IMG/VR virus record: IMGVR_UViG_3300032180_000010
Span: 1 to 49,660 of that record
Reading direction: 5' to 3' (one strand)
Source: a virus
DNA length: 49,660 nucleotides
Shown: positions 1 through 49,660 of the stretch, one piece after another
Numbering within the stretch: the stretch's first letter is position 1
Layout of the letters: each line of letters begins with the position of its first letter
Position numbers and translations under genes: made by a program
The notes under the pieces: model-generated
Database searches by the model: none
Told to the model about the DNA's origin: nothing
What the model saw: only the letters and a program-made list of their open reading frames with translations

Positions 1-144
1 CGCCCTTGCCGATGGCGTAGGCACCCGATATCTCGTCGACGATGTCGGCAGGGCCAACCAGCTCCGGCTTCGCCTGAACTACGCCCGGTCCATCGACCGT
101 GAGCAGAACGCTGAGACCTACGAACTCGAACACCCAATGCACGG
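1..144. repeat. Left copy of terminal direct repeat
   Basis: Bases 1-144 match 49517-49660 at 143 of 144 positions. The mismatch is C at 127 against A at 49643. The repeat lies inside an open reading frame that continues through both copies, and the mismatch is synonymous (CTC/CTA, Leu). This fits a circular map or circularly permuted genome written with an overlap better than a T7-style terminal repeat, which normally interrupts no gene. Confidence 0.95.
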
Positions 145-340
145 GCGGAGTGAGTACGATAAACTGATCTTCAAGGTCAATCTCCGTGAGGGCCAGTGGT
201 GGGTTTATATCGAGGTTAATACGATCAATCCCTTGAAGATCGAGGGGCTCAGCGGGGTTGAGGATAAGGAACCTGAGTTTGAACCCCCTGAGATGATGAT
301 AGTGCCCGAGCGAGCCGAGCCGATTAAGAGGAGGTTTTGA
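2..340 (+). CDS. 3' part of small early protein spanning the genome ends
   Basis: This frame is open from the left edge and is the continuation of the gene that starts at 49461 at the right edge. Joined, the product is about 130 residues (start MPPSKSRFAYDD). No domain was recognised. It is acidic-rich near the end (EDKEPEFEPPE) and finishes with EPIKRRF, a tail shared with three other proteins here. The TGA overlaps the ATG of the next gene (TGATG), and the AGGAGG in the last codons serves as that gene's ribosome-binding site. Confidence 0.85.
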   Translation, partial: ALADGVGTRYLVDDVGRANQLRLRLNYARSIDREQNAETYELEHPMHGRSEYDKLIFKVNLREGQWWVYIEVNTINPLKIEGLSGVEDKEPEFEPPEMMIVPERAEPIKRRF

Positions 341-486
341 TGCGGGAGCAGCTAGAGAACCTGTGGCATAGGGTGGGTTGTGTTGATGCCCTTAGCCCGG
401 ATCAGGCGATTAGAGAGATAAAGGAGGCCATTCAGCAACTCATTTTCCTAATGGATAAGGCCCTGCCTAAAGAGGAGAATGAGTGA
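340..486 (+). CDS. Small hypothetical protein (48 aa)
   Basis: Begins MREQLENLWHRVG and looks like one amphipathic helical hairpin (REIKEAIQQLIFLMDKAL). ATG overlaps the previous stop as TGATG, preceded by AAGAGGAGG. Its own TGA overlaps the next ATG. Function unknown. Support is the chain of overlapping starts and a strong ribosome-binding site; there is no recognised homologue. Confidence 0.7.
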   Translation: MREQLENLWHRVGCVDALSPDQAIREIKEAIQQLIFLMDKALPKEENE

Positions 487-632
487 TGGCCTCAACTAGC
501 CCCCTATCTGCGATCGTAGAGCGAATGGCCGAAGTATCCAAGAAGAAAGGGCTTCGGAAGCCTGTTTACAAGGAGCCCAAGCCGACTAACGCAGGGCCAC
601 CGAAGAGGCGAAAGCCGAAGGAGAATAACTGA
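486..632 (+). CDS. Small basic protein (48 aa)
   Basis: Starts MASTSPLSAIVERMAEVSK and ends in a Lys/Pro-rich tail (PPKRRKPKENN). Probably disordered and nucleic-acid-binding by charge, which is inference only. ATG overlaps the previous stop (TGATG) and the TGA overlaps the ATG at 632. Upstream AAAGAGGAGAATG gives a good ribosome-binding site. Function unknown. Confidence 0.65.
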   Translation: MASTSPLSAIVERMAEVSKKKGLRKPVYKEPKPTNAGPPKRRKPKENN

Positions 633-823
633 TGCCAAATCCAGGCCCTGACGAGCCCCTGGCGAAGATCACCATCAACATCAACTACAGCGACTACCTC
701 TGGCTCAAGGAGCACTACGGCCATGGCTATTCCGGGGTGGTACGTGGCCTTATCCGCCGTCATATCCGGAGCAAAACCGCTGCCGTGGAAGCCGAGGCCG
801 AAGGAGGAACCGATGGCGAATGA
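632..823 (+). CDS. Ribbon-helix-helix-like DNA-binding protein (63 aa)
   Basis: After a short N-terminal tail, residues about 11-45 read as a beta strand (ITININYSDYLWLKEHY) followed by a turn and the helix GYSGVVRGLIRRHI. This is the pattern of Arc/CopG-type ribbon-helix-helix repressors, in which a dimer inserts a two-stranded sheet into the major groove. The tail is acidic (EAEAEGG). It may regulate early transcription, but no target site is assigned. The end overlaps the next gene, whose ATG is at 813. Confidence 0.6.
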   Translation: MPNPGPDEPLAKITININYSDYLWLKEHYGHGYSGVVRGLIRRHIRSKTAAVEAEAEGGTDGE

Positions 824-1028
824 ACTCGACGAACTCATGACCCGCGATCCGCTCGACCTGTCCGCCCAGGACATCGACGGGATCATCGCCTACATGCGCA
901 AGCAACGGGCGAACTACGAAGCAGGGGTCAAGCCCAAGAAGGAGAAAGGGCCAAAGGCTGACCTGTCGGCTGTGGTTCAGGCCCTGGCTCCGCAGGCGGC
1001 ACCGCCGGTGATTAAGAGGAGGTTCTGA
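813..1028 (+). CDS. Small early protein with KRRF tail (71 aa)
   Basis: Start MANELDELM is chosen because AAGGAGG lies just upstream. A longer frame from 723 has no such site and overlaps the preceding gene. Residues 1-40 are helical (LSAQDIDGIIAYMRKQRANYE), then a Lys-rich linker and an Ala/Pro-rich end finishing PPVIKRRF. The last codons carry AGGAGG and the stop overlaps the next ATG. Function unknown. The first 40 residues resemble small proteins I associate with other phages, but I cannot name a family. Confidence 0.75.
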   Translation: MANELDELMTRDPLDLSAQDIDGIIAYMRKQRANYEAGVKPKKEKGPKADLSAVVQALAPQAAPPVIKRRF

Positions 1029-1285
1029 TGTACTGCCCAAAATGTGACGCTAATATCAGCGATAGCTTCGAGCCCGATGATCCGTCAGTGGGAATCGTTG
1101 GCGGTTGGTATTGTGACATTTGCGATCTAGTAGTCGCAGGCCAGGAGGAGCCAATGGAAGATGATGTGATGGTATCACCAACAAAGCGAGAACCTGGAAC
1201 CCCGATTTCAGAAATCTCAGGGCGTCCGGGGCATCCAGGGTACGAAGAGTTTAAGCGTATTGCGAAGTCGTGGGGGTATGACTGA
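1028..1285 (+). CDS. Zinc-ribbon protein (85 aa)
   Basis: Opens MYCPKCDANI and has a second pair CDICDLV near residue 31, a CxxC...CxxC zinc ribbon. The remainder is polar with a short helical end (EEFKRIAKSWGYD). ATG overlaps the previous TGA. Such ribbons in phage early regions often bind nucleic acid or host proteins; the actual role is unknown. Confidence 0.75.
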   Translation: MYCPKCDANISDSFEPDDPSVGIVGGWYCDICDLVVAGQEEPMEDDVMVSPTKREPGTPISEISGRPGHPGYEEFKRIAKSWGYD

Positions 1286-1467
1286 TGTACTGCCAACTCG
1301 CTGAGACCGACCAATGCCCACTTAAATACCGCTGCAAGACCTACTGTCGCCATGGGCAAATGCTCGACACGCTCAGGATCGACGATCTCGATTCGCGGAA
1401 GGAACACGAGCGGAGCCATGCAGCGCAGGGGAGTAACTTCAACCCTAATGGATGGGGGAAGACATGA
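1285..1467 (+). CDS. Cysteine-rich small protein (60 aa)
   Basis: The first 21 residues hold four cysteines (C3, C10, C16, C20; motif CPLKYRCKTYC), suggesting a small metal-binding knuckle. The rest is polar. Its ATG overlaps the previous stop (TGATG) and its end overlaps the ATG at 1464. Function unknown. Confidence 0.65.
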   Translation: MYCQLAETDQCPLKYRCKTYCRHGQMLDTLRIDDLDSRKEHERSHAAQGSNFNPNGWGKT

Positions 1468-1697
1468 AAATTGCTCAACACAGTTTCAAACAGCTCAGCC
1501 ATTGCCCACGCTGTTGCGAGGTAATGACTGTGCGCGTTAGCCAAGATAACGGTTATTGGACGGGGCTAGAGCGGCTTAGAAGGGTGGAAAGGATAATTAA
1601 GTCTGATTTATCAGACGGAGATAAACAACACAAAATAGCCGAGATGTTCTGTGGCGCATTCTCAATATCAGCCACATTGGAGGAACCTAAGCTATGA
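1464..1697 (+). CDS. Small CxxC protein (77 aa)
   Basis: Start MKIAQHSF at 1464 overlaps the previous TGA (ATGA), with a purine-rich GGGGGA site upstream. The frame is open from 1452, but that ATG lacks a better site. It contains CPRCCEVMT, a single CxxC knuckle, and a helical middle with an ERLRRVERIIK segment. Its stop overlaps the ATG of the HAD gene. Function unknown. Confidence 0.6.
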   Translation: MKIAQHSFKQLSHCPRCCEVMTVRVSQDNGYWTGLERLRRVERIIKSDLSDGDKQHKIAEMFCGAFSISATLEEPKL

Positions 1698-2176
1698 GCA
1701 AACGGATTCTCTGCCTGGACTTCGACGGCGTCATCCACAGCTACACCAGCGGGTGGAAAGGCGCAGATGTAATCCCCGATCCGCCGGTTGAGGGCGCGTT
1801 CGCCTTCATGCTGGAGGCGCTGCAACACTTCGACGTGGTGATCTTCAGCTCGAGGTCCAACCAAGTGGGTGGGCTCAGCGCGATGGGAGCTTGGCTGAAG
1901 CGCCACGCAGGCGCTGCGTTTTACGAGTCCCCAGCAGGCCCCGGTATCGAAGACGTACAGTTCGTAACCGAGAAGCCACCGGCCTTTATTACCATCGACG
2001 ATCGCGCTTGGACCTTCACCGGCAAGTGGCCTACGATGGATGAGCTGAAGGCTTTTCAGCCGTGGAATAAGAAGTACCAAGCGCCAATCTTCCGCTGCGA
2101 TCAATGCGACAACGGCGTCGATCTCAACTGGAAGTACTGCCCCTGGTGTGGCGCAAAGGGAGACCCCAGTGAATGA
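1694..2176 (+). CDS. HAD-superfamily phosphatase with C-terminal zinc ribbon
   Basis: 160 residues. Motif I is LDFDGVI (nucleophile D9, acid D11). Motif II-like SSRS lies near residue 55, and TIDDRAW near 105 is the acidic motif IV. The C-terminal 27 residues form a zinc ribbon (CDQC...CPWC). HAD proteins of this size in phages are usually nucleotide or polynucleotide phosphatases, and its position beside nuclease and recombination genes suggests 3'/5'-end or nucleotide processing. The added ribbon is unusual for a compact HAD phosphatase and could guide nucleic-acid binding. ATGA overlaps on both sides. Confidence 0.85.
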   Translation: MSKRILCLDFDGVIHSYTSGWKGADVIPDPPVEGAFAFMLEALQHFDVVIFSSRSNQVGGLSAMGAWLKRHAGAAFYESPAGPGIEDVQFVTEKPPAFITIDDRAWTFTGKWPTMDELKAFQPWNKKYQAPIFRCDQCDNGVDLNWKYCPWCGAKGDPSE

Positions 2177-3195
2177 CCGACCAACTCAGCCTTCTCGATC
2201 AACCCATCGCCAATACCCCTACTGCCCCCGCGCCCGCTGCGCCGCCTGCACCGAGCCCGTTCCTTCCCGGAACCCGTGTTCAGTTTGCCTGGGACAGCAC
2301 TTGCTTGGGACTTTTGAAGACCTGCCCACGGTTATATCAATACTCCATCTTGGAGGGATGGTCTGGCAACGAAGAGAGTGTGCACCTAAGGTTTGGCATC
2401 GAGTTTCATAGGGCCTTGCAGGATTACGACCTCTCCCGCTGCGCGGATATCCCCCACGACGACGCGGTGCACGACGTGGTCCGAGAGCTGGTTACTCGAA
2501 CGGCCAATTGGGAACCGGATCACAAGTACAAGAACAAGCCGAACCTCCTCCGCACGATCGTCTGGTACCTCGACCACTTCAAAGACGACCCGGCTCAGAC
2601 TTACGTCAAAGCCGATGGCAAGCCCGCGGTGGAGTTGAGCTTTAAGTTTGAGTTGGATTGGGGGCCTAAGGCTGGATATGACCATCCAATCAATGGCTCC
2701 GACAAGGATATTCCTTACTTGCTCTGCGGCCACCTCGACCGGGTCGTGCGGTTCAACGACGAACTCTTCGTCATGGACCACAAGACCACGACCTCAACCC
2801 CCGGCGAGTACTTCTTCAACCAATTCGAACCCAACAACCAGATGACCCTCTACACCCTCGCCAGCCAAATCGTCCTCCTCTCCCCAATCCGTGGGGTCAT
2901 CATCGACGCGGCCCAGATCGGGGTCGACTTCTCTCGCTTCACCCGCGGCCTCACCTACCGTACCCAGGCCCAGATCGACGAGTGGGTCCACGACCTGCGG
3001 TACTGGCTGACCCTGGCCGAGGAATACGCGAAGGTTGGGTACTGGCCACAGAACGATACGGCCTGTGACAAGTTCGGCGGGTGCAAGTTCAGGAGTATCT
3101 GTTCGAAGAGCCCACAGGTGAGAGAGAAGTTCCTGGAAGGGAACTTCAAGAAGCAAACGGAGGAAGAGAGATGGAATCCCTTGAAGCCGCGTTAG
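2173..3195 (+). CDS. PD-(D/E)XK nuclease, RecB/Cas4-like
   Basis: 340 residues. After a Pro/Ala-rich N-terminal 35 residues come a conserved-type cysteine (KTCPRLYQY), a helix with GIEFHRALQDY, the acidic residue in GHLDRV, and the (D/E)xK core in VMDHKTT. These are the catalytic elements of the RecB-like nuclease family. The C-terminus carries three cysteines (ACDKFGGCKFRSIC) which, with the N-terminal cysteine, match the 4Fe-4S arrangement of Cas4/AddB-type enzymes. Likely role: DNA-end resection feeding the Sak4-like ATPase and ssDNA-binding protein encoded next. Starts ATGA-overlapped with the HAD gene. Confidence 0.88.
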   Translation: MTDQLSLLDQPIANTPTAPAPAAPPAPSPFLPGTRVQFAWDSTCLGLLKTCPRLYQYSILEGWSGNEESVHLRFGIEFHRALQDYDLSRCADIPHDDAVHDVVRELVTRTANWEPDHKYKNKPNLLRTIVWYLDHFKDDPAQTYVKADGKPAVELSFKFELDWGPKAGYDHPINGSDKDIPYLLCGHLDRVVRFNDELFVMDHKTTTSTPGEYFFNQFEPNNQMTLYTLASQIVLLSPIRGVIIDAAQIGVDFSRFTRGLTYRTQAQIDEWVHDLRYWLTLAEEYAKVGYWPQNDTACDKFGGCKFRSICSKSPQVREKFLEGNFKKQTEEERWNPLKPR

Positions 3196-3362
3196 AAAGG
3201 CTAAGGTGGAAACTGGAAACAAGGCTCAATAACTGCCTGTATGAGATGAAGCCAAACTATGATGACTCGATCACGGGTTTTAACGAGGCTTGGGATGTGA
3301 TGAGAAAGTTGTTTGAGGAAGAGCGAAAGGCACTTGTGAACAAACGGCGTATGGAGGCATAG
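3171..3362 (+). CDS. Small helical protein (63 aa)
   Basis: Start MESLEAALERL is preceded by GGAGGAAGAG. An in-frame upstream extension overlaps the nuclease gene deeply and lacks a site. The product is almost entirely helical and charged, probably a helical hairpin or coiled coil. It overlaps the nuclease 3' end by 25 bases. Function unknown. Confidence 0.65.
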   Translation: MESLEAALERLRWKLETRLNNCLYEMKPNYDDSITGFNEAWDVMRKLFEEERKALVNKRRMEA

Positions 3363-3551
3363 ATGGAACCCGGTGGACCCCCACTAAGGTACAGGACTAG
3401 GCTAACCGTCCAAGTGTGTGAACGGAGATTGCCTGGAGCAACGATCTTGGAAATTTGTAACGAAGGCAATAGAACCGGCATGTTTGTCGTTGTTCATGAC
3501 ATGCCCGAGGCCGAGTTAGGGCAAACCTTCGACGTTGTTTTAGAGGCATAG
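3363..3551 (+). CDS. Hypothetical protein (62 aa)
   Basis: Starts immediately after the previous TAG. The sequence is a likely small beta-rich fold (TRLTVQVCERRL, TGMFVVVHDM, TFDVVLEA). The start junction GAGGCATAGATGGAAC is repeated exactly at the next gene start. Function unknown. Confidence 0.65.
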   Translation: MEPGGPPLRYRTRLTVQVCERRLPGATILEICNEGNRTGMFVVVHDMPEAELGQTFDVVLEA

Positions 3552-3749
3552 ATGGAACACCTTGAAAGATCGCGGTTAATAACCACCTGCTGCGCCAAGT
3601 GTGGATGCCCTGTCACAACAGATCATTCATACTACCTCCGAAACGGCTACGTTGAACATAAGGATTGCAACGCATATGCCCAGTCTAGCAAACCATCAGA
3701 GCAACCAGTTCACCAAACTCCTCCTGATCGGGGACTCCAAAGCCGGTAA
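3552..3749 (+). CDS. Zinc-ribbon small protein (65 aa)
   Basis: Contains CCAKCGCPV and, about 20 residues later, HKDC, which together give a plausible zinc-binding site. The C-terminal 25 residues are polar and overlap the start of the ATPase gene in another frame. ATG directly follows the preceding TAG. Role unknown. Confidence 0.6.
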   Translation: MEHLERSRLITTCCAKCGCPVTTDHSYYLRNGYVEHKDCNAYAQSSKPSEQPVHQTPPDRGLQSR

Positions 3750-4521
3750 AACCGGCGCCCTGGCTAGCCTTGTCAAGGTCGGCTACAAACTCCGCATCCT
3801 CGACTACGACAACGGGCTTGACGTCCTGAAGCAATTCATCCTTCGCGATAGCCCGGAGAACATCGGCAATGTCGAATTCCGAACCCTACGAGATAAGCGC
3901 AAGTCCTCTGGGGAAGGCACCATCGTTGACGGAGTCCCGAGGGCTTTTGTCGACGGCATTAAGATGCTTGATCGCTGGAAGTACAAAGCCAAAGACGGAG
4001 CTGACATTGACCTTGGTGTTCCAGCAAGCTGGGGTGGAGACTGTGTCCTGGTCATTGACTCTCTCACTCGGTTCGGCGACGCCGCCTATGACTTTAGAGA
4101 GCCTCTTACTCCACGTTCTCGAGACGGGAAGTACGACAATCGAGCTGTATACAAGGACGCACAAGATGCAATTGAAGGGGTTCTCGCTCTTCTAACCGGC
4201 GATGACTTCGCCACCAATGTCGTCGTGATTTCCCACGTGAGGTTTGTGGACAACCCGGATGGGACGAAGAAGGGCTATCCGACCGCCATCGGCGGGGCGC
4301 TGAGCCCGAAGATCCCGACTTACTTCAACAACCTTGCCCTATTTCGCACCAACGCAGGAGGAAAGCGGACGCTGGAAACGGTCTCGTCAGCCATGTTCGA
4401 CCTCGCCAACGCCAAGCCGTTTGAGATGGGAAAGACTTACCCAGTCGAGACGGGATTGGCGGAGTTCTTTGGGGTGCTGAGGGAACATCCACAAGCAAAG
4501 CCGAAACTGAGGAAAGTATGA
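3676..4521 (+). CDS. RecA-fold ATPase, Sak4-like recombinase
   Basis: 281 residues from MPSLANHQ, chosen over an in-frame start at 3601 because AAGGA lies upstream and the extension overlaps the zinc-ribbon gene. Walker A is GDSKAGKT (19-26) and Walker B is CVLVID (D128). A polar SHVRF segment near residue 190 could be the sensor strand. Size and layout fit the AAA_24/Sak4 group, phage RecA-like cores that promote single-strand annealing with a cognate ssDNA-binding protein. Such a protein is encoded at 4675, and a RecB-like nuclease lies upstream. I infer a recombination-dependent replication or repair set. Confidence 0.85.
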   Translation: MPSLANHQSNQFTKLLLIGDSKAGKTGALASLVKVGYKLRILDYDNGLDVLKQFILRDSPENIGNVEFRTLRDKRKSSGEGTIVDGVPRAFVDGIKMLDRWKYKAKDGADIDLGVPASWGGDCVLVIDSLTRFGDAAYDFREPLTPRSRDGKYDNRAVYKDAQDAIEGVLALLTGDDFATNVVVISHVRFVDNPDGTKKGYPTAIGGALSPKIPTYFNNLALFRTNAGGKRTLETVSSAMFDLANAKPFEMGKTYPVETGLAEFFGVLREHPQAKPKLRKV

Positions 4522-4670
4522 ACCCAGACCAACTCGCAGAACTCGACCACATCGCCCACATCTACATCAGCCTAAACCAGGAGGAAATCCAGACCGAAGA
4601 ACTCATAGCAGCCCTTCAAAATCTCGAAATCCACATCGCCAAGCTCATCAACGAAGCCACAGGAGACTGA
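4518..4670 (+). CDS. Small acidic helical protein (50 aa)
   Basis: MNPDQLAELDHIAHIY... is entirely helical with an acidic face and could form a coiled coil. The ATG overlaps the ATPase stop (ATGA), and its own 3' end carries AGGAG just before the next gene. Function unknown; a partner for the flanking recombination proteins is a guess from position only. Confidence 0.65.
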   Translation: MNPDQLAELDHIAHIYISLNQEEIQTEELIAALQNLEIHIAKLINEATGD

Positions 4671-4674
4671 CCCA

Positions 4675-5115
4675 ATGAACAACCCTAACTTCGGCGCAAT
4701 CCTCGACACCCCGTCCTCCGAGGTCGAACGCCCCAAGCCCCTGCCCGTCGGCTCTTACGTCTGCGTCGTCAAGGGCCTGCCACGGTTCGACAAGTCCTCG
4801 AAGAAGCAGACAGAATTCGTCGAGTTCACCCTCCAGCCCCTCACGGCAGGCGATGACGTCGACCAGGATGCCCTGGAGGAGATGGGCGGCTTCTCCAGCC
4901 GCACCATGCGAGCCACCTTCTACATCACCGAGGACGCCATCTGGCGGCTGAAGAAGTTCCTCGCTGAGGACCTGGAGATCGACGGGGAGGATCGGACCCT
5001 GCGCCAGATGATCGACGACGCCCCCGGCAAGCAGGTCTTGGTGAACATCAAGCACCGGGCGAGCGATGACGGCGGGATCTTCGCCGAGATCGCCTCGACT
5101 GCGCCGGTCAGCTAA
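4675..5115 (+). CDS. ssDNA-binding-like protein (DUF669-like)
   Basis: 146 residues. The core PVGSYVCVVKG...FVEFTLQPL and later VLVNIKHRASDDG resemble an OB-fold-like family that usually follows Sak-type recombinases in phage genomes. The sequence GGDFSSRTMRATFYIT-like middle is beta-rich. Expected role: coat single strands and load or stimulate the Sak4-like ATPase. The ribosome-binding site is AGGAG before the start. It ends 10 bases ahead of a strong terminator, closing this part of the early operon. The family assignment is by pattern and context, not alignment. Confidence 0.65.
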   Translation: MNNPNFGAILDTPSSEVERPKPLPVGSYVCVVKGLPRFDKSSKKQTEFVEFTLQPLTAGDDVDQDALEEMGGFSSRTMRATFYITEDAIWRLKKFLAEDLEIDGEDRTLRQMIDDAPGKQVLVNIKHRASDDGGIFAEIASTAPVS

Positions 5116-5125
5116 CCTCCCACCT

Positions 5126-5153
5126 CCCGGGGCGCAAATGCCCCGGGCCTTTT
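5126..5153 (+). terminator. Rho-independent terminator
   Basis: CCCGGGGC (5126-5133) pairs perfectly with GCCCCGGG (5140-5147) around a six-base loop, followed by CCTTTT. It lies after the ssDNA-binding-like gene and separates it from the replication genes. Confidence 0.88.
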
Positions 5154-5168
5154 CCCCAGGAGCGAGCG

Positions 5169-5450
5169 ATGACAGACGAAGTTAACCATCCAAGACACTA
5201 CACCTCACACGCATGCGGTGTTGAATGCATTGATGTGGTCGAACATCTGAACTTCAACCTCGGCAACGTGATCAAGTACATCTGGCGCGCCGGAGAGAAG
5301 GGCGACCTCATCACCGATTTGCAAAAAGCCGAATGGTATCTCAAGAGGGAGATTTCACGATGCCGCAGGTTGCAGTTGTTGGCGAAGCCTGGGGAGAAGC
5401 CGAAGAACGCGAGCGAGCCCCATTCATCGGGGCCTCAGGGTACCTCCTAA
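5169..5450 (+). CDS. DUF3310 family protein
   Basis: 93 residues. VNHPRHYT near the start, CGVECIDVVEHL, FNLGNVIKYIWRAGEKGD and DLQKAEWYLKREI are the signature blocks of DUF3310, a family common in phages and sometimes labelled nucleotide kinase without proof. The last 30 residues overlap the UDG-exonuclease gene in another frame and look unconserved. It starts after the terminator with CCAGGAGCGAG upstream. Confidence 0.88.
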   Translation: MTDEVNHPRHYTSHACGVECIDVVEHLNFNLGNVIKYIWRAGEKGDLITDLQKAEWYLKREISRCRRLQLLAKPGEKPKNASEPHSSGPQGTS

Positions 5451-6376
5451 CCCAGCTTCTAACCGAAGCCGGCCTCGCCAGGGCCGACTGCTTTCTCACC
5501 AATGTCTTCAACCTCAGGCCCCAAGGGAACAAGGTCGAGGCCCTCTGTGGGCCGAAGTCCGAGGCCCTGAAGGGCTATCCGGCGCTGTTGAAAGGGAAGT
5601 ATGTACGAGGGGAATTCGCAAATGAACTCGAACGACTTGGCCAAGAGCTTGTCGAAGGCGATCCAAACATTGTTATCGCGCTGGGAAACACAGCATCCTG
5701 GGCGCTACTCGGAAAAACGGCTATATCTAAACTCCGCGGAGTTACGTATCTTAGCACCCACACTGCAACAGGGTTCAAAATCCTGCCAACATATCACCCC
5801 GCTGCTGTCCTACGTCAGTGGGAACTCCGACCAACGGTCGTCATCGACCTGATGAAGGCCCGACGGGAGGCGGAGTTCTCGGAAATCCGCCGGCCCAAGC
5901 GAGAGATTTGGATCGAACCAACCCTGGAGGACCTTTATGAATTCGATGCACAGTACATGCAGGGAGCTAAGAGACTTAGTGTCGACATTGAAACGGTTGG
6001 AAGTCAGATTACATGTATTGGGTTCGCACCCACTAGCAGACTGGCCCTCGTTCTCCCTTTTACAGACCCGCGAAGACTGGGGCGTAGCTATTGGCCAACT
6101 CAAGGACATGAGCGCAAAGCTTGGGACTTTGTTCGCTATGTATGCGAACGCCCTAAGCCTTCAAAGCTCTTCCAAAACGGGCTCTACGACATCTCCTTCC
6201 TCTGGCGAGCCTACGGGATCCGGGTGATGGGGGCAGAGGATGATACGATGCTGCTGCACCATGCGTTGCAGCCGGAGAGCCTCAAGGCCCTTGGCTTCCT
6301 CGGCTCGATCTACACCGACGAAGGCCCGTGGAAGCAGGAGCATCGGCATAGCACAACGATTAAGAGGGATGATTAG
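5360..6376 (+). CDS. Uracil-DNA glycosylase-like domain fused to first part of a DEDD 3'-5' exonuclease
   Basis: 338 residues from MPQVAVVGEAWG, with GAGGGAG upstream. Residues 1-155 match the family IV/V UDG fold: GEAWG (8-12), PFIG, TNVFNLRP (47-54), and THE HP motif TYHPAAVLR (144-152). The iron-sulfur cysteines of family IV are not evident. Residues 205-315 start a DnaQ/PolA-type exonuclease: motif I SVDIET (D209, E211) and motif II QNGLYD (N273, D277). Motif III is absent here and appears at the start of the next gene. The gene ends TIKRDD, with TAGTG overlapping the polymerase start. This is a fusion plus split arrangement; it probably works with the polymerase as a proofreading or uracil-sensing partner. 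Confidence 0.85.
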   Translation: MPQVAVVGEAWGEAEERERAPFIGASGYLLTQLLTEAGLARADCFLTNVFNLRPQGNKVEALCGPKSEALKGYPALLKGKYVRGEFANELERLGQELVEGDPNIVIALGNTASWALLGKTAISKLRGVTYLSTHTATGFKILPTYHPAAVLRQWELRPTVVIDLMKARREAEFSEIRRPKREIWIEPTLEDLYEFDAQYMQGAKRLSVDIETVGSQITCIGFAPTSRLALVLPFTDPRRLGRSYWPTQGHERKAWDFVRYVCERPKPSKLFQNGLYDISFLWRAYGIRVMGAEDDTMLLHHALQPESLKALGFLGSIYTDEGPWKQEHRHSTTIKRDD

Positions 6377-7875
6377 TGGCTAAAATCATCCGCACCGACA
6401 AGGTCACCCCAACCAATGTCAAACTCCAGTGGGAAAAGGACCAAGTCTACAACGGCCTCGATTGCTGCGTCACTTACGAAGTCCTCGACGCGCTGCTACC
6501 CCAGCTAGATAACCACACTGCGGCGACTTACAACTTCTCCCGTGCTCTCCAGGGACCCGCGTTGGAAATGCGGCTTCGGGGGGTCAAAGTCGACGCTGTC
6601 CGCAAAGCCGCAGTCATCGACGCCTACTTCGATAAAATCGACTTCCTAGAACGGAACCTAGAACGCATCGTCCTCGACGGGGTCGGTCTGCCAAAGTTCA
6701 ACTGGAGATCAAACGATGACCTCAAAGAACTCTTCTACACCCGTCTTGGAGTTCCAGTTATCAAACGGGGAGGGCGGCCGACCGTTAATCGTGACGCGTT
6801 GGAAAGGATGGAAGCCTACACCGTCGCACGCCCGATTGTGGCGCATATTAAAGCGATGCGAGATCTTGGGAAGAAGATATCAGTACTCAAGACTGATCTT
6901 GACCCTGACGGACGAATTAGGACAAGTTACAACATCGCTGGCACTGAGACCGGAAGGTTCTCATCAAGCCTTTCAGAGTTCGGTACTGGCGGCAATTTAC
7001 AGAATATCGAAGACAGCCTGAGATCGATATTCGTCGCAGACCCAGGCATGAAGATGGGGTATTTTGATGCAGAACAAGGAGAAAGCCGTGTCGTCGGTGC
7101 GATTGAATGGAACATATTCGGAGATAGTCGCTATCTCGATGCCTGCGAAGGAGGGGATCTACACACCACTGTGGCCAAGCTATGCTGGCCAAAGCTTGCT
7201 TGGTCCGGCGATCTGCGAGGTGATAGAGAGTTCGCAGAACAGCCTTACTATAGGCATTACTCTCGACGTTTCATGTGCAAGAAAATTGGCCATGGCTCTA
7301 ATTACGGAGGAAAGCCTAGGACACTGGCCAATCAAGCTAAGGTTGATGTTGGACTCATTGAAGAGTTCCAACCCAAGTACTTCCTCGCCTTCCCAGCCCA
7401 CCTCCGATGGCACGCCGACGTCGAACGAAGGCTCAAGCGATTTGGGCACCTTATTAGCCTCACCGGGAGGAAGCGATGGTTCTTCGGTCGAAGAGAGGAT
7501 GACTCTACTCTCAGGGAAGCTATCGCGTATGACCCACAAGGATCACTCGCTGATATCGTCAATAACGGTATGTTACAAGTCTGGAGAGAAGGAAACGCAC
7601 AACTTCTGATGCAAATCCACGATGCCATCGTGGTCCAATACCCCGAGGAAAAAGAGGATGAAATCGCCCCCAAGGTGCTGGCTGCCCTTCGATACCCCCT
7701 GCAATTAGAGCGCGGTAGAGAATTTGTAATCCCTTACGGTTGCCAAACTGGCTGGAATTTCGGTCACTACGATGCAGGGGAAAACCCTGACGGATTAAGG
7801 AGCTACCATGGCGGGGATAAGAGAAAGCGGACTGAGGACATCAAACTTCTCGACAGAAAGTTTAACGCAAGATAA
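6376..7875 (+). CDS. polA-like: Family A DNA polymerase (separate from most of its exonuclease domain)
   Basis: 499 residues with a GTG start overlapping the previous TAG. Residues 25-29 (YNGLD) are an orphan DEDDy exonuclease motif III (YxxxD). The polymerase domain follows: TETGRFSSS (190-198), NLQNIE, motif A YFDAEQGESR (D231), motif B RFMCKKIGHGSNYGG (R298, K302, H306, Y310), motif C QIHDAIVV (H415, D416). The residue equivalent to E. coli Phe762 is His306, and the acidic residue after HD is Ala417. At 499 residues it is shorter than PolA because the N-terminal domains lie on the upstream gene. It replicates the phage genome. The 3' end overlaps an HNH gene. Confidence 0.93.
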   Translation: MAKIIRTDKVTPTNVKLQWEKDQVYNGLDCCVTYEVLDALLPQLDNHTAATYNFSRALQGPALEMRLRGVKVDAVRKAAVIDAYFDKIDFLERNLERIVLDGVGLPKFNWRSNDDLKELFYTRLGVPVIKRGGRPTVNRDALERMEAYTVARPIVAHIKAMRDLGKKISVLKTDLDPDGRIRTSYNIAGTETGRFSSSLSEFGTGGNLQNIEDSLRSIFVADPGMKMGYFDAEQGESRVVGAIEWNIFGDSRYLDACEGGDLHTTVAKLCWPKLAWSGDLRGDREFAEQPYYRHYSRRFMCKKIGHGSNYGGKPRTLANQAKVDVGLIEEFQPKYFLAFPAHLRWHADVERRLKRFGHLISLTGRKRWFFGRREDDSTLREAIAYDPQGSLADIVNNGMLQVWREGNAQLLMQIHDAIVVQYPEEKEDEIAPKVLAALRYPLQLERGREFVIPYGCQTGWNFGHYDAGENPDGLRSYHGGDKRKRTEDIKLLDRKFNAR

Positions 7876-8314
7876 GCTAAAAAGTCTTCTACGCTATTAT
7901 CCATTAACTGGTACGTTCTATTGGAGAAGAAATGGGCGTATTGCAGGAACTTGTACTAATGGGTACACATTTATTAAAATAGATATGCATAGTTATGGGG
8001 CTCATAGATTAGCGTGGTTATATATTTATGGTGAAATGGTTACAGTTGATCACATAGATGGAATAAAAGGCCACAATAACATAGGCAATCTAAGAAAGGC
8101 TTCCATATCCCAGAATAACATGAATAGATGCGTACAAATAAATAACATGTTATGCGTAAAAGGCGTAAGAGCTAGGGGAAGTAGATACGAAGCTAGAATT
8201 CGCGTAAATGGAATTGAAATAAACTTGGGTAGATTCGATACTATAGAAGAGGCATCTGCTGCATATAAGAAAGCAGCTAAGACCCATTTTGGAGAATTTG
8301 CCTATGATAAGTAA
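7808..8314 (+). CDS. HNH homing endonuclease with AP2 domain
   Basis: 168 residues. The HNH core is VDHIDGIKGHNN...NLRKASISQNNMN, and the AP2-type DNA-binding part near the end contains YEARIRVNG and LGRFDTIEEASAAY. The coding sequence from about 7880 is visibly AT-rich compared with its neighbours, a sign of transfer. The ATG has AAGGAG upstream and lies 68 bases inside the polymerase gene. The typical family start (LTQDKLKSLL) only begins at about residue 20, so the N-terminus may be borrowed from the old junction. The end (GEFAYDK) contains GGAGA, which serves the next gene. Confidence 0.92.
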   Translation: MAGIRESGLRTSNFSTESLTQDKLKSLLRYYPLTGTFYWRRNGRIAGTCTNGYTFIKIDMHSYGAHRLAWLYIYGEMVTVDHIDGIKGHNNIGNLRKASISQNNMNRCVQINNMLCVKGVRARGSRYEARIRVNGIEINLGRFDTIEEASAAYKKAAKTHFGEFAYDK

Positions 8315-9485
8315 TGGCCACGCTAAGCGAAAGCTCTCTTCATGGATCGACGCGTTCGTCAAATACACCGATAACCTCGAAAGTCCTGAAATCTTCCGTC
8401 GCTGGGTGGCGATCTCAGCAATCGGCGCAACACTGGAGCAGAAGGTATGGATCCAAACCTCAGAGCCTTTTTACCCGAACTTATATACGGTCTTGGTTGG
8501 TCATCCGGGAGGAGGCAAAACCCGCTCGATCATGGCCGCTCGCAAACTCCTGAAAGAAATACCCGAACTTCACATCGCTCCGACCTCCATCAAGATGGCC
8601 TCCCTCGTCGACTGCCTCGTCGCTGCCAAGCGGATCGTGATCAACATCCCTCACCCTCCCCTGGAGTTCAACTCCCTCATCCTAACCGTCGATGAGTTCG
8701 GGGCTTTCATGCATAAGTTCGACGAGGAGCTGGTAGATGGGCTTACCACATTATACGACGTTACAGTTCCCTATTCTCAGCAAAGGAGAACCTCTGGACT
8801 CAAGATTAAAATTGATAATCCACAGCTCTCCATCATGGCCGGATCGACTCCGGCTAACCTGCTTAAGTTTATGCCTGAGATTGCTTGGGACCAAGGGTTT
8901 ACTAGTCGAATTATCCTGGTCTACTCAGGTGAGCGATCGATGTCCGAGGACGTCTTCGGAAAGGAAGTAGCGGAGGTTCCAAAGGAGCTGATCCATGATC
9001 TCAAGTGTATCCATTCTCTTATCGGCCCTTTCAATCCGTCTACTGAGTATCGCACTGCGATTAGCAACTGGACAAAGTTGGGCCTTCCGCCTGTTCCTAA
9101 GCATCCTAAGCTTACTCACTATTGCACTCGTCGTCGCGGCCATTTATTTAAACTCTCAATGGTTGCTTCTGTGGATAGGGGAGATGACCTAACCCTAACC
9201 AAAGCCGACTTCAACCGCGCCATGGGCTGGCTCCTCGATGCCGAAGCGGCCATGCCAGAGATCTTCCGCCAGGGCACAGGGTCAACCGACGCCAAGGCCA
9301 TGGATGAGATCGCGCATTTCATCGAGAGCCGGGGGACTGTCAAGGAGCGCGAGCTGATCAACTTCGCCCGCGAGCGCATCCCGGTCCAGCATGTGATAAA
9401 GGTGCTAGAGATAATGGAACGGAGCGGGTTGATCAAAGCTACGTCGATCGACCCGAAGACGGGACTAAGGCTTTTCTCTTCTTAG
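8304..9485 (+). CDS. P-loop ATPase, DUF3987-like primase-helicase-type protein
   Basis: 393 residues from MISNGHAKRK. An upstream TTG at 8289 is in frame, but the GGAGA at 8291 places the ATG at 8304 best. Walker A is GHPGGGKT (66-73) and Walker B is LILTVDEFG (D130, E131). GSTPANLLKFMP is a sensor-like segment. The last 70 residues look like a winged helix (KERELINFARERIPVQHVIKVLEIM). DUF3987-type proteins are thought to be phage helicases or primase partners. It sits right after the polymerase, interrupted only by the HNH gene. It ends in a 21-base convergent overlap with the last late gene. Confidence 0.75.
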   Translation: MISNGHAKRKLSSWIDAFVKYTDNLESPEIFRRWVAISAIGATLEQKVWIQTSEPFYPNLYTVLVGHPGGGKTRSIMAARKLLKEIPELHIAPTSIKMASLVDCLVAAKRIVINIPHPPLEFNSLILTVDEFGAFMHKFDEELVDGLTTLYDVTVPYSQQRRTSGLKIKIDNPQLSIMAGSTPANLLKFMPEIAWDQGFTSRIILVYSGERSMSEDVFGKEVAEVPKELIHDLKCIHSLIGPFNPSTEYRTAISNWTKLGLPPVPKHPKLTHYCTRRRGHLFKLSMVASVDRGDDLTLTKADFNRAMGWLLDAEAAMPEIFRQGTGSTDAKAMDEIAHFIESRGTVKERELINFARERIPVQHVIKVLEIMERSGLIKATSIDPKTGLRLFSS

Positions 9486-9665
9486 GCCTTCGGCCAATCC
9501 TTCGGTGAACCCAGCCTTCCCTGCTGCCGTGACCAAGGCGTCTTTCATCGAATTCGTGGCCTTCTCAACCTTCCTAATATCCGTCGCCGAGTGATGGACC
9601 TTGTACGCAGTATAGGCGTTGATCAGGGCCACGAATAGGAGAATTAGCGTATCAGCCGATGGCAT
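9465..9665 (-). CDS. Small membrane protein at end of late block (66 aa)
   Basis: One hydrophobic segment near the start (LILLFVALINAYTAY), then a charged helix and an Ala/Gly-rich end. AGGAGAG precedes the ATG. It belongs to the lysis-end cluster and could be a holin accessory or spanin-like piece, but no family is recognised. Its 3' end overlaps the convergent ATPase gene. Confidence 0.6.
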   Translation of the reverse strand: MPSADTLILLFVALINAYTAYKVHHSATDIRKVEKATNSMKDALVTAAGKAGFTEGLAEGLRREKP

Positions 9666-9940
9666 TAGTCTCTCCTAATAGGGGTTGCGTCGCCGTTGCG
9701 CTTGGCTTGTTCCACCCTTAGCTGCCAGATATCATCGTGTACATCGGTAAACCTCTGGTCGACATGGGAGAACCGCTCGTCATCATGGGCCTCGTGGTAG
9801 TCGAGCTTCTCCATGAGAACCTGCCGGGTCGCCGCGAACTCCTTCCCCAGTATCCAGGTCAAACGCATTCCCATACCAACAATCGCTGCTACAATCGAGA
9901 ACGCAAGGCCACACAGTGCAATCCACTCAGCGGAATTCAT
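9665..9940 (-). CDS. Membrane-anchored coiled-coil protein (91 aa)
   Basis: An N-terminal transmembrane helix (ALCGLAFSIVAAIVGMGM) is followed by a long charged helix with a repeated pattern (DDERFSHVDQRFTDVHDDIWQLR). AAGGAG precedes the ATG. The single anchor plus coiled coil resembles inner-membrane spanins or DUF2730-like proteins. With a holin-like protein and endolysin upstream, a lysis role is plausible but unproven. Confidence 0.65.
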   Translation of the reverse strand: MNSAEWIALCGLAFSIVAAIVGMGMRLTWILGKEFAATRQVLMEKLDYHEAHDDERFSHVDQRFTDVHDDIWQLRVEQAKRNGDATPIRRD

Positions 9941-9951
9941 AGCTTAGCTCC

Positions 9952-10398
9952 TTAGGGAACGAGTAGGCCCTTGATCAGGACCGCTCCTCCGATGTTGGTG
10001 AAGAAGGAAACCATATTGAGTTTGGCGTCTTGGACCAGCGGAGCACAGCCCATGATCAAGGTCGTGCCCTGTGGGGAGGACGATAGGCGAGTGATGTCGC
10101 GGACTTTCTGAAACGCGTACATGAGCTTACCCCCAGGCATCTGCTCGGTTTGAAGCTTGGCCTGGGCCACAGAGGCAATCGCTGACCAACAGTTGACGGC
10201 GATTTGGTCGTTATGGTCCTTCGCGTCGGCCAAGGCCGCGTTGGCGTCTTCGACGATGGCTTGAAGGACTGTGGTGATGGGGGAAGGCCGGGGCTGTGCC
10301 ATTGCGGCGACGGCGAGAAGGAATAGAATCACGGCCGTGAGGATGAACCTAAGACACAGCCCAGTGAAGTCATCGACAGCCCAGGGTACGATTTTCAT
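9952..10398 (-). CDS. Exported or membrane-anchored protein near lysis genes (148 aa)
   Basis: Start MKIVPWAV has GGAGGCGCC upstream; a longer open frame overlaps the holin-like gene. Residues 17-35 are a hydrophobic stretch ending AVAAMAQ, a good signal peptidase site, though the preceding region is long, so it may be an uncleaved anchor. The rest is soluble with a second hydrophobic patch at the C-terminus (FFTNIGGAVLIKGLLV). Unknown family, probably part of the lysis module. Confidence 0.65.
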   Translation of the reverse strand: MKIVPWAVDDFTGLCLRFILTAVILFLLAVAAMAQPRPSPITTVLQAIVEDANAALADAKDHNDQIAVNCWSAIASVAQAKLQTEQMPGGKLMYAFQKVRDITRLSSSPQGTTLIMGCAPLVQDAKLNMVSFFTNIGGAVLIKGLLVP

Positions 10399-10619
10399 TT
10401 CGGCGCCTCCTTCGTCAGCGGCCCAGGGGCTTCGCCAGAGTACCCGTGCAGGGCCGTGAGCACGGCGGAGTTCACGAAAGCGAAGAACGACGACCATGCT
10501 ACTACGTAGGGGATCCAGTCCGTCGGTAGCATGTTGGTGAGGTGGACAGTTCCGCCGGCGACGCCGATGAGAACCGTGGTCCAAACGCCAAACCAGAATG
10601 AGAACTTAGGGTTTACCAT
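10395..10619 (-). CDS. Putative holin (74 aa, two transmembrane helices)
   Basis: Start MVNPKFSFWFGV with AAGGAG upstream. Two hydrophobic helices, FWFGVWTTVLIGVAGG and VVAWSSFFAFVNSAVLTAL, are joined by a short loop, and the tail is charged. Small size, two helices and position directly after the endolysin fit a class II-type holin. No sequence family was recognised. Confidence 0.65.
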   Translation of the reverse strand: MVNPKFSFWFGVWTTVLIGVAGGTVHLTNMLPTDWIPYVVAWSSFFAFVNSAVLTALHGYSGEAPGPLTKEAPK

Positions 10620-10630
10620 CGTGGGCTCCT

Positions 10631-11104
10631 TTAGCTGACGAATTCGAAGTGCATGGGGTCTTTCCGTCCGTGGTAATCCCCTCCCCACCGGGCGCCCTGA
10701 CGCTTGAAGGCCTCCACGACAACAGTGCCAATAGTGCCATGTCCTGTATTAAAGCCGTTGGTTGCGGGGGACAGGTCGATTGCACAGGCCCATGAATGGT
10801 TAGACCAGCTATTCGAGCCCGAGATGTTCCGGACATTGTAACACCCTCCGAAGTCACTGGCGCCAGTTGCGTCGACCTTGTGCTGGTCATGCTCGCATTT
10901 GTCCCAGATCTCCTTAAACACCGCCGACAGGGCCGGGACGATTTTCCTGTGAACGAGGATCCCGTGGGGCAGGGGATGCTTGTCGTAGTACATCAGGAAC
11001 GGCGGAGTGTAGTGGGTGAGATTGATCTCCTGCCATCCCTTGGAGTGAAAGTCGCCGTAGAAGGCGTTCTTGTCTGCTGTGTTGTCTTTAGGCCAAATGG
11101 TCAT
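10631..11104 (-). CDS. Endolysin, peptidase M15 (VanY-like) family
   Basis: 157 residues. Zinc-site elements typical of M15 D,D/L,D-peptidases: NHSWACAIDL (His and Asp ligands) and the final DPMHFEF (third ligand His), with ARWGGDYHG between them. It cleaves peptide crosslinks of peptidoglycan to release progeny. There is no signal peptide, so it should need the holin. It starts ATGA-overlapped with the large internal protein and has GGGAAGG upstream. Confidence 0.88.
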   Translation of the reverse strand: MTIWPKDNTADKNAFYGDFHSKGWQEINLTHYTPPFLMYYDKHPLPHGILVHRKIVPALSAVFKEIWDKCEHDQHKVDATGASDFGGCYNVRNISGSNSWSNHSWACAIDLSPATNGFNTGHGTIGTVVVEAFKRQGARWGGDYHGRKDPMHFEFVS

Positions 11105-14100
11105 CGGCTTACCTTCCCTTTAAACCAATCCGATAGCGTCGCGGAATGTCCTTTGAGCGTGCCATAGCGCAGCCCAACTGCCCAGCCCCAGGGGCCTTTG
11201 GGCCTCTCTTGGTTGGTCGCTACGCCGTACCCGAACCGGGCGACCTTGCCCTCTTGGGCGTTGACCAACCCAGTCGCTGCGCCTGCGGCTGTGGCTGCAT
11301 GTTGGATCAGATGCCCAGCGTTCTGCTTGGTGAAGGACATCTTTTCCTTGGTTAGATCCCGTTGCAGGTCGGTGACGGTCTTGAGGGCGGTTGAGACCAG
11401 CCCAGCTGACGGGTCATGTCCTGTGGCCATGGCATGGACCACGTCACGGATGCCTACCCAGGACGAGGATAGGGAGAACCCGACGGCTTTCGTGACCTTC
11501 TTCGCCCAGCTTTCCTTCTCATCGTTGGTCATCGGGGTAACGAGTTCTTCGATCAGCGCCGGCCAGAAGACGTAGGCAACGAGGCTTGAGGCCATCCCAG
11601 GAACGTCCTTGGCGGCGTCTTTCCAATCCCCTGCCTTGACCTTCCCCAAGGTCTCCCCTGCCTTCCACGCCATCTCGTACTGGCGATTGAGGATGTGGGA
11701 GAAGAAGCCGTAGAGGGAGGTGAACCAGGATGAGCCGGGGCCACCTTGCATGATGGCTGCTCGGTTGGTGATGACGGAGGACCCGTGGGCCCTGCGAACG
11801 GCCCGGTCGGCCAGGAAGACGGCGTCTCCGTGGCTCCTGCCCTCGCCCATGGCGGTTTCGTACCGGGCTAGCCAGGTCGGCACAGCCGAGGCCAGGTCAG
11901 ACATCGCCACAGGCCAAGCGCCAAAGTGCTGCACGGTCTCCCGCCAGGTCATCTTCCCAAGGGTCTCAGTCTGGGCGCCTTTGAGAGTCTCAAAGTAATG
12001 CCTATGCCGACGCTGTAGCTCCTCGCTTGTATCCATAGCGAAGCGGTAGTTGCGCTCGCCAGTGCGGTCGTCGACTGAGAACAGGCTCATGGTGGCTTTG
12101 AGAAAGTTCTTCGCGCCAACCTCGTTCATGGAGTTTACAAGGGCCGTTGTGCCGTGCTTCAGTACAGTACCAGGGTTCAGCCCGATCAAGGTAGCGATGA
12201 CGTTCTGCCGAGTGCCTTCGAGGAACTTGCTCGCCCAAGCGGAGTTGGCGTTGCCGCGGTTTGCTGAGTTGGCAACATCTTGGAGGTAGGGATCGAGGAG
12301 ATCCCGGTAGACCTCGCCGTAATGGTGAGTAATCGCTGAGCGAACGTCCTTGTCGTAGAAGATCTTGCTGGCGTTGATGATGGCCGGTCGGAAGGAGATG
12401 TCGTGAAGCATGCTGCGGATCAGGTTCGCTGTGCCATCCAGAGACAGCTCTAGCGGAGCAACATAGTTCGAGCGCCTGATGGTGTACCCTCTGGGGGTCG
12501 TGGCTCGGACGTAGGCGTTGTCCTGTAGCGGATTTCGCCCCATCAGCTTCTGCGAGGAGCCTTCGAAGGTCTTGTCATAGACAACGGGGTGGTACCAACC
12601 GCGGTAGGTTCCGTGTGGGGACATTATCGGTTGGATTTCGATATTCTCAGGCTCAATCCCTGTGAGGTTACGGTACATGACGTCCGCTTCGCGCTTGATG
12701 TCGGCGAAGATATCCCCTTGCTTCTGGGCCCAATCCCAATCGGCCTTGGTAGCGTTGCGAAAGAGCCAGTCCATGATCCGGGTGGGTTCGACCTTGTATC
12801 CACGGGCGAGCTTATCGAGGTTGCTGGCGTTGCCGATGTTCTGCAACACGGCCCTAAGCTTGCCCCGGTTCATGACTAAGAAATCGTCCGTCCCAGGGAC
12901 TTTGAAGAGGTTGTTCTGAACCCGCTCGTTTAGATCGACCTTGTCCCCCAGAGCCCGGATGCGGTTGGCGTACTTACGCTCAAGCTTCGCCTCGTAGTTG
13001 GCGGAGTTCGCGAGATCGCGGATTACGTACTGGGTGAAGACCCCGTCAGGGTCGCCACGATCCCAGCGGTTGAACAGGGACTCCAGCTGAAGGTGCTTGG
13101 CACCAAAGGTCCGAATGGCCTTCATGGCCTTGGTCAGCCTCGTATCAAGCCCTGTCAGATCCTTCTTTGGGAATGTCTCAAGCTGCCCGATCATCTGGGC
13201 CTTAACCTGGTCTAAATCCGCCTCCTCTCCCTCGCGGTAGATCTTCTTCTCATCTCGGCCGTTCCTCACCAGGGCCTTAATCGAATCGTGTACCGCCCGG
13301 AACTCTGCGACCGACATATCGTCAACACGTTTGCGGAAGCCCTGATCGAGGAGGAAGTCAGCAACAGGGATTTCCCTAAAAGCACTCTCCTTCTCCGCCA
13401 CAAACTCTTCGAGAGTCTTGCCACCGAGGGATTGTTGGAGGTCTTGTATGGACCTTCGGATGGGCTCACCGACTCGTTGGAGGATGTCGTGGACCCAGTT
13501 GGTGTATTCTTGCTCAACGCTTGGTACCTCCCGCTTGGCCATGCGCTTGGCGGTCTTGTCGAAGCTCGTCCGTTCTTTCTCCAGCTTCTTCGCCTGATCG
13601 GCCTGAAGCAACGACATATACTGGCGTTGCTTTTCCTTGAAGGCCTCGCCAGGATCGTTCTTAAGCAACGCCATCTCGGCATTCCGTCCAGCCTTGCCAG
13701 CTTCGCGAAGGGACTTCTCCAGGCCCACCTGAGACACGTTCGACTCGTCGAAGGCCTTCTTCACCCAGGCCTTGAAGTCGGTCTTGGTGAAGGGCATAGC
13801 CGACCCAGTCTGTATCCCCAGGGCCACGACCTCCTCGTGGAGGAGATCCATCTGGGTCTCAGAGACCACGTGCTCCTGGGCCTCACGGAGGATGTTCTCG
13901 TCCAAGTCCCCGTACTCACGCTCCATCCGAGATCGGGTTTCCTGGTTCACGGCGAAGTCGAAGTACTCCGGGGCGGTGAGCTTCGCAGCGGTTCGGTTCC
14001 TCTCAATCTCAGCCAGCCGAGAGATCATGTAGTCGCCGGAAGGGTAGCCGAAGAGGCCCGCAGCGTCGTCGGGGTGGATGCCGTTAGAGCCATAGAAAGT

Positions 14101-16485
14101 GGAGCGGAGAGAGGCCTTTTGCTCGTCAGTGAGCGCGGCTTCGTCGAGCTTGGGCCGCTTGGAGAGCTTCTCTCCGTACAGGGTGCCTTCGCGGAAGAAC
14201 TCATCGGCTTGGAAGTTCGGCCGCTCGCGAAGGTCTTTCTCGACCTCGTCACGGGTCCTGGCGAAGTTCTCCTTCCAGGTTTTGGTCTGTTCGGTCTTTG
14301 CCTGCTTCTTGGCCTTTTCAAGCTGGGCCTCAAGGTCCTCAGCTTGGCGACGTTGGATCAGGCGCTGATAGCGGAGGTATTGGTCTCTGGTCATCCCCAG
14401 GGCTGAGGCCTTGTCAAAGATATCGCCCTCGGCTGGCTTGGGCTTGAAGACGCCAGGGATGCGAGGCTCAGGGGTGCGGGCGCCGACTTCGCCAGTCTCG
14501 ATCTTGTCAAAGATATCCTGCCACGTAGGCTCATGGCCTAGGAGGGAGCTGAGGCGGAGGCGGATCGCGTCGAGGAAGTCTTTGAGCTTTTTGAAGGTCG
14601 ACCGCACAGGACCCTTGACGTCGGGCTCGTCGAGATCGATGTTCCTTCGCCAGTCCTTCAGTCGATCGGCGATTGCCTCTTCGAGCTGGGCCTCTTCGGG
14701 CTGACCCGCGTACCGCTCGTGTATGTCGTAGCGTTTAATCCAATCGTTATCCTTCGCCGCCTTCAACAACGTCGTCCACTCGGCGTCTTCGATGAACCCA
14801 TACGCGCGGAGATGGTGCAAGGCCTCATGCCGAGCGATGCCCACTGGGTCGTGGACGTCCAAGGCAACGATAATGATGGGGAGTTGGTCCCAGTATTGGT
14901 TATAGACGCCTTGAATCCGGGTGCCCTTGAGCTGAAGCTGTTTGGCTACGTAGACCTCTGCCGCCTGTGGGACAATCCGACCGAGTTCCTCGGCTATGGC
15001 CTGGCTGAACTTCTGCTCATTCTCCGTGTACCAATCAGATAGCCTTGCGGTGACGCCTTGGCCAAAGTCGTACCATTCCCCGTAGCGTTCTTTGGCCTCT
15101 TTGATCTTCGCCAGCCGAGCTTGGGTGGACTCGGCCTCGGCCATGGGGGTAAGCGCAGAGGCTTTGCGGACGGTGTCGATTGCCCGCTGCTTTCTAATCT
15201 CTGCTAAGGTCTCGTCAATCGCCGCATCAGATTCCTCTGGCGGAAGCTCTTTCGCTGGCGCAGCCCGCTCCTCGCGCAAGGCCCGATCCATTGCCTCGTC
15301 TTCGAGTTGCTCTGGGGTTTTCTCGGCCTCGGCTGCCTTCGGCTTCGGCAACTCCTTCGCCTCATTCAACGTCAGCCCATTGCCCCGGACCCGCAGATCA
15401 TCATGCAACTCCTTCGCGATCTCCGGGTCTACCCTCGCCAACCAATCCGCGAGCGGTACCTCAACATCCCCTCCAACCGCCTCAGCGGTACGGAGTTGCT
15501 GAACAAGATCCGGTACCCAGCCGAGCTTACCATCCTCAAGGGCTGGTTCCGCATCGCCATATAGCTTACGAACCGCATCAGCGGAGATCCCAATCTTAGC
15601 CTCGGTATGCTGCCTGATGAAGTTTCTAAACCCCTCTGGATCTCTCTCGCGCGTCGCACTTGAGACAGCTTCCGCCAGCGTCTCGTCGAGATTCTTGACA
15701 TCAAGCTTAGCCTGCTCCGCATGGGCCTTGTCGATGAGTTCGTGGACACCGACCGGGGGCTCCTTACCGGCGAGGATGTATGGCTTGGCGGCCTGGATCA
15801 GGCGATGGGCCTCCATGATGTGCTCCGGAGGAAGCTCGACGTGAACCCCACTCCCGCCCATAGCATGGAACTCCGCCATGCCCTTGGCCTCACGAGCGAA
15901 CCGCTCGGCCTCGCTTGGGGTACCACCGAACTGGCGATACCCCTCCTCGACCCCAGCTCCAATGGCTTCGATAGCCCCAGAGAAGGCCCTGGTGAATAGT
16001 TCCAGGGGCAAGCCCAGGCTCTGCCAAGCAGCGGTGGCCAGAGGGTTCTGCTTGGCGAACTGCTGATCGGCGTCGGTGCGCAGCGCCCAAGCGCCAGCGG
16101 CCTCAGGGCCAAAGCCCTCGCCAAAGCCCTTGACGGCCGCCGAGAGGATGGAGGTTGGGGCGGTGAGCGACCCAGCACGGAGCTTCTCAAGCTTGGAAGA
16201 AACCGCGTCCAGCGCTCCCCAGTCATCGGCTGAGACCTTCGCAGCCATCGGGTTGGAGTTGGCGTACTGGCCGAGCTGGGGGTTGTTTCGAAAGAGCTCC
16301 CGCGTCAGGGCTGCCTTGTGCTGGGCTTCGAAGGTCTCAACGTCACCGTAGATGGTCGAGGCTGGAACGCCCGTGGATTGCTCAAGCCCCACTGCCCTGG
16401 CGGCCTTGTCCGGCTCAGCGTCGAGGTTACCGACGGCGGCCGCAGGCGAGAACATTGAACCGATGATATTGGAGTAATCGCTCAT
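11101..16485 (-). CDS. Giant internal virion / ejection protein with metalloprotease motif (1794 aa)
   Basis: The largest gene. The N-terminal 250 residues are Ala-rich helices. Around residue 553 there is an HExxH site (RHEALHHLRAYG) with a downstream EEAIADRLKDW that could give the third zinc ligand. Residues about 700-1150 are rich in Lys/Glu/Gln coiled coil (AEDLEAQLEKAKKQ). The C-terminal third has amphipathic and hydrophobic stretches (GMASSLVAYVFWPALIEEL). By size and position, after a transglycosylase protein and before lysis genes, it corresponds to T7 gp16-type or polyvalent ejection proteins that enter the cell with the DNA. The peptidase part is unusual and may act on host proteins. 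Confidence 0.8.
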   Translation of the reverse strand: MSDYSNIIGSMFSPAAAVGNLDAEPDKAARAVGLEQSTGVPASTIYGDVETFEAQHKAALTRELFRNNPQLGQYANSNPMAAKVSADDWGALDAVSSKLEKLRAGSLTAPTSILSAAVKGFGEGFGPEAAGAWALRTDADQQFAKQNPLATAAWQSLGLPLELFTRAFSGAIEAIGAGVEEGYRQFGGTPSEAERFAREAKGMAEFHAMGGSGVHVELPPEHIMEAHRLIQAAKPYILAGKEPPVGVHELIDKAHAEQAKLDVKNLDETLAEAVSSATRERDPEGFRNFIRQHTEAKIGISADAVRKLYGDAEPALEDGKLGWVPDLVQQLRTAEAVGGDVEVPLADWLARVDPEIAKELHDDLRVRGNGLTLNEAKELPKPKAAEAEKTPEQLEDEAMDRALREERAAPAKELPPEESDAAIDETLAEIRKQRAIDTVRKASALTPMAEAESTQARLAKIKEAKERYGEWYDFGQGVTARLSDWYTENEQKFSQAIAEELGRIVPQAAEVYVAKQLQLKGTRIQGVYNQYWDQLPIIIVALDVHDPVGIARHEALHHLRAYGFIEDAEWTTLLKAAKDNDWIKRYDIHERYAGQPEEAQLEEAIADRLKDWRRNIDLDEPDVKGPVRSTFKKLKDFLDAIRLRLSSLLGHEPTWQDIFDKIETGEVGARTPEPRIPGVFKPKPAEGDIFDKASALGMTRDQYLRYQRLIQRRQAEDLEAQLEKAKKQAKTEQTKTWKENFARTRDEVEKDLRERPNFQADEFFREGTLYGEKLSKRPKLDEAALTDEQKASLRSTFYGSNGIHPDDAAGLFGYPSGDYMISRLAEIERNRTAAKLTAPEYFDFAVNQETRSRMEREYGDLDENILREAQEHVVSETQMDLLHEEVVALGIQTGSAMPFTKTDFKAWVKKAFDESNVSQVGLEKSLREAGKAGRNAEMALLKNDPGEAFKEKQRQYMSLLQADQAKKLEKERTSFDKTAKRMAKREVPSVEQEYTNWVHDILQRVGEPIRRSIQDLQQSLGGKTLEEFVAEKESAFREIPVADFLLDQGFRKRVDDMSVAEFRAVHDSIKALVRNGRDEKKIYREGEEADLDQVKAQMIGQLETFPKKDLTGLDTRLTKAMKAIRTFGAKHLQLESLFNRWDRGDPDGVFTQYVIRDLANSANYEAKLERKYANRIRALGDKVDLNERVQNNLFKVPGTDDFLVMNRGKLRAVLQNIGNASNLDKLARGYKVEPTRIMDWLFRNATKADWDWAQKQGDIFADIKREADVMYRNLTGIEPENIEIQPIMSPHGTYRGWYHPVVYDKTFEGSSQKLMGRNPLQDNAYVRATTPRGYTIRRSNYVAPLELSLDGTANLIRSMLHDISFRPAIINASKIFYDKDVRSAITHHYGEVYRDLLDPYLQDVANSANRGNANSAWASKFLEGTRQNVIATLIGLNPGTVLKHGTTALVNSMNEVGAKNFLKATMSLFSVDDRTGERNYRFAMDTSEELQRRHRHYFETLKGAQTETLGKMTWRETVQHFGAWPVAMSDLASAVPTWLARYETAMGEGRSHGDAVFLADRAVRRAHGSSVITNRAAIMQGGPGSSWFTSLYGFFSHILNRQYEMAWKAGETLGKVKAGDWKDAAKDVPGMASSLVAYVFWPALIEELVTPMTNDEKESWAKKVTKAVGFSLSSSWVGIRDVVHAMATGHDPSAGLVSTALKTVTDLQRDLTKEKMSFTKQNAGHLIQHAATAAGAATGLVNAQEGKVARFGYGVATNQERPKGPWGWAVGLRYGTLKGHSATLSDWFKGKVSR

Positions 16486-18560
16486 CTCGGAACCTGGGGC
16501 TTGGTAGCTGCGCCGCCGTAGAGCTTTTGGTACTGCGAACGGACGTAGACCCTGCGGATCATGTCATCGGTTGGGACAATCCCGGTCTTCGCCCACTGCG
16601 GGTCGGCCTTGATCTTCTCTTCCTCGTCGCCTGGGACCGGCATTTCAAACATCGGATCGTGGGAGTTCCAGAGCCAACCAGGGGTGGTTTGTTCCTGGAG
16701 CAAATGCGCCCCGATCTCCTGGACTTGCTTAAAATCCGGCCGCTTCTTGGTCTCACCCTGGAAGGCATCGAGGGCGTCTTGCAAGGCCCCGGTGAATTGG
16801 TAATACCGTTCCTTGTCCTGGGCCTTGGTGACCCCAGCTGAGAACATCTGGCCCTGGAGGACCTGGAGGGCGTGGGTTACCCTCGGGTCGGTTTCAGCGT
16901 TGGCCTTGAGGCGAGATTGGAGGTTGATGAAGTGTTTCTTGGAGGCGTCAGAGAGCCCGGCTTCGCTCAAGACGTCGTGGGAAAGGAACTCTGCTGGGTC
17001 CTCTTGGGCCATCCCAGTCAGTCGCTGGTAGACTGTGAGATCGTCCTTGACGGCCTTGACCCTGCCGAGGTCTTTGATGATTTTCTTCTGCTGGGTTTCG
17101 TTGAGGTTATCCCAGGCCCTGGCGACGTCGGGGGAAGAGGCTTTGAGTTCATCGACTGTGGTGGGGATTTTACCAAAGTTCCCGACCAGGGCCCCGTTGA
17201 CGGTGTTGGTATTGCGGAAGTCCTCGTCGGCCTGGGCGGCTTTCTCACGATGGTGCATTGCGTCGACTTGCGCAATGGTGTAGTCCTGGAGGGTCGGGTC
17301 GAGCGGGGCTTGGTCCTTGGCCATTGCCGCCGCCCGGTCTTGCTTCTCCCCAAGGGACTGCGTCTTGGCGAGGTTGCGGTTGGTTTCCTGAAGGTACTTC
17401 GCCGCGTCGGTGCCAAGGGCGTCTTTGCCCACGGTCCCAATCCATCGCTTGGCCGCTTCGTTGAACGACCCGTACTTCTTCATGTAGTCCCCAAACCGCG
17501 AGGCGAAGAGTTCCTCCTGGGCGTCTTTGTCCTTGAGGAATTCCTCTGGCGTCATCGGCTTCATCCCAGCTTCCTTCAGGAACTCTGGGAGAAACTCCGT
17601 CATGACTTGGTACTTGCCAAGGGCCACTCCGTGCTTGGTCATGGGGCCTTTGGCTTGGTAATCTCCGCCGGACTCGAACTGGGAAATGGCTTGCTTGGCC
17701 CGATCCATGGTAACAACACCAGAACCCGGGGCCAAGTCATCACCAGTACTAACAGTATGAGCAATGTTGCGAGCGCCAGTAGTGTACATCCGCTGACGAA
17801 CGAAATTAGTCGTTGGTTCCAAGTCCTCGCCATGGATTGCCCCTTTCTGCCGAGCATCGTCGAGCATTTTCTGTGCTTGATACGGCTGGGTATGGGCAAG
17901 GCCTTTGATCCGTTGAGCCCAGAGGGACGAGGTCTGCTTGGCGAGTTCTTGGTTGGCCTGCGTGTCATCCCACCCTGCGGCATCGGCTTGTACCCCCACG
18001 CGTTCGCGGAGGTCGTTGAGGCCCTTCTGGAAGGCGACATCGTCAGTAGGCATCGACAGAGCTTGGTCTTTCGACGCCTCAATCCCTGCCTTGGCGGTAC
18101 CGAAGACCCATTGCTTCTGCTGCGTGGCCGCATGGCCAGCCCCGTTGAAGATCGTTCGGCCCATGGTTGAGAGGGAAGAAGAGTCGTACAGCTTTCGGGC
18201 CATGTCGTTGGACAGCCCGGAGCGGATGTTCTGTCGAAGGTCTTGTAGGCTCTTCATGTAAGGCTCAAGACCATCCTTCGCGGCCTTGCCTTGAAGCGCA
18301 GAGAACTGTCCGTGGAGTTCCCCTGCCTTCATCATGTACTGAGCATCAGCCTCACGGGCCTCGGTTTCGTTATTCAGGTTCTGCAGGGCCACTGCGCGGG
18401 AGAAGAGTTCGTTCCCGGCTTGCTCAGTGACCTTGCCCAAGCCCTCCAGGGCCGAGCCGATGTTGGCCCCAAAGGCCGCAGGGAATGCCTGGACATGTAC
18501 CCCAGGGGTCGCCTGGAACTGAGGGGTGTGGGTTGGGTAAGGCTGGTATGGGACTTGCAT
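16482..18560 (-). CDS. Internal virion protein with lytic transglycosylase domain
   Basis: 692 residues from MQVPYQPY, whose ATG overlaps the previous TGA (TGATG). A start 12 codons upstream overlaps the neighbour and has no better site. Residues about 286-330 carry the lysozyme-like pattern ISQFESGGDY (catalytic Glu near 296) and GKYQVM of SLT-type transglycosylases. The flanks are long helices, as in ejection proteins. It should locally open peptidoglycan during DNA entry. The stop overlaps the next ATG, so it is coupled to the giant protein. Confidence 0.85.
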   Translation of the reverse strand: MQVPYQPYPTHTPQFQATPGVHVQAFPAAFGANIGSALEGLGKVTEQAGNELFSRAVALQNLNNETEAREADAQYMMKAGELHGQFSALQGKAAKDGLEPYMKSLQDLRQNIRSGLSNDMARKLYDSSSLSTMGRTIFNGAGHAATQQKQWVFGTAKAGIEASKDQALSMPTDDVAFQKGLNDLRERVGVQADAAGWDDTQANQELAKQTSSLWAQRIKGLAHTQPYQAQKMLDDARQKGAIHGEDLEPTTNFVRQRMYTTGARNIAHTVSTGDDLAPGSGVVTMDRAKQAISQFESGGDYQAKGPMTKHGVALGKYQVMTEFLPEFLKEAGMKPMTPEEFLKDKDAQEELFASRFGDYMKKYGSFNEAAKRWIGTVGKDALGTDAAKYLQETNRNLAKTQSLGEKQDRAAAMAKDQAPLDPTLQDYTIAQVDAMHHREKAAQADEDFRNTNTVNGALVGNFGKIPTTVDELKASSPDVARAWDNLNETQQKKIIKDLGRVKAVKDDLTVYQRLTGMAQEDPAEFLSHDVLSEAGLSDASKKHFINLQSRLKANAETDPRVTHALQVLQGQMFSAGVTKAQDKERYYQFTGALQDALDAFQGETKKRPDFKQVQEIGAHLLQEQTTPGWLWNSHDPMFEMPVPGDEEEKIKADPQWAKTGIVPTDDMIRRVYVRSQYQKLYGGAATKPQVPR

Positions 18561-19093
18561 CAGGCGAATATCCCCAATCGCGAGGCGTCGAGCCATTTAT
18601 TCGACACCGAACTGGCACCGCCGAGGATGGTCGAGACTGCGTTGATGTAGCCCGAGGTCCTCGACGTCTGTGCGCCCATGCGGTCAAGCTCAGCCTGGGA
18701 GGCCTGGGACTCGGCCTCGACCTGGTACCCGTAGGCCCGCTTGGCTGCATCAGATCGGATCACGGCTTGGTTGTATTCACCGATCTTCTCCTCAGAGTCC
18801 CGAACGGCGGCGGCCGAGCCGGAGTTGACGTCGAGGCCGGCTGCGCCCTGCTGGGCTCTGGTCTCACCGATTTGGGCCCGGGTCTGCATGCCTGAGGCCT
18901 GGGACTGGCTTTCCCCAACCGCGATGGCGTAATCGGCGTTTTGCAAGGCAATCTGCTGGTTAACCTGGGCCACGCCAGCTTGGTATTGATACATGTTGGC
19001 TTCGGCTTGGCCTTTGTAGTTGGCCCCGAAGGCTCCCACACCAGCGCCAGCGGCCGTGAGGCCAATAGCGGTTAGGGAAATAGGATCAGCCAT
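18560..19093 (-). CDS. Internal virion protein, gp14-like
   Basis: 177 residues from MADPISLTAIG; a start three codons upstream is weaker. The N-terminus is a Gly/Ala hydrophobic segment (GLTAAGAGVGAFG), followed by Ala/Gln-rich helices typical of small core ejection proteins encoded before the transglycosylase protein. No direct motif exists; the assignment rests on composition and order (tail nozzle, GNAT-like, this gene, transglycosylase, giant protein), which matches T7 genes 12-16. Confidence 0.7.
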   Translation of the reverse strand: MADPISLTAIGLTAAGAGVGAFGANYKGQAEANMYQYQAGVAQVNQQIALQNADYAIAVGESQSQASGMQTRAQIGETRAQQGAAGLDVNSGSAAAVRDSEEKIGEYNQAVIRSDAAKRAYGYQVEAESQASQAELDRMGAQTSRTSGYINAVSTILGGASSVSNKWLDASRLGIFA

Positions 19094-19514
19094 GTGCCTC
19101 AATCCAAAATGGGATCATCTTGCCCTGTGGGTTGCCGTACCTCGCCCCCAGCCACCGAAGCCAGCGGATGCTCCGGGTCTGGGTCGCCTCGACGTGGCCT
19201 ACGATGGTTGGGTAGTGCTTGAGCATCTCATCCATCGCCAGCCGAGAGTAGCGGACGAAGATGAACTTGTGCTCGTCGACGAGGTCGGTTGTGAGCATCC
19301 AGAGATAGGCTCGGTCGGAGAGAATGGTCGGTGGGATCAGCCCCCAGATGCAGGCTACGATATCGTCGGCTACGCCGATCCAGGTGTAAGAGCTTCGGCG
19401 GTAGAAATCGGCGAGGGTCTCACAGGCGTCAGGCCGGTCTGCGACTGCGCTACGGCGGATGATTGAGCGGAAGTCTATGTAGGTACAGGTCAGTGGGCGG
19501 ATCTCAACGGTCAT
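19086..19514 (-). CDS. GNAT-like protein in gp13 position
   Basis: 142 residues from MTVEIRPLT, ATGA-overlapped with the tail nozzle gene; a longer open frame upstream is a shadow of that gene. Strands and helices follow an acetyltransferase-like order (YTWIGVADDIVACIWGL, LWMLTTDLVDEHKFIFVRYSR, and the terminal TRSIRWLRWLGARY). Phage proteins of this kind occupy the T7 gp13 slot and are virion-associated or assembly factors. Enzyme activity is not established. Confidence 0.7.
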   Translation of the reverse strand: MTVEIRPLTCTYIDFRSIIRRSAVADRPDACETLADFYRRSSYTWIGVADDIVACIWGLIPPTILSDRAYLWMLTTDLVDEHKFIFVRYSRLAMDEMLKHYPTIVGHVEATQTRSIRWLRWLGARYGNPQGKMIPFWIEAHG

Positions 19515-22150
19515 TTGCTGGTATCCCCTACCACGATCTCTGGGATGACACCAAGTACCGTCGCCGGGAGGGGGTTGTCCTGCTGGAGACAAATCTGCCC
19601 AGGGACGTCCCACAGGGCATCCATGACAATGCGTTCATCTCCGGTGATCAGCGGGATAGCTTGGCCGATCTGTACGTTGGGGTTTAGCTCTTTGATCGGG
19701 ATTAGGGTGTTGAAGGTTCGGCCGGCCTTGAGGCCACGGGTGTTCGTGGTCCGGACCGTAAGCGCCGCGATCTTCTTTCTCTTGCCCTGGACGGTCTCGC
19801 CGCCTTGGACGTCAAGCGGCATGGTTTGAAGCTGGCCGACGAAGCCAAGCCCGGCGATGACCTTCGTGGCTGGCTGAGAGAGGGTTATCTGGCCGGCGAT
19901 GACTTGCTGTGGAGGGACGACGGAGCCATCGGCGAGGATTGAGACGATGCTGCCGTTGAGGTAGTCGAGGCCGGAGAAGGTCGTGGCTGGCCGAGCCAGG
20001 GTCCAGTTACCAGAGGTCACCGGCAGGGGCGTGGCTAGGGGATCGTTGGGCAACACGGCAGTGATCGGCTGGGTAATGGTGGCGACGACAGCGACGTTGG
20101 AAAGGACTTGGGTAATCGTGGCGATGCCGCCTCCAGCTCGGATTACATCCCCTGGCAGGGCAGAGCCAAACGCAGGGACGTCAGAGACGAAGTTGCCAGT
20201 GCCGGTGGCGACTAGGGCCGGGCCAGTTGGACCCAGGGGATAGGTACTCGGGGCCGGAACGGCAGTGGTACCGGTGATGGTGAGGTTGGCCGCAGGGGCC
20301 GGCAAAGCCGACATGATCCCACAGTCCACACACCAAGCGTCTTCGGCCCCAAACGGAAACGTCCGATCGGCCATACGCTCGATCGTCTGCACCCAGATCC
20401 CACCAAGGAAGCGCTTGACGACGAAGTAAACCGCGTCGAACTGGCCCTCGGTGACCGTGGCAACGGATTGGAACAGGCCCAAGGTGTCATGCCTTGCCCA
20501 GCCAATCATCTCCTGTTCCTTGACGAAGGTCAGCGAGAGGAGGATACCGTCGTCACGGATGGCCCAAATGAGCTTAAAAGGTTCCTCAGCATAGGCCCAC
20601 TGGAGGATTTGGCGGTTGAAGAAGAGGTGGTTAGAGAGTACGGATATGTCTGCCCCTGTGTAGATGTTAGCGTAGATATTGTAGGTGAGATCCCGAACGA
20701 TTGCGCCCTTCTGCTGAACGTAGAGTACATCTTGATTAACGACGATCGGGGGGACATCTGAGGCTCCGTTATAGGCCTGGGGCGAGGCCGTGGCGTTGAT
20801 CGGGGTCACGGCTGAGGTCGAGGCGATGCCTGAGCCCGAGGATAGCTGCCAAGCGCCCTTGGCCGTGAGGATGATCAGCCCACCGGGCATAGGAAGCATG
20901 GAGTTGATCTTATTAACTTGCAGGCTGACCAGGGTTCCAGTGATGGACGAGTCGGCCTGGACCGGGTCGTTGGTGTTGAAGTTATTATAAGCCCCAGGGA
21001 CTGATCCCCAGAAGGTCTGCGGGAGGGAGTTCGATCCTGCGTAGTAGATCCGTTGCTGGAAGAAGCACACGCAGCCTGGGTTGTTACCGGCTGCAAATGG
21101 GTTCTGCACCACCGGTGGCGAGAAGTCGAAGTTCGGGACGATGTTGGAGTCAATCGCAGAGGCCCCGGTCACCGACTGCTGAAAGCCAAAGGCCGCGCCA
21201 GTCGGGGGCAGGGTAGCGCCAACGGACTGCTCGGCACGGTAGACGTTGTAGGCCACAGCGCCGGAAATCGGTGCCCAGGAGACGGTGATGGTTCCAGCAG
21301 TGGTGGTGATGTTAACGCAGTTGGAGATAGTCCCAGGGGCCGAGGGGATCGATTCCTGCCCAGCGTTGTCCACTGCTGTGACTTGGTAGGCGAAGCTTGC
21401 CCCGGTGCCGGATGTGGCGGTGACCGAGGCGATCACCGGCGATGAGATCGTAGCGCCGAAGGAGATCGGAGCGAAGGCCCAGGAGGTCGGGGCCGTGAAG
21501 GTAAGGAGCTGTGGGGCGTAGTTAGGATGCGTCAGATACATCGTGTTGGTGATTTGAACGAACTTAACCAACGCGAGGTCAGCTGCGGCGTAGGGCGAGG
21601 CGAATTTGTAAACCCTGGCGATGGTGCCACCGCTGACCCAGGCGGGGTAGCCAAGGCTATTAATCGGCTGGCCATTGACGGTGGCGATGGTGATGTTGTT
21701 CCCGGCGACGTTCGTGGCGAGGAAGAACAACCCATTGAGCTGGGTCATGCCCACGATGCCAGTGACGAATATCCAATCGCCAATGACGATGTTGTGACCA
21801 GGGGCGGTGATGACGGCAGGGTTGGCCTGGGAGACCGCGGTGATGTTGAACGAAGCTTCGAGAACCGACGCGCCTTTGGAGATCACTCGGCAGTAGAAAT
21901 CGCCGAACTCGAGGATATAGGGGATGAGGATAGAGGTTTGAAAAGGGATTAATCGAACAGCCGAGGAGGATTTGAATGCCTGAACAACGTACTTGGACCC
22001 AGGCCGAGTGCTGGCGCCAGAGCGGTAGTCGACGAAGAAGTTACGAAGCGCAGCTGCACCTGAGTGATACTTGGTCAGGTCGGTGCGAGCGAAGATGCTC
22101 GGGGCTAGCTCGCCTGCTGCGAAACTTGTTTGAATAAGATTGGTACTCAC
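19511..22150 (-). CDS. Tail tubular protein B / nozzle (gp12-like, 879 aa)
   Basis: GTG start overlapping the HNH stop (GTGA), with GGAGAG of the HNH 3' end as ribosome-binding site. The opening STNLIQTSFAAGELAPSI and RNFFVDYRSGASTRPGSKYV are the hallmark of podovirus tail nozzle proteins. The middle (about 240-310) contains a fibronectin-III-like stretch (ASFAYQVTAVDNAGQESIPSA), and the rest is beta-rich. It forms the distal tail tube below the gp11-like adaptor encoded upstream. The ATGA overlap couples it to the gp13-position gene. Confidence 0.9.
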   Translation of the reverse strand: MSTNLIQTSFAAGELAPSIFARTDLTKYHSGAAALRNFFVDYRSGASTRPGSKYVVQAFKSSSAVRLIPFQTSILIPYILEFGDFYCRVISKGASVLEASFNITAVSQANPAVITAPGHNIVIGDWIFVTGIVGMTQLNGLFFLATNVAGNNITIATVNGQPINSLGYPAWVSGGTIARVYKFASPYAAADLALVKFVQITNTMYLTHPNYAPQLLTFTAPTSWAFAPISFGATISSPVIASVTATSGTGASFAYQVTAVDNAGQESIPSAPGTISNCVNITTTAGTITVSWAPISGAVAYNVYRAEQSVGATLPPTGAAFGFQQSVTGASAIDSNIVPNFDFSPPVVQNPFAAGNNPGCVCFFQQRIYYAGSNSLPQTFWGSVPGAYNNFNTNDPVQADSSITGTLVSLQVNKINSMLPMPGGLIILTAKGAWQLSSGSGIASTSAVTPINATASPQAYNGASDVPPIVVNQDVLYVQQKGAIVRDLTYNIYANIYTGADISVLSNHLFFNRQILQWAYAEEPFKLIWAIRDDGILLSLTFVKEQEMIGWARHDTLGLFQSVATVTEGQFDAVYFVVKRFLGGIWVQTIERMADRTFPFGAEDAWCVDCGIMSALPAPAANLTITGTTAVPAPSTYPLGPTGPALVATGTGNFVSDVPAFGSALPGDVIRAGGGIATITQVLSNVAVVATITQPITAVLPNDPLATPLPVTSGNWTLARPATTFSGLDYLNGSIVSILADGSVVPPQQVIAGQITLSQPATKVIAGLGFVGQLQTMPLDVQGGETVQGKRKKIAALTVRTTNTRGLKAGRTFNTLIPIKELNPNVQIGQAIPLITGDERIVMDALWDVPGQICLQQDNPLPATVLGVIPEIVVGDTSK

Positions 22151-22626
22151 CGAGCAAACTCTCCATAATGCTTCTTACGTGCTTCAATATAAGCTGCTTC
22201 GGCTTCGCGTGGCGTGTCAAAACTACCTAACTCCAGCCTTTGGCCATTTAAATACAACCTAGCCCTAAACTTCTTACCGTGCTGCTCCCAACCACGCCCT
22301 GGCTTTTTGTTCATCATATTCTGTGAATGCGTGCACGCTCTTAGATTACTCAATCTATTATTAGTGCCATCATCATCTTTGTGATCTATTCTATCTACCC
22401 ACTCACCATATTCATACACCCAAATGAGTCTATGAGCTAGATACTGTTTGTAATCTACCGTGATTGCGATATAGGGTTTACAATTGTAAACAGTAACGCT
22501 ACCAGCCAACTTACCTGCAAATCTACCATTCCAATTATTTGGCATGTTAGAACGATGCTTCCACACAAGCCAACCATCATCATAATCATACTCAAATATT
22601 TGTCTTAGGTACTGTTGCGTTAGCAT
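22147..22626 (-). CDS. HNH homing endonuclease with AP2 domain
   Basis: 159 residues, AT-rich compared with neighbours. HNH core: RIDHKDDDGTNN...LSNLRACTHSQNMMN. AP2-like end: KFRARLYLNG, LELGSFDTPREAEAAY. It sits between the gp11-like and gp12-like tail genes in the same orientation and ends GEFAR; the GGAGAG coding GE is the ribosome-binding site for the nozzle gene. A selfish insertion that preserved expression of its neighbours. Confidence 0.93.
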   Translation of the reverse strand: MLTQQYLRQIFEYDYDDGWLVWKHRSNMPNNWNGRFAGKLAGSVTVYNCKPYIAITVDYKQYLAHRLIWVYEYGEWVDRIDHKDDDGTNNRLSNLRACTHSQNMMNKKPGRGWEQHGKKFRARLYLNGQRLELGSFDTPREAEAAYIEARKKHYGEFAR

Positions 22627-22633
22627 GTTATTC

Positions 22634-23446
22634 TCAATAAAGGCTTAGGAGTGCACCCCAGTCAAAGCTGACATTTGGGGTCCAGCCGAAGTCGGTGGAG
22701 TAATCCACTCCGCGAACCCTGATCCAATCCGGGGTTACGTTATTGATCGTCAGGCCCTCGTTGCCATCGCCTGTCCTGGCGATTTGGATCATTGAATTGG
22801 CCTCGGTGAGTTTGGCATTCGCCAGGGCCTTATCGCCAGTGAGGTGGTAGGCAAGGCGGCCCGCGAGGACCATGGCCCAGGCGGTGACGAATTCAGAATC
22901 CATCACCGAAGGGTCGGTGATTTGCTTGACGTAGGCGAGGATCGCCTGTTGCTGGTTGGTGAGAATGACCCTGGTGTCAGCGCCACCGACTGTAGGCAGC
23001 CCACTTGCACCGATTTGGTCAATCGCGATCTTGAACCTCACCGGCGGCCCTTGCCAGAACGAGGGAGAGCCGCCGGTGACGGCGGTGGTGATTGGGACAC
23101 CTGAGGCAAAGCCGGTGGAGAACTGAGGGACGATCCACAAGGCCCTAAGGCAATCTGGCGGGTAGGCGTATTCATACGCCCAAGGCGGCGGGGGCTGGCC
23201 CTTCTGCCATGTGGCGGTACCGGTGGTTGGGTTCTCTGGCGTGCCCGGGGCTGCGCAGATCAGGGAGAGGTTGTTAAAGTTGTTCGCGCAGGACCACGGA
23301 GCCATCCGCAGGAGTTCGTCCCGGGTCTTGTCGATCCAGATATTGGCAGCGAAGGCCTCGTTTGAGACCTCTGCCAAGGAGGAAACGGTGGACCTTGTCC
23401 CAATGAGGGACAAGGCCTGGTTGACGATGTCGACCTCTGCGGTCAC
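22634..23446 (-). CDS. Tail tubular protein A / head-tail adaptor (gp11-like)
   Basis: 270 residues if initiated at the GTG at 23446, which overlaps the previous stop (GTGA) and has GAAGG upstream. An ATG at 23470 would add eight residues. The N-terminus VTAEVDIVNQALSLIGTR is typical of podovirus gp11-type adaptors, and WAYEYAYPPDCLRALWI and a C-terminal beta region follow. It binds the portal and leads into the nozzle protein. Confidence 0.88.
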   Translation of the reverse strand: MTAEVDIVNQALSLIGTRSTVSSLAEVSNEAFAANIWIDKTRDELLRMAPWSCANNFNNLSLICAAPGTPENPTTGTATWQKGQPPPPWAYEYAYPPDCLRALWIVPQFSTGFASGVPITTAVTGGSPSFWQGPPVRFKIAIDQIGASGLPTVGGADTRVILTNQQQAILAYVKQITDPSVMDSEFVTAWAMVLAGRLAYHLTGDKALANAKLTEANSMIQIARTGDGNEGLTINNVTPDWIRVRGVDYSTDFGWTPNVSFDWGALLSLY

Positions 23447-23688
23447 GAAGTCAGTTCCTTCACAATCCACATCACCGACTGCTCAAGGGCGGTGATGGCG
23501 AGGGAGTTGTACCGCCCTTGCTTGACCTGAGCGTACAGGGCCTCAAGCTCAGCGGCCTTATCCTTGAGCTGGTCGTGGAGGGCCTTCTCTTCGTCGGTCA
23601 GGGCCCGGTACCGGGGGCGAAAGCGACTGACGGCGATGGCCTCGTCAGACTGCCGCCCGTCGGTGGGGCCTTCGTATACATTTGCCAT
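23443..23688 (-). CDS. Acb2/Tad1 hairpin-domain protein (signal sponge family)
   Basis: 81 residues: a disordered 25-residue start, then helical hairpin YRALTDEEKALHDQLKDK and SLAITALEQSVMWIVKEL. The YRxLT...EEK...SLAIT.LE..VMW.VK pattern is that of the Acb2/Tad1 hairpin family. Characterised members sequester cyclic oligonucleotide (CBASS) or gcADPR (Thoeris) immune signals. The residues named are visible; ligand binding is inferred. AAAGGAC precedes the ATG. It lies in the late operon between tail genes, 28 bases after the Tad2-family gene. It could also be a minor virion protein. Confidence 0.78.
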   Translation of the reverse strand: MANVYEGPTDGRQSDEAIAVSRFRPRYRALTDEEKALHDQLKDKAAELEALYAQVKQGRYNSLAITALEQSVMWIVKELTS

Positions 23689-23716
23689 TGTTAGTCCTTT
23701 CTGTTGGTTGCAGAGA

Positions 23717-23938
23717 TTACTCGGCCAGCTCCCAATCGGTGGCGAGGAGGTCAGCCTGTGAGCAATTCCAGGGGATCAGTTTGCTGTCGGCCCCGCAGAG
23801 ATAGACGTACATATGCCCCATCTTGCTGTTCTCATCGGGCACTTGCAGGGCGAGCCACATGCCCTTGCCATTCCAGCCAGCACGACGGACCTTATTGCCG
23901 TCCTGCATGGCCTTGACGGCCCAGCCAATTCCTTGCAT
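23717..23938 (-). CDS. DUF2829 / Tad2 family protein (signal sponge family)
   Basis: 73 residues: IGWAVKAMQDGNKVRRAGWNGKGMWL, then MYVYL and IPWNCSQADLLATDWEL. These blocks (W..G..VRR.GWNGKGM and PW..SQ.DLLA.DWE) define DUF2829. Thoeris anti-defense 2 (Tad2) belongs to this family and traps gcADPR-type signals; some members also bind cyclic dinucleotides. The gene is in the late transcript, with AAAGGG upstream. Function for this copy is inferred from family membership. Confidence 0.88.
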   Translation of the reverse strand: MQGIGWAVKAMQDGNKVRRAGWNGKGMWLALQVPDENSKMGHMYVYLCGADSKLIPWNCSQADLLATDWELAE

Positions 23939-23941
23939 TTA

Positions 23942-24220
23942 TTAGCCCTTTCTATTGGTCCCGGTCCCATGGTTCGACCCACCCAAGCCTGGGTGGCCAG
24001 AGGAACCATCGCTCGCCGTGCCGTGCTTGCCCTGGGTCCCAGCGTTACCGCAGTTATGCCCATGGAGCCCTGGGGACTGGGCGTCGTTGATGTTGCTCGG
24101 GCCCCGCGGGTGGGAGTAGTTGTGGACGTCCCGTGGGGTCTGGGCTCCGCCACCGCTGGCGCGTGCGGCCTGCGGCTGCCGCGACTCTGGGCCGTATTCG
24201 CCGAGGATGTCTCGGGGCAT
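23942..24220 (-). CDS. Gly/Ser/His-rich disordered protein (92 aa)
   Basis: Start MPRDILGEYGPES with AGGAGAG upstream. From residue 20 on it is low complexity with Gly, Asn, His and Pro (GHPGLGGSNHGTGTNRKG). No domain. Small disordered proteins of this kind occur in virion operons; the role is unknown. Confidence 0.65.
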   Translation of the reverse strand: MPRDILGEYGPESRQPQAARASGGGAQTPRDVHNYSHPRGPSNINDAQSPGLHGHNCGNAGTQGKHGTASDGSSGHPGLGGSNHGTGTNRKG

Positions 24221-24221
24221 G

Positions 24222-24431
24222 TTAGACTCTCCTGTCGTTGTTGGGGTTGCCGGGTTGGCTTCCGTCGTCCTCTTGGGCTTCCTCGCCCTCATCCTCTCCA
24301 GCCTCCTCCGTGTCGCTAGTGGCGATCTTCGCAAGCTCCTCCAAAGCCGCATCGTGGATGGCCTTCAGGTTGGGATACTTCAGAGCGCCTTCGGCGACGT
24401 GCAGGAGCAGTGCAGCGCGTTCAAAGTTCAT
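24222..24431 (-). CDS. Small acidic-tailed protein (69 aa)
   Basis: Start MNFERAALLLHVAEGAL with AAGGAAAG upstream. Residues 1-38 form two helices, and the rest is a strongly acidic, disordered tail (DTEEAGEDEGEEAQEDDG). The opposite charge of the next protein upstream (24428-24658, basic) suggests they could interact; that is inference. Function unknown. Confidence 0.65.
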   Translation of the reverse strand: MNFERAALLLHVAEGALKYPNLKAIHDAALEELAKIATSDTEEAGEDEGEEAQEDDGSQPGNPNNDRRV

Positions 24432-24658
24432 CGGTGCTTTCCTTGCGAGCCTGAGTGGTGGTTGGTCTGCCCTGCCTTCGGAGCGTGGACCCCGCGGGCG
24501 GTGTGCATGGGGACGGTGTTGGGCCCGGTTGAGCCGGTATCGGCGTGGTTGCCGACGTGGTTGCCGATCCGAGAGACGTACGCCGGGTTGATGCCCCGAG
24601 CAGAGGGTTCGACCTTCTGCTGACCTGGGCCTGAGTGGGAAGCTCGTCCTTGTTTCAT
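24428..24658 (-). CDS. Basic Gly/His-rich protein (76 aa)
   Basis: Start MKQGRASHSGPGQQK with AAGGAGAG immediately upstream. Low-complexity, basic, rich in Gly, His, Asn and Pro. ATGA overlap with the next gene. It resembles the protein at 23942-24220 in composition, so the two may be diverged relatives. Function unknown. Confidence 0.62.
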   Translation of the reverse strand: MKQGRASHSGPGQQKVEPSARGINPAYVSRIGNHVGNHADTGSTGPNTVPMHTARGVHAPKAGQTNHHSGSQGKHR

Positions 24659-24660
24659 TT

Positions 24661-24879
24661 TCACTCTCCTTCGATTGCCCCACCTCGGCCTTTCTCGATC
24701 TGGAGAACCTCGAGAAGGTGTTTGTGGGCGCGTTGAAGCTCTGCTGAGAAATCGCTCGGAACCTGCTGGCCGATGGACTCCCAGTAGTTCTTGATGTAGA
24801 TCAGGTTGTGGTAGTGGTGGGTGACGTGATGGATGTTCTGCGGAACCCTCCGCAGGGCATCGTTCGGTTCGTTGCTCAT
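24661..24879 (-). CDS. Hypothetical helical protein (72 aa)
   Basis: A His-rich segment (NIHHVTHHYHNLIYIK) is followed by helices (FSAELQRAHKHLLEVLQIEKG). ATG overlaps the preceding TGA. No family recognised. The His cluster (five His in nine residues) could bind metal. Confidence 0.6.
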   Translation of the reverse strand: MSNEPNDALRRVPQNIHHVTHHYHNLIYIKNYWESIGQQVPSDFSAELQRAHKHLLEVLQIEKGRGGAIEGE

Positions 24880-25031
24880 TTGGGTTTCTTCTTTCGTAAG
24901 ATCCCGGTGCCTTTGTCGGCCTTGTTGAACTCCTTGGCGACGCCGGGTGGGATGCCAACCTTTTTGGCAAAGGCTGGATTGTGGGCTGCCGCCGCCATCG
25001 TCCTGGCCTGCTTGGGGGTTGAGCTGGGCAT
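24876..25031 (-). CDS. Small basic late protein (51 aa)
   Basis: MPSSTPKQARTMAAAAHNPAFAKK then GIPPGVAKEFNKADKG and a Lys-rich tail. This pattern (PK...Q...MAAAAHNP.FAKK.GIP..VAKEF..ADKG) recurs in phage structural regions, where its function is not known. ATG has GAGGTCGCC upstream, and the TGA overlaps the next ATG. Confidence 0.7.
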   Translation of the reverse strand: MPSSTPKQARTMAAAAHNPAFAKKVGIPPGVAKEFNKADKGTGILRKKKPK

Positions 25032-25038
25032 GGCGACC

Positions 25039-26196
25039 TCAGGTCTTGATGATGTAGTTCATGATCATCGTGGGTTCGACGGTCACGGTAGGACTGCCCC
25101 CGCCTTGGCTGGCGACGGTGTGGGTGTGGGAGTCTTGGGTCAGGGTAGTCGTGCCGAGGCCTGAGGAGGTTGTGAAAACCCCAGTGATGTTGTCCGGCCC
25201 GCCGCCAGAGGTTGTGGTTTTCTGATACCGGAACGAGTCCTGAGTGCCGCCAGTGACACCGCCGTGGTTATGGGAGGGGAGTTGGGCCACGGAGATGGTC
25301 TGTGTCTCAGCGCCGCCAGAGTTGCCAAGGGTCGTCGCGCCACCGGTGATGGAGGTTGCGGTCAAGCGATTGGCTGCGATGCCGCCTTGGTTATCCAGAT
25401 TGGCGATGACCCGACCACGGAGATCGGGGACGTTGAAGGTGGTGACGCCGTCGCCGACGCCATAGGTAGTGCCGATGGCGGCAAAGAGCGCTGCGGTTGC
25501 CCCGGTACGTGAGACGGCTTGGCCAAAGCAACCGAGGTACCCCGAGGGGATCACTGAGCCCGCGAAGGCCTTGACCACGCCAGAGGGCTCAGGGGCCACG
25601 CCGGTCAGGCCCAGTAGGGCAAGGCCAGCGGCCAGGGAGGCTGAGCCAACAACTGGCGCCCAGGCTGAGGAAACGGTCCCTGCTGGGAGGGTGGCGATAG
25701 CTGTGGGGTTGCCAGAGGAGTCCCAACCGAAGGCGAGGTTGGCTCGATTGGCGACGGCCGGGATCAGGCCAGGGGCGGGGTCAGAGACGGCAACGGCGAG
25801 CTGGCGGCCAAGGAGTTCCTGAAGCTGCTGAACAAGCATGGTCTGGTAGTCCAGGGCTTGCTCAATCGCAGCTTGGTAGGCCGTGCTTTGATTGGCCAGG
25901 GAGACCGGTTGGGTCTCAGGGAGGGTGCGAAGGATAGTGAGGGAAGTCCCGGTGGCGATTGGCGAGCCGATCAGGGGATAGGTTACGTTGCCGCCAAAGG
26001 CCGTTGGGTTCGGCGCCACCGGGGGGAACAGGGCGACGGAGTAGAGGTTAGAGGCGAGGAGGGTGACAACGCCAGTTGCGTCGGTGAAGAAGACCTGGAG
26101 GTCGCTCGCGGCCACCGCAGGGAAGGTGAAGCCGAAGATCGTCGTGGCGCCATTGCCCGCGTAGGTGATCTTGTTCGAGGTGGTCGAGACGGTCAT
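25039..26196 (-). CDS. Tail fibre protein with phage collar domain
   Basis: 385 residues from MTVSTTSNKITYAG; an upstream open extension overlaps the neighbour. The N-terminal 140 residues are a virion-attachment beta domain (NGATTIFGFTFPAV, a common tail-fibre/spike start). The middle is helical and trimer-like (YQAAIEQALDYQTMLVQQLQELL). Residues 255-330 are a collar domain (GSVIPSGYLGCFGQ, FNVPDLRGRV), and the Gly/Thr/His-rich end holds a GGxHxHxV-like tip (SHNHGG, SHTHTV). It is the only gene here with clear receptor-binding features. Confidence 0.85.
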   Translation of the reverse strand: MTVSTTSNKITYAGNGATTIFGFTFPAVAASDLQVFFTDATGVVTLLASNLYSVALFPPVAPNPTAFGGNVTYPLIGSPIATGTSLTILRTLPETQPVSLANQSTAYQAAIEQALDYQTMLVQQLQELLGRQLAVAVSDPAPGLIPAVANRANLAFGWDSSGNPTAIATLPAGTVSSAWAPVVGSASLAAGLALLGLTGVAPEPSGVVKAFAGSVIPSGYLGCFGQAVSRTGATAALFAAIGTTYGVGDGVTTFNVPDLRGRVIANLDNQGGIAANRLTATSITGGATTLGNSGGAETQTISVAQLPSHNHGGVTGGTQDSFRYQKTTTSGGGPDNITGVFTTSSGLGTTTLTQDSHTHTVASQGGGSPTVTVEPTMIMNYIIKT

Positions 26197-26198
26197 GG

Positions 26199-27473
26199 CT
26201 AGTTCCCATACCGAGCGAGGTCGCGGTAGCCGATGGTTGAGCCGACCAAGGTGTCGCCCGCACCGCTCGTGGACCACCGAATGCGGATCGCAGCTGAGGT
26301 ATTGGTCAGCGTCCGCACGACGTTCTGGCTGTGTGTGGTGGCGGCTAGGACGCATTCTACGGATTGCAACGTCGTACCCGGAGCCGTGTCAGCAACGCCA
26401 AGCGATGAGACCAGTATCTGGGGATTGGTGGTATTGTTGCTACAATACAGGGTGTTGATCGCCTCAACAATGATCCCACGTGGCGTCGTCAGCGTCACGC
26501 TCACAGCCGACGTCCCAGGGTTCGACTGGTTAATGTCGGTCTGGAACGGCGCGTCGTACATGAACATGTCGACGGATTGCTGGAACTTGCGAATGTTCGG
26601 CGTCGCGTCGGTCAGGAACGATCCGATGTAACGCTTCTTCGTGTAGTTCGTCGGCATGGTAGGCGATGGCGTGACGCCTGCGGTCTCAACAGTGCAGACG
26701 AAGTCTACCACCTGCGTGTCGGTCCGCTCGATCTGGAAGATCGCGTACCAAGTGTTGGTGGCGACCGATCCCGTGTCGAGACAGCCGTTTCCCGAGCCCA
26801 CTGCCCACGCTGCGGTGGTCTTGGTAAAGGCCGCAGCCTTCATCAGGGTGGAATTGTCGTCGGCATTAGTAGTACAGGCGGTGTTTGAGATCGTCGTGTT
26901 GGCGCCGGTGGCGGAGAGGGTACAGCCCCCAATGAAGTTCGCGAACAGCGTAGCGTCGGTCGTTGACGAGATCGTGCCGCAGCCAATGCCGGTGTTCGTG
27001 GTCCACTGCAACGCCGAGGTCGCCGTCGAGCACGATGGCATCGCCATATCGGAGGCGTTCGCCGTGGCCGAGGTTGGGTTGGCCTTGACGGTATTAGCCG
27101 CCATCTGGGCGGCTTTGGCGTTGGTGACGATGTTGGTGGTGATAGTCGTGGCGACGGTGCCTGCGGAGCTCGTCACATCGCCAGTCAGCGCTGGCATCTG
27201 TGCGGCTGTGACTGACCCAGTCAGGTCGGAGAAGGCCGGCTGTGCACAGGTCGACAGCCCAGCCAGGATCGACGTGACGAACTGATGCGTTGGGCAGGTG
27301 ATAAAGAACGGAGAAAGCGCCGAGCCGACGAACCGAGTGTTAGCCGCGGCGTTGGTCGAGTCCCCGGCTGGCCGATCGGCGACGACGCAGTTGGGGTTGG
27401 TCGGGCCGCAGCCTTGGGCCAAGGCCGGGCCGGCGAAGAGGACGAGGCCGAGGGCTAGGAGAAGCCGTTTCAT
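26199..27473 (-). CDS. Exported cysteine-rich beta protein (424 aa)
   Basis: Starts with a textbook Sec signal peptide (KRLLLALGLVLFAGPALAQ). The mature part has 12 cysteines, an even number, which suits disulfide bonding outside the cytoplasm, and is Thr/Ala/Asn-rich and beta-like. The C-terminal 150 residues (KRYIGSFLTDATPNIRKF...) resemble repeats found in phage side-fibre proteins. ATGA-overlapped with its neighbour and upstream of the tail fibre. Either it is exported into the envelope during infection or the signal has another use. Function unknown. Confidence 0.75.
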   Translation of the reverse strand: MKRLLLALGLVLFAGPALAQGCGPTNPNCVVADRPAGDSTNAAANTRFVGSALSPFFITCPTHQFVTSILAGLSTCAQPAFSDLTGSVTAAQMPALTGDVTSSAGTVATTITTNIVTNAKAAQMAANTVKANPTSATANASDMAMPSCSTATSALQWTTNTGIGCGTISSTTDATLFANFIGGCTLSATGANTTISNTACTTNADDNSTLMKAAAFTKTTAAWAVGSGNGCLDTGSVATNTWYAIFQIERTDTQVVDFVCTVETAGVTPSPTMPTNYTKKRYIGSFLTDATPNIRKFQQSVDMFMYDAPFQTDINQSNPGTSAVSVTLTTPRGIIVEAINTLYCSNNTTNPQILVSSLGVADTAPGTTLQSVECVLAATTHSQNVVRTLTNTSAAIRIRWSTSGAGDTLVGSTIGYRDLARYGN

Positions 27474-27820
27474 ACGTTCGAATCCATAATCGTCAGGGGA
27501 TTGTTAACCCCGCTGGCTGCGAGGGCTTTCCACGCCGTTTGGCACTCCCCTGAGACGACCAAGACGCCGCCTGAGAAGATCGGGAAGGTCCCACCGAGAG
27601 CAGCTAGGGTTGGAGTCAAGGCAGCGCCGTTGAGGTCGACCGAGGGACAGACGTAGATCGTAACCGCGCTGGGGTTGGCAAAGGTCAGCTGCTGGCGAGA
27701 CGGGTTCGCGGCTACGACCTGGATTGCGGCTGTGCCCAGGTTGTTGACCGCACTGACCTTGCCACCTGAGGCAGCGCCAATAGCCCCGGGGCTGCCTGTG
27801 CTATTGGCGATGATGCCCAC
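27470..27820 (-). CDS. Small beta-rich virion-type protein (116 aa)
   Basis: GTG start (residues GIIANSTGSPG) with GGAGG upstream. Sequence is small-residue-rich with alternating strands (AIQVVAANPSRQQLTFANPSAVTIYVCPS), like head-decoration or fibre-base proteins. No signal peptide, unlike both neighbours on each side. Function unknown. Confidence 0.7.
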   Translation of the reverse strand: MGIIANSTGSPGAIGAASGGKVSAVNNLGTAAIQVVAANPSRQQLTFANPSAVTIYVCPSVDLNGAALTPTLAALGGTFPIFSGGVLVVSGECQTAWKALAASGVNNPLTIMDSNV

Positions 27821-27823
27821 GGG

Positions 27824-28360
27824 TTATGCCCTCCGCTCGCCGTTGACCTTGGCCGCCAGCGTGGCGAGGATAGCCGCGTTCTGCTTCATCAGCTCCATCA
27901 TCTGGCCCTGCATTTCCATGAACTGCTGAGCTGGAACCCCAGCGGATTGGGTCGTGGCCATGGTCTCCGCGACCTGCCGCTGAAGGTCGGTCAGGAGGGA
28001 CTGGGAGTAGTTGCCAGGGAGGGACTCAATCGGATGCTGCCAGTTGGCGCTGGCCGCCTCAGAGATGGCCTGGGCCTCTTCGTCGATCGGCTCCATATCC
28101 GGGGTCGGCGGACCGGAGAAGATCAGGTCCTTCGGGTCGGCGTTGACGCCGTCGCTGACATTGATGTTCCCACCGATGACCTGGCCGGATTGGGAACGGA
28201 AGACCTCGTTCCAATCTGCCGGGTCCTCAGGGTTGAGGAACAGCGGAACGGGGAAGATCTTGCGGACCTGCTTGCCAGTCCCGCGGTCGATCTCCTTGTA
28301 CTCCCACTCAGTGCCTTTGACATTGAGGTAGTGCGGCTGGGTTAGACGCCATCTTGCCAT
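27824..28360 (-). CDS. Late protein with coiled-coil tail (178 aa)
   Basis: AGGAGGCCGAT precedes the ATG. The N-terminal 60 residues look like a small fold (HYLNVKGTEWEYKEIDR, KIFPVPLFLNPEDPADW). The last 60 are helical and Gln/Met-rich (QFMEMQGQMMELMKQNAAILATL), probably a coiled coil. Found between exported proteins and the fibre genes. The family is unknown to me. Confidence 0.65.
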   Translation of the reverse strand: MARWRLTQPHYLNVKGTEWEYKEIDRGTGKQVRKIFPVPLFLNPEDPADWNEVFRSQSGQVIGGNINVSDGVNADPKDLIFSGPPTPDMEPIDEEAQAISEAASANWQHPIESLPGNYSQSLLTDLQRQVAETMATTQSAGVPAQQFMEMQGQMMELMKQNAAILATLAAKVNGERRA

Positions 28361-28369
28361 ATCGGCCTC

Positions 28370-28660
28370 CTAGAGAACGATCCAAGTCGTTCCGTTGCAG
28401 TAAACAGCCACATGCACAGCGCCGCCAGAGGCGACGGCTGCAAGGGCTGCGGGAACAAGCGCGTCGGTAACGCCGAAGATCAGGCCTTCGGTCGCGGCGT
28501 TGCAGGGTGGCAAGCCGGCTACGGTTGCCTTCTGTGGCTGTGGGCCCGATCCAGTTCCAGTTCCGCCCATAGCCAGAGGGACAGGAATGGGAACGCTTTG
28601 GCGAATATCCTGGGCTTGTGCAGAGCCACAGAGGAGCAGGAAGAGAGCTAAGGTTCTCAC
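28370..28660 (-). CDS. Small exported protein (96 aa)
   Basis: GTG start at 28660 overlaps the previous stop (GTGA) and gives a compact signal peptide RTLALFLLLCGSAQAQ; an ATG five codons upstream is possible. The mature part is about 78 residues with two cysteines (PPCNA, VYCNG) and a beta-like end ending TTWIVL. No family recognised. Confidence 0.68.
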   Translation of the reverse strand: MRTLALFLLLCGSAQAQDIRQSVPIPVPLAMGGTGTGSGPQPQKATVAGLPPCNAATEGLIFGVTDALVPAALAAVASGGAVHVAVYCNGTTWIVL

Positions 28661-29934
28661 TGTTGATACCCCCAAGCGTTGATGGAAGTAGCAGTGTTGC
28701 CTGCGGCACCAGGGACGGTGACTACCACCGCGGTGTTAACCGCAGAGCTGGGAAGGCAGTAGTTGCCGAAGGAGAAGCTCACAGGGGCATTGGCCACAGC
28801 AGCACCGGCGGCGAAGGTGTAGGCCCCGGTGAAGGTGAAGGCGTTAGGCAGGCCGGTAATGGTCGGTGTGACCGAGGTCGCAGCGGTGGCCCCGAGGCCA
28901 GTGATGTTGAAGCCACAGATGTAGGTGAACTTAGCCGCTACTGCAGCGAGGGTAGCGGTGGCTGTCGTGGTATCCGCAGCGTTAAAGACTGCTGTGACCG
29001 GCGTTGACCCTGGTGGGAACCCGGCTGAGCCTGAGCCAGCAGCGACGGTGCCTTGGGTGGTGTTCAGAGCCCCAAGGGGGCTGACCGTAGCCTGTCGCCA
29101 TCCGAAGGTTCCATCCCGAATGGCCGTGGCGTTGCGAGACGAGTCGCCGATGGTTACTTGGTTTAGCTGAAGGGTCGCAGACGACGTCGGAGGGCTCGCT
29201 GCGGCGACGGTAAGGGCACCGATGGCGAGGGTGTTGACGTCAGGACCGCCAGCACCGGTCAGGACCTCGGCTACGAAGTTCCCGTCGACGAACCAGAGGA
29301 TGCTATCGCCACGGAAGTAGATCTGGTACTTGTGAACCCCCGCATCGGTTGGCTGGGGGATACAGTTACAGAACTGAGGACCGGTGGTACGAACGGATAG
29401 GTCGATGTTGACGTTAATCGCCCCCGACGCCCAGGTCTGTGCCCTGAGCTTCCCAGCGGTATCGATAACAAAGCCAACGGCGTTGGTCAGCGGAGCCGCG
29501 GCCGTTGGGGTACCTGGAGCTGAGAAGAACCCAAAGAACCGATAGGCGTTGGAGAGGACGGGGAATTCCCAGTTGACCTGGAACTGGAGGGTGACGTAGC
29601 CAGGGTTTCTCCCAGCAAAGGTCGGTTGGGAGATAAGCTGGGAGAAGCCGTTGGCTTGGTTGCCAGAGCCGAGGACGGTGGCACCGACGGCGTTGGTAGC
29701 GGCGGTCGCATTGCCTCCACCGCCCGTAGTCGGAGTGCTCCAGCGATTGGTGGTGTCGAGGGTGCCAGTGCCGAAGTCGTCCCAGAATAACTGGGCGTTT
29801 TCGAGCTTGACGTTGAAGGAGTTCCCATCGACGGACGGGAAAACAGTGGGCGGAGCAACGGTCTGCTCCAACCCCTGGGCAAAGGCACTGGCTGGAAGCA
29901 GCGCCAGTGCAAGAGCCAGCCAGTGCTTTTTCAT
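28657..29934 (-). CDS. Exported lectin/LamG-like protein (425 aa)
   Basis: Signal peptide KKHWLALALALLPASAFAQ. Residues about 45-230 read like a concanavalin A/LamG jelly roll (FWDDFGTGTLDTTNRWS, YRFFGFFSAPG, HKYQIYFRGDSILWFVDGNFV). The last 130 residues form a second beta domain (TYICGFNITGLG...NYCLPSSAV). Four cysteines remain in the mature part. A carbohydrate-binding surface protein is a reasonable inference. It lies within the virion operon. Confidence 0.75.
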   Translation of the reverse strand: MKKHWLALALALLPASAFAQGLEQTVAPPTVFPSVDGNSFNVKLENAQLFWDDFGTGTLDTTNRWSTPTTGGGGNATAATNAVGATVLGSGNQANGFSQLISQPTFAGRNPGYVTLQFQVNWEFPVLSNAYRFFGFFSAPGTPTAAAPLTNAVGFVIDTAGKLRAQTWASGAINVNIDLSVRTTGPQFCNCIPQPTDAGVHKYQIYFRGDSILWFVDGNFVAEVLTGAGGPDVNTLAIGALTVAAASPPTSSATLQLNQVTIGDSSRNATAIRDGTFGWRQATVSPLGALNTTQGTVAAGSGSAGFPPGSTPVTAVFNAADTTTATATLAAVAAKFTYICGFNITGLGATAATSVTPTITGLPNAFTFTGAYTFAAGAAVANAPVSFSFGNYCLPSSAVNTAVVVTVPGAAGNTATSINAWGYQQ

Positions 29935-29937
29935 GGT

Positions 29938-30372
29938 TCAACCCGGTGACATGCAGACGATGTTGTAGACGGTCGAGGCCACGTCGACGGTCATGGAGAT
30001 CGCCGTGGCGGAGACGGTGTAGGTCGGCTGAACCGCTGCGCCCTGAGGAGTGATCACACAGGCCGGAGCGGTGGTGAAGGCTGTGCCAAAGGTAACGGTA
30101 CAGGTGGTGGCGGCAGAGCCGGTGGTCAGGCGAAGGGCATTGTCCGACCCAGTGAAAGACGGGGAAGTGCCACAGGTTGAGAGGGCCGGAGGGAGGCTAC
30201 CGCGGGTGGTTGAGTTGATATGCCCCGGGAAGTTTACCCCGTTGTTGGTATCATACCCAACCAGCCCAGTTGGGTCCTGGGACAGCTGGACGGATTTGGT
30301 AATGTTCTGCCCAATCGCGGCGCCGGCAAAGCAGGCGAGGATTAGGAGAGAGGGAAGGAGGTACTTACGCAT
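29938..30372 (-). CDS. Exported beta-rich protein (144 aa)
   Basis: Signal peptide RKYLLPSLLILACFAGAAIGQ; the ILAC could alternatively be a weak lipobox. The mature region has four cysteines (STCGT, TTCTV, PACVI, IVCMS) and Thr/Ala/Val strands. GAGGAATA precedes the ATG. Function unknown, grouped with its exported neighbours. Confidence 0.72.
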   Translation of the reverse strand: MRKYLLPSLLILACFAGAAIGQNITKSVQLSQDPTGLVGYDTNNGVNFPGHINSTTRGSLPPALSTCGTSPSFTGSDNALRLTTGSAATTCTVTFGTAFTTAPACVITPQGAAVQPTYTVSATAISMTVDVASTVYNIVCMSPG

Positions 30373-30375
30373 GGG

Positions 30376-31008
30376 TTATTCCTCTGTCCACACGATTGAG
30401 CCATTCCAAGCCGAGGCGTTGGTCAGGGTAGCACCGCCGAGGCTGACACAGATCTGGGCCGCGGCGCCAATGAGCACCGGGGGCTGAACGAGGTTCTCAG
30501 TGTCACGCGAGAAGTGGAAGTCGGCCGCGGTTGGAACAGCGACCGAGGTCACCACAGGCATGGTCAGGAGCTGAGAGTCGAGGAAGGTCGGCGAGGCGTC
30601 GTTCACGGTTGGGTTGGCTGTGTAGGAGACCACCACAGCCGTGGCGGCGCCGATCGAGGTGTCTCGCTTGGCGACGTTGTTGGCTGGGTTGGCGGTGGTG
30701 CTAGCAGCAGTGCCACCGGTATCGACCAAGACCCGTCGAAGGAGCTGGACGGGGACGATCTGCACCGCAGTGGCGGTGGTGCCCCAGATTTGAATCCGCT
30801 GAAGGCGGACGGTCTTGGTCGCCGAGCCGGCGATACAGACGACGTCGGTACCGCCGGAGACCGGGACGAGGCCGAAGAAGCCAGCGGAGTAGGTGTTCCG
30901 GGTGAGATACCCGGTGGTCAGGCCAAGCTGCGGGACGACGTTGACCTGTGCCATGGCCGGGGTGGCAAGCGCCACCAAGGCCAGAGCGGTGAGCCAAAGG
31001 CGGCGCAT
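30376..31008 (-). CDS. Exported beta-rich protein (210 aa)
   Basis: Signal peptide RRLWLTALALVALATPAMAQ. Mature part has two cysteines (VVCIAG, QICVS) and beta strands such as TVRLQRIQIWGTT. ATG overlaps the previous TAA (TAATG), directly downstream of the capsid cement gene. Function unknown; a lipid-free periplasmic or surface protein by its signal. Confidence 0.74.
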   Translation of the reverse strand: MRRLWLTALALVALATPAMAQVNVVPQLGLTTGYLTRNTYSAGFFGLVPVSGGTDVVCIAGSATKTVRLQRIQIWGTTATAVQIVPVQLLRRVLVDTGGTAASTTANPANNVAKRDTSIGAATAVVVSYTANPTVNDASPTFLDSQLLTMPVVTSVAVPTAADFHFSRDTENLVQPPVLIGAAAQICVSLGGATLTNASAWNGSIVWTEE

Positions 31009-31541
31009 TAGTTGGCCACCGTGATCCCGGCGGGATAGCCGCCGAGGACTGCGTTACCGGTCGACTGGTACATCTGGTCGATGCGGTCGAGGACGACGTA
31101 GGCCGAGGCGGTGCCTGCGGTCATGGTTGCACCGGCCACGGTCCAGAGCAGGCGGACGAACCGAGGGACGGCGATGCCGGCTGGCGGCCGGGGGAAGTCC
31201 ATGTCGAACAGCCGAGCACCGGCCACGAGGGTAGCCAGGGCATAGGTCGGCGAGGTCCACCAAGTGGTGAAGGCGCCGGGGGCACCAGCACCGTTATCAG
31301 GGGCGCCCTGGAGAGCGACGGAGAGAGTGCCAGCGCCGCCAGAGGTAAAGGTCGTACCGACCTGAGCCAGGAGCTTGAGGGCCGGGTCGTCCCCGATCCC
31401 CATGTCCCTGGCGCCTTGGAGGTTGGCCAGGACCGGAATGCCGGCCATGTGGAGATCGAGGGTGTTCTGTGAGGCCTGCGTGCCAACGGCGATAGCGAGG
31501 CTGGCAGCAGAGTCGAAGGTGGCAAGGGCGTCGAGGATCAT
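31008..31541 (-). CDS. Capsid cement protein, Bbp16-like
   Basis: 177 residues opening MILDALATFDSAASLAIAVG, then LDLHMAG and ARDMGIGDD, a GTLSVALQG strand, FPRPPAGIAVPRFVRL and a final VVLDRIDQMY. This is the pattern of Bbp16-type cement proteins of BPP-1-like podoviruses, which stabilise the capsid. It follows the major capsid gene, as in that group. Confidence 0.78.
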   Translation of the reverse strand: MILDALATFDSAASLAIAVGTQASQNTLDLHMAGIPVLANLQGARDMGIGDDPALKLLAQVGTTFTSGGAGTLSVALQGAPDNGAGAPGAFTTWWTSPTYALATLVAGARLFDMDFPRPPAGIAVPRFVRLLWTVAGATMTAGTASAYVVLDRIDQMYQSTGNAVLGGYPAGITVAN

Positions 31542-31543
31542 GA

Positions 31544-32587
31544 TCAGGTCACCCGGGCTTCGTTGTTGAGGACTGCATCACAGGTACGCACCGGGATGCC
31601 GCGGAAGGTGGTGATGGGCTTGCCATCGAACTCCTCGATCCGGAGGAGGACGTTGGTTTTGTTCATCGCCTGGAGGTCGAGGTAGGTGCGGATGACGCGG
31701 TTGCAATACAGCACCGTCCGACCCATATTGGCCCGGACCTCTGGGGAGTCCGAGGTCTGGACGGTCGTGGCAGAGACCGGCGCGGTCGGCAGACGGTAGA
31801 GCCCGCGGACGATCAGGTTGATCAGGTTGGCCGCGGAGACGCCGGTGAGCTGGGTGACGTCGATGTTGGAGATGCGGAAGGCGTAACGCCAGTCGCGACC
31901 CACGAGGCCGATCTCCCACTTGAAGTGGTCTCGGTAGGCCTGGTAGGTGTTCCCGCTGGCGTCCTGCACGGGCCACTCGCCCATGTCCTTGTGCTGAAGG
32001 CCGGTGATTTTGCCCTTGGGGAAGGTCGCGTGCCAGGTGTCCGATCCCCAGACCACGCCCCAGATGGAGGTGTTGGTCGAGCCGGTGCCGCCGCCGTCGA
32101 GGACGTTGGCCGCGGTGTTGGAGTTGGCCGCATTGACAGTCGAGTACCGCGGGGCAAGGCCGGTGAAGCGCTCTGGGTTCACCGACTGGTTGCCGTAGAT
32201 CAGGGTCGAGGCGACCTGCTGGGACATGCCTTCGAGGAAGGCCTTGACCTCAGACAGGCGGAACTCGGCGGTATTGCCGTTGAGATCGGCGATGTCCTTG
32301 TCGATGACCGCGTAGGTCTCAAGGTTGCCACAGGCATCGGTGATCTGCGCGGTGGTCGACTTCGCGTTCGGCACGCCCTGGTTGAGCAGGCGCCAAGTGG
32401 CCTGGGGCAGGCCAGTACGGACGGTGGTTTTGTGCCCCGTCGGGAGGTTGCCCTCGATAACCAGGAGGTCTTCGAGGATCTCGTTGGTCTGGCTGAGCAG
32501 TTCGATGATGCTGGCGATGCGGTAGCCATCATCGACTCGCTTGGCCCAGTCCATGTAGGTAAGGGCAGTTGAGCCCACGATTGCCAT
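31544..32587 (-). CDS. Major capsid protein (BPP-1/Bbp17-like)
   Basis: 347 residues. Starts AIVGSTALTYMDWAKR and has features of the BPP-1-type capsid group (IIELLSQTNEILEDLLVIEGN, GLPQATWRLLNQGV, SEVKAFLEGMSQQVASTLIYGN). Order scaffold, HNH, capsid, cement supports it. The start overlaps the HNH stop (TAATG), with GGAG just before. HK97 fold expected. Confidence 0.9.
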   Translation of the reverse strand: MAIVGSTALTYMDWAKRVDDGYRIASIIELLSQTNEILEDLLVIEGNLPTGHKTTVRTGLPQATWRLLNQGVPNAKSTTAQITDACGNLETYAVIDKDIADLNGNTAEFRLSEVKAFLEGMSQQVASTLIYGNQSVNPERFTGLAPRYSTVNAANSNTAANVLDGGGTGSTNTSIWGVVWGSDTWHATFPKGKITGLQHKDMGEWPVQDASGNTYQAYRDHFKWEIGLVGRDWRYAFRISNIDVTQLTGVSAANLINLIVRGLYRLPTAPVSATTVQTSDSPEVRANMGRTVLYCNRVIRTYLDLQAMNKTNVLLRIEEFDGKPITTFRGIPVRTCDAVLNNEARVT

Positions 32588-33096
32588 TATAGGACTCCGA
32601 GATCAGAGTTCATGCGGGAAAAGTAGAATTCCCCTTGGTGAAGTTTAGCAGCCACCTCAAAAGCCTCGTGGGCCTCTTTAGCACTGCTAAACGTACCGAG
32701 CCAAACGATTTGGTCTTGGACCTTGATCTGAGAATACCAGTGACTGGTTCTGCGATCGAAGTAAGCTCCTCTGAGCCCCGAAGTACCAACGGCCCGTTCA
32801 GAATTGTGGTTATTCTGGGTAGTAGTTGCCTCTCTTAGATTATCGATTTTGTTGTTGCTGGGATCACGATCAATATGATCAAGTAAAGCAGGCCAAACGC
32901 CATAGACGTATAACCATGCCAGGTTGTGCGCTCTATAGGGCTTGCCATTAATCTTGATCTCTATATATCCCTTAGCCGTAACACAACCAGCAACAGTACC
33001 AGCCATTGCCCTAGGACCGCGATCGATACGGTTGACGAACCAACCGTCGGTAGGATCGTAGTCGAACAAAGCTTTGAGCTGTTCTTGTGTAATCAT
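32587..33096 (-). CDS. HNH homing endonuclease with AP2 domain
   Basis: 169 residues. HNH core LLDHIDRDPSNN...IDNLREATTTQNNHN and AP2-like WYSQIKVQDQIVWLGTFSSAKEAHEAF. Inserted between scaffold and capsid genes; its ATG overlaps the scaffold stop (ATGA), and its stop overlaps the capsid ATG. The tail after GEF extends 14 residues and carries GGAGT, the capsid ribosome-binding site. Confidence 0.93.
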   Translation of the reverse strand: MITQEQLKALFDYDPTDGWFVNRIDRGPRAMAGTVAGCVTAKGYIEIKINGKPYRAHNLAWLYVYGVWPALLDHIDRDPSNNKIDNLREATTTQNNHNSERAVGTSGLRGAYFDRRTSHWYSQIKVQDQIVWLGTFSSAKEAHEAFEVAAKLHQGEFYFSRMNSDLGVL

Positions 33097-33809
33097 TGGC
33101 TTGACGGAAGGTTTGGGTAAAGGGCTGAGGCGGCAGTGCGCCGATCGCCAGTCCCTGGGGCTGTCTGGCCAAAGCGCGACGGGGCCTTGCCAGTGACAGG
33201 GCCTCCTTCGGTGACTTTCTGTGCAAGGGCGAAGAGGACCTTGACGAAGGAGTGAAAGTTCCCTGCGCCGGTAAAGTCCATATCTGCTCGAAAGTCTGCG
33301 GCCAGTTGTGGGTTCCCGAGGCCATCGAGTGCACGACTAACGGTGGCTTTGACTTGATCAAGCTTACCTCCAATATCTGGGTCGGCATTGATCTTGGCAA
33401 CCTCTTGGTCTTGACGTTCCTTGTAGAAATTCACCGGGCCCTCAGCGGCCTCGCGGGTCTTGGCGGCGTAGAAGTCCACGAGGGACTGCGCCTGCTCCTG
33501 GGTGAGGTTCATGCTTTTGAAGAGCTTTCCAGCCTCTTCAGCGACCTCGGGCTTGATCTCGAAGCCCTCAGGGGCAGTGAAATCAGCGTACTTCTCCGGC
33601 GCCCCCTGCGCGGCCTCGGGCTTCTTGCCGTCTTGGTTGAGGAGGGATTTCTCCCCACCTTCAGTGGGTGTAGTCGACGTAGTTGGCTCCGCCTTCGCCG
33701 GCTCCGTCGTCGGCTGCTGGCTCTTCGTCGGCTCCGTCTGGGGCTGGGTCGTCCCCTCGGGCCCGGGCGCGGTTGCTCCGGTCTGCGTCGATTGCTGAGT
33801 CTCGCTCAT
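33093..33809 (-). CDS. Scaffolding protein
   Basis: 238 residues. The first 65 are Thr/Pro/Glu/Gln-rich and disordered, the middle is helical (NLTQEQAQSLVDFYAAKTREAA), and the end is basic (SRFGQTAPG). This is the usual build of podovirus scaffolds, encoded just before the capsid. AAGGGAAG precedes the ATG. Its first 149 bases overlap the end of the Bbp19-like gene in another frame. Confidence 0.82.
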   Translation of the reverse strand: MSETQQSTQTGATAPGPEGTTQPQTEPTKSQQPTTEPAKAEPTTSTTPTEGGEKSLLNQDGKKPEAAQGAPEKYADFTAPEGFEIKPEVAEEAGKLFKSMNLTQEQAQSLVDFYAAKTREAAEGPVNFYKERQDQEVAKINADPDIGGKLDQVKATVSRALDGLGNPQLAADFRADMDFTGAGNFHSFVKVLFALAQKVTEGGPVTGKAPSRFGQTAPGTGDRRTAASALYPNLPSSQ

Positions 33810-34095
33810 TGGCTTCCCTTAGCATTAGGATGTACTCGGAGGGACAGAACTGCATGATTGAGGTCAGCAGTTGAAGCCCTTGGTTGCGCTCGCCCTCACG
33901 AAAGGCCATGTTGAGAGGGTTGAGGTCGAAGGAGGTGTGGAAGACGTGGGCCGCAGCGAGGCGACGCCAGAGATAGGCTCGGCCGCCCAGGTGGGACATC
34001 AGGGCGGTAATGACCTCGCGGTCCTGGGCATCGGCGAGCTTGGCAGCCTTGGCGGCGACTTTGACATCGGCCCTGGTGGCGGCGTTGTAGGTCAT
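33661..34095 (-). CDS. Bbp19-like head protein
   Basis: 144 residues. GGRAYLWRRLAAAHVFHTSF, AFREGERNQGLQLL and CPSEYILMLREA match the Bbp19-type family of BPP-1-like phages. The final 45 residues (low-complexity Asp/Glu/Pro/Ala) are read from the first part of the scaffold gene and probably are non-conserved. ATGA overlap with portal. Confidence 0.78.
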   Translation of the reverse strand: MTYNAATRADVKVAAKAAKLADAQDREVITALMSHLGGRAYLWRRLAAAHVFHTSFDLNPLNMAFREGERNQGLQLLTSIMQFCPSEYILMLREANERDSAIDADRSNRARARGDDPAPDGADEEPAADDGAGEGGANYVDYTH

Positions 34096-35837
34096 TGCAA
34101 GCCCCCGCCAGCGGACATCCGTTGAAGGGCGTTCTTGCCTGCGCCAGTGTCGGTCTCAGAGAGGAGCTTGGCGCCTTGGACGGCAGCCATGGATTGTTGC
34201 ATCTTCTGTTCCTGGGCCTGCTGCTGCTGGCGCTGCTGGCGGATCTGGGCCAGGGCCGTCGGGGAGCGGATGAGCCTGGGGTCGTTGTTGACGAGGGAGG
34301 AGTATTTCTCGATTCCGTAGTCGAAGTCGACATTGTCCATCGCCTGTGGGTCAACCCCAGCGAGGTTGCCAACCATGGACATGACCCGTTCAATACCGCC
34401 GGCGGAGGCCGCCTGCTGGGCGAGCTGGAGCATGGAGACGTACTTGACCGTGATGGCCTTGCCTTGGATCTCAGCCGGGGCCGGTGGGAGGATCCCCGCA
34501 CGGGCGGCGATAGCGAAGGTCCTGTCGATGGCCACTGCGAGGAATTCGTTATGCAGCCGGGTGAGGACTGGGCCGAGCATGATCATGCCCTCGGCTCGCC
34601 GGGCGTCGATCTCAACCGCGGTTACGTTGGACCGGGTTTCGTACTGGGAAATGATCTTGAACAACGGAACGTAAAAGGCTTTCTCAATCCGCTCACGGAC
34701 CTCCATCAGGTCCTCGGAGATTTCCTTCACCGGTGGCTCGACGGTGTAGACCGGGGCAAAGCCAGGGCGACCCTGGGACATCATGCCAGAGACGTAAGTC
34801 ACCCCGCCGGGGAGGAGGGAGGCGGGTTGGTTCTTGAGCTGGATATCAGCAACCATCGGGGGGTTGACGAGCTTGTCGATGGCCTGGGCTTTGCGCTTGG
34901 TTTCGAGCTGGAGTTGCTTCACATCAGGCAAAGCATCCATGCCAGGGCTTCGGCCGTAAGCGTCGTTGGAGACGAGGTCCCATCGCCCGGGCATGTGGAT
35001 TTGTTCGTGGAAGCCTCGCTTGCGCAGCCAGCCTGGGGCGTAGGAGGAGCCGCCTTGGGGCGAAGCCGATCCGCCCCATTCCCAGTAGAGCTCGCGGAAG
35101 GCGAAGTGGGAGGGGATCCCATAGGCTCGGCCGTCGTCATTAGGTTCGATAGCATGGGCCACGACGAGTTCGCGAGTAAGGGAAGAGCCACCCTCACGCC
35201 AGAGCCGGGCGACGGTTGGGGAGACGGCAGAGAGGCCGAACTCGCCCACGACTTGGTCGACGGTTAGGGTGAACTCGCGGTAGAAGATCCGCGCTTTCAT
35301 GTCCTTGTCGTTGTCGAGGTAGAACTCGCCAAGGCAGGGGTTGATGCAGTTGATGACGTTTTCGAAGTCCTCGTAGATCAGGACGACGCAGGTGCCGAAG
35401 ACCACGAGGTCGAAATAGGCCACGGCGAGGGCGGTGTAGAAGTTCGACTCGTGGAAGATGAGCATCATGATCCGCTCAACTTCGGCGAGCCAGAGGGAGA
35501 CTGGCGAGGTCTGGGTCGAGTCAATGCGGCCGACCTGGAGGCCGAACCAGGGCCGGGCTGGGTCGGTCACGCCGAACATGATGCCAGCTCCGCAGTCCCT
35601 GGCGGAGAGGGTGCCGGCGTTGTCGAGGATGTGTTGGTTGATTGGTGAGCCCCGGGCCATCTGGTTGGGGGTGATGATCCATTTGTACCGGCGGGGGAGG
35701 AGGTAGTCGGCAAGCTCGCGCCAGTGGGTCCACCAGGAGTACCGGTTGACGCGTAGGCCCATAAGGCGGCCCTCAACGGCTCGACGGAGCTTGAGGTCGC
35801 CTGAGGCTTGGCCGACGGATGTGGCTTGCTCGGGCAC
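34092..35837 (-). CDS. Portal (head-tail connector) protein
   Basis: 581 residues with a GTG start (TAGTG overlap). RYSWWTHWRELADYLLPRRYKW, LDNAGTLSARDCGAGIMFGVT, PWFGL and the coiled Gln-rich C-terminus (RQQRQQQQAQEQKMQQ) are typical of podovirus portals (T7 gp8-like). It forms the dodecameric vertex through which terminase packs DNA. Confidence 0.92.
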   Translation of the reverse strand: MPEQATSVGQASGDLKLRRAVEGRLMGLRVNRYSWWTHWRELADYLLPRRYKWIITPNQMARGSPINQHILDNAGTLSARDCGAGIMFGVTDPARPWFGLQVGRIDSTQTSPVSLWLAEVERIMMLIFHESNFYTALAVAYFDLVVFGTCVVLIYEDFENVINCINPCLGEFYLDNDKDMKARIFYREFTLTVDQVVGEFGLSAVSPTVARLWREGGSSLTRELVVAHAIEPNDDGRAYGIPSHFAFRELYWEWGGSASPQGGSSYAPGWLRKRGFHEQIHMPGRWDLVSNDAYGRSPGMDALPDVKQLQLETKRKAQAIDKLVNPPMVADIQLKNQPASLLPGGVTYVSGMMSQGRPGFAPVYTVEPPVKEISEDLMEVRERIEKAFYVPLFKIISQYETRSNVTAVEIDARRAEGMIMLGPVLTRLHNEFLAVAIDRTFAIAARAGILPPAPAEIQGKAITVKYVSMLQLAQQAASAGGIERVMSMVGNLAGVDPQAMDNVDFDYGIEKYSSLVNNDPRLIRSPTALAQIRQQRQQQQAQEQKMQQSMAAVQGAKLLSETDTGAGKNALQRMSAGGGLQ

Positions 35838-36121
35838 TAGCGTTTGGCCATGGGTGCGAGGGCGGCAGAGGCGGACTTGAGGTTGCGGGACGGGTTGGCC
35901 TTACGGGCGAGGCGGTTGGCCAGGGCCGGCGAGGAATCGGTCTGAGCCGCGGTCGGGTTTGGCTCGCCTCGGCGGTCTTCGATGGCGGTTGACCGTGGGC
36001 CGAACTCCCTGGGGCCGAACAGGCCCTGGTGATGCATGCCGGCTGCGGCCATGAGCAAGGCGGACTCGGAGGGCTGGACCTCGGGGATGAGGTTGTCTGG
36101 CGAGCGAGGGACGGTGGGCAT
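35837..36121 (-). CDS. Hypothetical head-region protein (94 aa)
   Basis: MPTVPRSPDNLIPE... with AGGATCC upstream. It has a central Arg/Pro-rich stretch and a basic helical end (LANRLARKANPSRNLK). Found between portal and a Pro-rich protein. Function unknown. Confidence 0.68.
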   Translation of the reverse strand: MPTVPRSPDNLIPEVQPSESALLMAAAGMHHQGLFGPREFGPRSTAIEDRRGEPNPTAAQTDSSPALANRLARKANPSRNLKSASAALAPMAKR

Positions 36122-36124
36122 GGG

Positions 36125-36316
36125 TTAGGATCCTAACAAAGTCTTCTGCGCCGTCTGGCCCTGGGTCGGTAGCGAGCCGAGGACTGTGGAGTTGAACTGC
36201 TGGCTCTGCCCCTGGCCGGGCTTCTTGGTCGGAGTTCCCCCAAACATCGGCGGATTGGGCGGTGGGGCCGGGGCCTGCGGTACGTACTGAGGCGTGGGCG
36301 GGGAACCGAAGCTCAT
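36125..36316 (-). CDS. Pro-rich small protein (63 aa)
   Basis: MSFGSPPTPQYVPQAPAPPP... then a Gln/Thr-rich end. Similar short Pro-rich proteins often precede portal genes in podoviruses, but no function is known. ATGA overlap with the upstream gene. Confidence 0.7.
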   Translation of the reverse strand: MSFGSPPTPQYVPQAPAPPPNPPMFGGTPTKKPGQGQSQQFNSTVLGSLPTQGQTAQKTLLGS

Positions 36317-36498
36317 GGTAGGGTGTCCACTTCAATCGTCACAAGCCGACTCAGGCGGCGCCAATCCACGAGCATCTCCTGAGTGCAGGCTTCGCAGATT
36401 GGTTGGTGAAAGGTATGACGATACACGCCGTTGTCGACTGTGACTATCTCAGACGGTCTCAGATCGATCCCATGGCGACAGACCCTAGCCTTGCTCAT
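36313..36498 (-). CDS. Small Cys/His protein (61 aa)
   Basis: Contains VCRHG and PICEACTQEM, a plausible zinc site (C6, H8, C35, C38 by approximate count). ATGA overlaps at both ends. Function unknown. Confidence 0.65.
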   Translation of the reverse strand: MSKARVCRHGIDLRPSEIVTVDNGVYRHTFHQPICEACTQEMLVDWRRLSRLVTIEVDTLP

Positions 36499-36704
36499 CC
36501 GAATTTCCTAATGTTCCGGACTGGGGTGGGCTTGCCATGCGAAGCCAGGGCCCCTGCGGCCTCGCCTGGGGAGAGGACGGTCACGTGGGCTGGGTTAAAG
36601 GCAGCCGCGGTGGCCACGTCCATGACAGCACCGGGGTAGACGAGCTGCCACTGGCCGTCGAGTTGCATGTAGCAGGTTTGGGTGAGTTGAACTCGGTCGA
36701 CCAT
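36495..36704 (-). CDS. Hypothetical small protein (69 aa)
   Basis: MVDRVQLTQTCYMQLDGQWQLVYPG then AAAFNPAHVTVLSPGEAAGAL. Beta-like start and helical end. TAATG overlap with the large terminase. No family recognised. Confidence 0.65.
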   Translation of the reverse strand: MVDRVQLTQTCYMQLDGQWQLVYPGAVMDVATAAAFNPAHVTVLSPGEAAGALASHGKPTPVRNIRKFG

Positions 36705-38194
36705 TAGGCGACCATCCTTTCGGCTGAGAACGGGTCGTACTCGGACTTGACCATCGGCTCGTGGGGACCCTCGTGACCGGCGAGGTCGTGGGGGTCGACG
36801 GGGTAGGCGAAGGTCAGGGCCAGGGCATCGGCGAGGTCGGGGCTTTCGAGCCCGCGCTTGACCATGTCCTCCTTCCGCTCGAGGAGGATCTCGTTCCGAA
36901 GGTTGAGGGTGTAGGTGGGGCCAACGAGCTGCGCGCGGAGATCAGGGTCGTCCGGGATGGCTCCCCCACGAAGCCAGGCCCTCATCGAGCCCCACATCTC
37001 CGCGCGCTTATTGGCATACCGAGTGCCCTCGTCGCCCGTGGCGAAGCCTACTCCGTCGGGCTTCGAGCCGAAGTTGATGTCGAAGCAGGCGACATGGAGA
37101 TGGCGAAGATTATCGACGACGCCACCCCCAACACCACCGCCATCAACGAACACAGCGTCGATGTGGTACTGGCGAACGGCCTCAGCCACACGAGCAGCCA
37201 CACCGACAGTATCCACACCCCGAAGGCGCACTGGGGGGATCGATCGAGCATCACGACCTTTGCGAAAGAAGAGAACGGTTTCATTGTCACCAAACCTTGC
37301 TACGTCGACCCCGAGGACCAGGGGGTCGTTACGGTTGGAGAAAGGCTCCGCGAGGGCAGCCGAGGCGACATCGGTGGAGGAGATGAATTCGCTTTCGCCG
37401 ACACGGGGGAACTCGCCCTTGACGCGGATGCGGACGAAGTCAGAGTCGTCACCGTAGGCCTCGATCCACTTGGCGAACTGGGCCTTGTTGGTGAAGCGAA
37501 CGGTACGAGAGTCGACCTGACGGGTTTTCCAGGCCTTGGAGTGCCGCTGACCGGGGAAGCATTCGCGGAAGCGGCCGGTGTTGCGGGTGGGGTTGCCGAA
37601 GACGGCCCAGATGATCTGGGTGTCAGCGTCGGTGAGGGCGCCCTCGGCTGTTTCCCAGATGATGTCTGGGATGGCCGAGCCCTCGTCGAAGATCAGGAGG
37701 AGGCGTTTGCCTTTGTTGTGGAGGCCGGCGAAGGCTTCGGTGTTTTTCTCACTCCAGGGCACCATGTCGATCCGCCAAGTGCGCTCGTTGTCGACTTGGA
37801 AAATCGCGGTCGCGGTGAGCTTGAAGTAAGCCTTGGCGATGAACATCGCGTGCCACTTGCCAAGCTCGGCCCAGGTCTTGGTCTTGAGCTGGGTTTCGGT
37901 ATTGGCAGTGACGACGCCTCGGGTATCGGTGAGGGTTGAGATGGCCCAGAGGATGAGCCAAGCGACGAGGCAGGATTTGCCTACCCCGTGGCCGGAGGCG
38001 GTGGCGAGTTGGATGGCTTGGTCGAGGGAGAGGAGGCCGTCCCGGACGTCGCAGAGGACCTGGCGTTGCCACTCCTCAGGGCCGGTCTCCGAGGCGAGGC
38101 GAGTGTCGGGTTCGCCCCAGGGGAAGGCCCCAAGGACGAAGGCATAGGGATCGCCTGTGACGGAGGCAAGCCAGGCGATGAGGAGGGGGTCCAA
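36704..38194 (-). CDS. terL: Terminase large subunit
   Basis: 496 residues with a TTG start, three bases after the small-subunit stop and with GCGGAGG upstream. Walker A is GHGVGKS (68-74) and Walker B is LLLIFDE (D170, E171). The nuclease domain has VLGVDVARFGD (D297), AVFVDGGGV (D351) and a C-terminal SPDLADALAL acidic site. ATP-driven DNA packaging motor and headful or cos nuclease. Confidence 0.93.
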   Translation of the reverse strand: MDPLLIAWLASVTGDPYAFVLGAFPWGEPDTRLASETGPEEWQRQVLCDVRDGLLSLDQAIQLATASGHGVGKSCLVAWLILWAISTLTDTRGVVTANTETQLKTKTWAELGKWHAMFIAKAYFKLTATAIFQVDNERTWRIDMVPWSEKNTEAFAGLHNKGKRLLLIFDEGSAIPDIIWETAEGALTDADTQIIWAVFGNPTRNTGRFRECFPGQRHSKAWKTRQVDSRTVRFTNKAQFAKWIEAYGDDSDFVRIRVKGEFPRVGESEFISSTDVASAALAEPFSNRNDPLVLGVDVARFGDNETVLFFRKGRDARSIPPVRLRGVDTVGVAARVAEAVRQYHIDAVFVDGGGVGGGVVDNLRHLHVACFDINFGSKPDGVGFATGDEGTRYANKRAEMWGSMRAWLRGGAIPDDPDLRAQLVGPTYTLNLRNEILLERKEDMVKRGLESPDLADALALTFAYPVDPHDLAGHEGPHEPMVKSEYDPFSAERMVA

Positions 38195-38197
38195 GGG

Positions 38198-39049
38198 TCA
38201 GAACCTCCGCTTAAACGCCAGGACCGCCCCAGTCGACTGGGTTTGGGCGACGCTATCGACTGGGGCGGGGGAGGCCGGCCGGGGGGCCTCCACGACTGGC
38301 GATGGGAGAGGGGCTGGTTGAGGCCAGGGCTGTGGAGCCCGGGGAGAGTGCAGGGAGGTTGAGGTCTCAACCAGCTTTCTGGGCGCATGAGGTCTTGCAT
38401 GCTCGTGGGCTCGGGCCCGGCCCGTATCAGCCGAGTTACGGGTGACCACTCCCGCCTCTCCCTCACCACTGACGACCATTTGACTGGCCCCCAGGCGTTC
38501 AGCAGGGCCGGACAACCGAGTGGCAGCCACGTCTAGGGCTGACGCCCCAGCGGGCGGTCCCAGAGCAGGGGTCGAACCTGCTGCCCCTGAGATTGCCCGG
38601 CCCTCAATGGTAACCCCGCTTCGCGCGATGGCTCGGTCAAGCTGCGCCGCGAAGTCGAGGTTGAGGTTGACCTGAGTGGTTCGCTTGGCAAAGCCGAAGC
38701 GGTCGGCTCGGTCGGCGGAGATCATGACGAGTTCGCGGACCGAGGGCAGGACGCCTTCGTCCTCCGCGGCCTCGAGCCGATCCGACAGCATCCGCTCGGC
38801 GACGAGCATGTTAGCCGTGGCGAGGGTGTGGTAGTTATCGATCCCCTGGCGCCAAGTGTGGTCCACCGCCTCGCGGTACTGGGCGATGAGCTCCTGGAAG
38901 GCCGGGTCGGCGAGGAAGACCGAAACCCGCGAGTTCGAATACCCTGCGGCAAGGCACACCTCCCCCGGCCGCATGCCCGAGGCGAACATCCTCGCGAGCA
39001 TGTGGTGGGAGTCCTTGAACCGCTTGACTACGCTAGGCTTCGTCGCCAT
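38198..39049 (-). CDS. terS: Terminase small subunit with long disordered tail
   Basis: 283 residues from MATKPSVVKRF with GGAAG upstream; in-frame TTG/GTG lie two codons earlier. N-terminal helix-turn-helix (MFASGMRPGEVCLAAGYSNSRVSVFL) and a helical oligomerisation region, then from about residue 140 a Pro/Ala/Ser-rich tail ending VLAFKRRF. The last codons carry CGGAGG, which positions ribosomes on the TTG of the large subunit. Recognises the packaging site. Confidence 0.85.
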   Translation of the reverse strand: MATKPSVVKRFKDSHHMLARMFASGMRPGEVCLAAGYSNSRVSVFLADPAFQELIAQYREAVDHTWRQGIDNYHTLATANMLVAERMLSDRLEAAEDEGVLPSVRELVMISADRADRFGFAKRTTQVNLNLDFAAQLDRAIARSGVTIEGRAISGAAGSTPALGPPAGASALDVAATRLSGPAERLGASQMVVSGEGEAGVVTRNSADTGRARAHEHARPHAPRKLVETSTSLHSPRAPQPWPQPAPLPSPVVEAPRPASPAPVDSVAQTQSTGAVLAFKRRF

Positions 39050-39200
39050 CACCAACTTCCGCGAATTTAACCCTCGGCAGCGTCACCCTCTGCCGCCCCC
39101 GCTCATCCTCCGCCCTCAGCCCCCGCTCGGTCTCACGCCAACCCCGGCGCCCACCCGTCGCCTGAACCTCCACCTCCACCCCACGGACCAAAAGCTTCAT
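39033..39200 (-). CDS. Small basic leader-gene product (55 aa)
   Basis: First gene of the late block: MKLLVRGVEVEVQATGG then an Arg/Glu-rich helix. GGGGA precedes the ATG. It overlaps the small terminase start by 17 bases. The late promoter lies 25 bases upstream of the ATG. Function unknown, possibly regulatory or only a translational leader. Confidence 0.62.
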   Translation of the reverse strand: MKLLVRGVEVEVQATGGRRGWRETERGLRAEDERGRQRVTLPRVKFAEVGDGDEA

Positions 39201-39224
39201 CTACAATTCCCCATTCTACCCGCC

Positions 39225-39253
39225 ACTATAAGGCCCCAAAACCACAAAGTCAA
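39225..39253 (-). promoter_or_regulatory. Late promoter (sigma70-type)
   Basis: On the minus strand TTGACT (39253-39248), 17-base spacer, TATAGT (39230-39225). It faces the terminase-capsid-tail-lysis block, and no other clear promoter was seen for it. The 13 bases ending with the -35 (GGCGAGGGTTGAC) are identical to those of the early promoter at 40402. Confidence 0.8.
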
Positions 39254-39390
39254 CCCTCGCCTGTTGGCCAAGGACAGAAAAAGAAGATGAAGGGTATGGG
39301 TCCTTCAAACTGTGCAGAATTTAGGGAGGTCCTCAGCCCCGCGCTCGGAAGGCCGATTTTGCCCCTGGGGGTGGCGGGGGAGGGGTCGGA

Positions 39391-39410
39391 CGGTACCGTT
39401 CGGTGCCGTT
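39391..39410 (+). repeat. Two tandem decamers CGGTRCCGTT
   Basis: CGGTACCGTT is followed directly by CGGTGCCGTT, one difference, abutting the sigma54-like promoter. It may be a protein-binding site. Confidence 0.6.
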
Positions 39411-39425
39411 GGCACAGGGCTTGCA
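39410..39425 (+). promoter_or_regulatory. Sigma54 (RpoN) consensus promoter match
   Basis: TGGCACAGGGCTTGCA fits TGGCACRNNNNTTGCW at every constrained position, with GG and GC correctly spaced. The next genes downstream are at 39746 and 40000, ended by a terminator at 40182-40213. No enhancer-binding protein gene was recognised. Confidence 0.55.
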
Positions 39426-39482
39426 CTTCGCGCGTGTGGGCGGGCGCGGGCTTTATCCCATCGCGCATGGTGCGGTGCAGCA

Positions 39483-39496
39483 TCACGAAATCGTGA
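39483..39496 (+). promoter_or_regulatory. Operator-like palindrome
   Basis: TCACGA-AA-TCGTGA, perfect 6-base arms, one base before a -35-like TTGACC. Confidence 0.5.
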
Positions 39497-39497
39497 C

Positions 39498-39526
39498 TTG
39501 ACCGCGGCGGCCGGGTCGGGCATGCT
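39498..39526 (+). promoter_or_regulatory. Candidate promoter of the two-gene unit
   Basis: TTGACC, 17-base spacer, CATGCT. The -10 is weak, but the geometry matches the other promoters here (compare TTGACG-17-CATACT at 41958). Confidence 0.45.
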
Positions 39527-39646
39527 GATCGGGTCAAGACGGGGCGAGCCCATGCTCGCTTCGGCACGAGAGCGCAACGTCGGGGACAAGCAAGCCCGGA
39601 CATGCAAGCGCTGGCTGTGCTACGGCCTGCGGGCCGCGAGGGAAGG

Positions 39647-39698
39647 ATTGCCAATCCAGGGGCAGGGGGAGTGCGAACCCTGCCCCTGAGTGGGCAAT
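39647..39698 (+). other. Large stem-loop upstream of 39746 gene
   Basis: AGGGGCAGGG (39658-39667) pairs perfectly with CCCTGCCCCT (39678-39687), and outside it ATTGCC (39647-39652) pairs with GGCAAT (39693-39698). There is no T tract, so it is not a standard terminator. If transcribed it would be a strong leader structure 48 bases before the start codon. Confidence 0.65.
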
Positions 39699-39745
39699 GC
39701 GCCCAAACGGCAGCACGGGCCATATCACCGTGCGGAGTGACGACA

Positions 39746-40003
39746 ATGGCAATCTTGCAATCCCAAATCGAGACCCCTGAGCAGACCATTGCTCGGTTGC
39801 AGGCGGAGTTGGCGGAGGCTAAGGCGGCCAAAGGCAGAGCCCTGTCGTTCAAGGTCACGGAGAAGGGTGGGGTTTCGGTCTACGGCCTCGGCCGGTTCCC
39901 TGTGACCCTATACAAGGGCCAGTGGGAGCGGTTGCTGGCGGCGAAGGGGGAGATTGAGGCTTTCCTGGCGGCCAATGCGGCGAGCCTGAGTGTGAAGGAA
40001 TGA
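39746..40003 (+). CDS. Small protein with coiled-coil start (85 aa)
   Basis: Start MAILQSQIETPEQ with CGGAGTG upstream; longer open frame is within the structured leader. Residues 1-30 form a coiled coil (TIARLQAELAEAKAAKG). Then comes a compact block FKVTEKGGVSVYGLGRFPVTLYKGQWERLL, a pattern I recognise from small phage and plasmid proteins without known function. It is in its own short operon. Confidence 0.75.
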   Translation: MAILQSQIETPEQTIARLQAELAEAKAAKGRALSFKVTEKGGVSVYGLGRFPVTLYKGQWERLLAAKGEIEAFLAANAASLSVKE

Positions 40004-40173
40004 ATAGGGTCGTCGCGGTTGTAGCCGGTAGCTACGAAACCGTTAGCGAGGATTTTGCCACGGCGAATGAGGCTATCCTCGCCTACGTTCAGGTCCAATC
40101 GGACCCCTGGTTCGTCGCAGCACAGCTAATCCTCGGCGACGCCTGCGTTGTTGCAGAGTGGACCCAGGACTAG
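40000..40173 (+). CDS. Small protein (57 aa)
   Basis: MNRVVAVVAGSYETV... ATGA overlap with the preceding gene and a terminator eight bases after its stop. Helical middle (ATANEAILAYVQVQ) and a hydrophobic end. The ribosome-binding site is weak (GAAGG too close), so translational coupling is likely. Function unknown. Confidence 0.6.
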   Translation: MNRVVAVVAGSYETVSEDFATANEAILAYVQVQSDPWFVAAQLILGDACVVAEWTQD

Positions 40174-40181
40174 CGCCAAGC

Positions 40182-40213
40182 TCAGGCCAGGGCCAACGCT
40201 CTGGCCTGATTTT
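40182..40213 (+). terminator. Rho-independent terminator
   Basis: A 12-bp stem, TCAGGCCAGGGC (40182-40193) with GCTCTGGCCTGA (40198-40209), four-base loop CAAC, followed by TTTTC. Closes the two-gene unit. Confidence 0.88.
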
Positions 40214-40223
40214 CTAATTGGTT

Positions 40224-40370
40224 CATAGGGCGACTAACTGACTGGCGACCTGGACGCAAGGGGCTCTAAGGGGTTGTCTATAAAAAATTTTTTTTTTTAT
40301 AACCAGCAACCGCACTTCCTGGCCCTTGGGGGAGTTGCGTCCGGGGGCCGAGTGAGTCAGTCGCCCTATG
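40224..40370. other. Nested inverted repeat with A/T core (origin-like)
   Basis: Outer arms CATAGGGCGACTAACTGACT (40224-40243) and its near-complement at 40351-40370 pair at 18 of 20 positions. Inner arms GGACGCAA (40252-40259) and TTGCGTCC (40335-40342) pair exactly. At the centre (40274-40303) GGTT...TATAAAAAA faces TTTTTTATAACC, a self-complementary A/T block inside GC-rich DNA. No gene fits. It suggests a replication origin, cruciform or structured regulatory element. Confidence 0.7.
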
Positions 40371-40401
40371 GGGGGATGAGGAAATCAGGGCCGGGCGAGG
40401 G

Positions 40402-40430
40402 TTGACAATGGGCGGGCGATGTGTTATACT
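40402..40430 (+). promoter_or_regulatory. Early promoter P1 (consensus sigma70)
   Basis: TTGACA, 17-base spacer, TATACT: almost exact consensus. GAGGAAATCA lies at 40378-40387 upstream. It faces the gene at 40460, and TGTTATACTCC around the -10 is shared with the promoter at 43583. Confidence 0.9.
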
Positions 40431-40459
40431 CCTGGGATAGTGAACAGGAGGCACAGGCG

Positions 40460-40738
40460 ATGAAAGACGAGTTACCGGAGGACCTAACGGAGAGGGTTAA
40501 GTCCGCAGCACGGGAGATTGCGAAGAAGCTTGGGAATGAGTTCAAGGGCGGGTGGGTGTTTAATATAATCTGGAACGAGGTTAATATTGGGTACAAGCGA
40601 GGTCGGTCTTGGCAGCGGGCGTTTGATCAGAGGAAGGCTGCGGAGGCGGAGCGGAAGGTGAAGTTGACTGAGCGGCAAGCGGAGGCCCTGACGAGGGGGA
40701 TACCTGGGGAGTTAGCTGGCACGATAGAGGAGGACTAA
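40460..40738 (+). CDS. First early protein (92 aa)
   Basis: Start MKDELPEDLTERVK with AGGAGG upstream, 30 bases after the promoter -10. Helical: an amphipathic start (VKSAAREIAKKLGNEF), a middle WVFNIIWNEVNIGYKRGRSWQRAF, and a charged end. The WNEVNIGYKRGRSW segment suggests a DNA- or protein-binding helix. Function unknown; being first after the strongest promoter it may be a takeover protein. Confidence 0.75.
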   Translation: MKDELPEDLTERVKSAAREIAKKLGNEFKGGWVFNIIWNEVNIGYKRGRSWQRAFDQRKAAEAERKVKLTERQAEALTRGIPGELAGTIEED

Positions 40739-40741
40739 CGC

Positions 40742-40825
40742 ATGAGCTATCGGAAGATCGGTGGGTTACACTTCATCAGCCTTGGCAGGCTGGGGATGAC
40801 GTTTTACTGGAGGAGCAGGCGATGA
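40742..40825 (+). CDS. Mini-protein (27 aa)
   Basis: MSYRKIGGLHFISLGRLGMTFYWRSRR, basic and aromatic. ATG follows the previous stop closely, and its TGA overlaps the next ATG with GGAGG in its last codons. Similar short LHFI.LGRLG proteins occur in phages. It could equally be only a coupling leader. Confidence 0.5.
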   Translation: MSYRKIGGLHFISLGRLGMTFYWRSRR

Positions 40826-41139
40826 CTGAGACAGGCAAAGGGCAGGCTAAGACCGTCACTGAGACAGGCGAAGGCTTTAGCCTCAAGCGGCGGGCGGATA
40901 ATCCGCAGAACGTGGCCCTGGCGCAGGTGATCAGGGCTGTCCAGGCGATGCGGGAGGGGTCGTACAAGGAGGTTGAGATAGTCGGCGGGTATCAGGGGGT
41001 TTATACCAAGCGCCCTCTGGAGTGCATCAAGGCGGTAGTTGGGGATGATCCGATTGGGTTGATCCTGGAATGCCTGTTCGCAGCCGGGTATGACGAGATG
41101 TGGGAGTTCTGCGATCGGGTGTTGGGGCCGAGGGGCTGA
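40822..41139 (+). CDS. Early protein with TETGxG repeat (105 aa)
   Basis: MTETGKGQAKTVTETGEGF shows a twofold TETG(K/E)G repeat caused by two TGAGACAGGC decamers. The rest is helical (NVALAQVIRAVQAMREG, LECIKAVVGDDPIGLILECLFAAG). GGAGG upstream inside the mini-gene. Function unknown. Confidence 0.72.
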   Translation: MTETGKGQAKTVTETGEGFSLKRRADNPQNVALAQVIRAVQAMREGSYKEVEIVGGYQGVYTKRPLECIKAVVGDDPIGLILECLFAAGYDEMWEFCDRVLGPRG

Positions 41140-41177
41140 GACAGGCTTTGAGACAGTCAACAATGGAGGGTTAAGCA

Positions 41178-41396
41178 ATGGCAAGGCAATACATTCGTAC
41201 GTGTCAGGCTTGTGGGCACGAGCAGATTGGTCGCGACCCCACTACGCTCAAAGGCGGCCCAACGGATAGTTGGCGAAATTCCCTGTGCAAGAAATGCAAA
41301 TCCGAGGCCCTTGACTGGGGGAGTTACCGCTGTGGGGAGGAATGTGGCGAGGATTGTGAGGAACACGGCTGCGTTAACCTGAGACAGCCAGCCTAG
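41178..41396 (+). CDS. Zinc-finger-type protein (72 aa)
   Basis: CQACGHEQ and LCKKCKSEA give two CxxC pairs 27 residues apart, a zinc ribbon, followed by a second Cys-rich part (YRCGEECGEDCEEHGC). GGAGGG precedes the ATG. Probably nucleic-acid or protein binding; unknown role. Confidence 0.72.
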   Translation: MARQYIRTCQACGHEQIGRDPTTLKGGPTDSWRNSLCKKCKSEALDWGSYRCGEECGEDCEEHGCVNLRQPA

Positions 41397-41472
41397 CCGA
41401 CCCTAGACTAGGCGGCAGGGCCGATCCCTCTGCCGCTTGGCCTGTGGTTGACCGCAGGGGAAGGAGGTACAC

Positions 41473-41694
41473 ATGAACTTGCCAAGCAAGCGAACCAAGG
41501 CGCGTGCGCAAGCTGTCTTGGATGAAATGCCCAAGGTCTACTTCGTTGAGGACCTTGGCATGGGGCGGTACAGGGTCGGTCGCACTGACTGGCCAGGGGA
41601 TACGTTCAACCTAGTCCCTGCCAAGGACTTCGAGGTCTTTCGCCGGGTGTACGAAGGGTTGTGCATGCCGCTCTTGGATAAGACCTACGACTGA
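41473..41694 (+). CDS. Small early protein (73 aa)
   Basis: MNLPSKRTKARAQAVLDEMPK then beta-like VYFVEDLGMGRYRVGR and helix AKDFEVFRRVYEGL. AAGGAGGT four bases before the ATG, one of the best sites here. A hairpin (GGCGGCAG...CTGCCGCT) lies upstream at about 41412-41438. Function unknown. Confidence 0.7.
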   Translation: MNLPSKRTKARAQAVLDEMPKVYFVEDLGMGRYRVGRTDWPGDTFNLVPAKDFEVFRRVYEGLCMPLLDKTYD

Positions 41695-41736
41695 GGCCGA
41701 AGGCCCTACTTTGGGCTGAGACAGACGGAGGATGAA

Positions 41737-41888
41737 ATGGCAAAGCCCAAGCGATACCTAGTCTTTGCGGGTTACGACTACTACCCCGAAGGAGGTTGGG
41801 GAGACTTTCAAGGATCGTTCGACACTACGGCTGGCACTCTGTGATCGACCTTGAGACAGGCGAGGAGGTGGCCCCGACGCCGCTGTGA
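41737..41888 (+). pseudogene. Frameshifted small gene
   Basis: GGAGG precedes ATG at 41737. The frame reads MAKPKRYLVFAGYDYYPEGG...GSFDT and stops at 41844 after 35 codons. A second frame then reads HYGWHSVIDLETGEEVAPTPL to a stop at 41888. Together these look like the two ends of one small phage protein (AGxDYYPxGGWxDFxGSFxT ... W.HVIDLxTGEEV), with a deletion and frame change near 41825. Confidence 0.6.
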
Positions 41889-41895
41889 CAAATCG

Positions 41896-41933
41896 GCAAC
41901 ACCTGTTGCAGAAATGTGACACGGCAAATTTGC
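41896..41933 (+). promoter_or_regulatory. Two operator-like palindromes
   Basis: GCAACA-CC-TGTTGC (41896-41909) and GCAAATTTGC (41924-41933) lie upstream of the promoter at 41958. Possible regulator sites; no binder assigned. Confidence 0.45.
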
Positions 41934-41957
41934 ATACCAGCCATGCGAGGAAATCAC

Positions 41958-41986
41958 TTGACGCCAGGGGCGCCAGGGCGCATACT
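41958..41986 (+). promoter_or_regulatory. Early promoter P3
   Basis: TTGACG, 17-base spacer, CATACT, with GAGGAAATCA (41947-41956) two bases before the -35, the same decamer as at P1. Faces the gene at 42060. Confidence 0.7.
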
Positions 41987-42059
41987 GGCAACCATCAGCT
42001 AACCCTACCCTGTCCGGCCCAGCAGGGGACCCCTTGGGCCATCTAGGAGTATCACCCGT

Positions 42060-42698
42060 ATGGGCATCCTCAAAATCGCCATCACCAAAGGCAAGGACTT
42101 CATCGAGGTCAACACGGACTCGCCCGAGGACGGCGGCGACCTCCCGGCCGAGGTCTACGCTCGTGCCTTGGCCGAAGGGCTCAAGGTCCTCCTCAACGCT
42201 GGCATGGGGAAGATCACTTCCACTCTCATGCCTGACGAAGCCACCCGTAAGGCCGAGGCGATGCTCAAGGCAAAGGAGAACCTCGACAACCTCCGCGCCG
42301 GCAAGCTCAAGGCCGCCCGTGGTGCTGGCTCTGCCAAGGTCGCCGGGGTCATCATGACCGAAGCCATGCGCCTCGCCCGGAACCTCGTGAAGGACGAGAT
42401 GAAGCGTCAGGGGCTCAAGGTCTCCTACGTTGCCGCAAGCGAAATCACCATCGCGGCCAAGGCACTGATCGAGGCAACGCCGGACATCGTGAAGCAGGCC
42501 GAGGCCAACCTCGCCGAGCGCGCCAAGGTCGCTGTGACCATCGACGTCAAGGCGATCCCGATCGACCAGGGCAAGGTCGACAAGGCCGAAGCGGCAAAGG
42601 CGAAGAAGAAGGAGCAGTTGAGCGCCAAGCAGGCTGGTCAGACGGCTGTGGTGGCCAAGGGCAAGGCGAAGAAGCCGGCCGCGGCCAAGCATGCCTGA
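42060..42698 (+). CDS. Early protein with histone-like Lys/Ala tail (212 aa)
   Basis: Residues 1-150 are a folded, mostly helical part beginning MGILKIAITKGKDFIEV and containing AEVYARALAEGLKVLLNAGM. The last 60 are Lys/Ala-rich (KAEAAKAKKKEQL, KGKAKKPAAAKHA), like histone H1 tails, suggesting DNA or RNA binding. AGGAG ten bases before the ATG. Has its own promoter and is followed by hairpins, so it is probably highly expressed. No family recognised. Confidence 0.75.
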   Translation: MGILKIAITKGKDFIEVNTDSPEDGGDLPAEVYARALAEGLKVLLNAGMGKITSTLMPDEATRKAEAMLKAKENLDNLRAGKLKAARGAGSAKVAGVIMTEAMRLARNLVKDEMKRQGLKVSYVAASEITIAAKALIEATPDIVKQAEANLAERAKVAVTIDVKAIPIDQGKVDKAEAAKAKKKEQLSAKQAGQTAVVAKGKAKKPAAAKHA

Positions 42699-42722
42699 GG
42701 GCTACTAGCCCCTACGCAAACC

Positions 42723-42743
42723 GACAGGGCCGCTAGCCCTGTC
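42723..42743 (+). terminator. Hairpin, possible terminator
   Basis: GACAGGGC-CGCTA-GCCCTGTC, perfect 8-bp stem. GGGCT-ACT-AGCCC just upstream (42699-42711) is a second small hairpin. No T tract follows, so termination is uncertain; may protect the mRNA end. Confidence 0.45.
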
Positions 42744-42775
42744 TCCTACCCTCAACGCTAACGAAAGCAAACCCA

Positions 42776-43477
42776 ATGACCGACGGAAACATGATCACAA
42801 CGACCTACGAGTCAATTGATCCCGTCCCAACCGAGGTTCAACAGATGGTCGCCAGCTTCAACTCCATGATCCGCGCGTACCTGGACCTCCCCGAGATGAG
42901 CCGGAGGCTGAATGACCTCGAAGCCAGCGCCGAGGCGGGGCGGGCGGAGATTGTCTCCCTCACTTCGAAGATCGCCGACTTGGAGAAGAACGTCACTTGG
43001 CTTCGCGAGGAACGGTCTCGGCTGATCGCGGAGAACTACGACCTCGCCTGCGAGCGCGACGGACACAAGGGCAAGGTCCGTGAGTTGGAGGATGTCAACG
43101 CAAGCCTCGAACTGGCAATCGAGGAATTTCAAGCCAAGGCGAGGGAGTCGGCAGAGTGCATCGATCATGCCCTGCGTGACCTCAACGATGCAAGCGAGCG
43201 ATGCGTCCAGCTTGAAAACCAACTCACCGAAACCCATGTCCTCCTCGACACGGCCCTGACCGAACTGGCCAAGGTCCGAGAGGAGTCTGTCGAGAACTAC
43301 AGGGACCTCCTCCGCGCCCGCCGCGAGAGCGAGGATTGGCATGAACTCGCCAATCGCCACGAGGCGAAGATTGAGGCCATTCGGCAGGCCCTTGAGAAGG
43401 CCCATCACGTGGCCCACGAATGGGCGCCTACCCCCTCTGCCGATCAGTCCTCGCCACAGGCTAACCTCACGTTCTAA
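42776..43477 (+). CDS. Long coiled-coil protein (233 aa)
   Basis: Almost the whole length from residue 35 has heptad character (RRLNDLEASAEAGRAEIVSL, NVTWLREERSRLIAENYDL), ending HHVAHEWAPTPSADQ. A rod-like dimer is expected. The ribosome-binding site is weak (GAAAG). Function unknown; phage proteins of this shape often bind or sequester host complexes. Confidence 0.75.
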   Translation: MTDGNMITTTYESIDPVPTEVQQMVASFNSMIRAYLDLPEMSRRLNDLEASAEAGRAEIVSLTSKIADLEKNVTWLREERSRLIAENYDLACERDGHKGKVRELEDVNASLELAIEEFQAKARESAECIDHALRDLNDASERCVQLENQLTETHVLLDTALTELAKVREESVENYRDLLRARRESEDWHELANRHEAKIEAIRQALEKAHHVAHEWAPTPSADQSSPQANLTF

Positions 43478-43499
43478 CCTCCACCCCCTGCCCCGACCG

Positions 43500-43525
43500 G
43501 AGGCCCGTCCCTTGTGGCGGGCCTC
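43500..43525 (+). terminator. Hairpin after coiled-coil gene
   Basis: GAGGCCCG and CGGGCCTC form a perfect 8-bp stem with a 10-base loop. No T run, so a weak or RNA-stability element is possible. Confidence 0.45.
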
Positions 43526-43582
43526 TAGCCGTGGCAATGGGCTACGCGGATACGCTCATTGCTAAATGAGGAAAATGAGGGA

Positions 43583-43611
43583 TTGACTTTCCCCGCTATC
43601 CGTGTTATACT
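43583..43611 (+). promoter_or_regulatory. Early promoter P2
   Basis: TTGACT, 17-base spacer, TATACT. GAGGAAAATGA (43568-43578) upstream resembles the GAGGAAATCA box of P1 and P3, and CTCATT-GCTA-AATGAG (43555-43570) is an inverted repeat overlapping it. Faces the long rightward operon from 43636. Confidence 0.85.
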
Positions 43612-43635
43612 CCAGGTACAATCAGAGGAGGGCAC

Positions 43636-43812
43636 ATGCGCAAGTACCAGCCGAGGCAAAAGCCGTTTCCACATGATCCCCGGCGGATCGCCGCGAACAA
43701 GCTCCGTCGTGAGCTTAAGGCGAACCATCAGACCTTCAACTATGCCCCGAATGGGCTTAATGGGCCAAGGGCCGTCGCTAGGAGGTTGAGACAGGCGGAG
43801 GCTAGGGCATGA
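43636..43812 (+). CDS. Small basic early protein (58 aa)
   Basis: MRKYQPRQKPFPHDPRR... with AGGAGGG upstream, 25 bases after the promoter -10. Strongly basic and partly helical (ANKLRRELKANHQTF, AVARRLRQAEARA), so nucleic-acid binding is likely by charge. ATGA overlap with the next gene. Confidence 0.7.
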   Translation: MRKYQPRQKPFPHDPRRIAANKLRRELKANHQTFNYAPNGLNGPRAVARRLRQAEARA

Positions 43813-44084
43813 AGACATTTGACCGCGCCGTCCTGCGGGCAGTCTACGCTCTGGGTGGTAGGGCTTCGACACTCGAAATCCTAGGGTTGCTAGAGCATAC
43901 CTCCATTGCCAGGATCTACATGGCGATCGACCACCTGGAAACAGTCAACATGGTCCAGTTGGAAACCGAGGTCGGCGGCCCTGAACGCGGTGGTATCCCA
44001 CGGCTGTTCGTCCGGCTAACGGGCCACGGCCTGCACGCGGCCCGTAACCTGTCCAACCCCCTAGTCCAAAAGGTAGACCCATGA
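43809..44084 (+). CDS. Winged-helix DNA-binding protein (91 aa)
   Basis: Helix FDRAVLRAVYALGG, recognition unit STLEILGLLEHTSIARIYMAIDHLE and a wing (MVQLETEVGG...LFVRLT) follow the winged-helix, PadR-like layout. Probably an early regulator; target unknown, although the palindromes at 41896-41933 are candidates. Confidence 0.72.
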   Translation: MKTFDRAVLRAVYALGGRASTLEILGLLEHTSIARIYMAIDHLETVNMVQLETEVGGPERGGIPRLFVRLTGHGLHAARNLSNPLVQKVDP

Positions 44085-44173
44085 CCCGAACGTACCTAAC
44101 CGACATCGCCCTGGCGATAGCCATTGCGGCCGTCGCCACGTTCCTCCTCTGGCTATCATGGGGGCTGGCATGA
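44081..44173 (+). CDS. Tiny membrane peptide (30 aa)
   Basis: MTRTYLTDIALAIAIAAVATFLLWLSWGLA, one transmembrane helix. ATG overlaps the previous stop, and its stop overlaps the next ATG. Real expression is supported by this continuous coupling. Confidence 0.6.
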   Translation: MTRTYLTDIALAIAIAAVATFLLWLSWGLA

Positions 44174-44256
44174 CCAGTAAGGATGTGTGGCTATTCCTGG
44201 CCGGAGTTTGGGGCGCAATAGTCCTTACCGGCCTGCTTGTATGGGTGCTATCATGA
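44170..44256 (+). CDS. Tiny membrane peptide (28 aa)
   Basis: MTSKDVWLFLAGVWGAIVLTGLLVWVLS, one transmembrane helix with N-terminal charge. ATGA overlaps on both sides. Two such peptides in a row may act as a pair in the inner membrane, for example against superinfection; inference only. Confidence 0.6.
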   Translation: MTSKDVWLFLAGVWGAIVLTGLLVWVLS

Positions 44257-44465
44257 CCTCAATCATCTACGACTTCCGCTCCATCGCCAAGGCCGCGAGG
44301 CTCGATCCTGACCGGAGGCCGGTGGCGGAGGAGCCAGCAAAGCTCAGAACTTGCATTCCACTGCCATGCATAACCTGCAAAATGGTTACGGCCCACAAAG
44401 CGGCCGGGCCCGTCGATGGCTTGTGGTGCTGCGAAGAATGCCACAGATTTAGGTCGTACCCATGA
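44253..44465 (+). CDS. Zinc-ribbon protein (70 aa)
   Basis: Start MTSIIYDFRS overlaps the previous stop. A helical N-terminus, then CITCKMVTAHK and CCEECHRF, two CxxC pairs forming a ribbon. Role unknown. Confidence 0.68.
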   Translation: MTSIIYDFRSIAKAARLDPDRRPVAEEPAKLRTCIPLPCITCKMVTAHKAAGPVDGLWCCEECHRFRSYP

Positions 44466-44860
44466 CCCACCCAACCATCCACCTCTCAGGCGACCTTCTC
44501 ATCCTCACCTTCCCTCCGGCCGGGTCAGAGACCAGGACACACGAGGTACGCATTCCTCTAGACCGCTGCGCTGTTGAGACAGGCTTCGGTGGCCAGCCGA
44601 TTGCCTCTCAACGGGGCTGGTCTTGTCTCCTCTCCGTCCTCCGCGAGCGCGAACGGGCCGAACGGGCTCCGACAATCGCCACGCCAGCAGCGCCGAATTT
44701 CCACCAAGTCGAGCGTGCCCTGGCAGGGGATAAAATCCTAACCACAGTCGAACGGGCGCTACACGCTAAGAAATACGACTCCCGAGGCACGCTCGGCGAA
44801 CCTGCGAAGGTTCCAAGCGAGGTCGTGAGGGATGTGATGAGGAAGGTAGGGTTGATATGA
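44462..44860 (+). CDS. Hypothetical early protein (132 aa)
   Basis: Beta-like start (TIHLSGDLLILTFPPAG, THEVRIPLDRC), a linker rich in Ala/Pro, then helices (VERALAGDKILTTVERALHAKK). ATGA overlaps both ends. One TGAGACAGGC decamer lies in it at 44575. No family recognised. Confidence 0.7.
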   Translation: MTHPTIHLSGDLLILTFPPAGSETRTHEVRIPLDRCAVETGFGGQPIASQRGWSCLLSVLRERERAERAPTIATPAAPNFHQVERALAGDKILTTVERALHAKKYDSRGTLGEPAKVPSEVVRDVMRKVGLI

Positions 44861-45117
44861 CCCAATACCGAACTCGCCAAATGGATGTGTATGAGATCAT
44901 CTCGTCAAATGATTGGAAAACCCCACTTGCTCGTTGTCTCCTTCCAGCATTTCCAAGGCCGTACGTTATCAATTATGGAAGTCATATTGTAGGTGTTTTC
45001 AAACACGGCAAATTGCTATACGAGCATAAAGACCGTGGTATCGTTTCTGAGGATTGCCAAAACATCGAAGCAGCAATCTCTCGCCTTCGGGAGTTAATCG
45101 AGGAGAACAAGGCATGA
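44857..45117 (+). CDS. Hypothetical early protein (86 aa)
   Basis: MTQYRTRQMDVYEIIS... with an alpha/beta look (YVINYGSHIVGVFKHGKLLYEH, AISRLRELIEENK). Overlapped ATGA at both ends. Noticeably lower GC than its neighbours, which may mean recent acquisition. Unknown function. Confidence 0.68.
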   Translation: MTQYRTRQMDVYEIISSNDWKTPLARCLLPAFPRPYVINYGSHIVGVFKHGKLLYEHKDRGIVSEDCQNIEAAISRLRELIEENKA

Positions 45118-45503
45118 GCGATGAAATCAGCGAACTGGCAGCGTTTATCTACAAATCCTCGCCGAGTACAACTGGACAGGCATTTGAGGCCGCCGAGCGT
45201 ATCATGGCAGCGGGGTGGCGGAAGCCTCTGATCGAGCCCCAATCAGAGGTCGTCAGGGCGGTCGGGATCGCCGTTAGGACCATAGCCACTGCACTCAAGT
45301 CCCACGGCCTGACGATGCTGTGGGATCCAGACGGTAACTTCTCGTTTGAGGTTATCCCAATGCCACTCTCAGAGGCAGAGGTCCAGGCGGCGACGGCTGC
45401 TATTTGGAAACTCCGTACTCATCGCGACCCCGCCAGCATTTGCAGCGACGAGTTAGCCTTCGCCGCGCTGGCCGCCGCTGCCGAGGTCAGGAGGGGGCGA
45501 TGA
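45114..45503 (+). CDS. Hypothetical early protein (129 aa)
   Basis: Start MSDEISELAAFIYKSS overlaps the previous stop; the upstream extension is not needed. N-terminal helices (GQAFEAAERIMAAGWRKPL) recur in phage proteins. The remainder is helical and Ala-rich. Function unknown. Confidence 0.7.
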   Translation: MSDEISELAAFIYKSSPSTTGQAFEAAERIMAAGWRKPLIEPQSEVVRAVGIAVRTIATALKSHGLTMLWDPDGNFSFEVIPMPLSEAEVQAATAAIWKLRTHRDPASICSDELAFAALAAAAEVRRGR

Positions 45504-45694
45504 TTATCAAAGCGGAAATCGTCAAAGGCAAGTGCTTCCTGCTTTCACACGATGGAACAATACTTCGAGTATCGATTGACTATGGTCCTTATGCAGTAAT
45601 GCCGGTGATTGAGGTGCTTGATAAGGTTGACCGTGCACGCATTGACCAACTAATGCGCCCATCTCTTCTCCTGCAAGAGGAGTGGTGGCGATGA
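45500..45694 (+). CDS. Hypothetical early protein (64 aa)
   Basis: Start MIIKAEIVKGKCFLLSHDG overlaps the previous TGA, and AGGAGG is upstream. It is beta-rich, with a helical end closing QEEWWR. Lower GC than flanking genes. Unknown function. Confidence 0.66.
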   Translation: MIIKAEIVKGKCFLLSHDGTILRVSIDYGPYAVMPVIEVLDKVDRARIDQLMRPSLLLQEEWWR

Positions 45695-46167
45695 CAGACA
45701 AACTCACCCCCACCCAGCGCCTCGCCGTCGCCTGCGAATACGCTGTGGGCCTTCGGCTGAAAGCCATTGCTAGTGACTACGGCATATCCTGCACCTACGT
45801 CGTGGTCATTGCCAGGGCTCACGGAGTTCCACTGAGGTGGGATCGCAACAACAACCGGCGCATAGCAGTGCTCGAATACTACCACGCCAACCCCAAGGCG
45901 CGACCGAAGAAAATCTCCATCACCCTTGGTGTGAGCCCATCCTATACCAGCTACGTCCTCCGATGCGCTGGCGTCCGCTATCGATCGAGGAGAAAGCTAT
46001 GGACTGTGGAGCTCGACGGCAGGAAAACGGCTACGTCATCCGCATCCGAGGGTCAGAATACCTCCTCACCGAGGACGAATGGGAGGAGTTCCGATTCTGC
46101 CTCGACACCCTCACAGCTTCCACCGACTACGAAGCCTGCAAATCCCCCACGGTTAAGATCGATCTAA
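45691..46167 (+). CDS. Helix-turn-helix protein (158 aa)
   Basis: Two HTH-like units: LRLKAIASDYGISCTYVVVIARAHG (about 24-48) and ISITLGVSPSYTSYVLRCAGV (about 75-95). The last 50 residues are Ser/Thr/Pro-rich and lie over the start of the next gene. Likely a DNA-binding regulator. ATG overlaps the preceding stop. Confidence 0.7.
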   Translation: MTDKLTPTQRLAVACEYAVGLRLKAIASDYGISCTYVVVIARAHGVPLRWDRNNNRRIAVLEYYHANPKARPKKISITLGVSPSYTSYVLRCAGVRYRSRRKLWTVELDGRKTATSSASEGQNTSSPRTNGRSSDSASTPSQLPPTTKPANPPRLRSI

Positions 46168-46214
46168 TCGCGGCCTTGGGCCTCGCCCCAGCGCCGATTA
46201 AACGGAGGTTCTAA
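45999..46214 (+). CDS. Small protein with KRRF tail (71 aa)
   Basis: Start MDCGARRQENGYVIR with GAGGAGAAAG upstream, inside the HTH gene (169-base overlap, different frame). A beta start and helix SEYLLTEDEWEEFRFCLDTL, then an end APAPIKRRF. Its last codons provide CGGAGG for the next gene. Function unknown. Confidence 0.68.
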   Translation: MDCGARRQENGYVIRIRGSEYLLTEDEWEEFRFCLDTLTASTDYEACKSPTVKIDLIAALGLAPAPIKRRF

Positions 46215-46445
46215 ATGCCCAAGCTCTTCATCGTCCACGTCAAGTCCCCTGACTGGGAGGCTTACGAGGTCTTCGAGGACATTGACCAAGCCAAGCAATT
46301 TCGTGCGGCTAATCTCTTCTACGTCCGTACCAAGGTCGAAATCCGCTGCGCAGACTGGGATAGTCTCAATGACCCAGGCGACCCAATCGGCAAGGCCCAG
46401 GCCAGCGGTGGGGTGCTCAGCGCGCTAGCGGAGGGCGAGCGGTGA
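46215..46445 (+). CDS. Hypothetical early protein (76 aa)
   Basis: KLFIVHVKSPDWEAYEVFEDIDQAKQF looks like a small alpha/beta fold, ending GGVLSALAEGER. ATG directly follows the previous TAA with a good GGAGG site. Function unknown. Confidence 0.7.
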   Translation: MPKLFIVHVKSPDWEAYEVFEDIDQAKQFRAANLFYVRTKVEIRCADWDSLNDPGDPIGKAQASGGVLSALAEGER

Positions 46446-46705
46446 GCAAACTCAGGGACATTTGGCTCGTCATCACAGGCGAGCTATCCACCGCCCGCTG
46501 TGCCCACCTGTACGACCGAGTCGTAGCCAATGGCCGCGGATGGGCCAAAGCCAACGAGCGCGTGGCTCAGCTAGAAGCGCTCCACAACCCAACATTCGCC
46601 GCGGTGGACTCAGCCATGGTCGAAGAGTGGGCCATTGAGAAGATGCAGCTACAGGGCCGGATCGAGTGGCTCGAAGCTAGGCTAAGGGAGGTTAACAACC
46701 CATGA
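46442..46705 (+). CDS. Helical early protein (87 aa)
   Basis: GTG start overlapping the previous stop (GTGA). Helical throughout with a coiled-coil end (EKMQLQGRIEWLEARLREV). Function unknown. Confidence 0.65.
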   Translation: MSKLRDIWLVITGELSTARCAHLYDRVVANGRGWAKANERVAQLEALHNPTFAAVDSAMVEEWAIEKMQLQGRIEWLEARLREVNNP

Positions 46706-46902
46706 GCCTCCCCACCCGCGGTGAGACCTTCGCTAAGCTAATCGAACACGTCCGCAAGGCCCAGGAAGAAGCCGCCACCATGGCCCACCTCGTCCGTGAC
46801 GAGGACAGGCTAGTGGCCCAGGGCTGGCTGGCGATGTCGGAGATGTTCAAGAAAGTCGCCCATCAGGTGACGATGTTGGCAACTAAAGGGAGGTTGCATT
46901 GA
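46702..46902 (+). CDS. Helical early protein (66 aa)
   Basis: MSLPTRGETFAKLIEHVRKAQEEAATMAHLV... reads as a helical hairpin, probably a dimer. ATGA overlap. Last codons carry GGGAGG for the next gene. Function unknown. Confidence 0.66.
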   Translation: MSLPTRGETFAKLIEHVRKAQEEAATMAHLVRDEDRLVAQGWLAMSEMFKKVAHQVTMLATKGRLH

Positions 46903-47117
46903 TCAAAGAAGAACGCGTAGAGGCACTCGCCGCGCTCCATCAATGGATGGAATCACAAGACATTCCCCGCGCAGACTGGGGTCCGTTCTTTGCCATGGCA
47001 GCAGGGGTTGAGATCGACCAAAGCTGTAAGAGGCTCAACGCCGGCAAGGAATGGGCAATGACGGGACACCGCATCCTAAGTGCCATGATGGCAACGCAAG
47101 TGGAGGCGCTGAAATGA
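46899..47117 (+). CDS. Helical protein, paralogue of next gene (72 aa)
   Basis: TTG start overlapping the previous TGA. First 23 residues (IKEERVEALAALHQWMESQDI) match 13 of 23 positions of the following protein, so the two are probably tandem copies. Function unknown. Confidence 0.63.
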   Translation: MIKEERVEALAALHQWMESQDIPRADWGPFFAMAAGVEIDQSCKRLNAGKEWAMTGHRILSAMMATQVEALK

Positions 47118-47344
47118 CCAAAGAAGAAGCAGTCGATGCCATGAATGCCTTGGTCGGTTGGTTCGAATCCCAGGAAATCTCGCCGAAAGAAGCCACGCTT
47201 CTGATGGTTGCACTGATAGCAGCGATGATGACCCAAAGGACAAAGGACTCAACCGAATTGAAAGACGGAATAACCCGCATCACCAACCTGCTCACAATGC
47301 AGGTCGCCATCAACCTCGAAGGAGCGCCCAATGGCAACGGGTGA
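47114..47344 (+). CDS. Helical protein, paralogue of previous gene (76 aa)
   Basis: Start MTKEEAVDAMNALVGWFESQEI overlaps the previous stop. A hydrophobic stretch follows (LLMVALIAAMM), then polar sequence. Tandem copy of 46899-47117, diverged after residue 23. Unknown function. Confidence 0.65.
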   Translation: MTKEEAVDAMNALVGWFESQEISPKEATLLMVALIAAMMTQRTKDSTELKDGITRITNLLTMQVAINLEGAPNGNG

Positions 47345-47891
47345 TATCGATGACATCCTCGCCTCGGCTGCTGGCCTTGCCCTCATCCGCCAGCATAACC
47401 CAGAACTCGACGCCTACCTCACTGAGGCTTACCACTTCACCCCCATCCGCACCTTCTTCATCCCCTACGGCGCAGGGATTTCCTCCAATGGCAAACGAGT
47501 CTACATCTCCTACGACCTGCAAACCACAATCGACGGGGTCGAATGCGCTAATGCTCTGGTACGCCATGAGTGCACTGAGTGGGGCCTTAGGTACTTTCTT
47601 GGCATCGGCACTGACTACGCTAGTGATCCGCGGGGCCATCGACTCGGAAACCGGGCTGAGCACGATCGTGTTGTTGAGCTACTTGATCGGCCTGACGCTT
47701 GGGATCTGTATGCCGAGGTCATCGATCCGCAGGTGATCCTGGCCGAGCGAGAGGATTTTGAAGACAAGCCAATCCCACAGGACCTTGCGCTCTACCCGTA
47801 TCCGAAGGACCTAAGGTACAAGCTTCGCAAGGCGGCGATGGAGAACCAGCGGAGTTGGGAAGAATGGGAGAAGGTCAATGGAACCGACTGA
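47331..47891 (+). CDS. Putative HExxE metallo-hydrolase-like protein (186 aa)
   Basis: VRHECTEWGLRYFLG gives an H-E-x-x-E core, and HRLGNRAEHDRVVELL supplies further His/Glu ligands about 25 residues on. A short helical and acidic end follows. Similar phage proteins carry the RHExTEW motif but have no known activity. The start has GGAGCG upstream and overlaps the previous gene by 14 bases; the end overlaps the helicase. Confidence 0.65.
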   Translation: MATGDIDDILASAAGLALIRQHNPELDAYLTEAYHFTPIRTFFIPYGAGISSNGKRVYISYDLQTTIDGVECANALVRHECTEWGLRYFLGIGTDYASDPRGHRLGNRAEHDRVVELLDRPDAWDLYAEVIDPQVILAEREDFEDKPIPQDLALYPYPKDLRYKLRKAAMENQRSWEEWEKVNGTD

Positions 47892-49284
47892 CGAACAAAC
47901 CCACATCCTCAACGTCGTCTCCTCCACCTCCGACAACGTCATGGTTCGGGCCCTCGCTGGCACCGGCAAGACCACGACGCTAGAAATGATCGTTGCTGCT
48001 TCCCCACAGCAGCCGACCCTCTGCCTAGCGTTCAACAAGAAAATCGCCGAGGAAATGACCAAGCGCCTACCATCAACTGCCCTCGTCCGCACGTTTAACT
48101 CCCTCGGCCACCGCATCTGGGCCTCCGCTGTAGGCAAGGTCGCCCTCGACAAGGACAAAACCCGCAATGCCTTCCGCTTCTACGTCGAAGCCCTAGACAA
48201 ATCCGATCGCCCCGAAGCCTGGGAGGTCTACCACGAAGTCGTCTCTGCCGTTGGGCTAGCAAAATCGCTAGGCTACATCCCCCACGGACAGCACCACAGC
48301 CGATCGCTGCTTACCCAAGCCGAGTTCCACGCAGCGCTCGACGAGCGACCCTCACCCCTCGCGGCGGAGCTTATCGATACTATCCTCACGGGCTCAATCA
48401 AAGCATCTTACCAAGGGGTCATTGATTTTAACGACCAGATCTACATGCCCGCGCTGTTCGGTGGTTCGTTTCCACGATTTCCACACGTCCTTGTCGACGA
48501 GGCGCAGGACCTATCGCCAACGAACCATGAGATGCTCCGTAGGCTCGCGAAGGGTCGGGTCACTATCGTTGGTGACCCATGGCAGAGTATCTACGGTTTC
48601 AGGGGAGCTGTGCAAGGCGGGATGGAGGAGTTGCAGAAGCGCTTCGCGATGACCGTCTGCGACCTCTCCGTCAGCTTCCGATGTCCTTCGGAGATCGTCA
48701 AGGCCGTCCACTGGCAAGTGCCGCATTTTAAATCTACCCGCGAAGGGGGTATAGTCCATGACCTCAAGACCATCAAACTCAGCGAGATCGCTGAGGATAG
48801 CGTTGTTATCTGCCGCAATAACGCGCCTCTGCTCACGCTTGCCATGCGACTCCTGTCAGCCAAGCGCTCCGTGTCCGTGTCTGGCTCGGATATTGGCCCA
48901 CGTATCATCGGTGCATTTAAAAAACTCGGACAAGAAACGGATGACTGTGAAAGGGTACTTGAGCAAATCGCTGAATGGGAAAAAGTCCGCCGGGAGAAGG
49001 GAAGCAAGTCGGCAGGCGACGTCGCCGATTGCATGCGGGTCTTTGCGTCCTTCGGAGAAAGCCTTGGCCAAGCTATCGCCTACGCGGAGCACCTCTTCAA
49101 GCAGGAGGGAACTATTCGTCTTACCACGGGACACAAAGCCAAAGGGCTAGAGTGGGATACGGTTTACCACCTCGATCCCTGGTTGCTGAATGGCACCGAG
49201 CAGGACCTGAACCTAGCCTACGTCATCGGGACGCGGGCGAAGGAGAGGCTTTACACGATCAATTCCCGGAGCATCACCACATGA
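47878..49284 (+). CDS. Superfamily I helicase, UvrD/Rep-like
   Basis: 468 residues: Walker A AGTGKTTT (27-34), FNKKIAEEM, HVLVDEAQDLS (Walker B, about 205), GDPWQSIYGFRGA (motif III), VSFRCP (motif IV), and LTTGHKAKGLEWD and VIGTRAKERLY (motifs V/VI). Compact for the family (UvrD is about 720), with the 2B insertion reduced. Probably unwinds DNA during replication or recombination. ATGA overlap with the next small gene. Confidence 0.9.
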   Translation: MEPTDEQTHILNVVSSTSDNVMVRALAGTGKTTTLEMIVAASPQQPTLCLAFNKKIAEEMTKRLPSTALVRTFNSLGHRIWASAVGKVALDKDKTRNAFRFYVEALDKSDRPEAWEVYHEVVSAVGLAKSLGYIPHGQHHSRSLLTQAEFHAALDERPSPLAAELIDTILTGSIKASYQGVIDFNDQIYMPALFGGSFPRFPHVLVDEAQDLSPTNHEMLRRLAKGRVTIVGDPWQSIYGFRGAVQGGMEELQKRFAMTVCDLSVSFRCPSEIVKAVHWQVPHFKSTREGGIVHDLKTIKLSEIAEDSVVICRNNAPLLTLAMRLLSAKRSVSVSGSDIGPRIIGAFKKLGQETDDCERVLEQIAEWEKVRREKGSKSAGDVADCMRVFASFGESLGQAIAYAEHLFKQEGTIRLTTGHKAKGLEWDTVYHLDPWLLNGTEQDLNLAYVIGTRAKERLYTINSRSITT

Positions 49285-49445
49285 AATTCTTCAAATGCTA
49301 TGGCCCCTGGCGACGATTAACCCGATGGACCAACTGCAACGGCACCGGTGGCTGGCTCTGGGGATATTGGGGAATTCACATCTGGTGCCTCCCTTGGTTA
49401 ATTCGTTATCTCGACAAGCGAGATAATATCAGCCAGCACTCCTGA
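49281..49445 (+). CDS. Tryptophan-rich small protein (54 aa)
   Basis: MKFFKCYGPWRRLTRW..., with seven Trp in 54 residues and three Cys. It could be a membrane-interfacial peptide (GGWLWGYWGIHIWCLPWLI). ATGA overlap with the helicase; its stop lies just before an unusually long ribosome-binding site. Function unknown. Confidence 0.62.
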   Translation: MKFFKCYGPWRRLTRWTNCNGTGGWLWGYWGIHIWCLPWLIRYLDKRDNISQHS

Positions 49446-49460
49446 AAGGAGGTGATCTAA

Positions 49461-49660
49461 ATGCCACCCTCGAAATCCCGCTTCGCCTACGACGACTGCT
49501 ACGCCCTAATGGAAGCCGCCCTTGCCGATGGCGTAGGCACCCGATATCTCGTCGACGATGTCGGCAGGGCCAACCAGCTCCGGCTTCGCCTGAACTACGC
49601 CCGGTCCATCGACCGTGAGCAGAACGCTGAGACCTACGAACTAGAACACCCAATGCACGG
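49461..49660 (+). CDS. 5' part of the gene that continues at position 2
   Basis: MPPSKSRFAYDDCYALMEAALADGVG..., preceded by AAAGGAGGTGATCT, which pairs over about 12 bases with the 3' end of 16S rRNA, far more than any other site here. The frame continues without a break into 2-340. Expected to be very strongly translated. Confidence 0.85.
   Translation, partial: MPPSKSRFAYDDCYALMEAALADGVGTRYLVDDVGRANQLRLRLNYARSIDREQNAETYELEHPMH
49517..49660. repeat. Right copy of terminal direct repeat
   Basis: Second copy of bases 1-144 with one synonymous difference (A at 49643). Confidence 0.95.

Follow-up and report, generated by a model that had tools for sequence, protein, structure and literature searches.

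The head–tail gene block of a soil podophage contains five genes whose products, together with their relatives in the corresponding cassettes of other phages, almost certainly leave the cytoplasm, as judged from their signal peptides and from the behavior of their cysteines in alignments. We propose, with roughly even confidence, that these genes belong to a variable cassette of exported tail-fiber-type and adhesin-like proteins, and that the oxidized fiber parts join the virion at lysis.

Gene layout and export signals of the virion block

The window, by which we mean the whole 49.7-kb viral record analyzed here, belongs to a soil podophage that has BPP-1, phiV10, and epsilon15 among its relatives. 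No nucleotide match of the window to named phages was found; its major capsid protein (31544–32587), which served as the query for finding relatives, is approximately 50–54% identical to those of phiV10-type phages, and the window encodes both of the proteins by which BPP-1/epsilon15-like podophages are recognized, a homologous major capsid protein and a Bbp16 cement protein. The head–tail block lies on the minus strand, as do all of the genes described here. The gene for the capsid cement protein (31008–31541; Pfam: Bbp16, 1e-9) and the gene for a Collar-domain tail fiber that lacks a signal peptide (25039–26196; Pfam: Collar, 9e-19; PHROG: tail), which starts at 26196 with MTVSTTSNK, enclose a slot composed of five genes with signal peptides and two without. 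The cement gene's stop and the start of the first exported gene (30376–31008) overlap; the latter gene encodes a family C protein of 210 residues with a signal peptide (30949–31008) and a mature part of 190 residues that contains one conserved cysteine pair. This gene is followed by those of a family D protein of 144 residues with two conserved cysteine pairs (29938–30372; signal peptide 30310–30372), a protein of 425 residues (28657–29934; signal peptide 29878–29934), and a small protein of 96 residues that is read from a GTG at 28660 (28370–28660; signal peptide 28613–28660), the start of which overlaps the stop of the preceding gene. The two genes without a signal peptide encode a conserved protein of the MARWxL...HYL family (27824–28360), whose gene stands between one group of exported genes and the other, and a short protein (27470–27820) whose gene overlaps the start of the last exported gene, which encodes a tail-fiber-type protein of 424 residues (26199–27473; signal peptide 27417–27473).

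Signal peptides were called with a heuristic that scores n-, h-, and c-regions and that does not separate cleaved signals from membrane anchors. The preliminary description of this DNA had placed five genes with signal peptides ending in A-x-A-Q or G-Q between capsid cement and tail fiber and had seen none in the neighboring virion genes, and our analysis bears this out: all five open reading frames are present, the heuristic calls exactly these five of the approximately 53 genes in the window, and it scores no signal in the neighboring genes for head and tail proteins. Each of the five has the sequence features of a Sec signal cut by signal peptidase I (a positive n-region, a hydrophobic h-region, and small residues at −3 and −1). 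The predicted cleavage sites are AMA/Q (30376–31008), AIG/Q (29938–30372; taken from the family alignment, the heuristic's own site lying three residues earlier), AFA/Q (28657–29934), AQA/Q (28370–28660), and ALA/Q (26199–27473).

The calls in the window are not due to chance because shuffled N-termini are rarely called, at 5 of 962 for proteins without a signal (under 1%) and 7 of 176 for signal proteins (4%). In a control stretch of Escherichia coli K-12, the heuristic passed over all 20 cytosolic proteins and called most of the Sec proteins; some N-terminal membrane anchors were called as well, and the heuristic therefore cannot prove cleavage. Glutamine occupies the P1' position of the predicted site in 87 of the 176 nonredundant signal proteins. 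Tat-type signals, which combine an RR motif with AxA/Q, occur in cassette members of the relatives L056, L143, and L173, an example being the twin-arginine signal ITRRSLLKTAGIAAPAIITLPRLADAQ in L056. In family B, lipoprotein-type signals (LLYGCGEP, LLGCQPSSAQ) are possible, and signal peptidase I sites are equally possible.

Cysteine pairing and distribution of the cassette

Preproteins of the Sec type cross the inner membrane, lose their signal to signal peptidase I, and are oxidized by Dsb-type enzymes. The mature parts of the five window proteins contain 12 (26199–27473), 2 (28370–28660), 4 (28657–29934), 4 (29938–30372), and 2 (30376–31008) cysteines, and our recount agrees with the even numbers reported earlier. 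For a parity test, signal-peptide proteins were clustered at 50% identity, and only those with any cysteine were counted. The number of cysteines is even in 140 of the 164 nonredundant signal proteins, where 77.5 (47%) are expected (p = 2.6e-24), whereas proteins without a signal show no bias (317 of 738 even, 321.6 expected). When each single-linkage family is represented by one member, the number is even in 36 of 47 signal proteins versus 222 of 494 others.

Multiple sequence alignments of three families (A, C, and D) reveal that cysteine columns come and go solely in pairs; none of the 59 sequences has an unpaired cysteine. The members of each pair are co-present in 22 of 22 and 26 of 26 cases in family D, in 20 of 20 (columns 58–203), 2 of 2, and 3 of 3 cases in family C, and in 4 of 4 and 3 of 3 cases in family A. 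Strict pairing of this kind is a disulfide signature and thus suits an oxidizing compartment rather than the cytoplasm. Homologous fiber segments of exported and nonexported proteins contain 10 versus 15 cysteines over 2317 aligned columns, which is no clear difference; the pairing therefore belongs to the whole exported proteins and not to the shared shaft segments. The conserved signals, the even cysteine numbers, the paired covariation, and the Tat-type signals in the cassettes of relatives strongly support the predicted export with disulfide formation that the preliminary description had put forward.

The comparison set consisted of 80 viral contigs with closely related capsids, among which the slot between capsid/cement and tail fiber is hypervariable in gene content. 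Signal-peptide open reading frames make up 33% of those in the slot (147 of 445) versus 2.9% of those upstream of the capsid gene (13 of 441), and at least one signal-peptide gene is present in 15 of the 16 distinct loci in which both boundaries are visible. A signal peptide is found in 45 of 45 homologs of the family C protein and in 73 of 74 homologs of the family D protein, and the mature parts of these homologs are only 27–77% identical to the window sequences. In distant relatives from Pseudomonas and Gastranaerophilales genomes, the cement gene is followed by short genes without signals or by tail genes.

Signal-peptide genes for fiber-like proteins also occur in phages that showed no capsid of this type (L185, L186, L193, L246, and L250). 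Among named phages, Bradyrhizobium phage ppBdUSDA122-1, which Bradyrhizobium diazoefficiens USDA 122 produces spontaneously, encodes two consecutive exported proteins 3' of its tail-tip gene, one of 482 residues (WAX24264.1; 6 cysteines in all) and one of 865 residues that is annotated as a tail fiber protein (WAX24263.1; 18 cysteines in all). A protein search of named phages returned no homolog of 28657–29934, 30376–31008, 28370–28660, or the mature part of 29938–30372. A full-text literature search, with most subscription journals outside its reach, returned no account of exported tail-fiber cassettes. The wide spread of the cassette, as well as the tail-fiber homology and fiber split described below, extends the preliminary description.

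Fiber modules and competing readings

Searches of Pfam and PHROGs with the five window proteins, and PDB sequence searches, one of which used the family C profile only, returned nothing significant, and Pfam revealed no lysis domain in the five genes. The protein encoded by 28657–29934 has a sub-threshold match to GH16 and a C-terminal domain (about residues 278–425) that is common to other exported phage proteins. The AF2 model of family C (pLDDT 87) has a predicted jelly-roll/TNF-like fold, with its best Z score (8.8) to a plant virus capsid and similarity also to C1q/TNF-type proteins; a paralogous relationship of family C to Bbp16 cement was ruled out (hhalign probability of 0.2%). The family D domain recurs in large exported fibers (500–860 residues) of other phages. 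The C-terminal domain of the family D protein shows in its AF2 model a weak likeness to H-type lectins and phage fiber tips (Foldseek E of 0.2; VIA Z of 6–7, which is not decisive). This model of the 29938–30372 product and the sub-threshold GH16 match weakly favor the earlier suggestion that one of the products is lectin-like.

The larger exported proteins are, by homology, tail-fiber-type proteins with modules in common with the giant, nonexported DLDQSG fibers of sister phages. An exported protein of L010 (11422–13026) contains a Phage Tail Collar domain (Pfam, 1.4e-14) and has matches to PHROG tail fibers (3e-18), an exported protein of L145 can be aligned with the C-terminal region of an 828-residue nonsignal fiber of L073 (40% over 311 residues, 4e-52), and an exported protein of L033 aligns to the giant nonsignal fiber of L013 (57% over 171 residues). 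The C-terminal domain (residues 176–421) of the window protein encoded by 26199–27473 has homologs in Rhizobium and Bradyrhizobium phages, in tail-region proteins that carry no signal peptide and whose genes adjoin baseplate or tail genes, and part of the same window protein matches, more weakly, the C-terminal part of the nonsignal collar fiber of L071.

An exported protein of at least 400 residues is encoded in none of the eight loci with a giant DLDQSG fiber and in seven of the eight loci without one (Fisher p = 0.0014, a test that ignores relatedness); this mutual exclusion across 16 related loci could reflect packaging limits. The DLDQSG domain (136 residues) occurs either as the N-terminus of giant fibers, where a poly-glycine linker often comes after it, or as the product of a stand-alone gene whose end coincides with that boundary. 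Of 16 readable cases of the stand-alone gene, 12 have an exported fiber gene directly after it, often with an overlap of 16–19 nucleotides, whereas a giant nonsignal fiber is followed by an exported fiber gene in none of 15. This arrangement indicates that the fiber is split at a domain boundary, with a short N-terminal domain predicted to be kept in the cytoplasm and a distal part predicted to be exported. The window gene 27470–27820 and the overlapping gene 26199–27473 have the layout of the DLDQSG split with a different short partner, and we regard the 27470–27820 product as a candidate for the virion-side partner of the exported fiber.

Assembly of tailed-phage virions is regarded as an entirely cytoplasmic process. 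We suggest, with confidence that is at best even and perhaps somewhat lower, a two-compartment virion in which head and tail are built in the cytoplasm, the receptor-binding fibers are oxidized in the periplasm, and the two meet at lysis via the split fiber. Translation of the cassette would coincide with that of the head and tail genes, at a late stage of infection, and the preproteins would cross the inner membrane, by Sec in the window and by Tat for some cassette members of relatives, would presumably be cut by signal peptidase I, and would have their cysteines joined in disulfide pairs in the periplasm. The large exported members would replace the giant cytoplasmic fiber of sister phages, and the short N-terminal fiber domain would remain on the cytoplasmic side, probably attached to the virion (as we assume for DLDQSG). 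Because the particle forms in the cytoplasm, exported fibers would reach it only after the inner membrane fails at lysis; holin and endolysin action would then mix cytoplasm and periplasm, and the exported part would most likely dock on the retained short domain. The exported fiber part may bind a receptor or polysaccharide. Loci with a giant fiber can also encode small exported members (families A and B), so not all exported proteins can be fiber replacements, and given that the window encodes a complete collar fiber of its own, an extra fiber may not be needed for adsorption.

The main rival explanation is that the exported proteins are secreted decoys or a surface coat that bind host polysaccharide or receptor, either from the periplasm or after lysis, and never join virions; we consider this rather unlikely, as we do the associated roles of blocking superinfection or keeping progeny from sticking to debris. 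Such proteins would be exported, as these are strongly predicted to be, and the weakly lectin-like or jelly-roll models, the export of small members with or without a giant fiber, and a hypervariability that fits surface ligands are consistent with this explanation. However, the large members are homologous to nonexported fibers, mutually exclusive with them, and split at the N-terminal domain, which suggests a fiber role, and expression coupled to the capsid cement would be late for a superinfection block. The preliminary description had listed coating of the host surface, a superinfection block, and pick-up by virions at lysis; sequence does not separate these roles, and the comparative data favor pick-up, in the form of split tail fibers.

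It is improbable that the cassette consists of morons or lysogenic-conversion genes, that is, acquired genes for envelope proteins that alter the host surface in the manner of lambda Lom or Bor. Signal peptides, variable content, and a position adjoining tail genes, as for the lambda Lom gene (PMC12309495), are expected of such genes, but the cassette genes overlap or abut cement and fiber genes and have fiber modules in common with nonexported fibers. In addition, the promoter and terminator of its own that would give a moron autonomous expression are not apparent between 24.5 and 39.2 kb, where one promoter-like site (1.9 expected; sigma-70 consensus only) and ten terminator-like sites (10.2 expected) were found. 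Still less probable is that the N-terminal segments are uncleaved hydrophobic anchors, fixed in the virion or inserted in the membrane during infection: this would accord with a heuristic that cannot tell anchors from cleaved signals, but it is opposed by the conserved A-x-A/Q or G/Q sites with their frequent P1' glutamine, by the occurrence of Tat-type signals in cassettes of this kind, and by cysteine pairing that points to an oxidizing compartment. Metagenomic contigs and small overlapping genes invite concern about an artifact of gene calling, composition, or assembly, which we consider negligible given that dozens of independent contigs, as well as the named phage ppBdUSDA122-1, show the same pattern and that shuffled sequences are so seldom called.

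If these readings are correct, a widespread soil lineage with exported fiber-type proteins would use either two-compartment assembly with disulfide-stabilized receptor-binding proteins or secreted adhesins that act around lysis, and Bradyrhizobium phage ppBdUSDA122-1 offers a culturable test system for both. Exported fibers are now annotated as "hypothetical proteins," and signal peptides in late genes could flag receptor-binding proteins.

Relation to known systems

The BPP-1/phiV10/epsilon15-like podophages (Rauchvirus and Uetakevirus) have the major capsid protein, the Bbp16-type cement, and the overall head–tail gene order in common with the window, but in phiV10, in the Caulobacter Rauchvirus phage Jess A, and in the Pseudomonas prophages examined, only short genes without signals lie between the cement and tail genes. 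Cytoplasmic tail fibers (collar, PHROG tail-fiber, and DLDQSG modules) share sequence modules and a genome slot with the cassette, whose proteins differ from them in having a signal peptide, paired cysteines, and an N-terminal domain encoded by a separate short gene. Several exported phage accessory proteins are known, including lambda Lom and Bor, T5 Llp, Cor, SAR endolysins, and spanins. Like the cassette, these proteins use host export; however, they are single-gene systems that act on the envelope or in lysis and not a multigene, fiber-type cassette within the head–tail block. Coat proteins of filamentous phages such as M13 pIII (PMC8310372) are virion proteins that are inserted by Sec/YidC before assembly. 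Assembly of filamentous phages takes place at the membrane and involves no lysis, whereas the window phage is tailed and has an HK97-type capsid that is built in the cytoplasm.

A probable exported or lysis protein beyond the cassette

In the window, a minus-strand ORF (9952-10400) adjoins the gene for an M15-type endolysin (10631-11104). Its product has a strongly hydrophobic N-terminus that ends in AVAAMAQ, with two cysteines further downstream, and from these sequence features we predict that it is likely another exported or lysis protein; our n/h/c-region signal-peptide heuristic did not call this ORF because the N-region is long.

Replication, HNH-like and cysteine-free genes

Among the DNA replication genes (5333-7875), visual inspection suggests that one ORF joins a uracil-DNA-glycosylase-like part to an exonuclease-like part; a family A DNA polymerase (Pfam, 1.4e-33) is encoded separately after this ORF. 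Three mutually similar small proteins (7808-8314, 22147-22626, and 32587-33096) look like HNH homing endonucleases, and small HNH-like proteins also adjoin the capsid gene in several relatives (viral contigs L026, L030, L078, and L179). Three adjoining minus-strand genes (11101-19102) encode products of 1794, 704, and 180 aa, whose 2678 residues include no cysteine. These products are probably internal virion or ejection proteins.

Related phages and predicted export in other phages

Binning placed two close relatives, L082 and L083 (capsid identity of 86-87%), in MAGs assigned to Terriglobia and Telmatospirillum; for viral contigs such binning is an unreliable guide to the host. Several cassette members in compared contigs carry signals of the Tat (twin-arginine) type (L056 4713, L143 8062, L143 5109, and L173 9287), and therefore the same kind of gene cluster would use two export routes. 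A domain resembling DLDQSG, the N-terminal domain of giant non-exported fibres in sister phages, sits behind the signal peptide within three predicted exported proteins (L078 11698, L148 6440, and L151 3521). Clusters of signal-peptide genes also lie among the head or tail genes of L246 (an 86.9-kb phage), L250, and L186, three phages in which we saw no capsid of the window's type. In the named Bradyrhizobium phage ppBdUSDA122-1 (OP596612.1; L242), two signal-peptide fibre proteins are encoded in succession after the tail-tip gene (5311-9392); its host is culturable, and this pair offers a useful test system.
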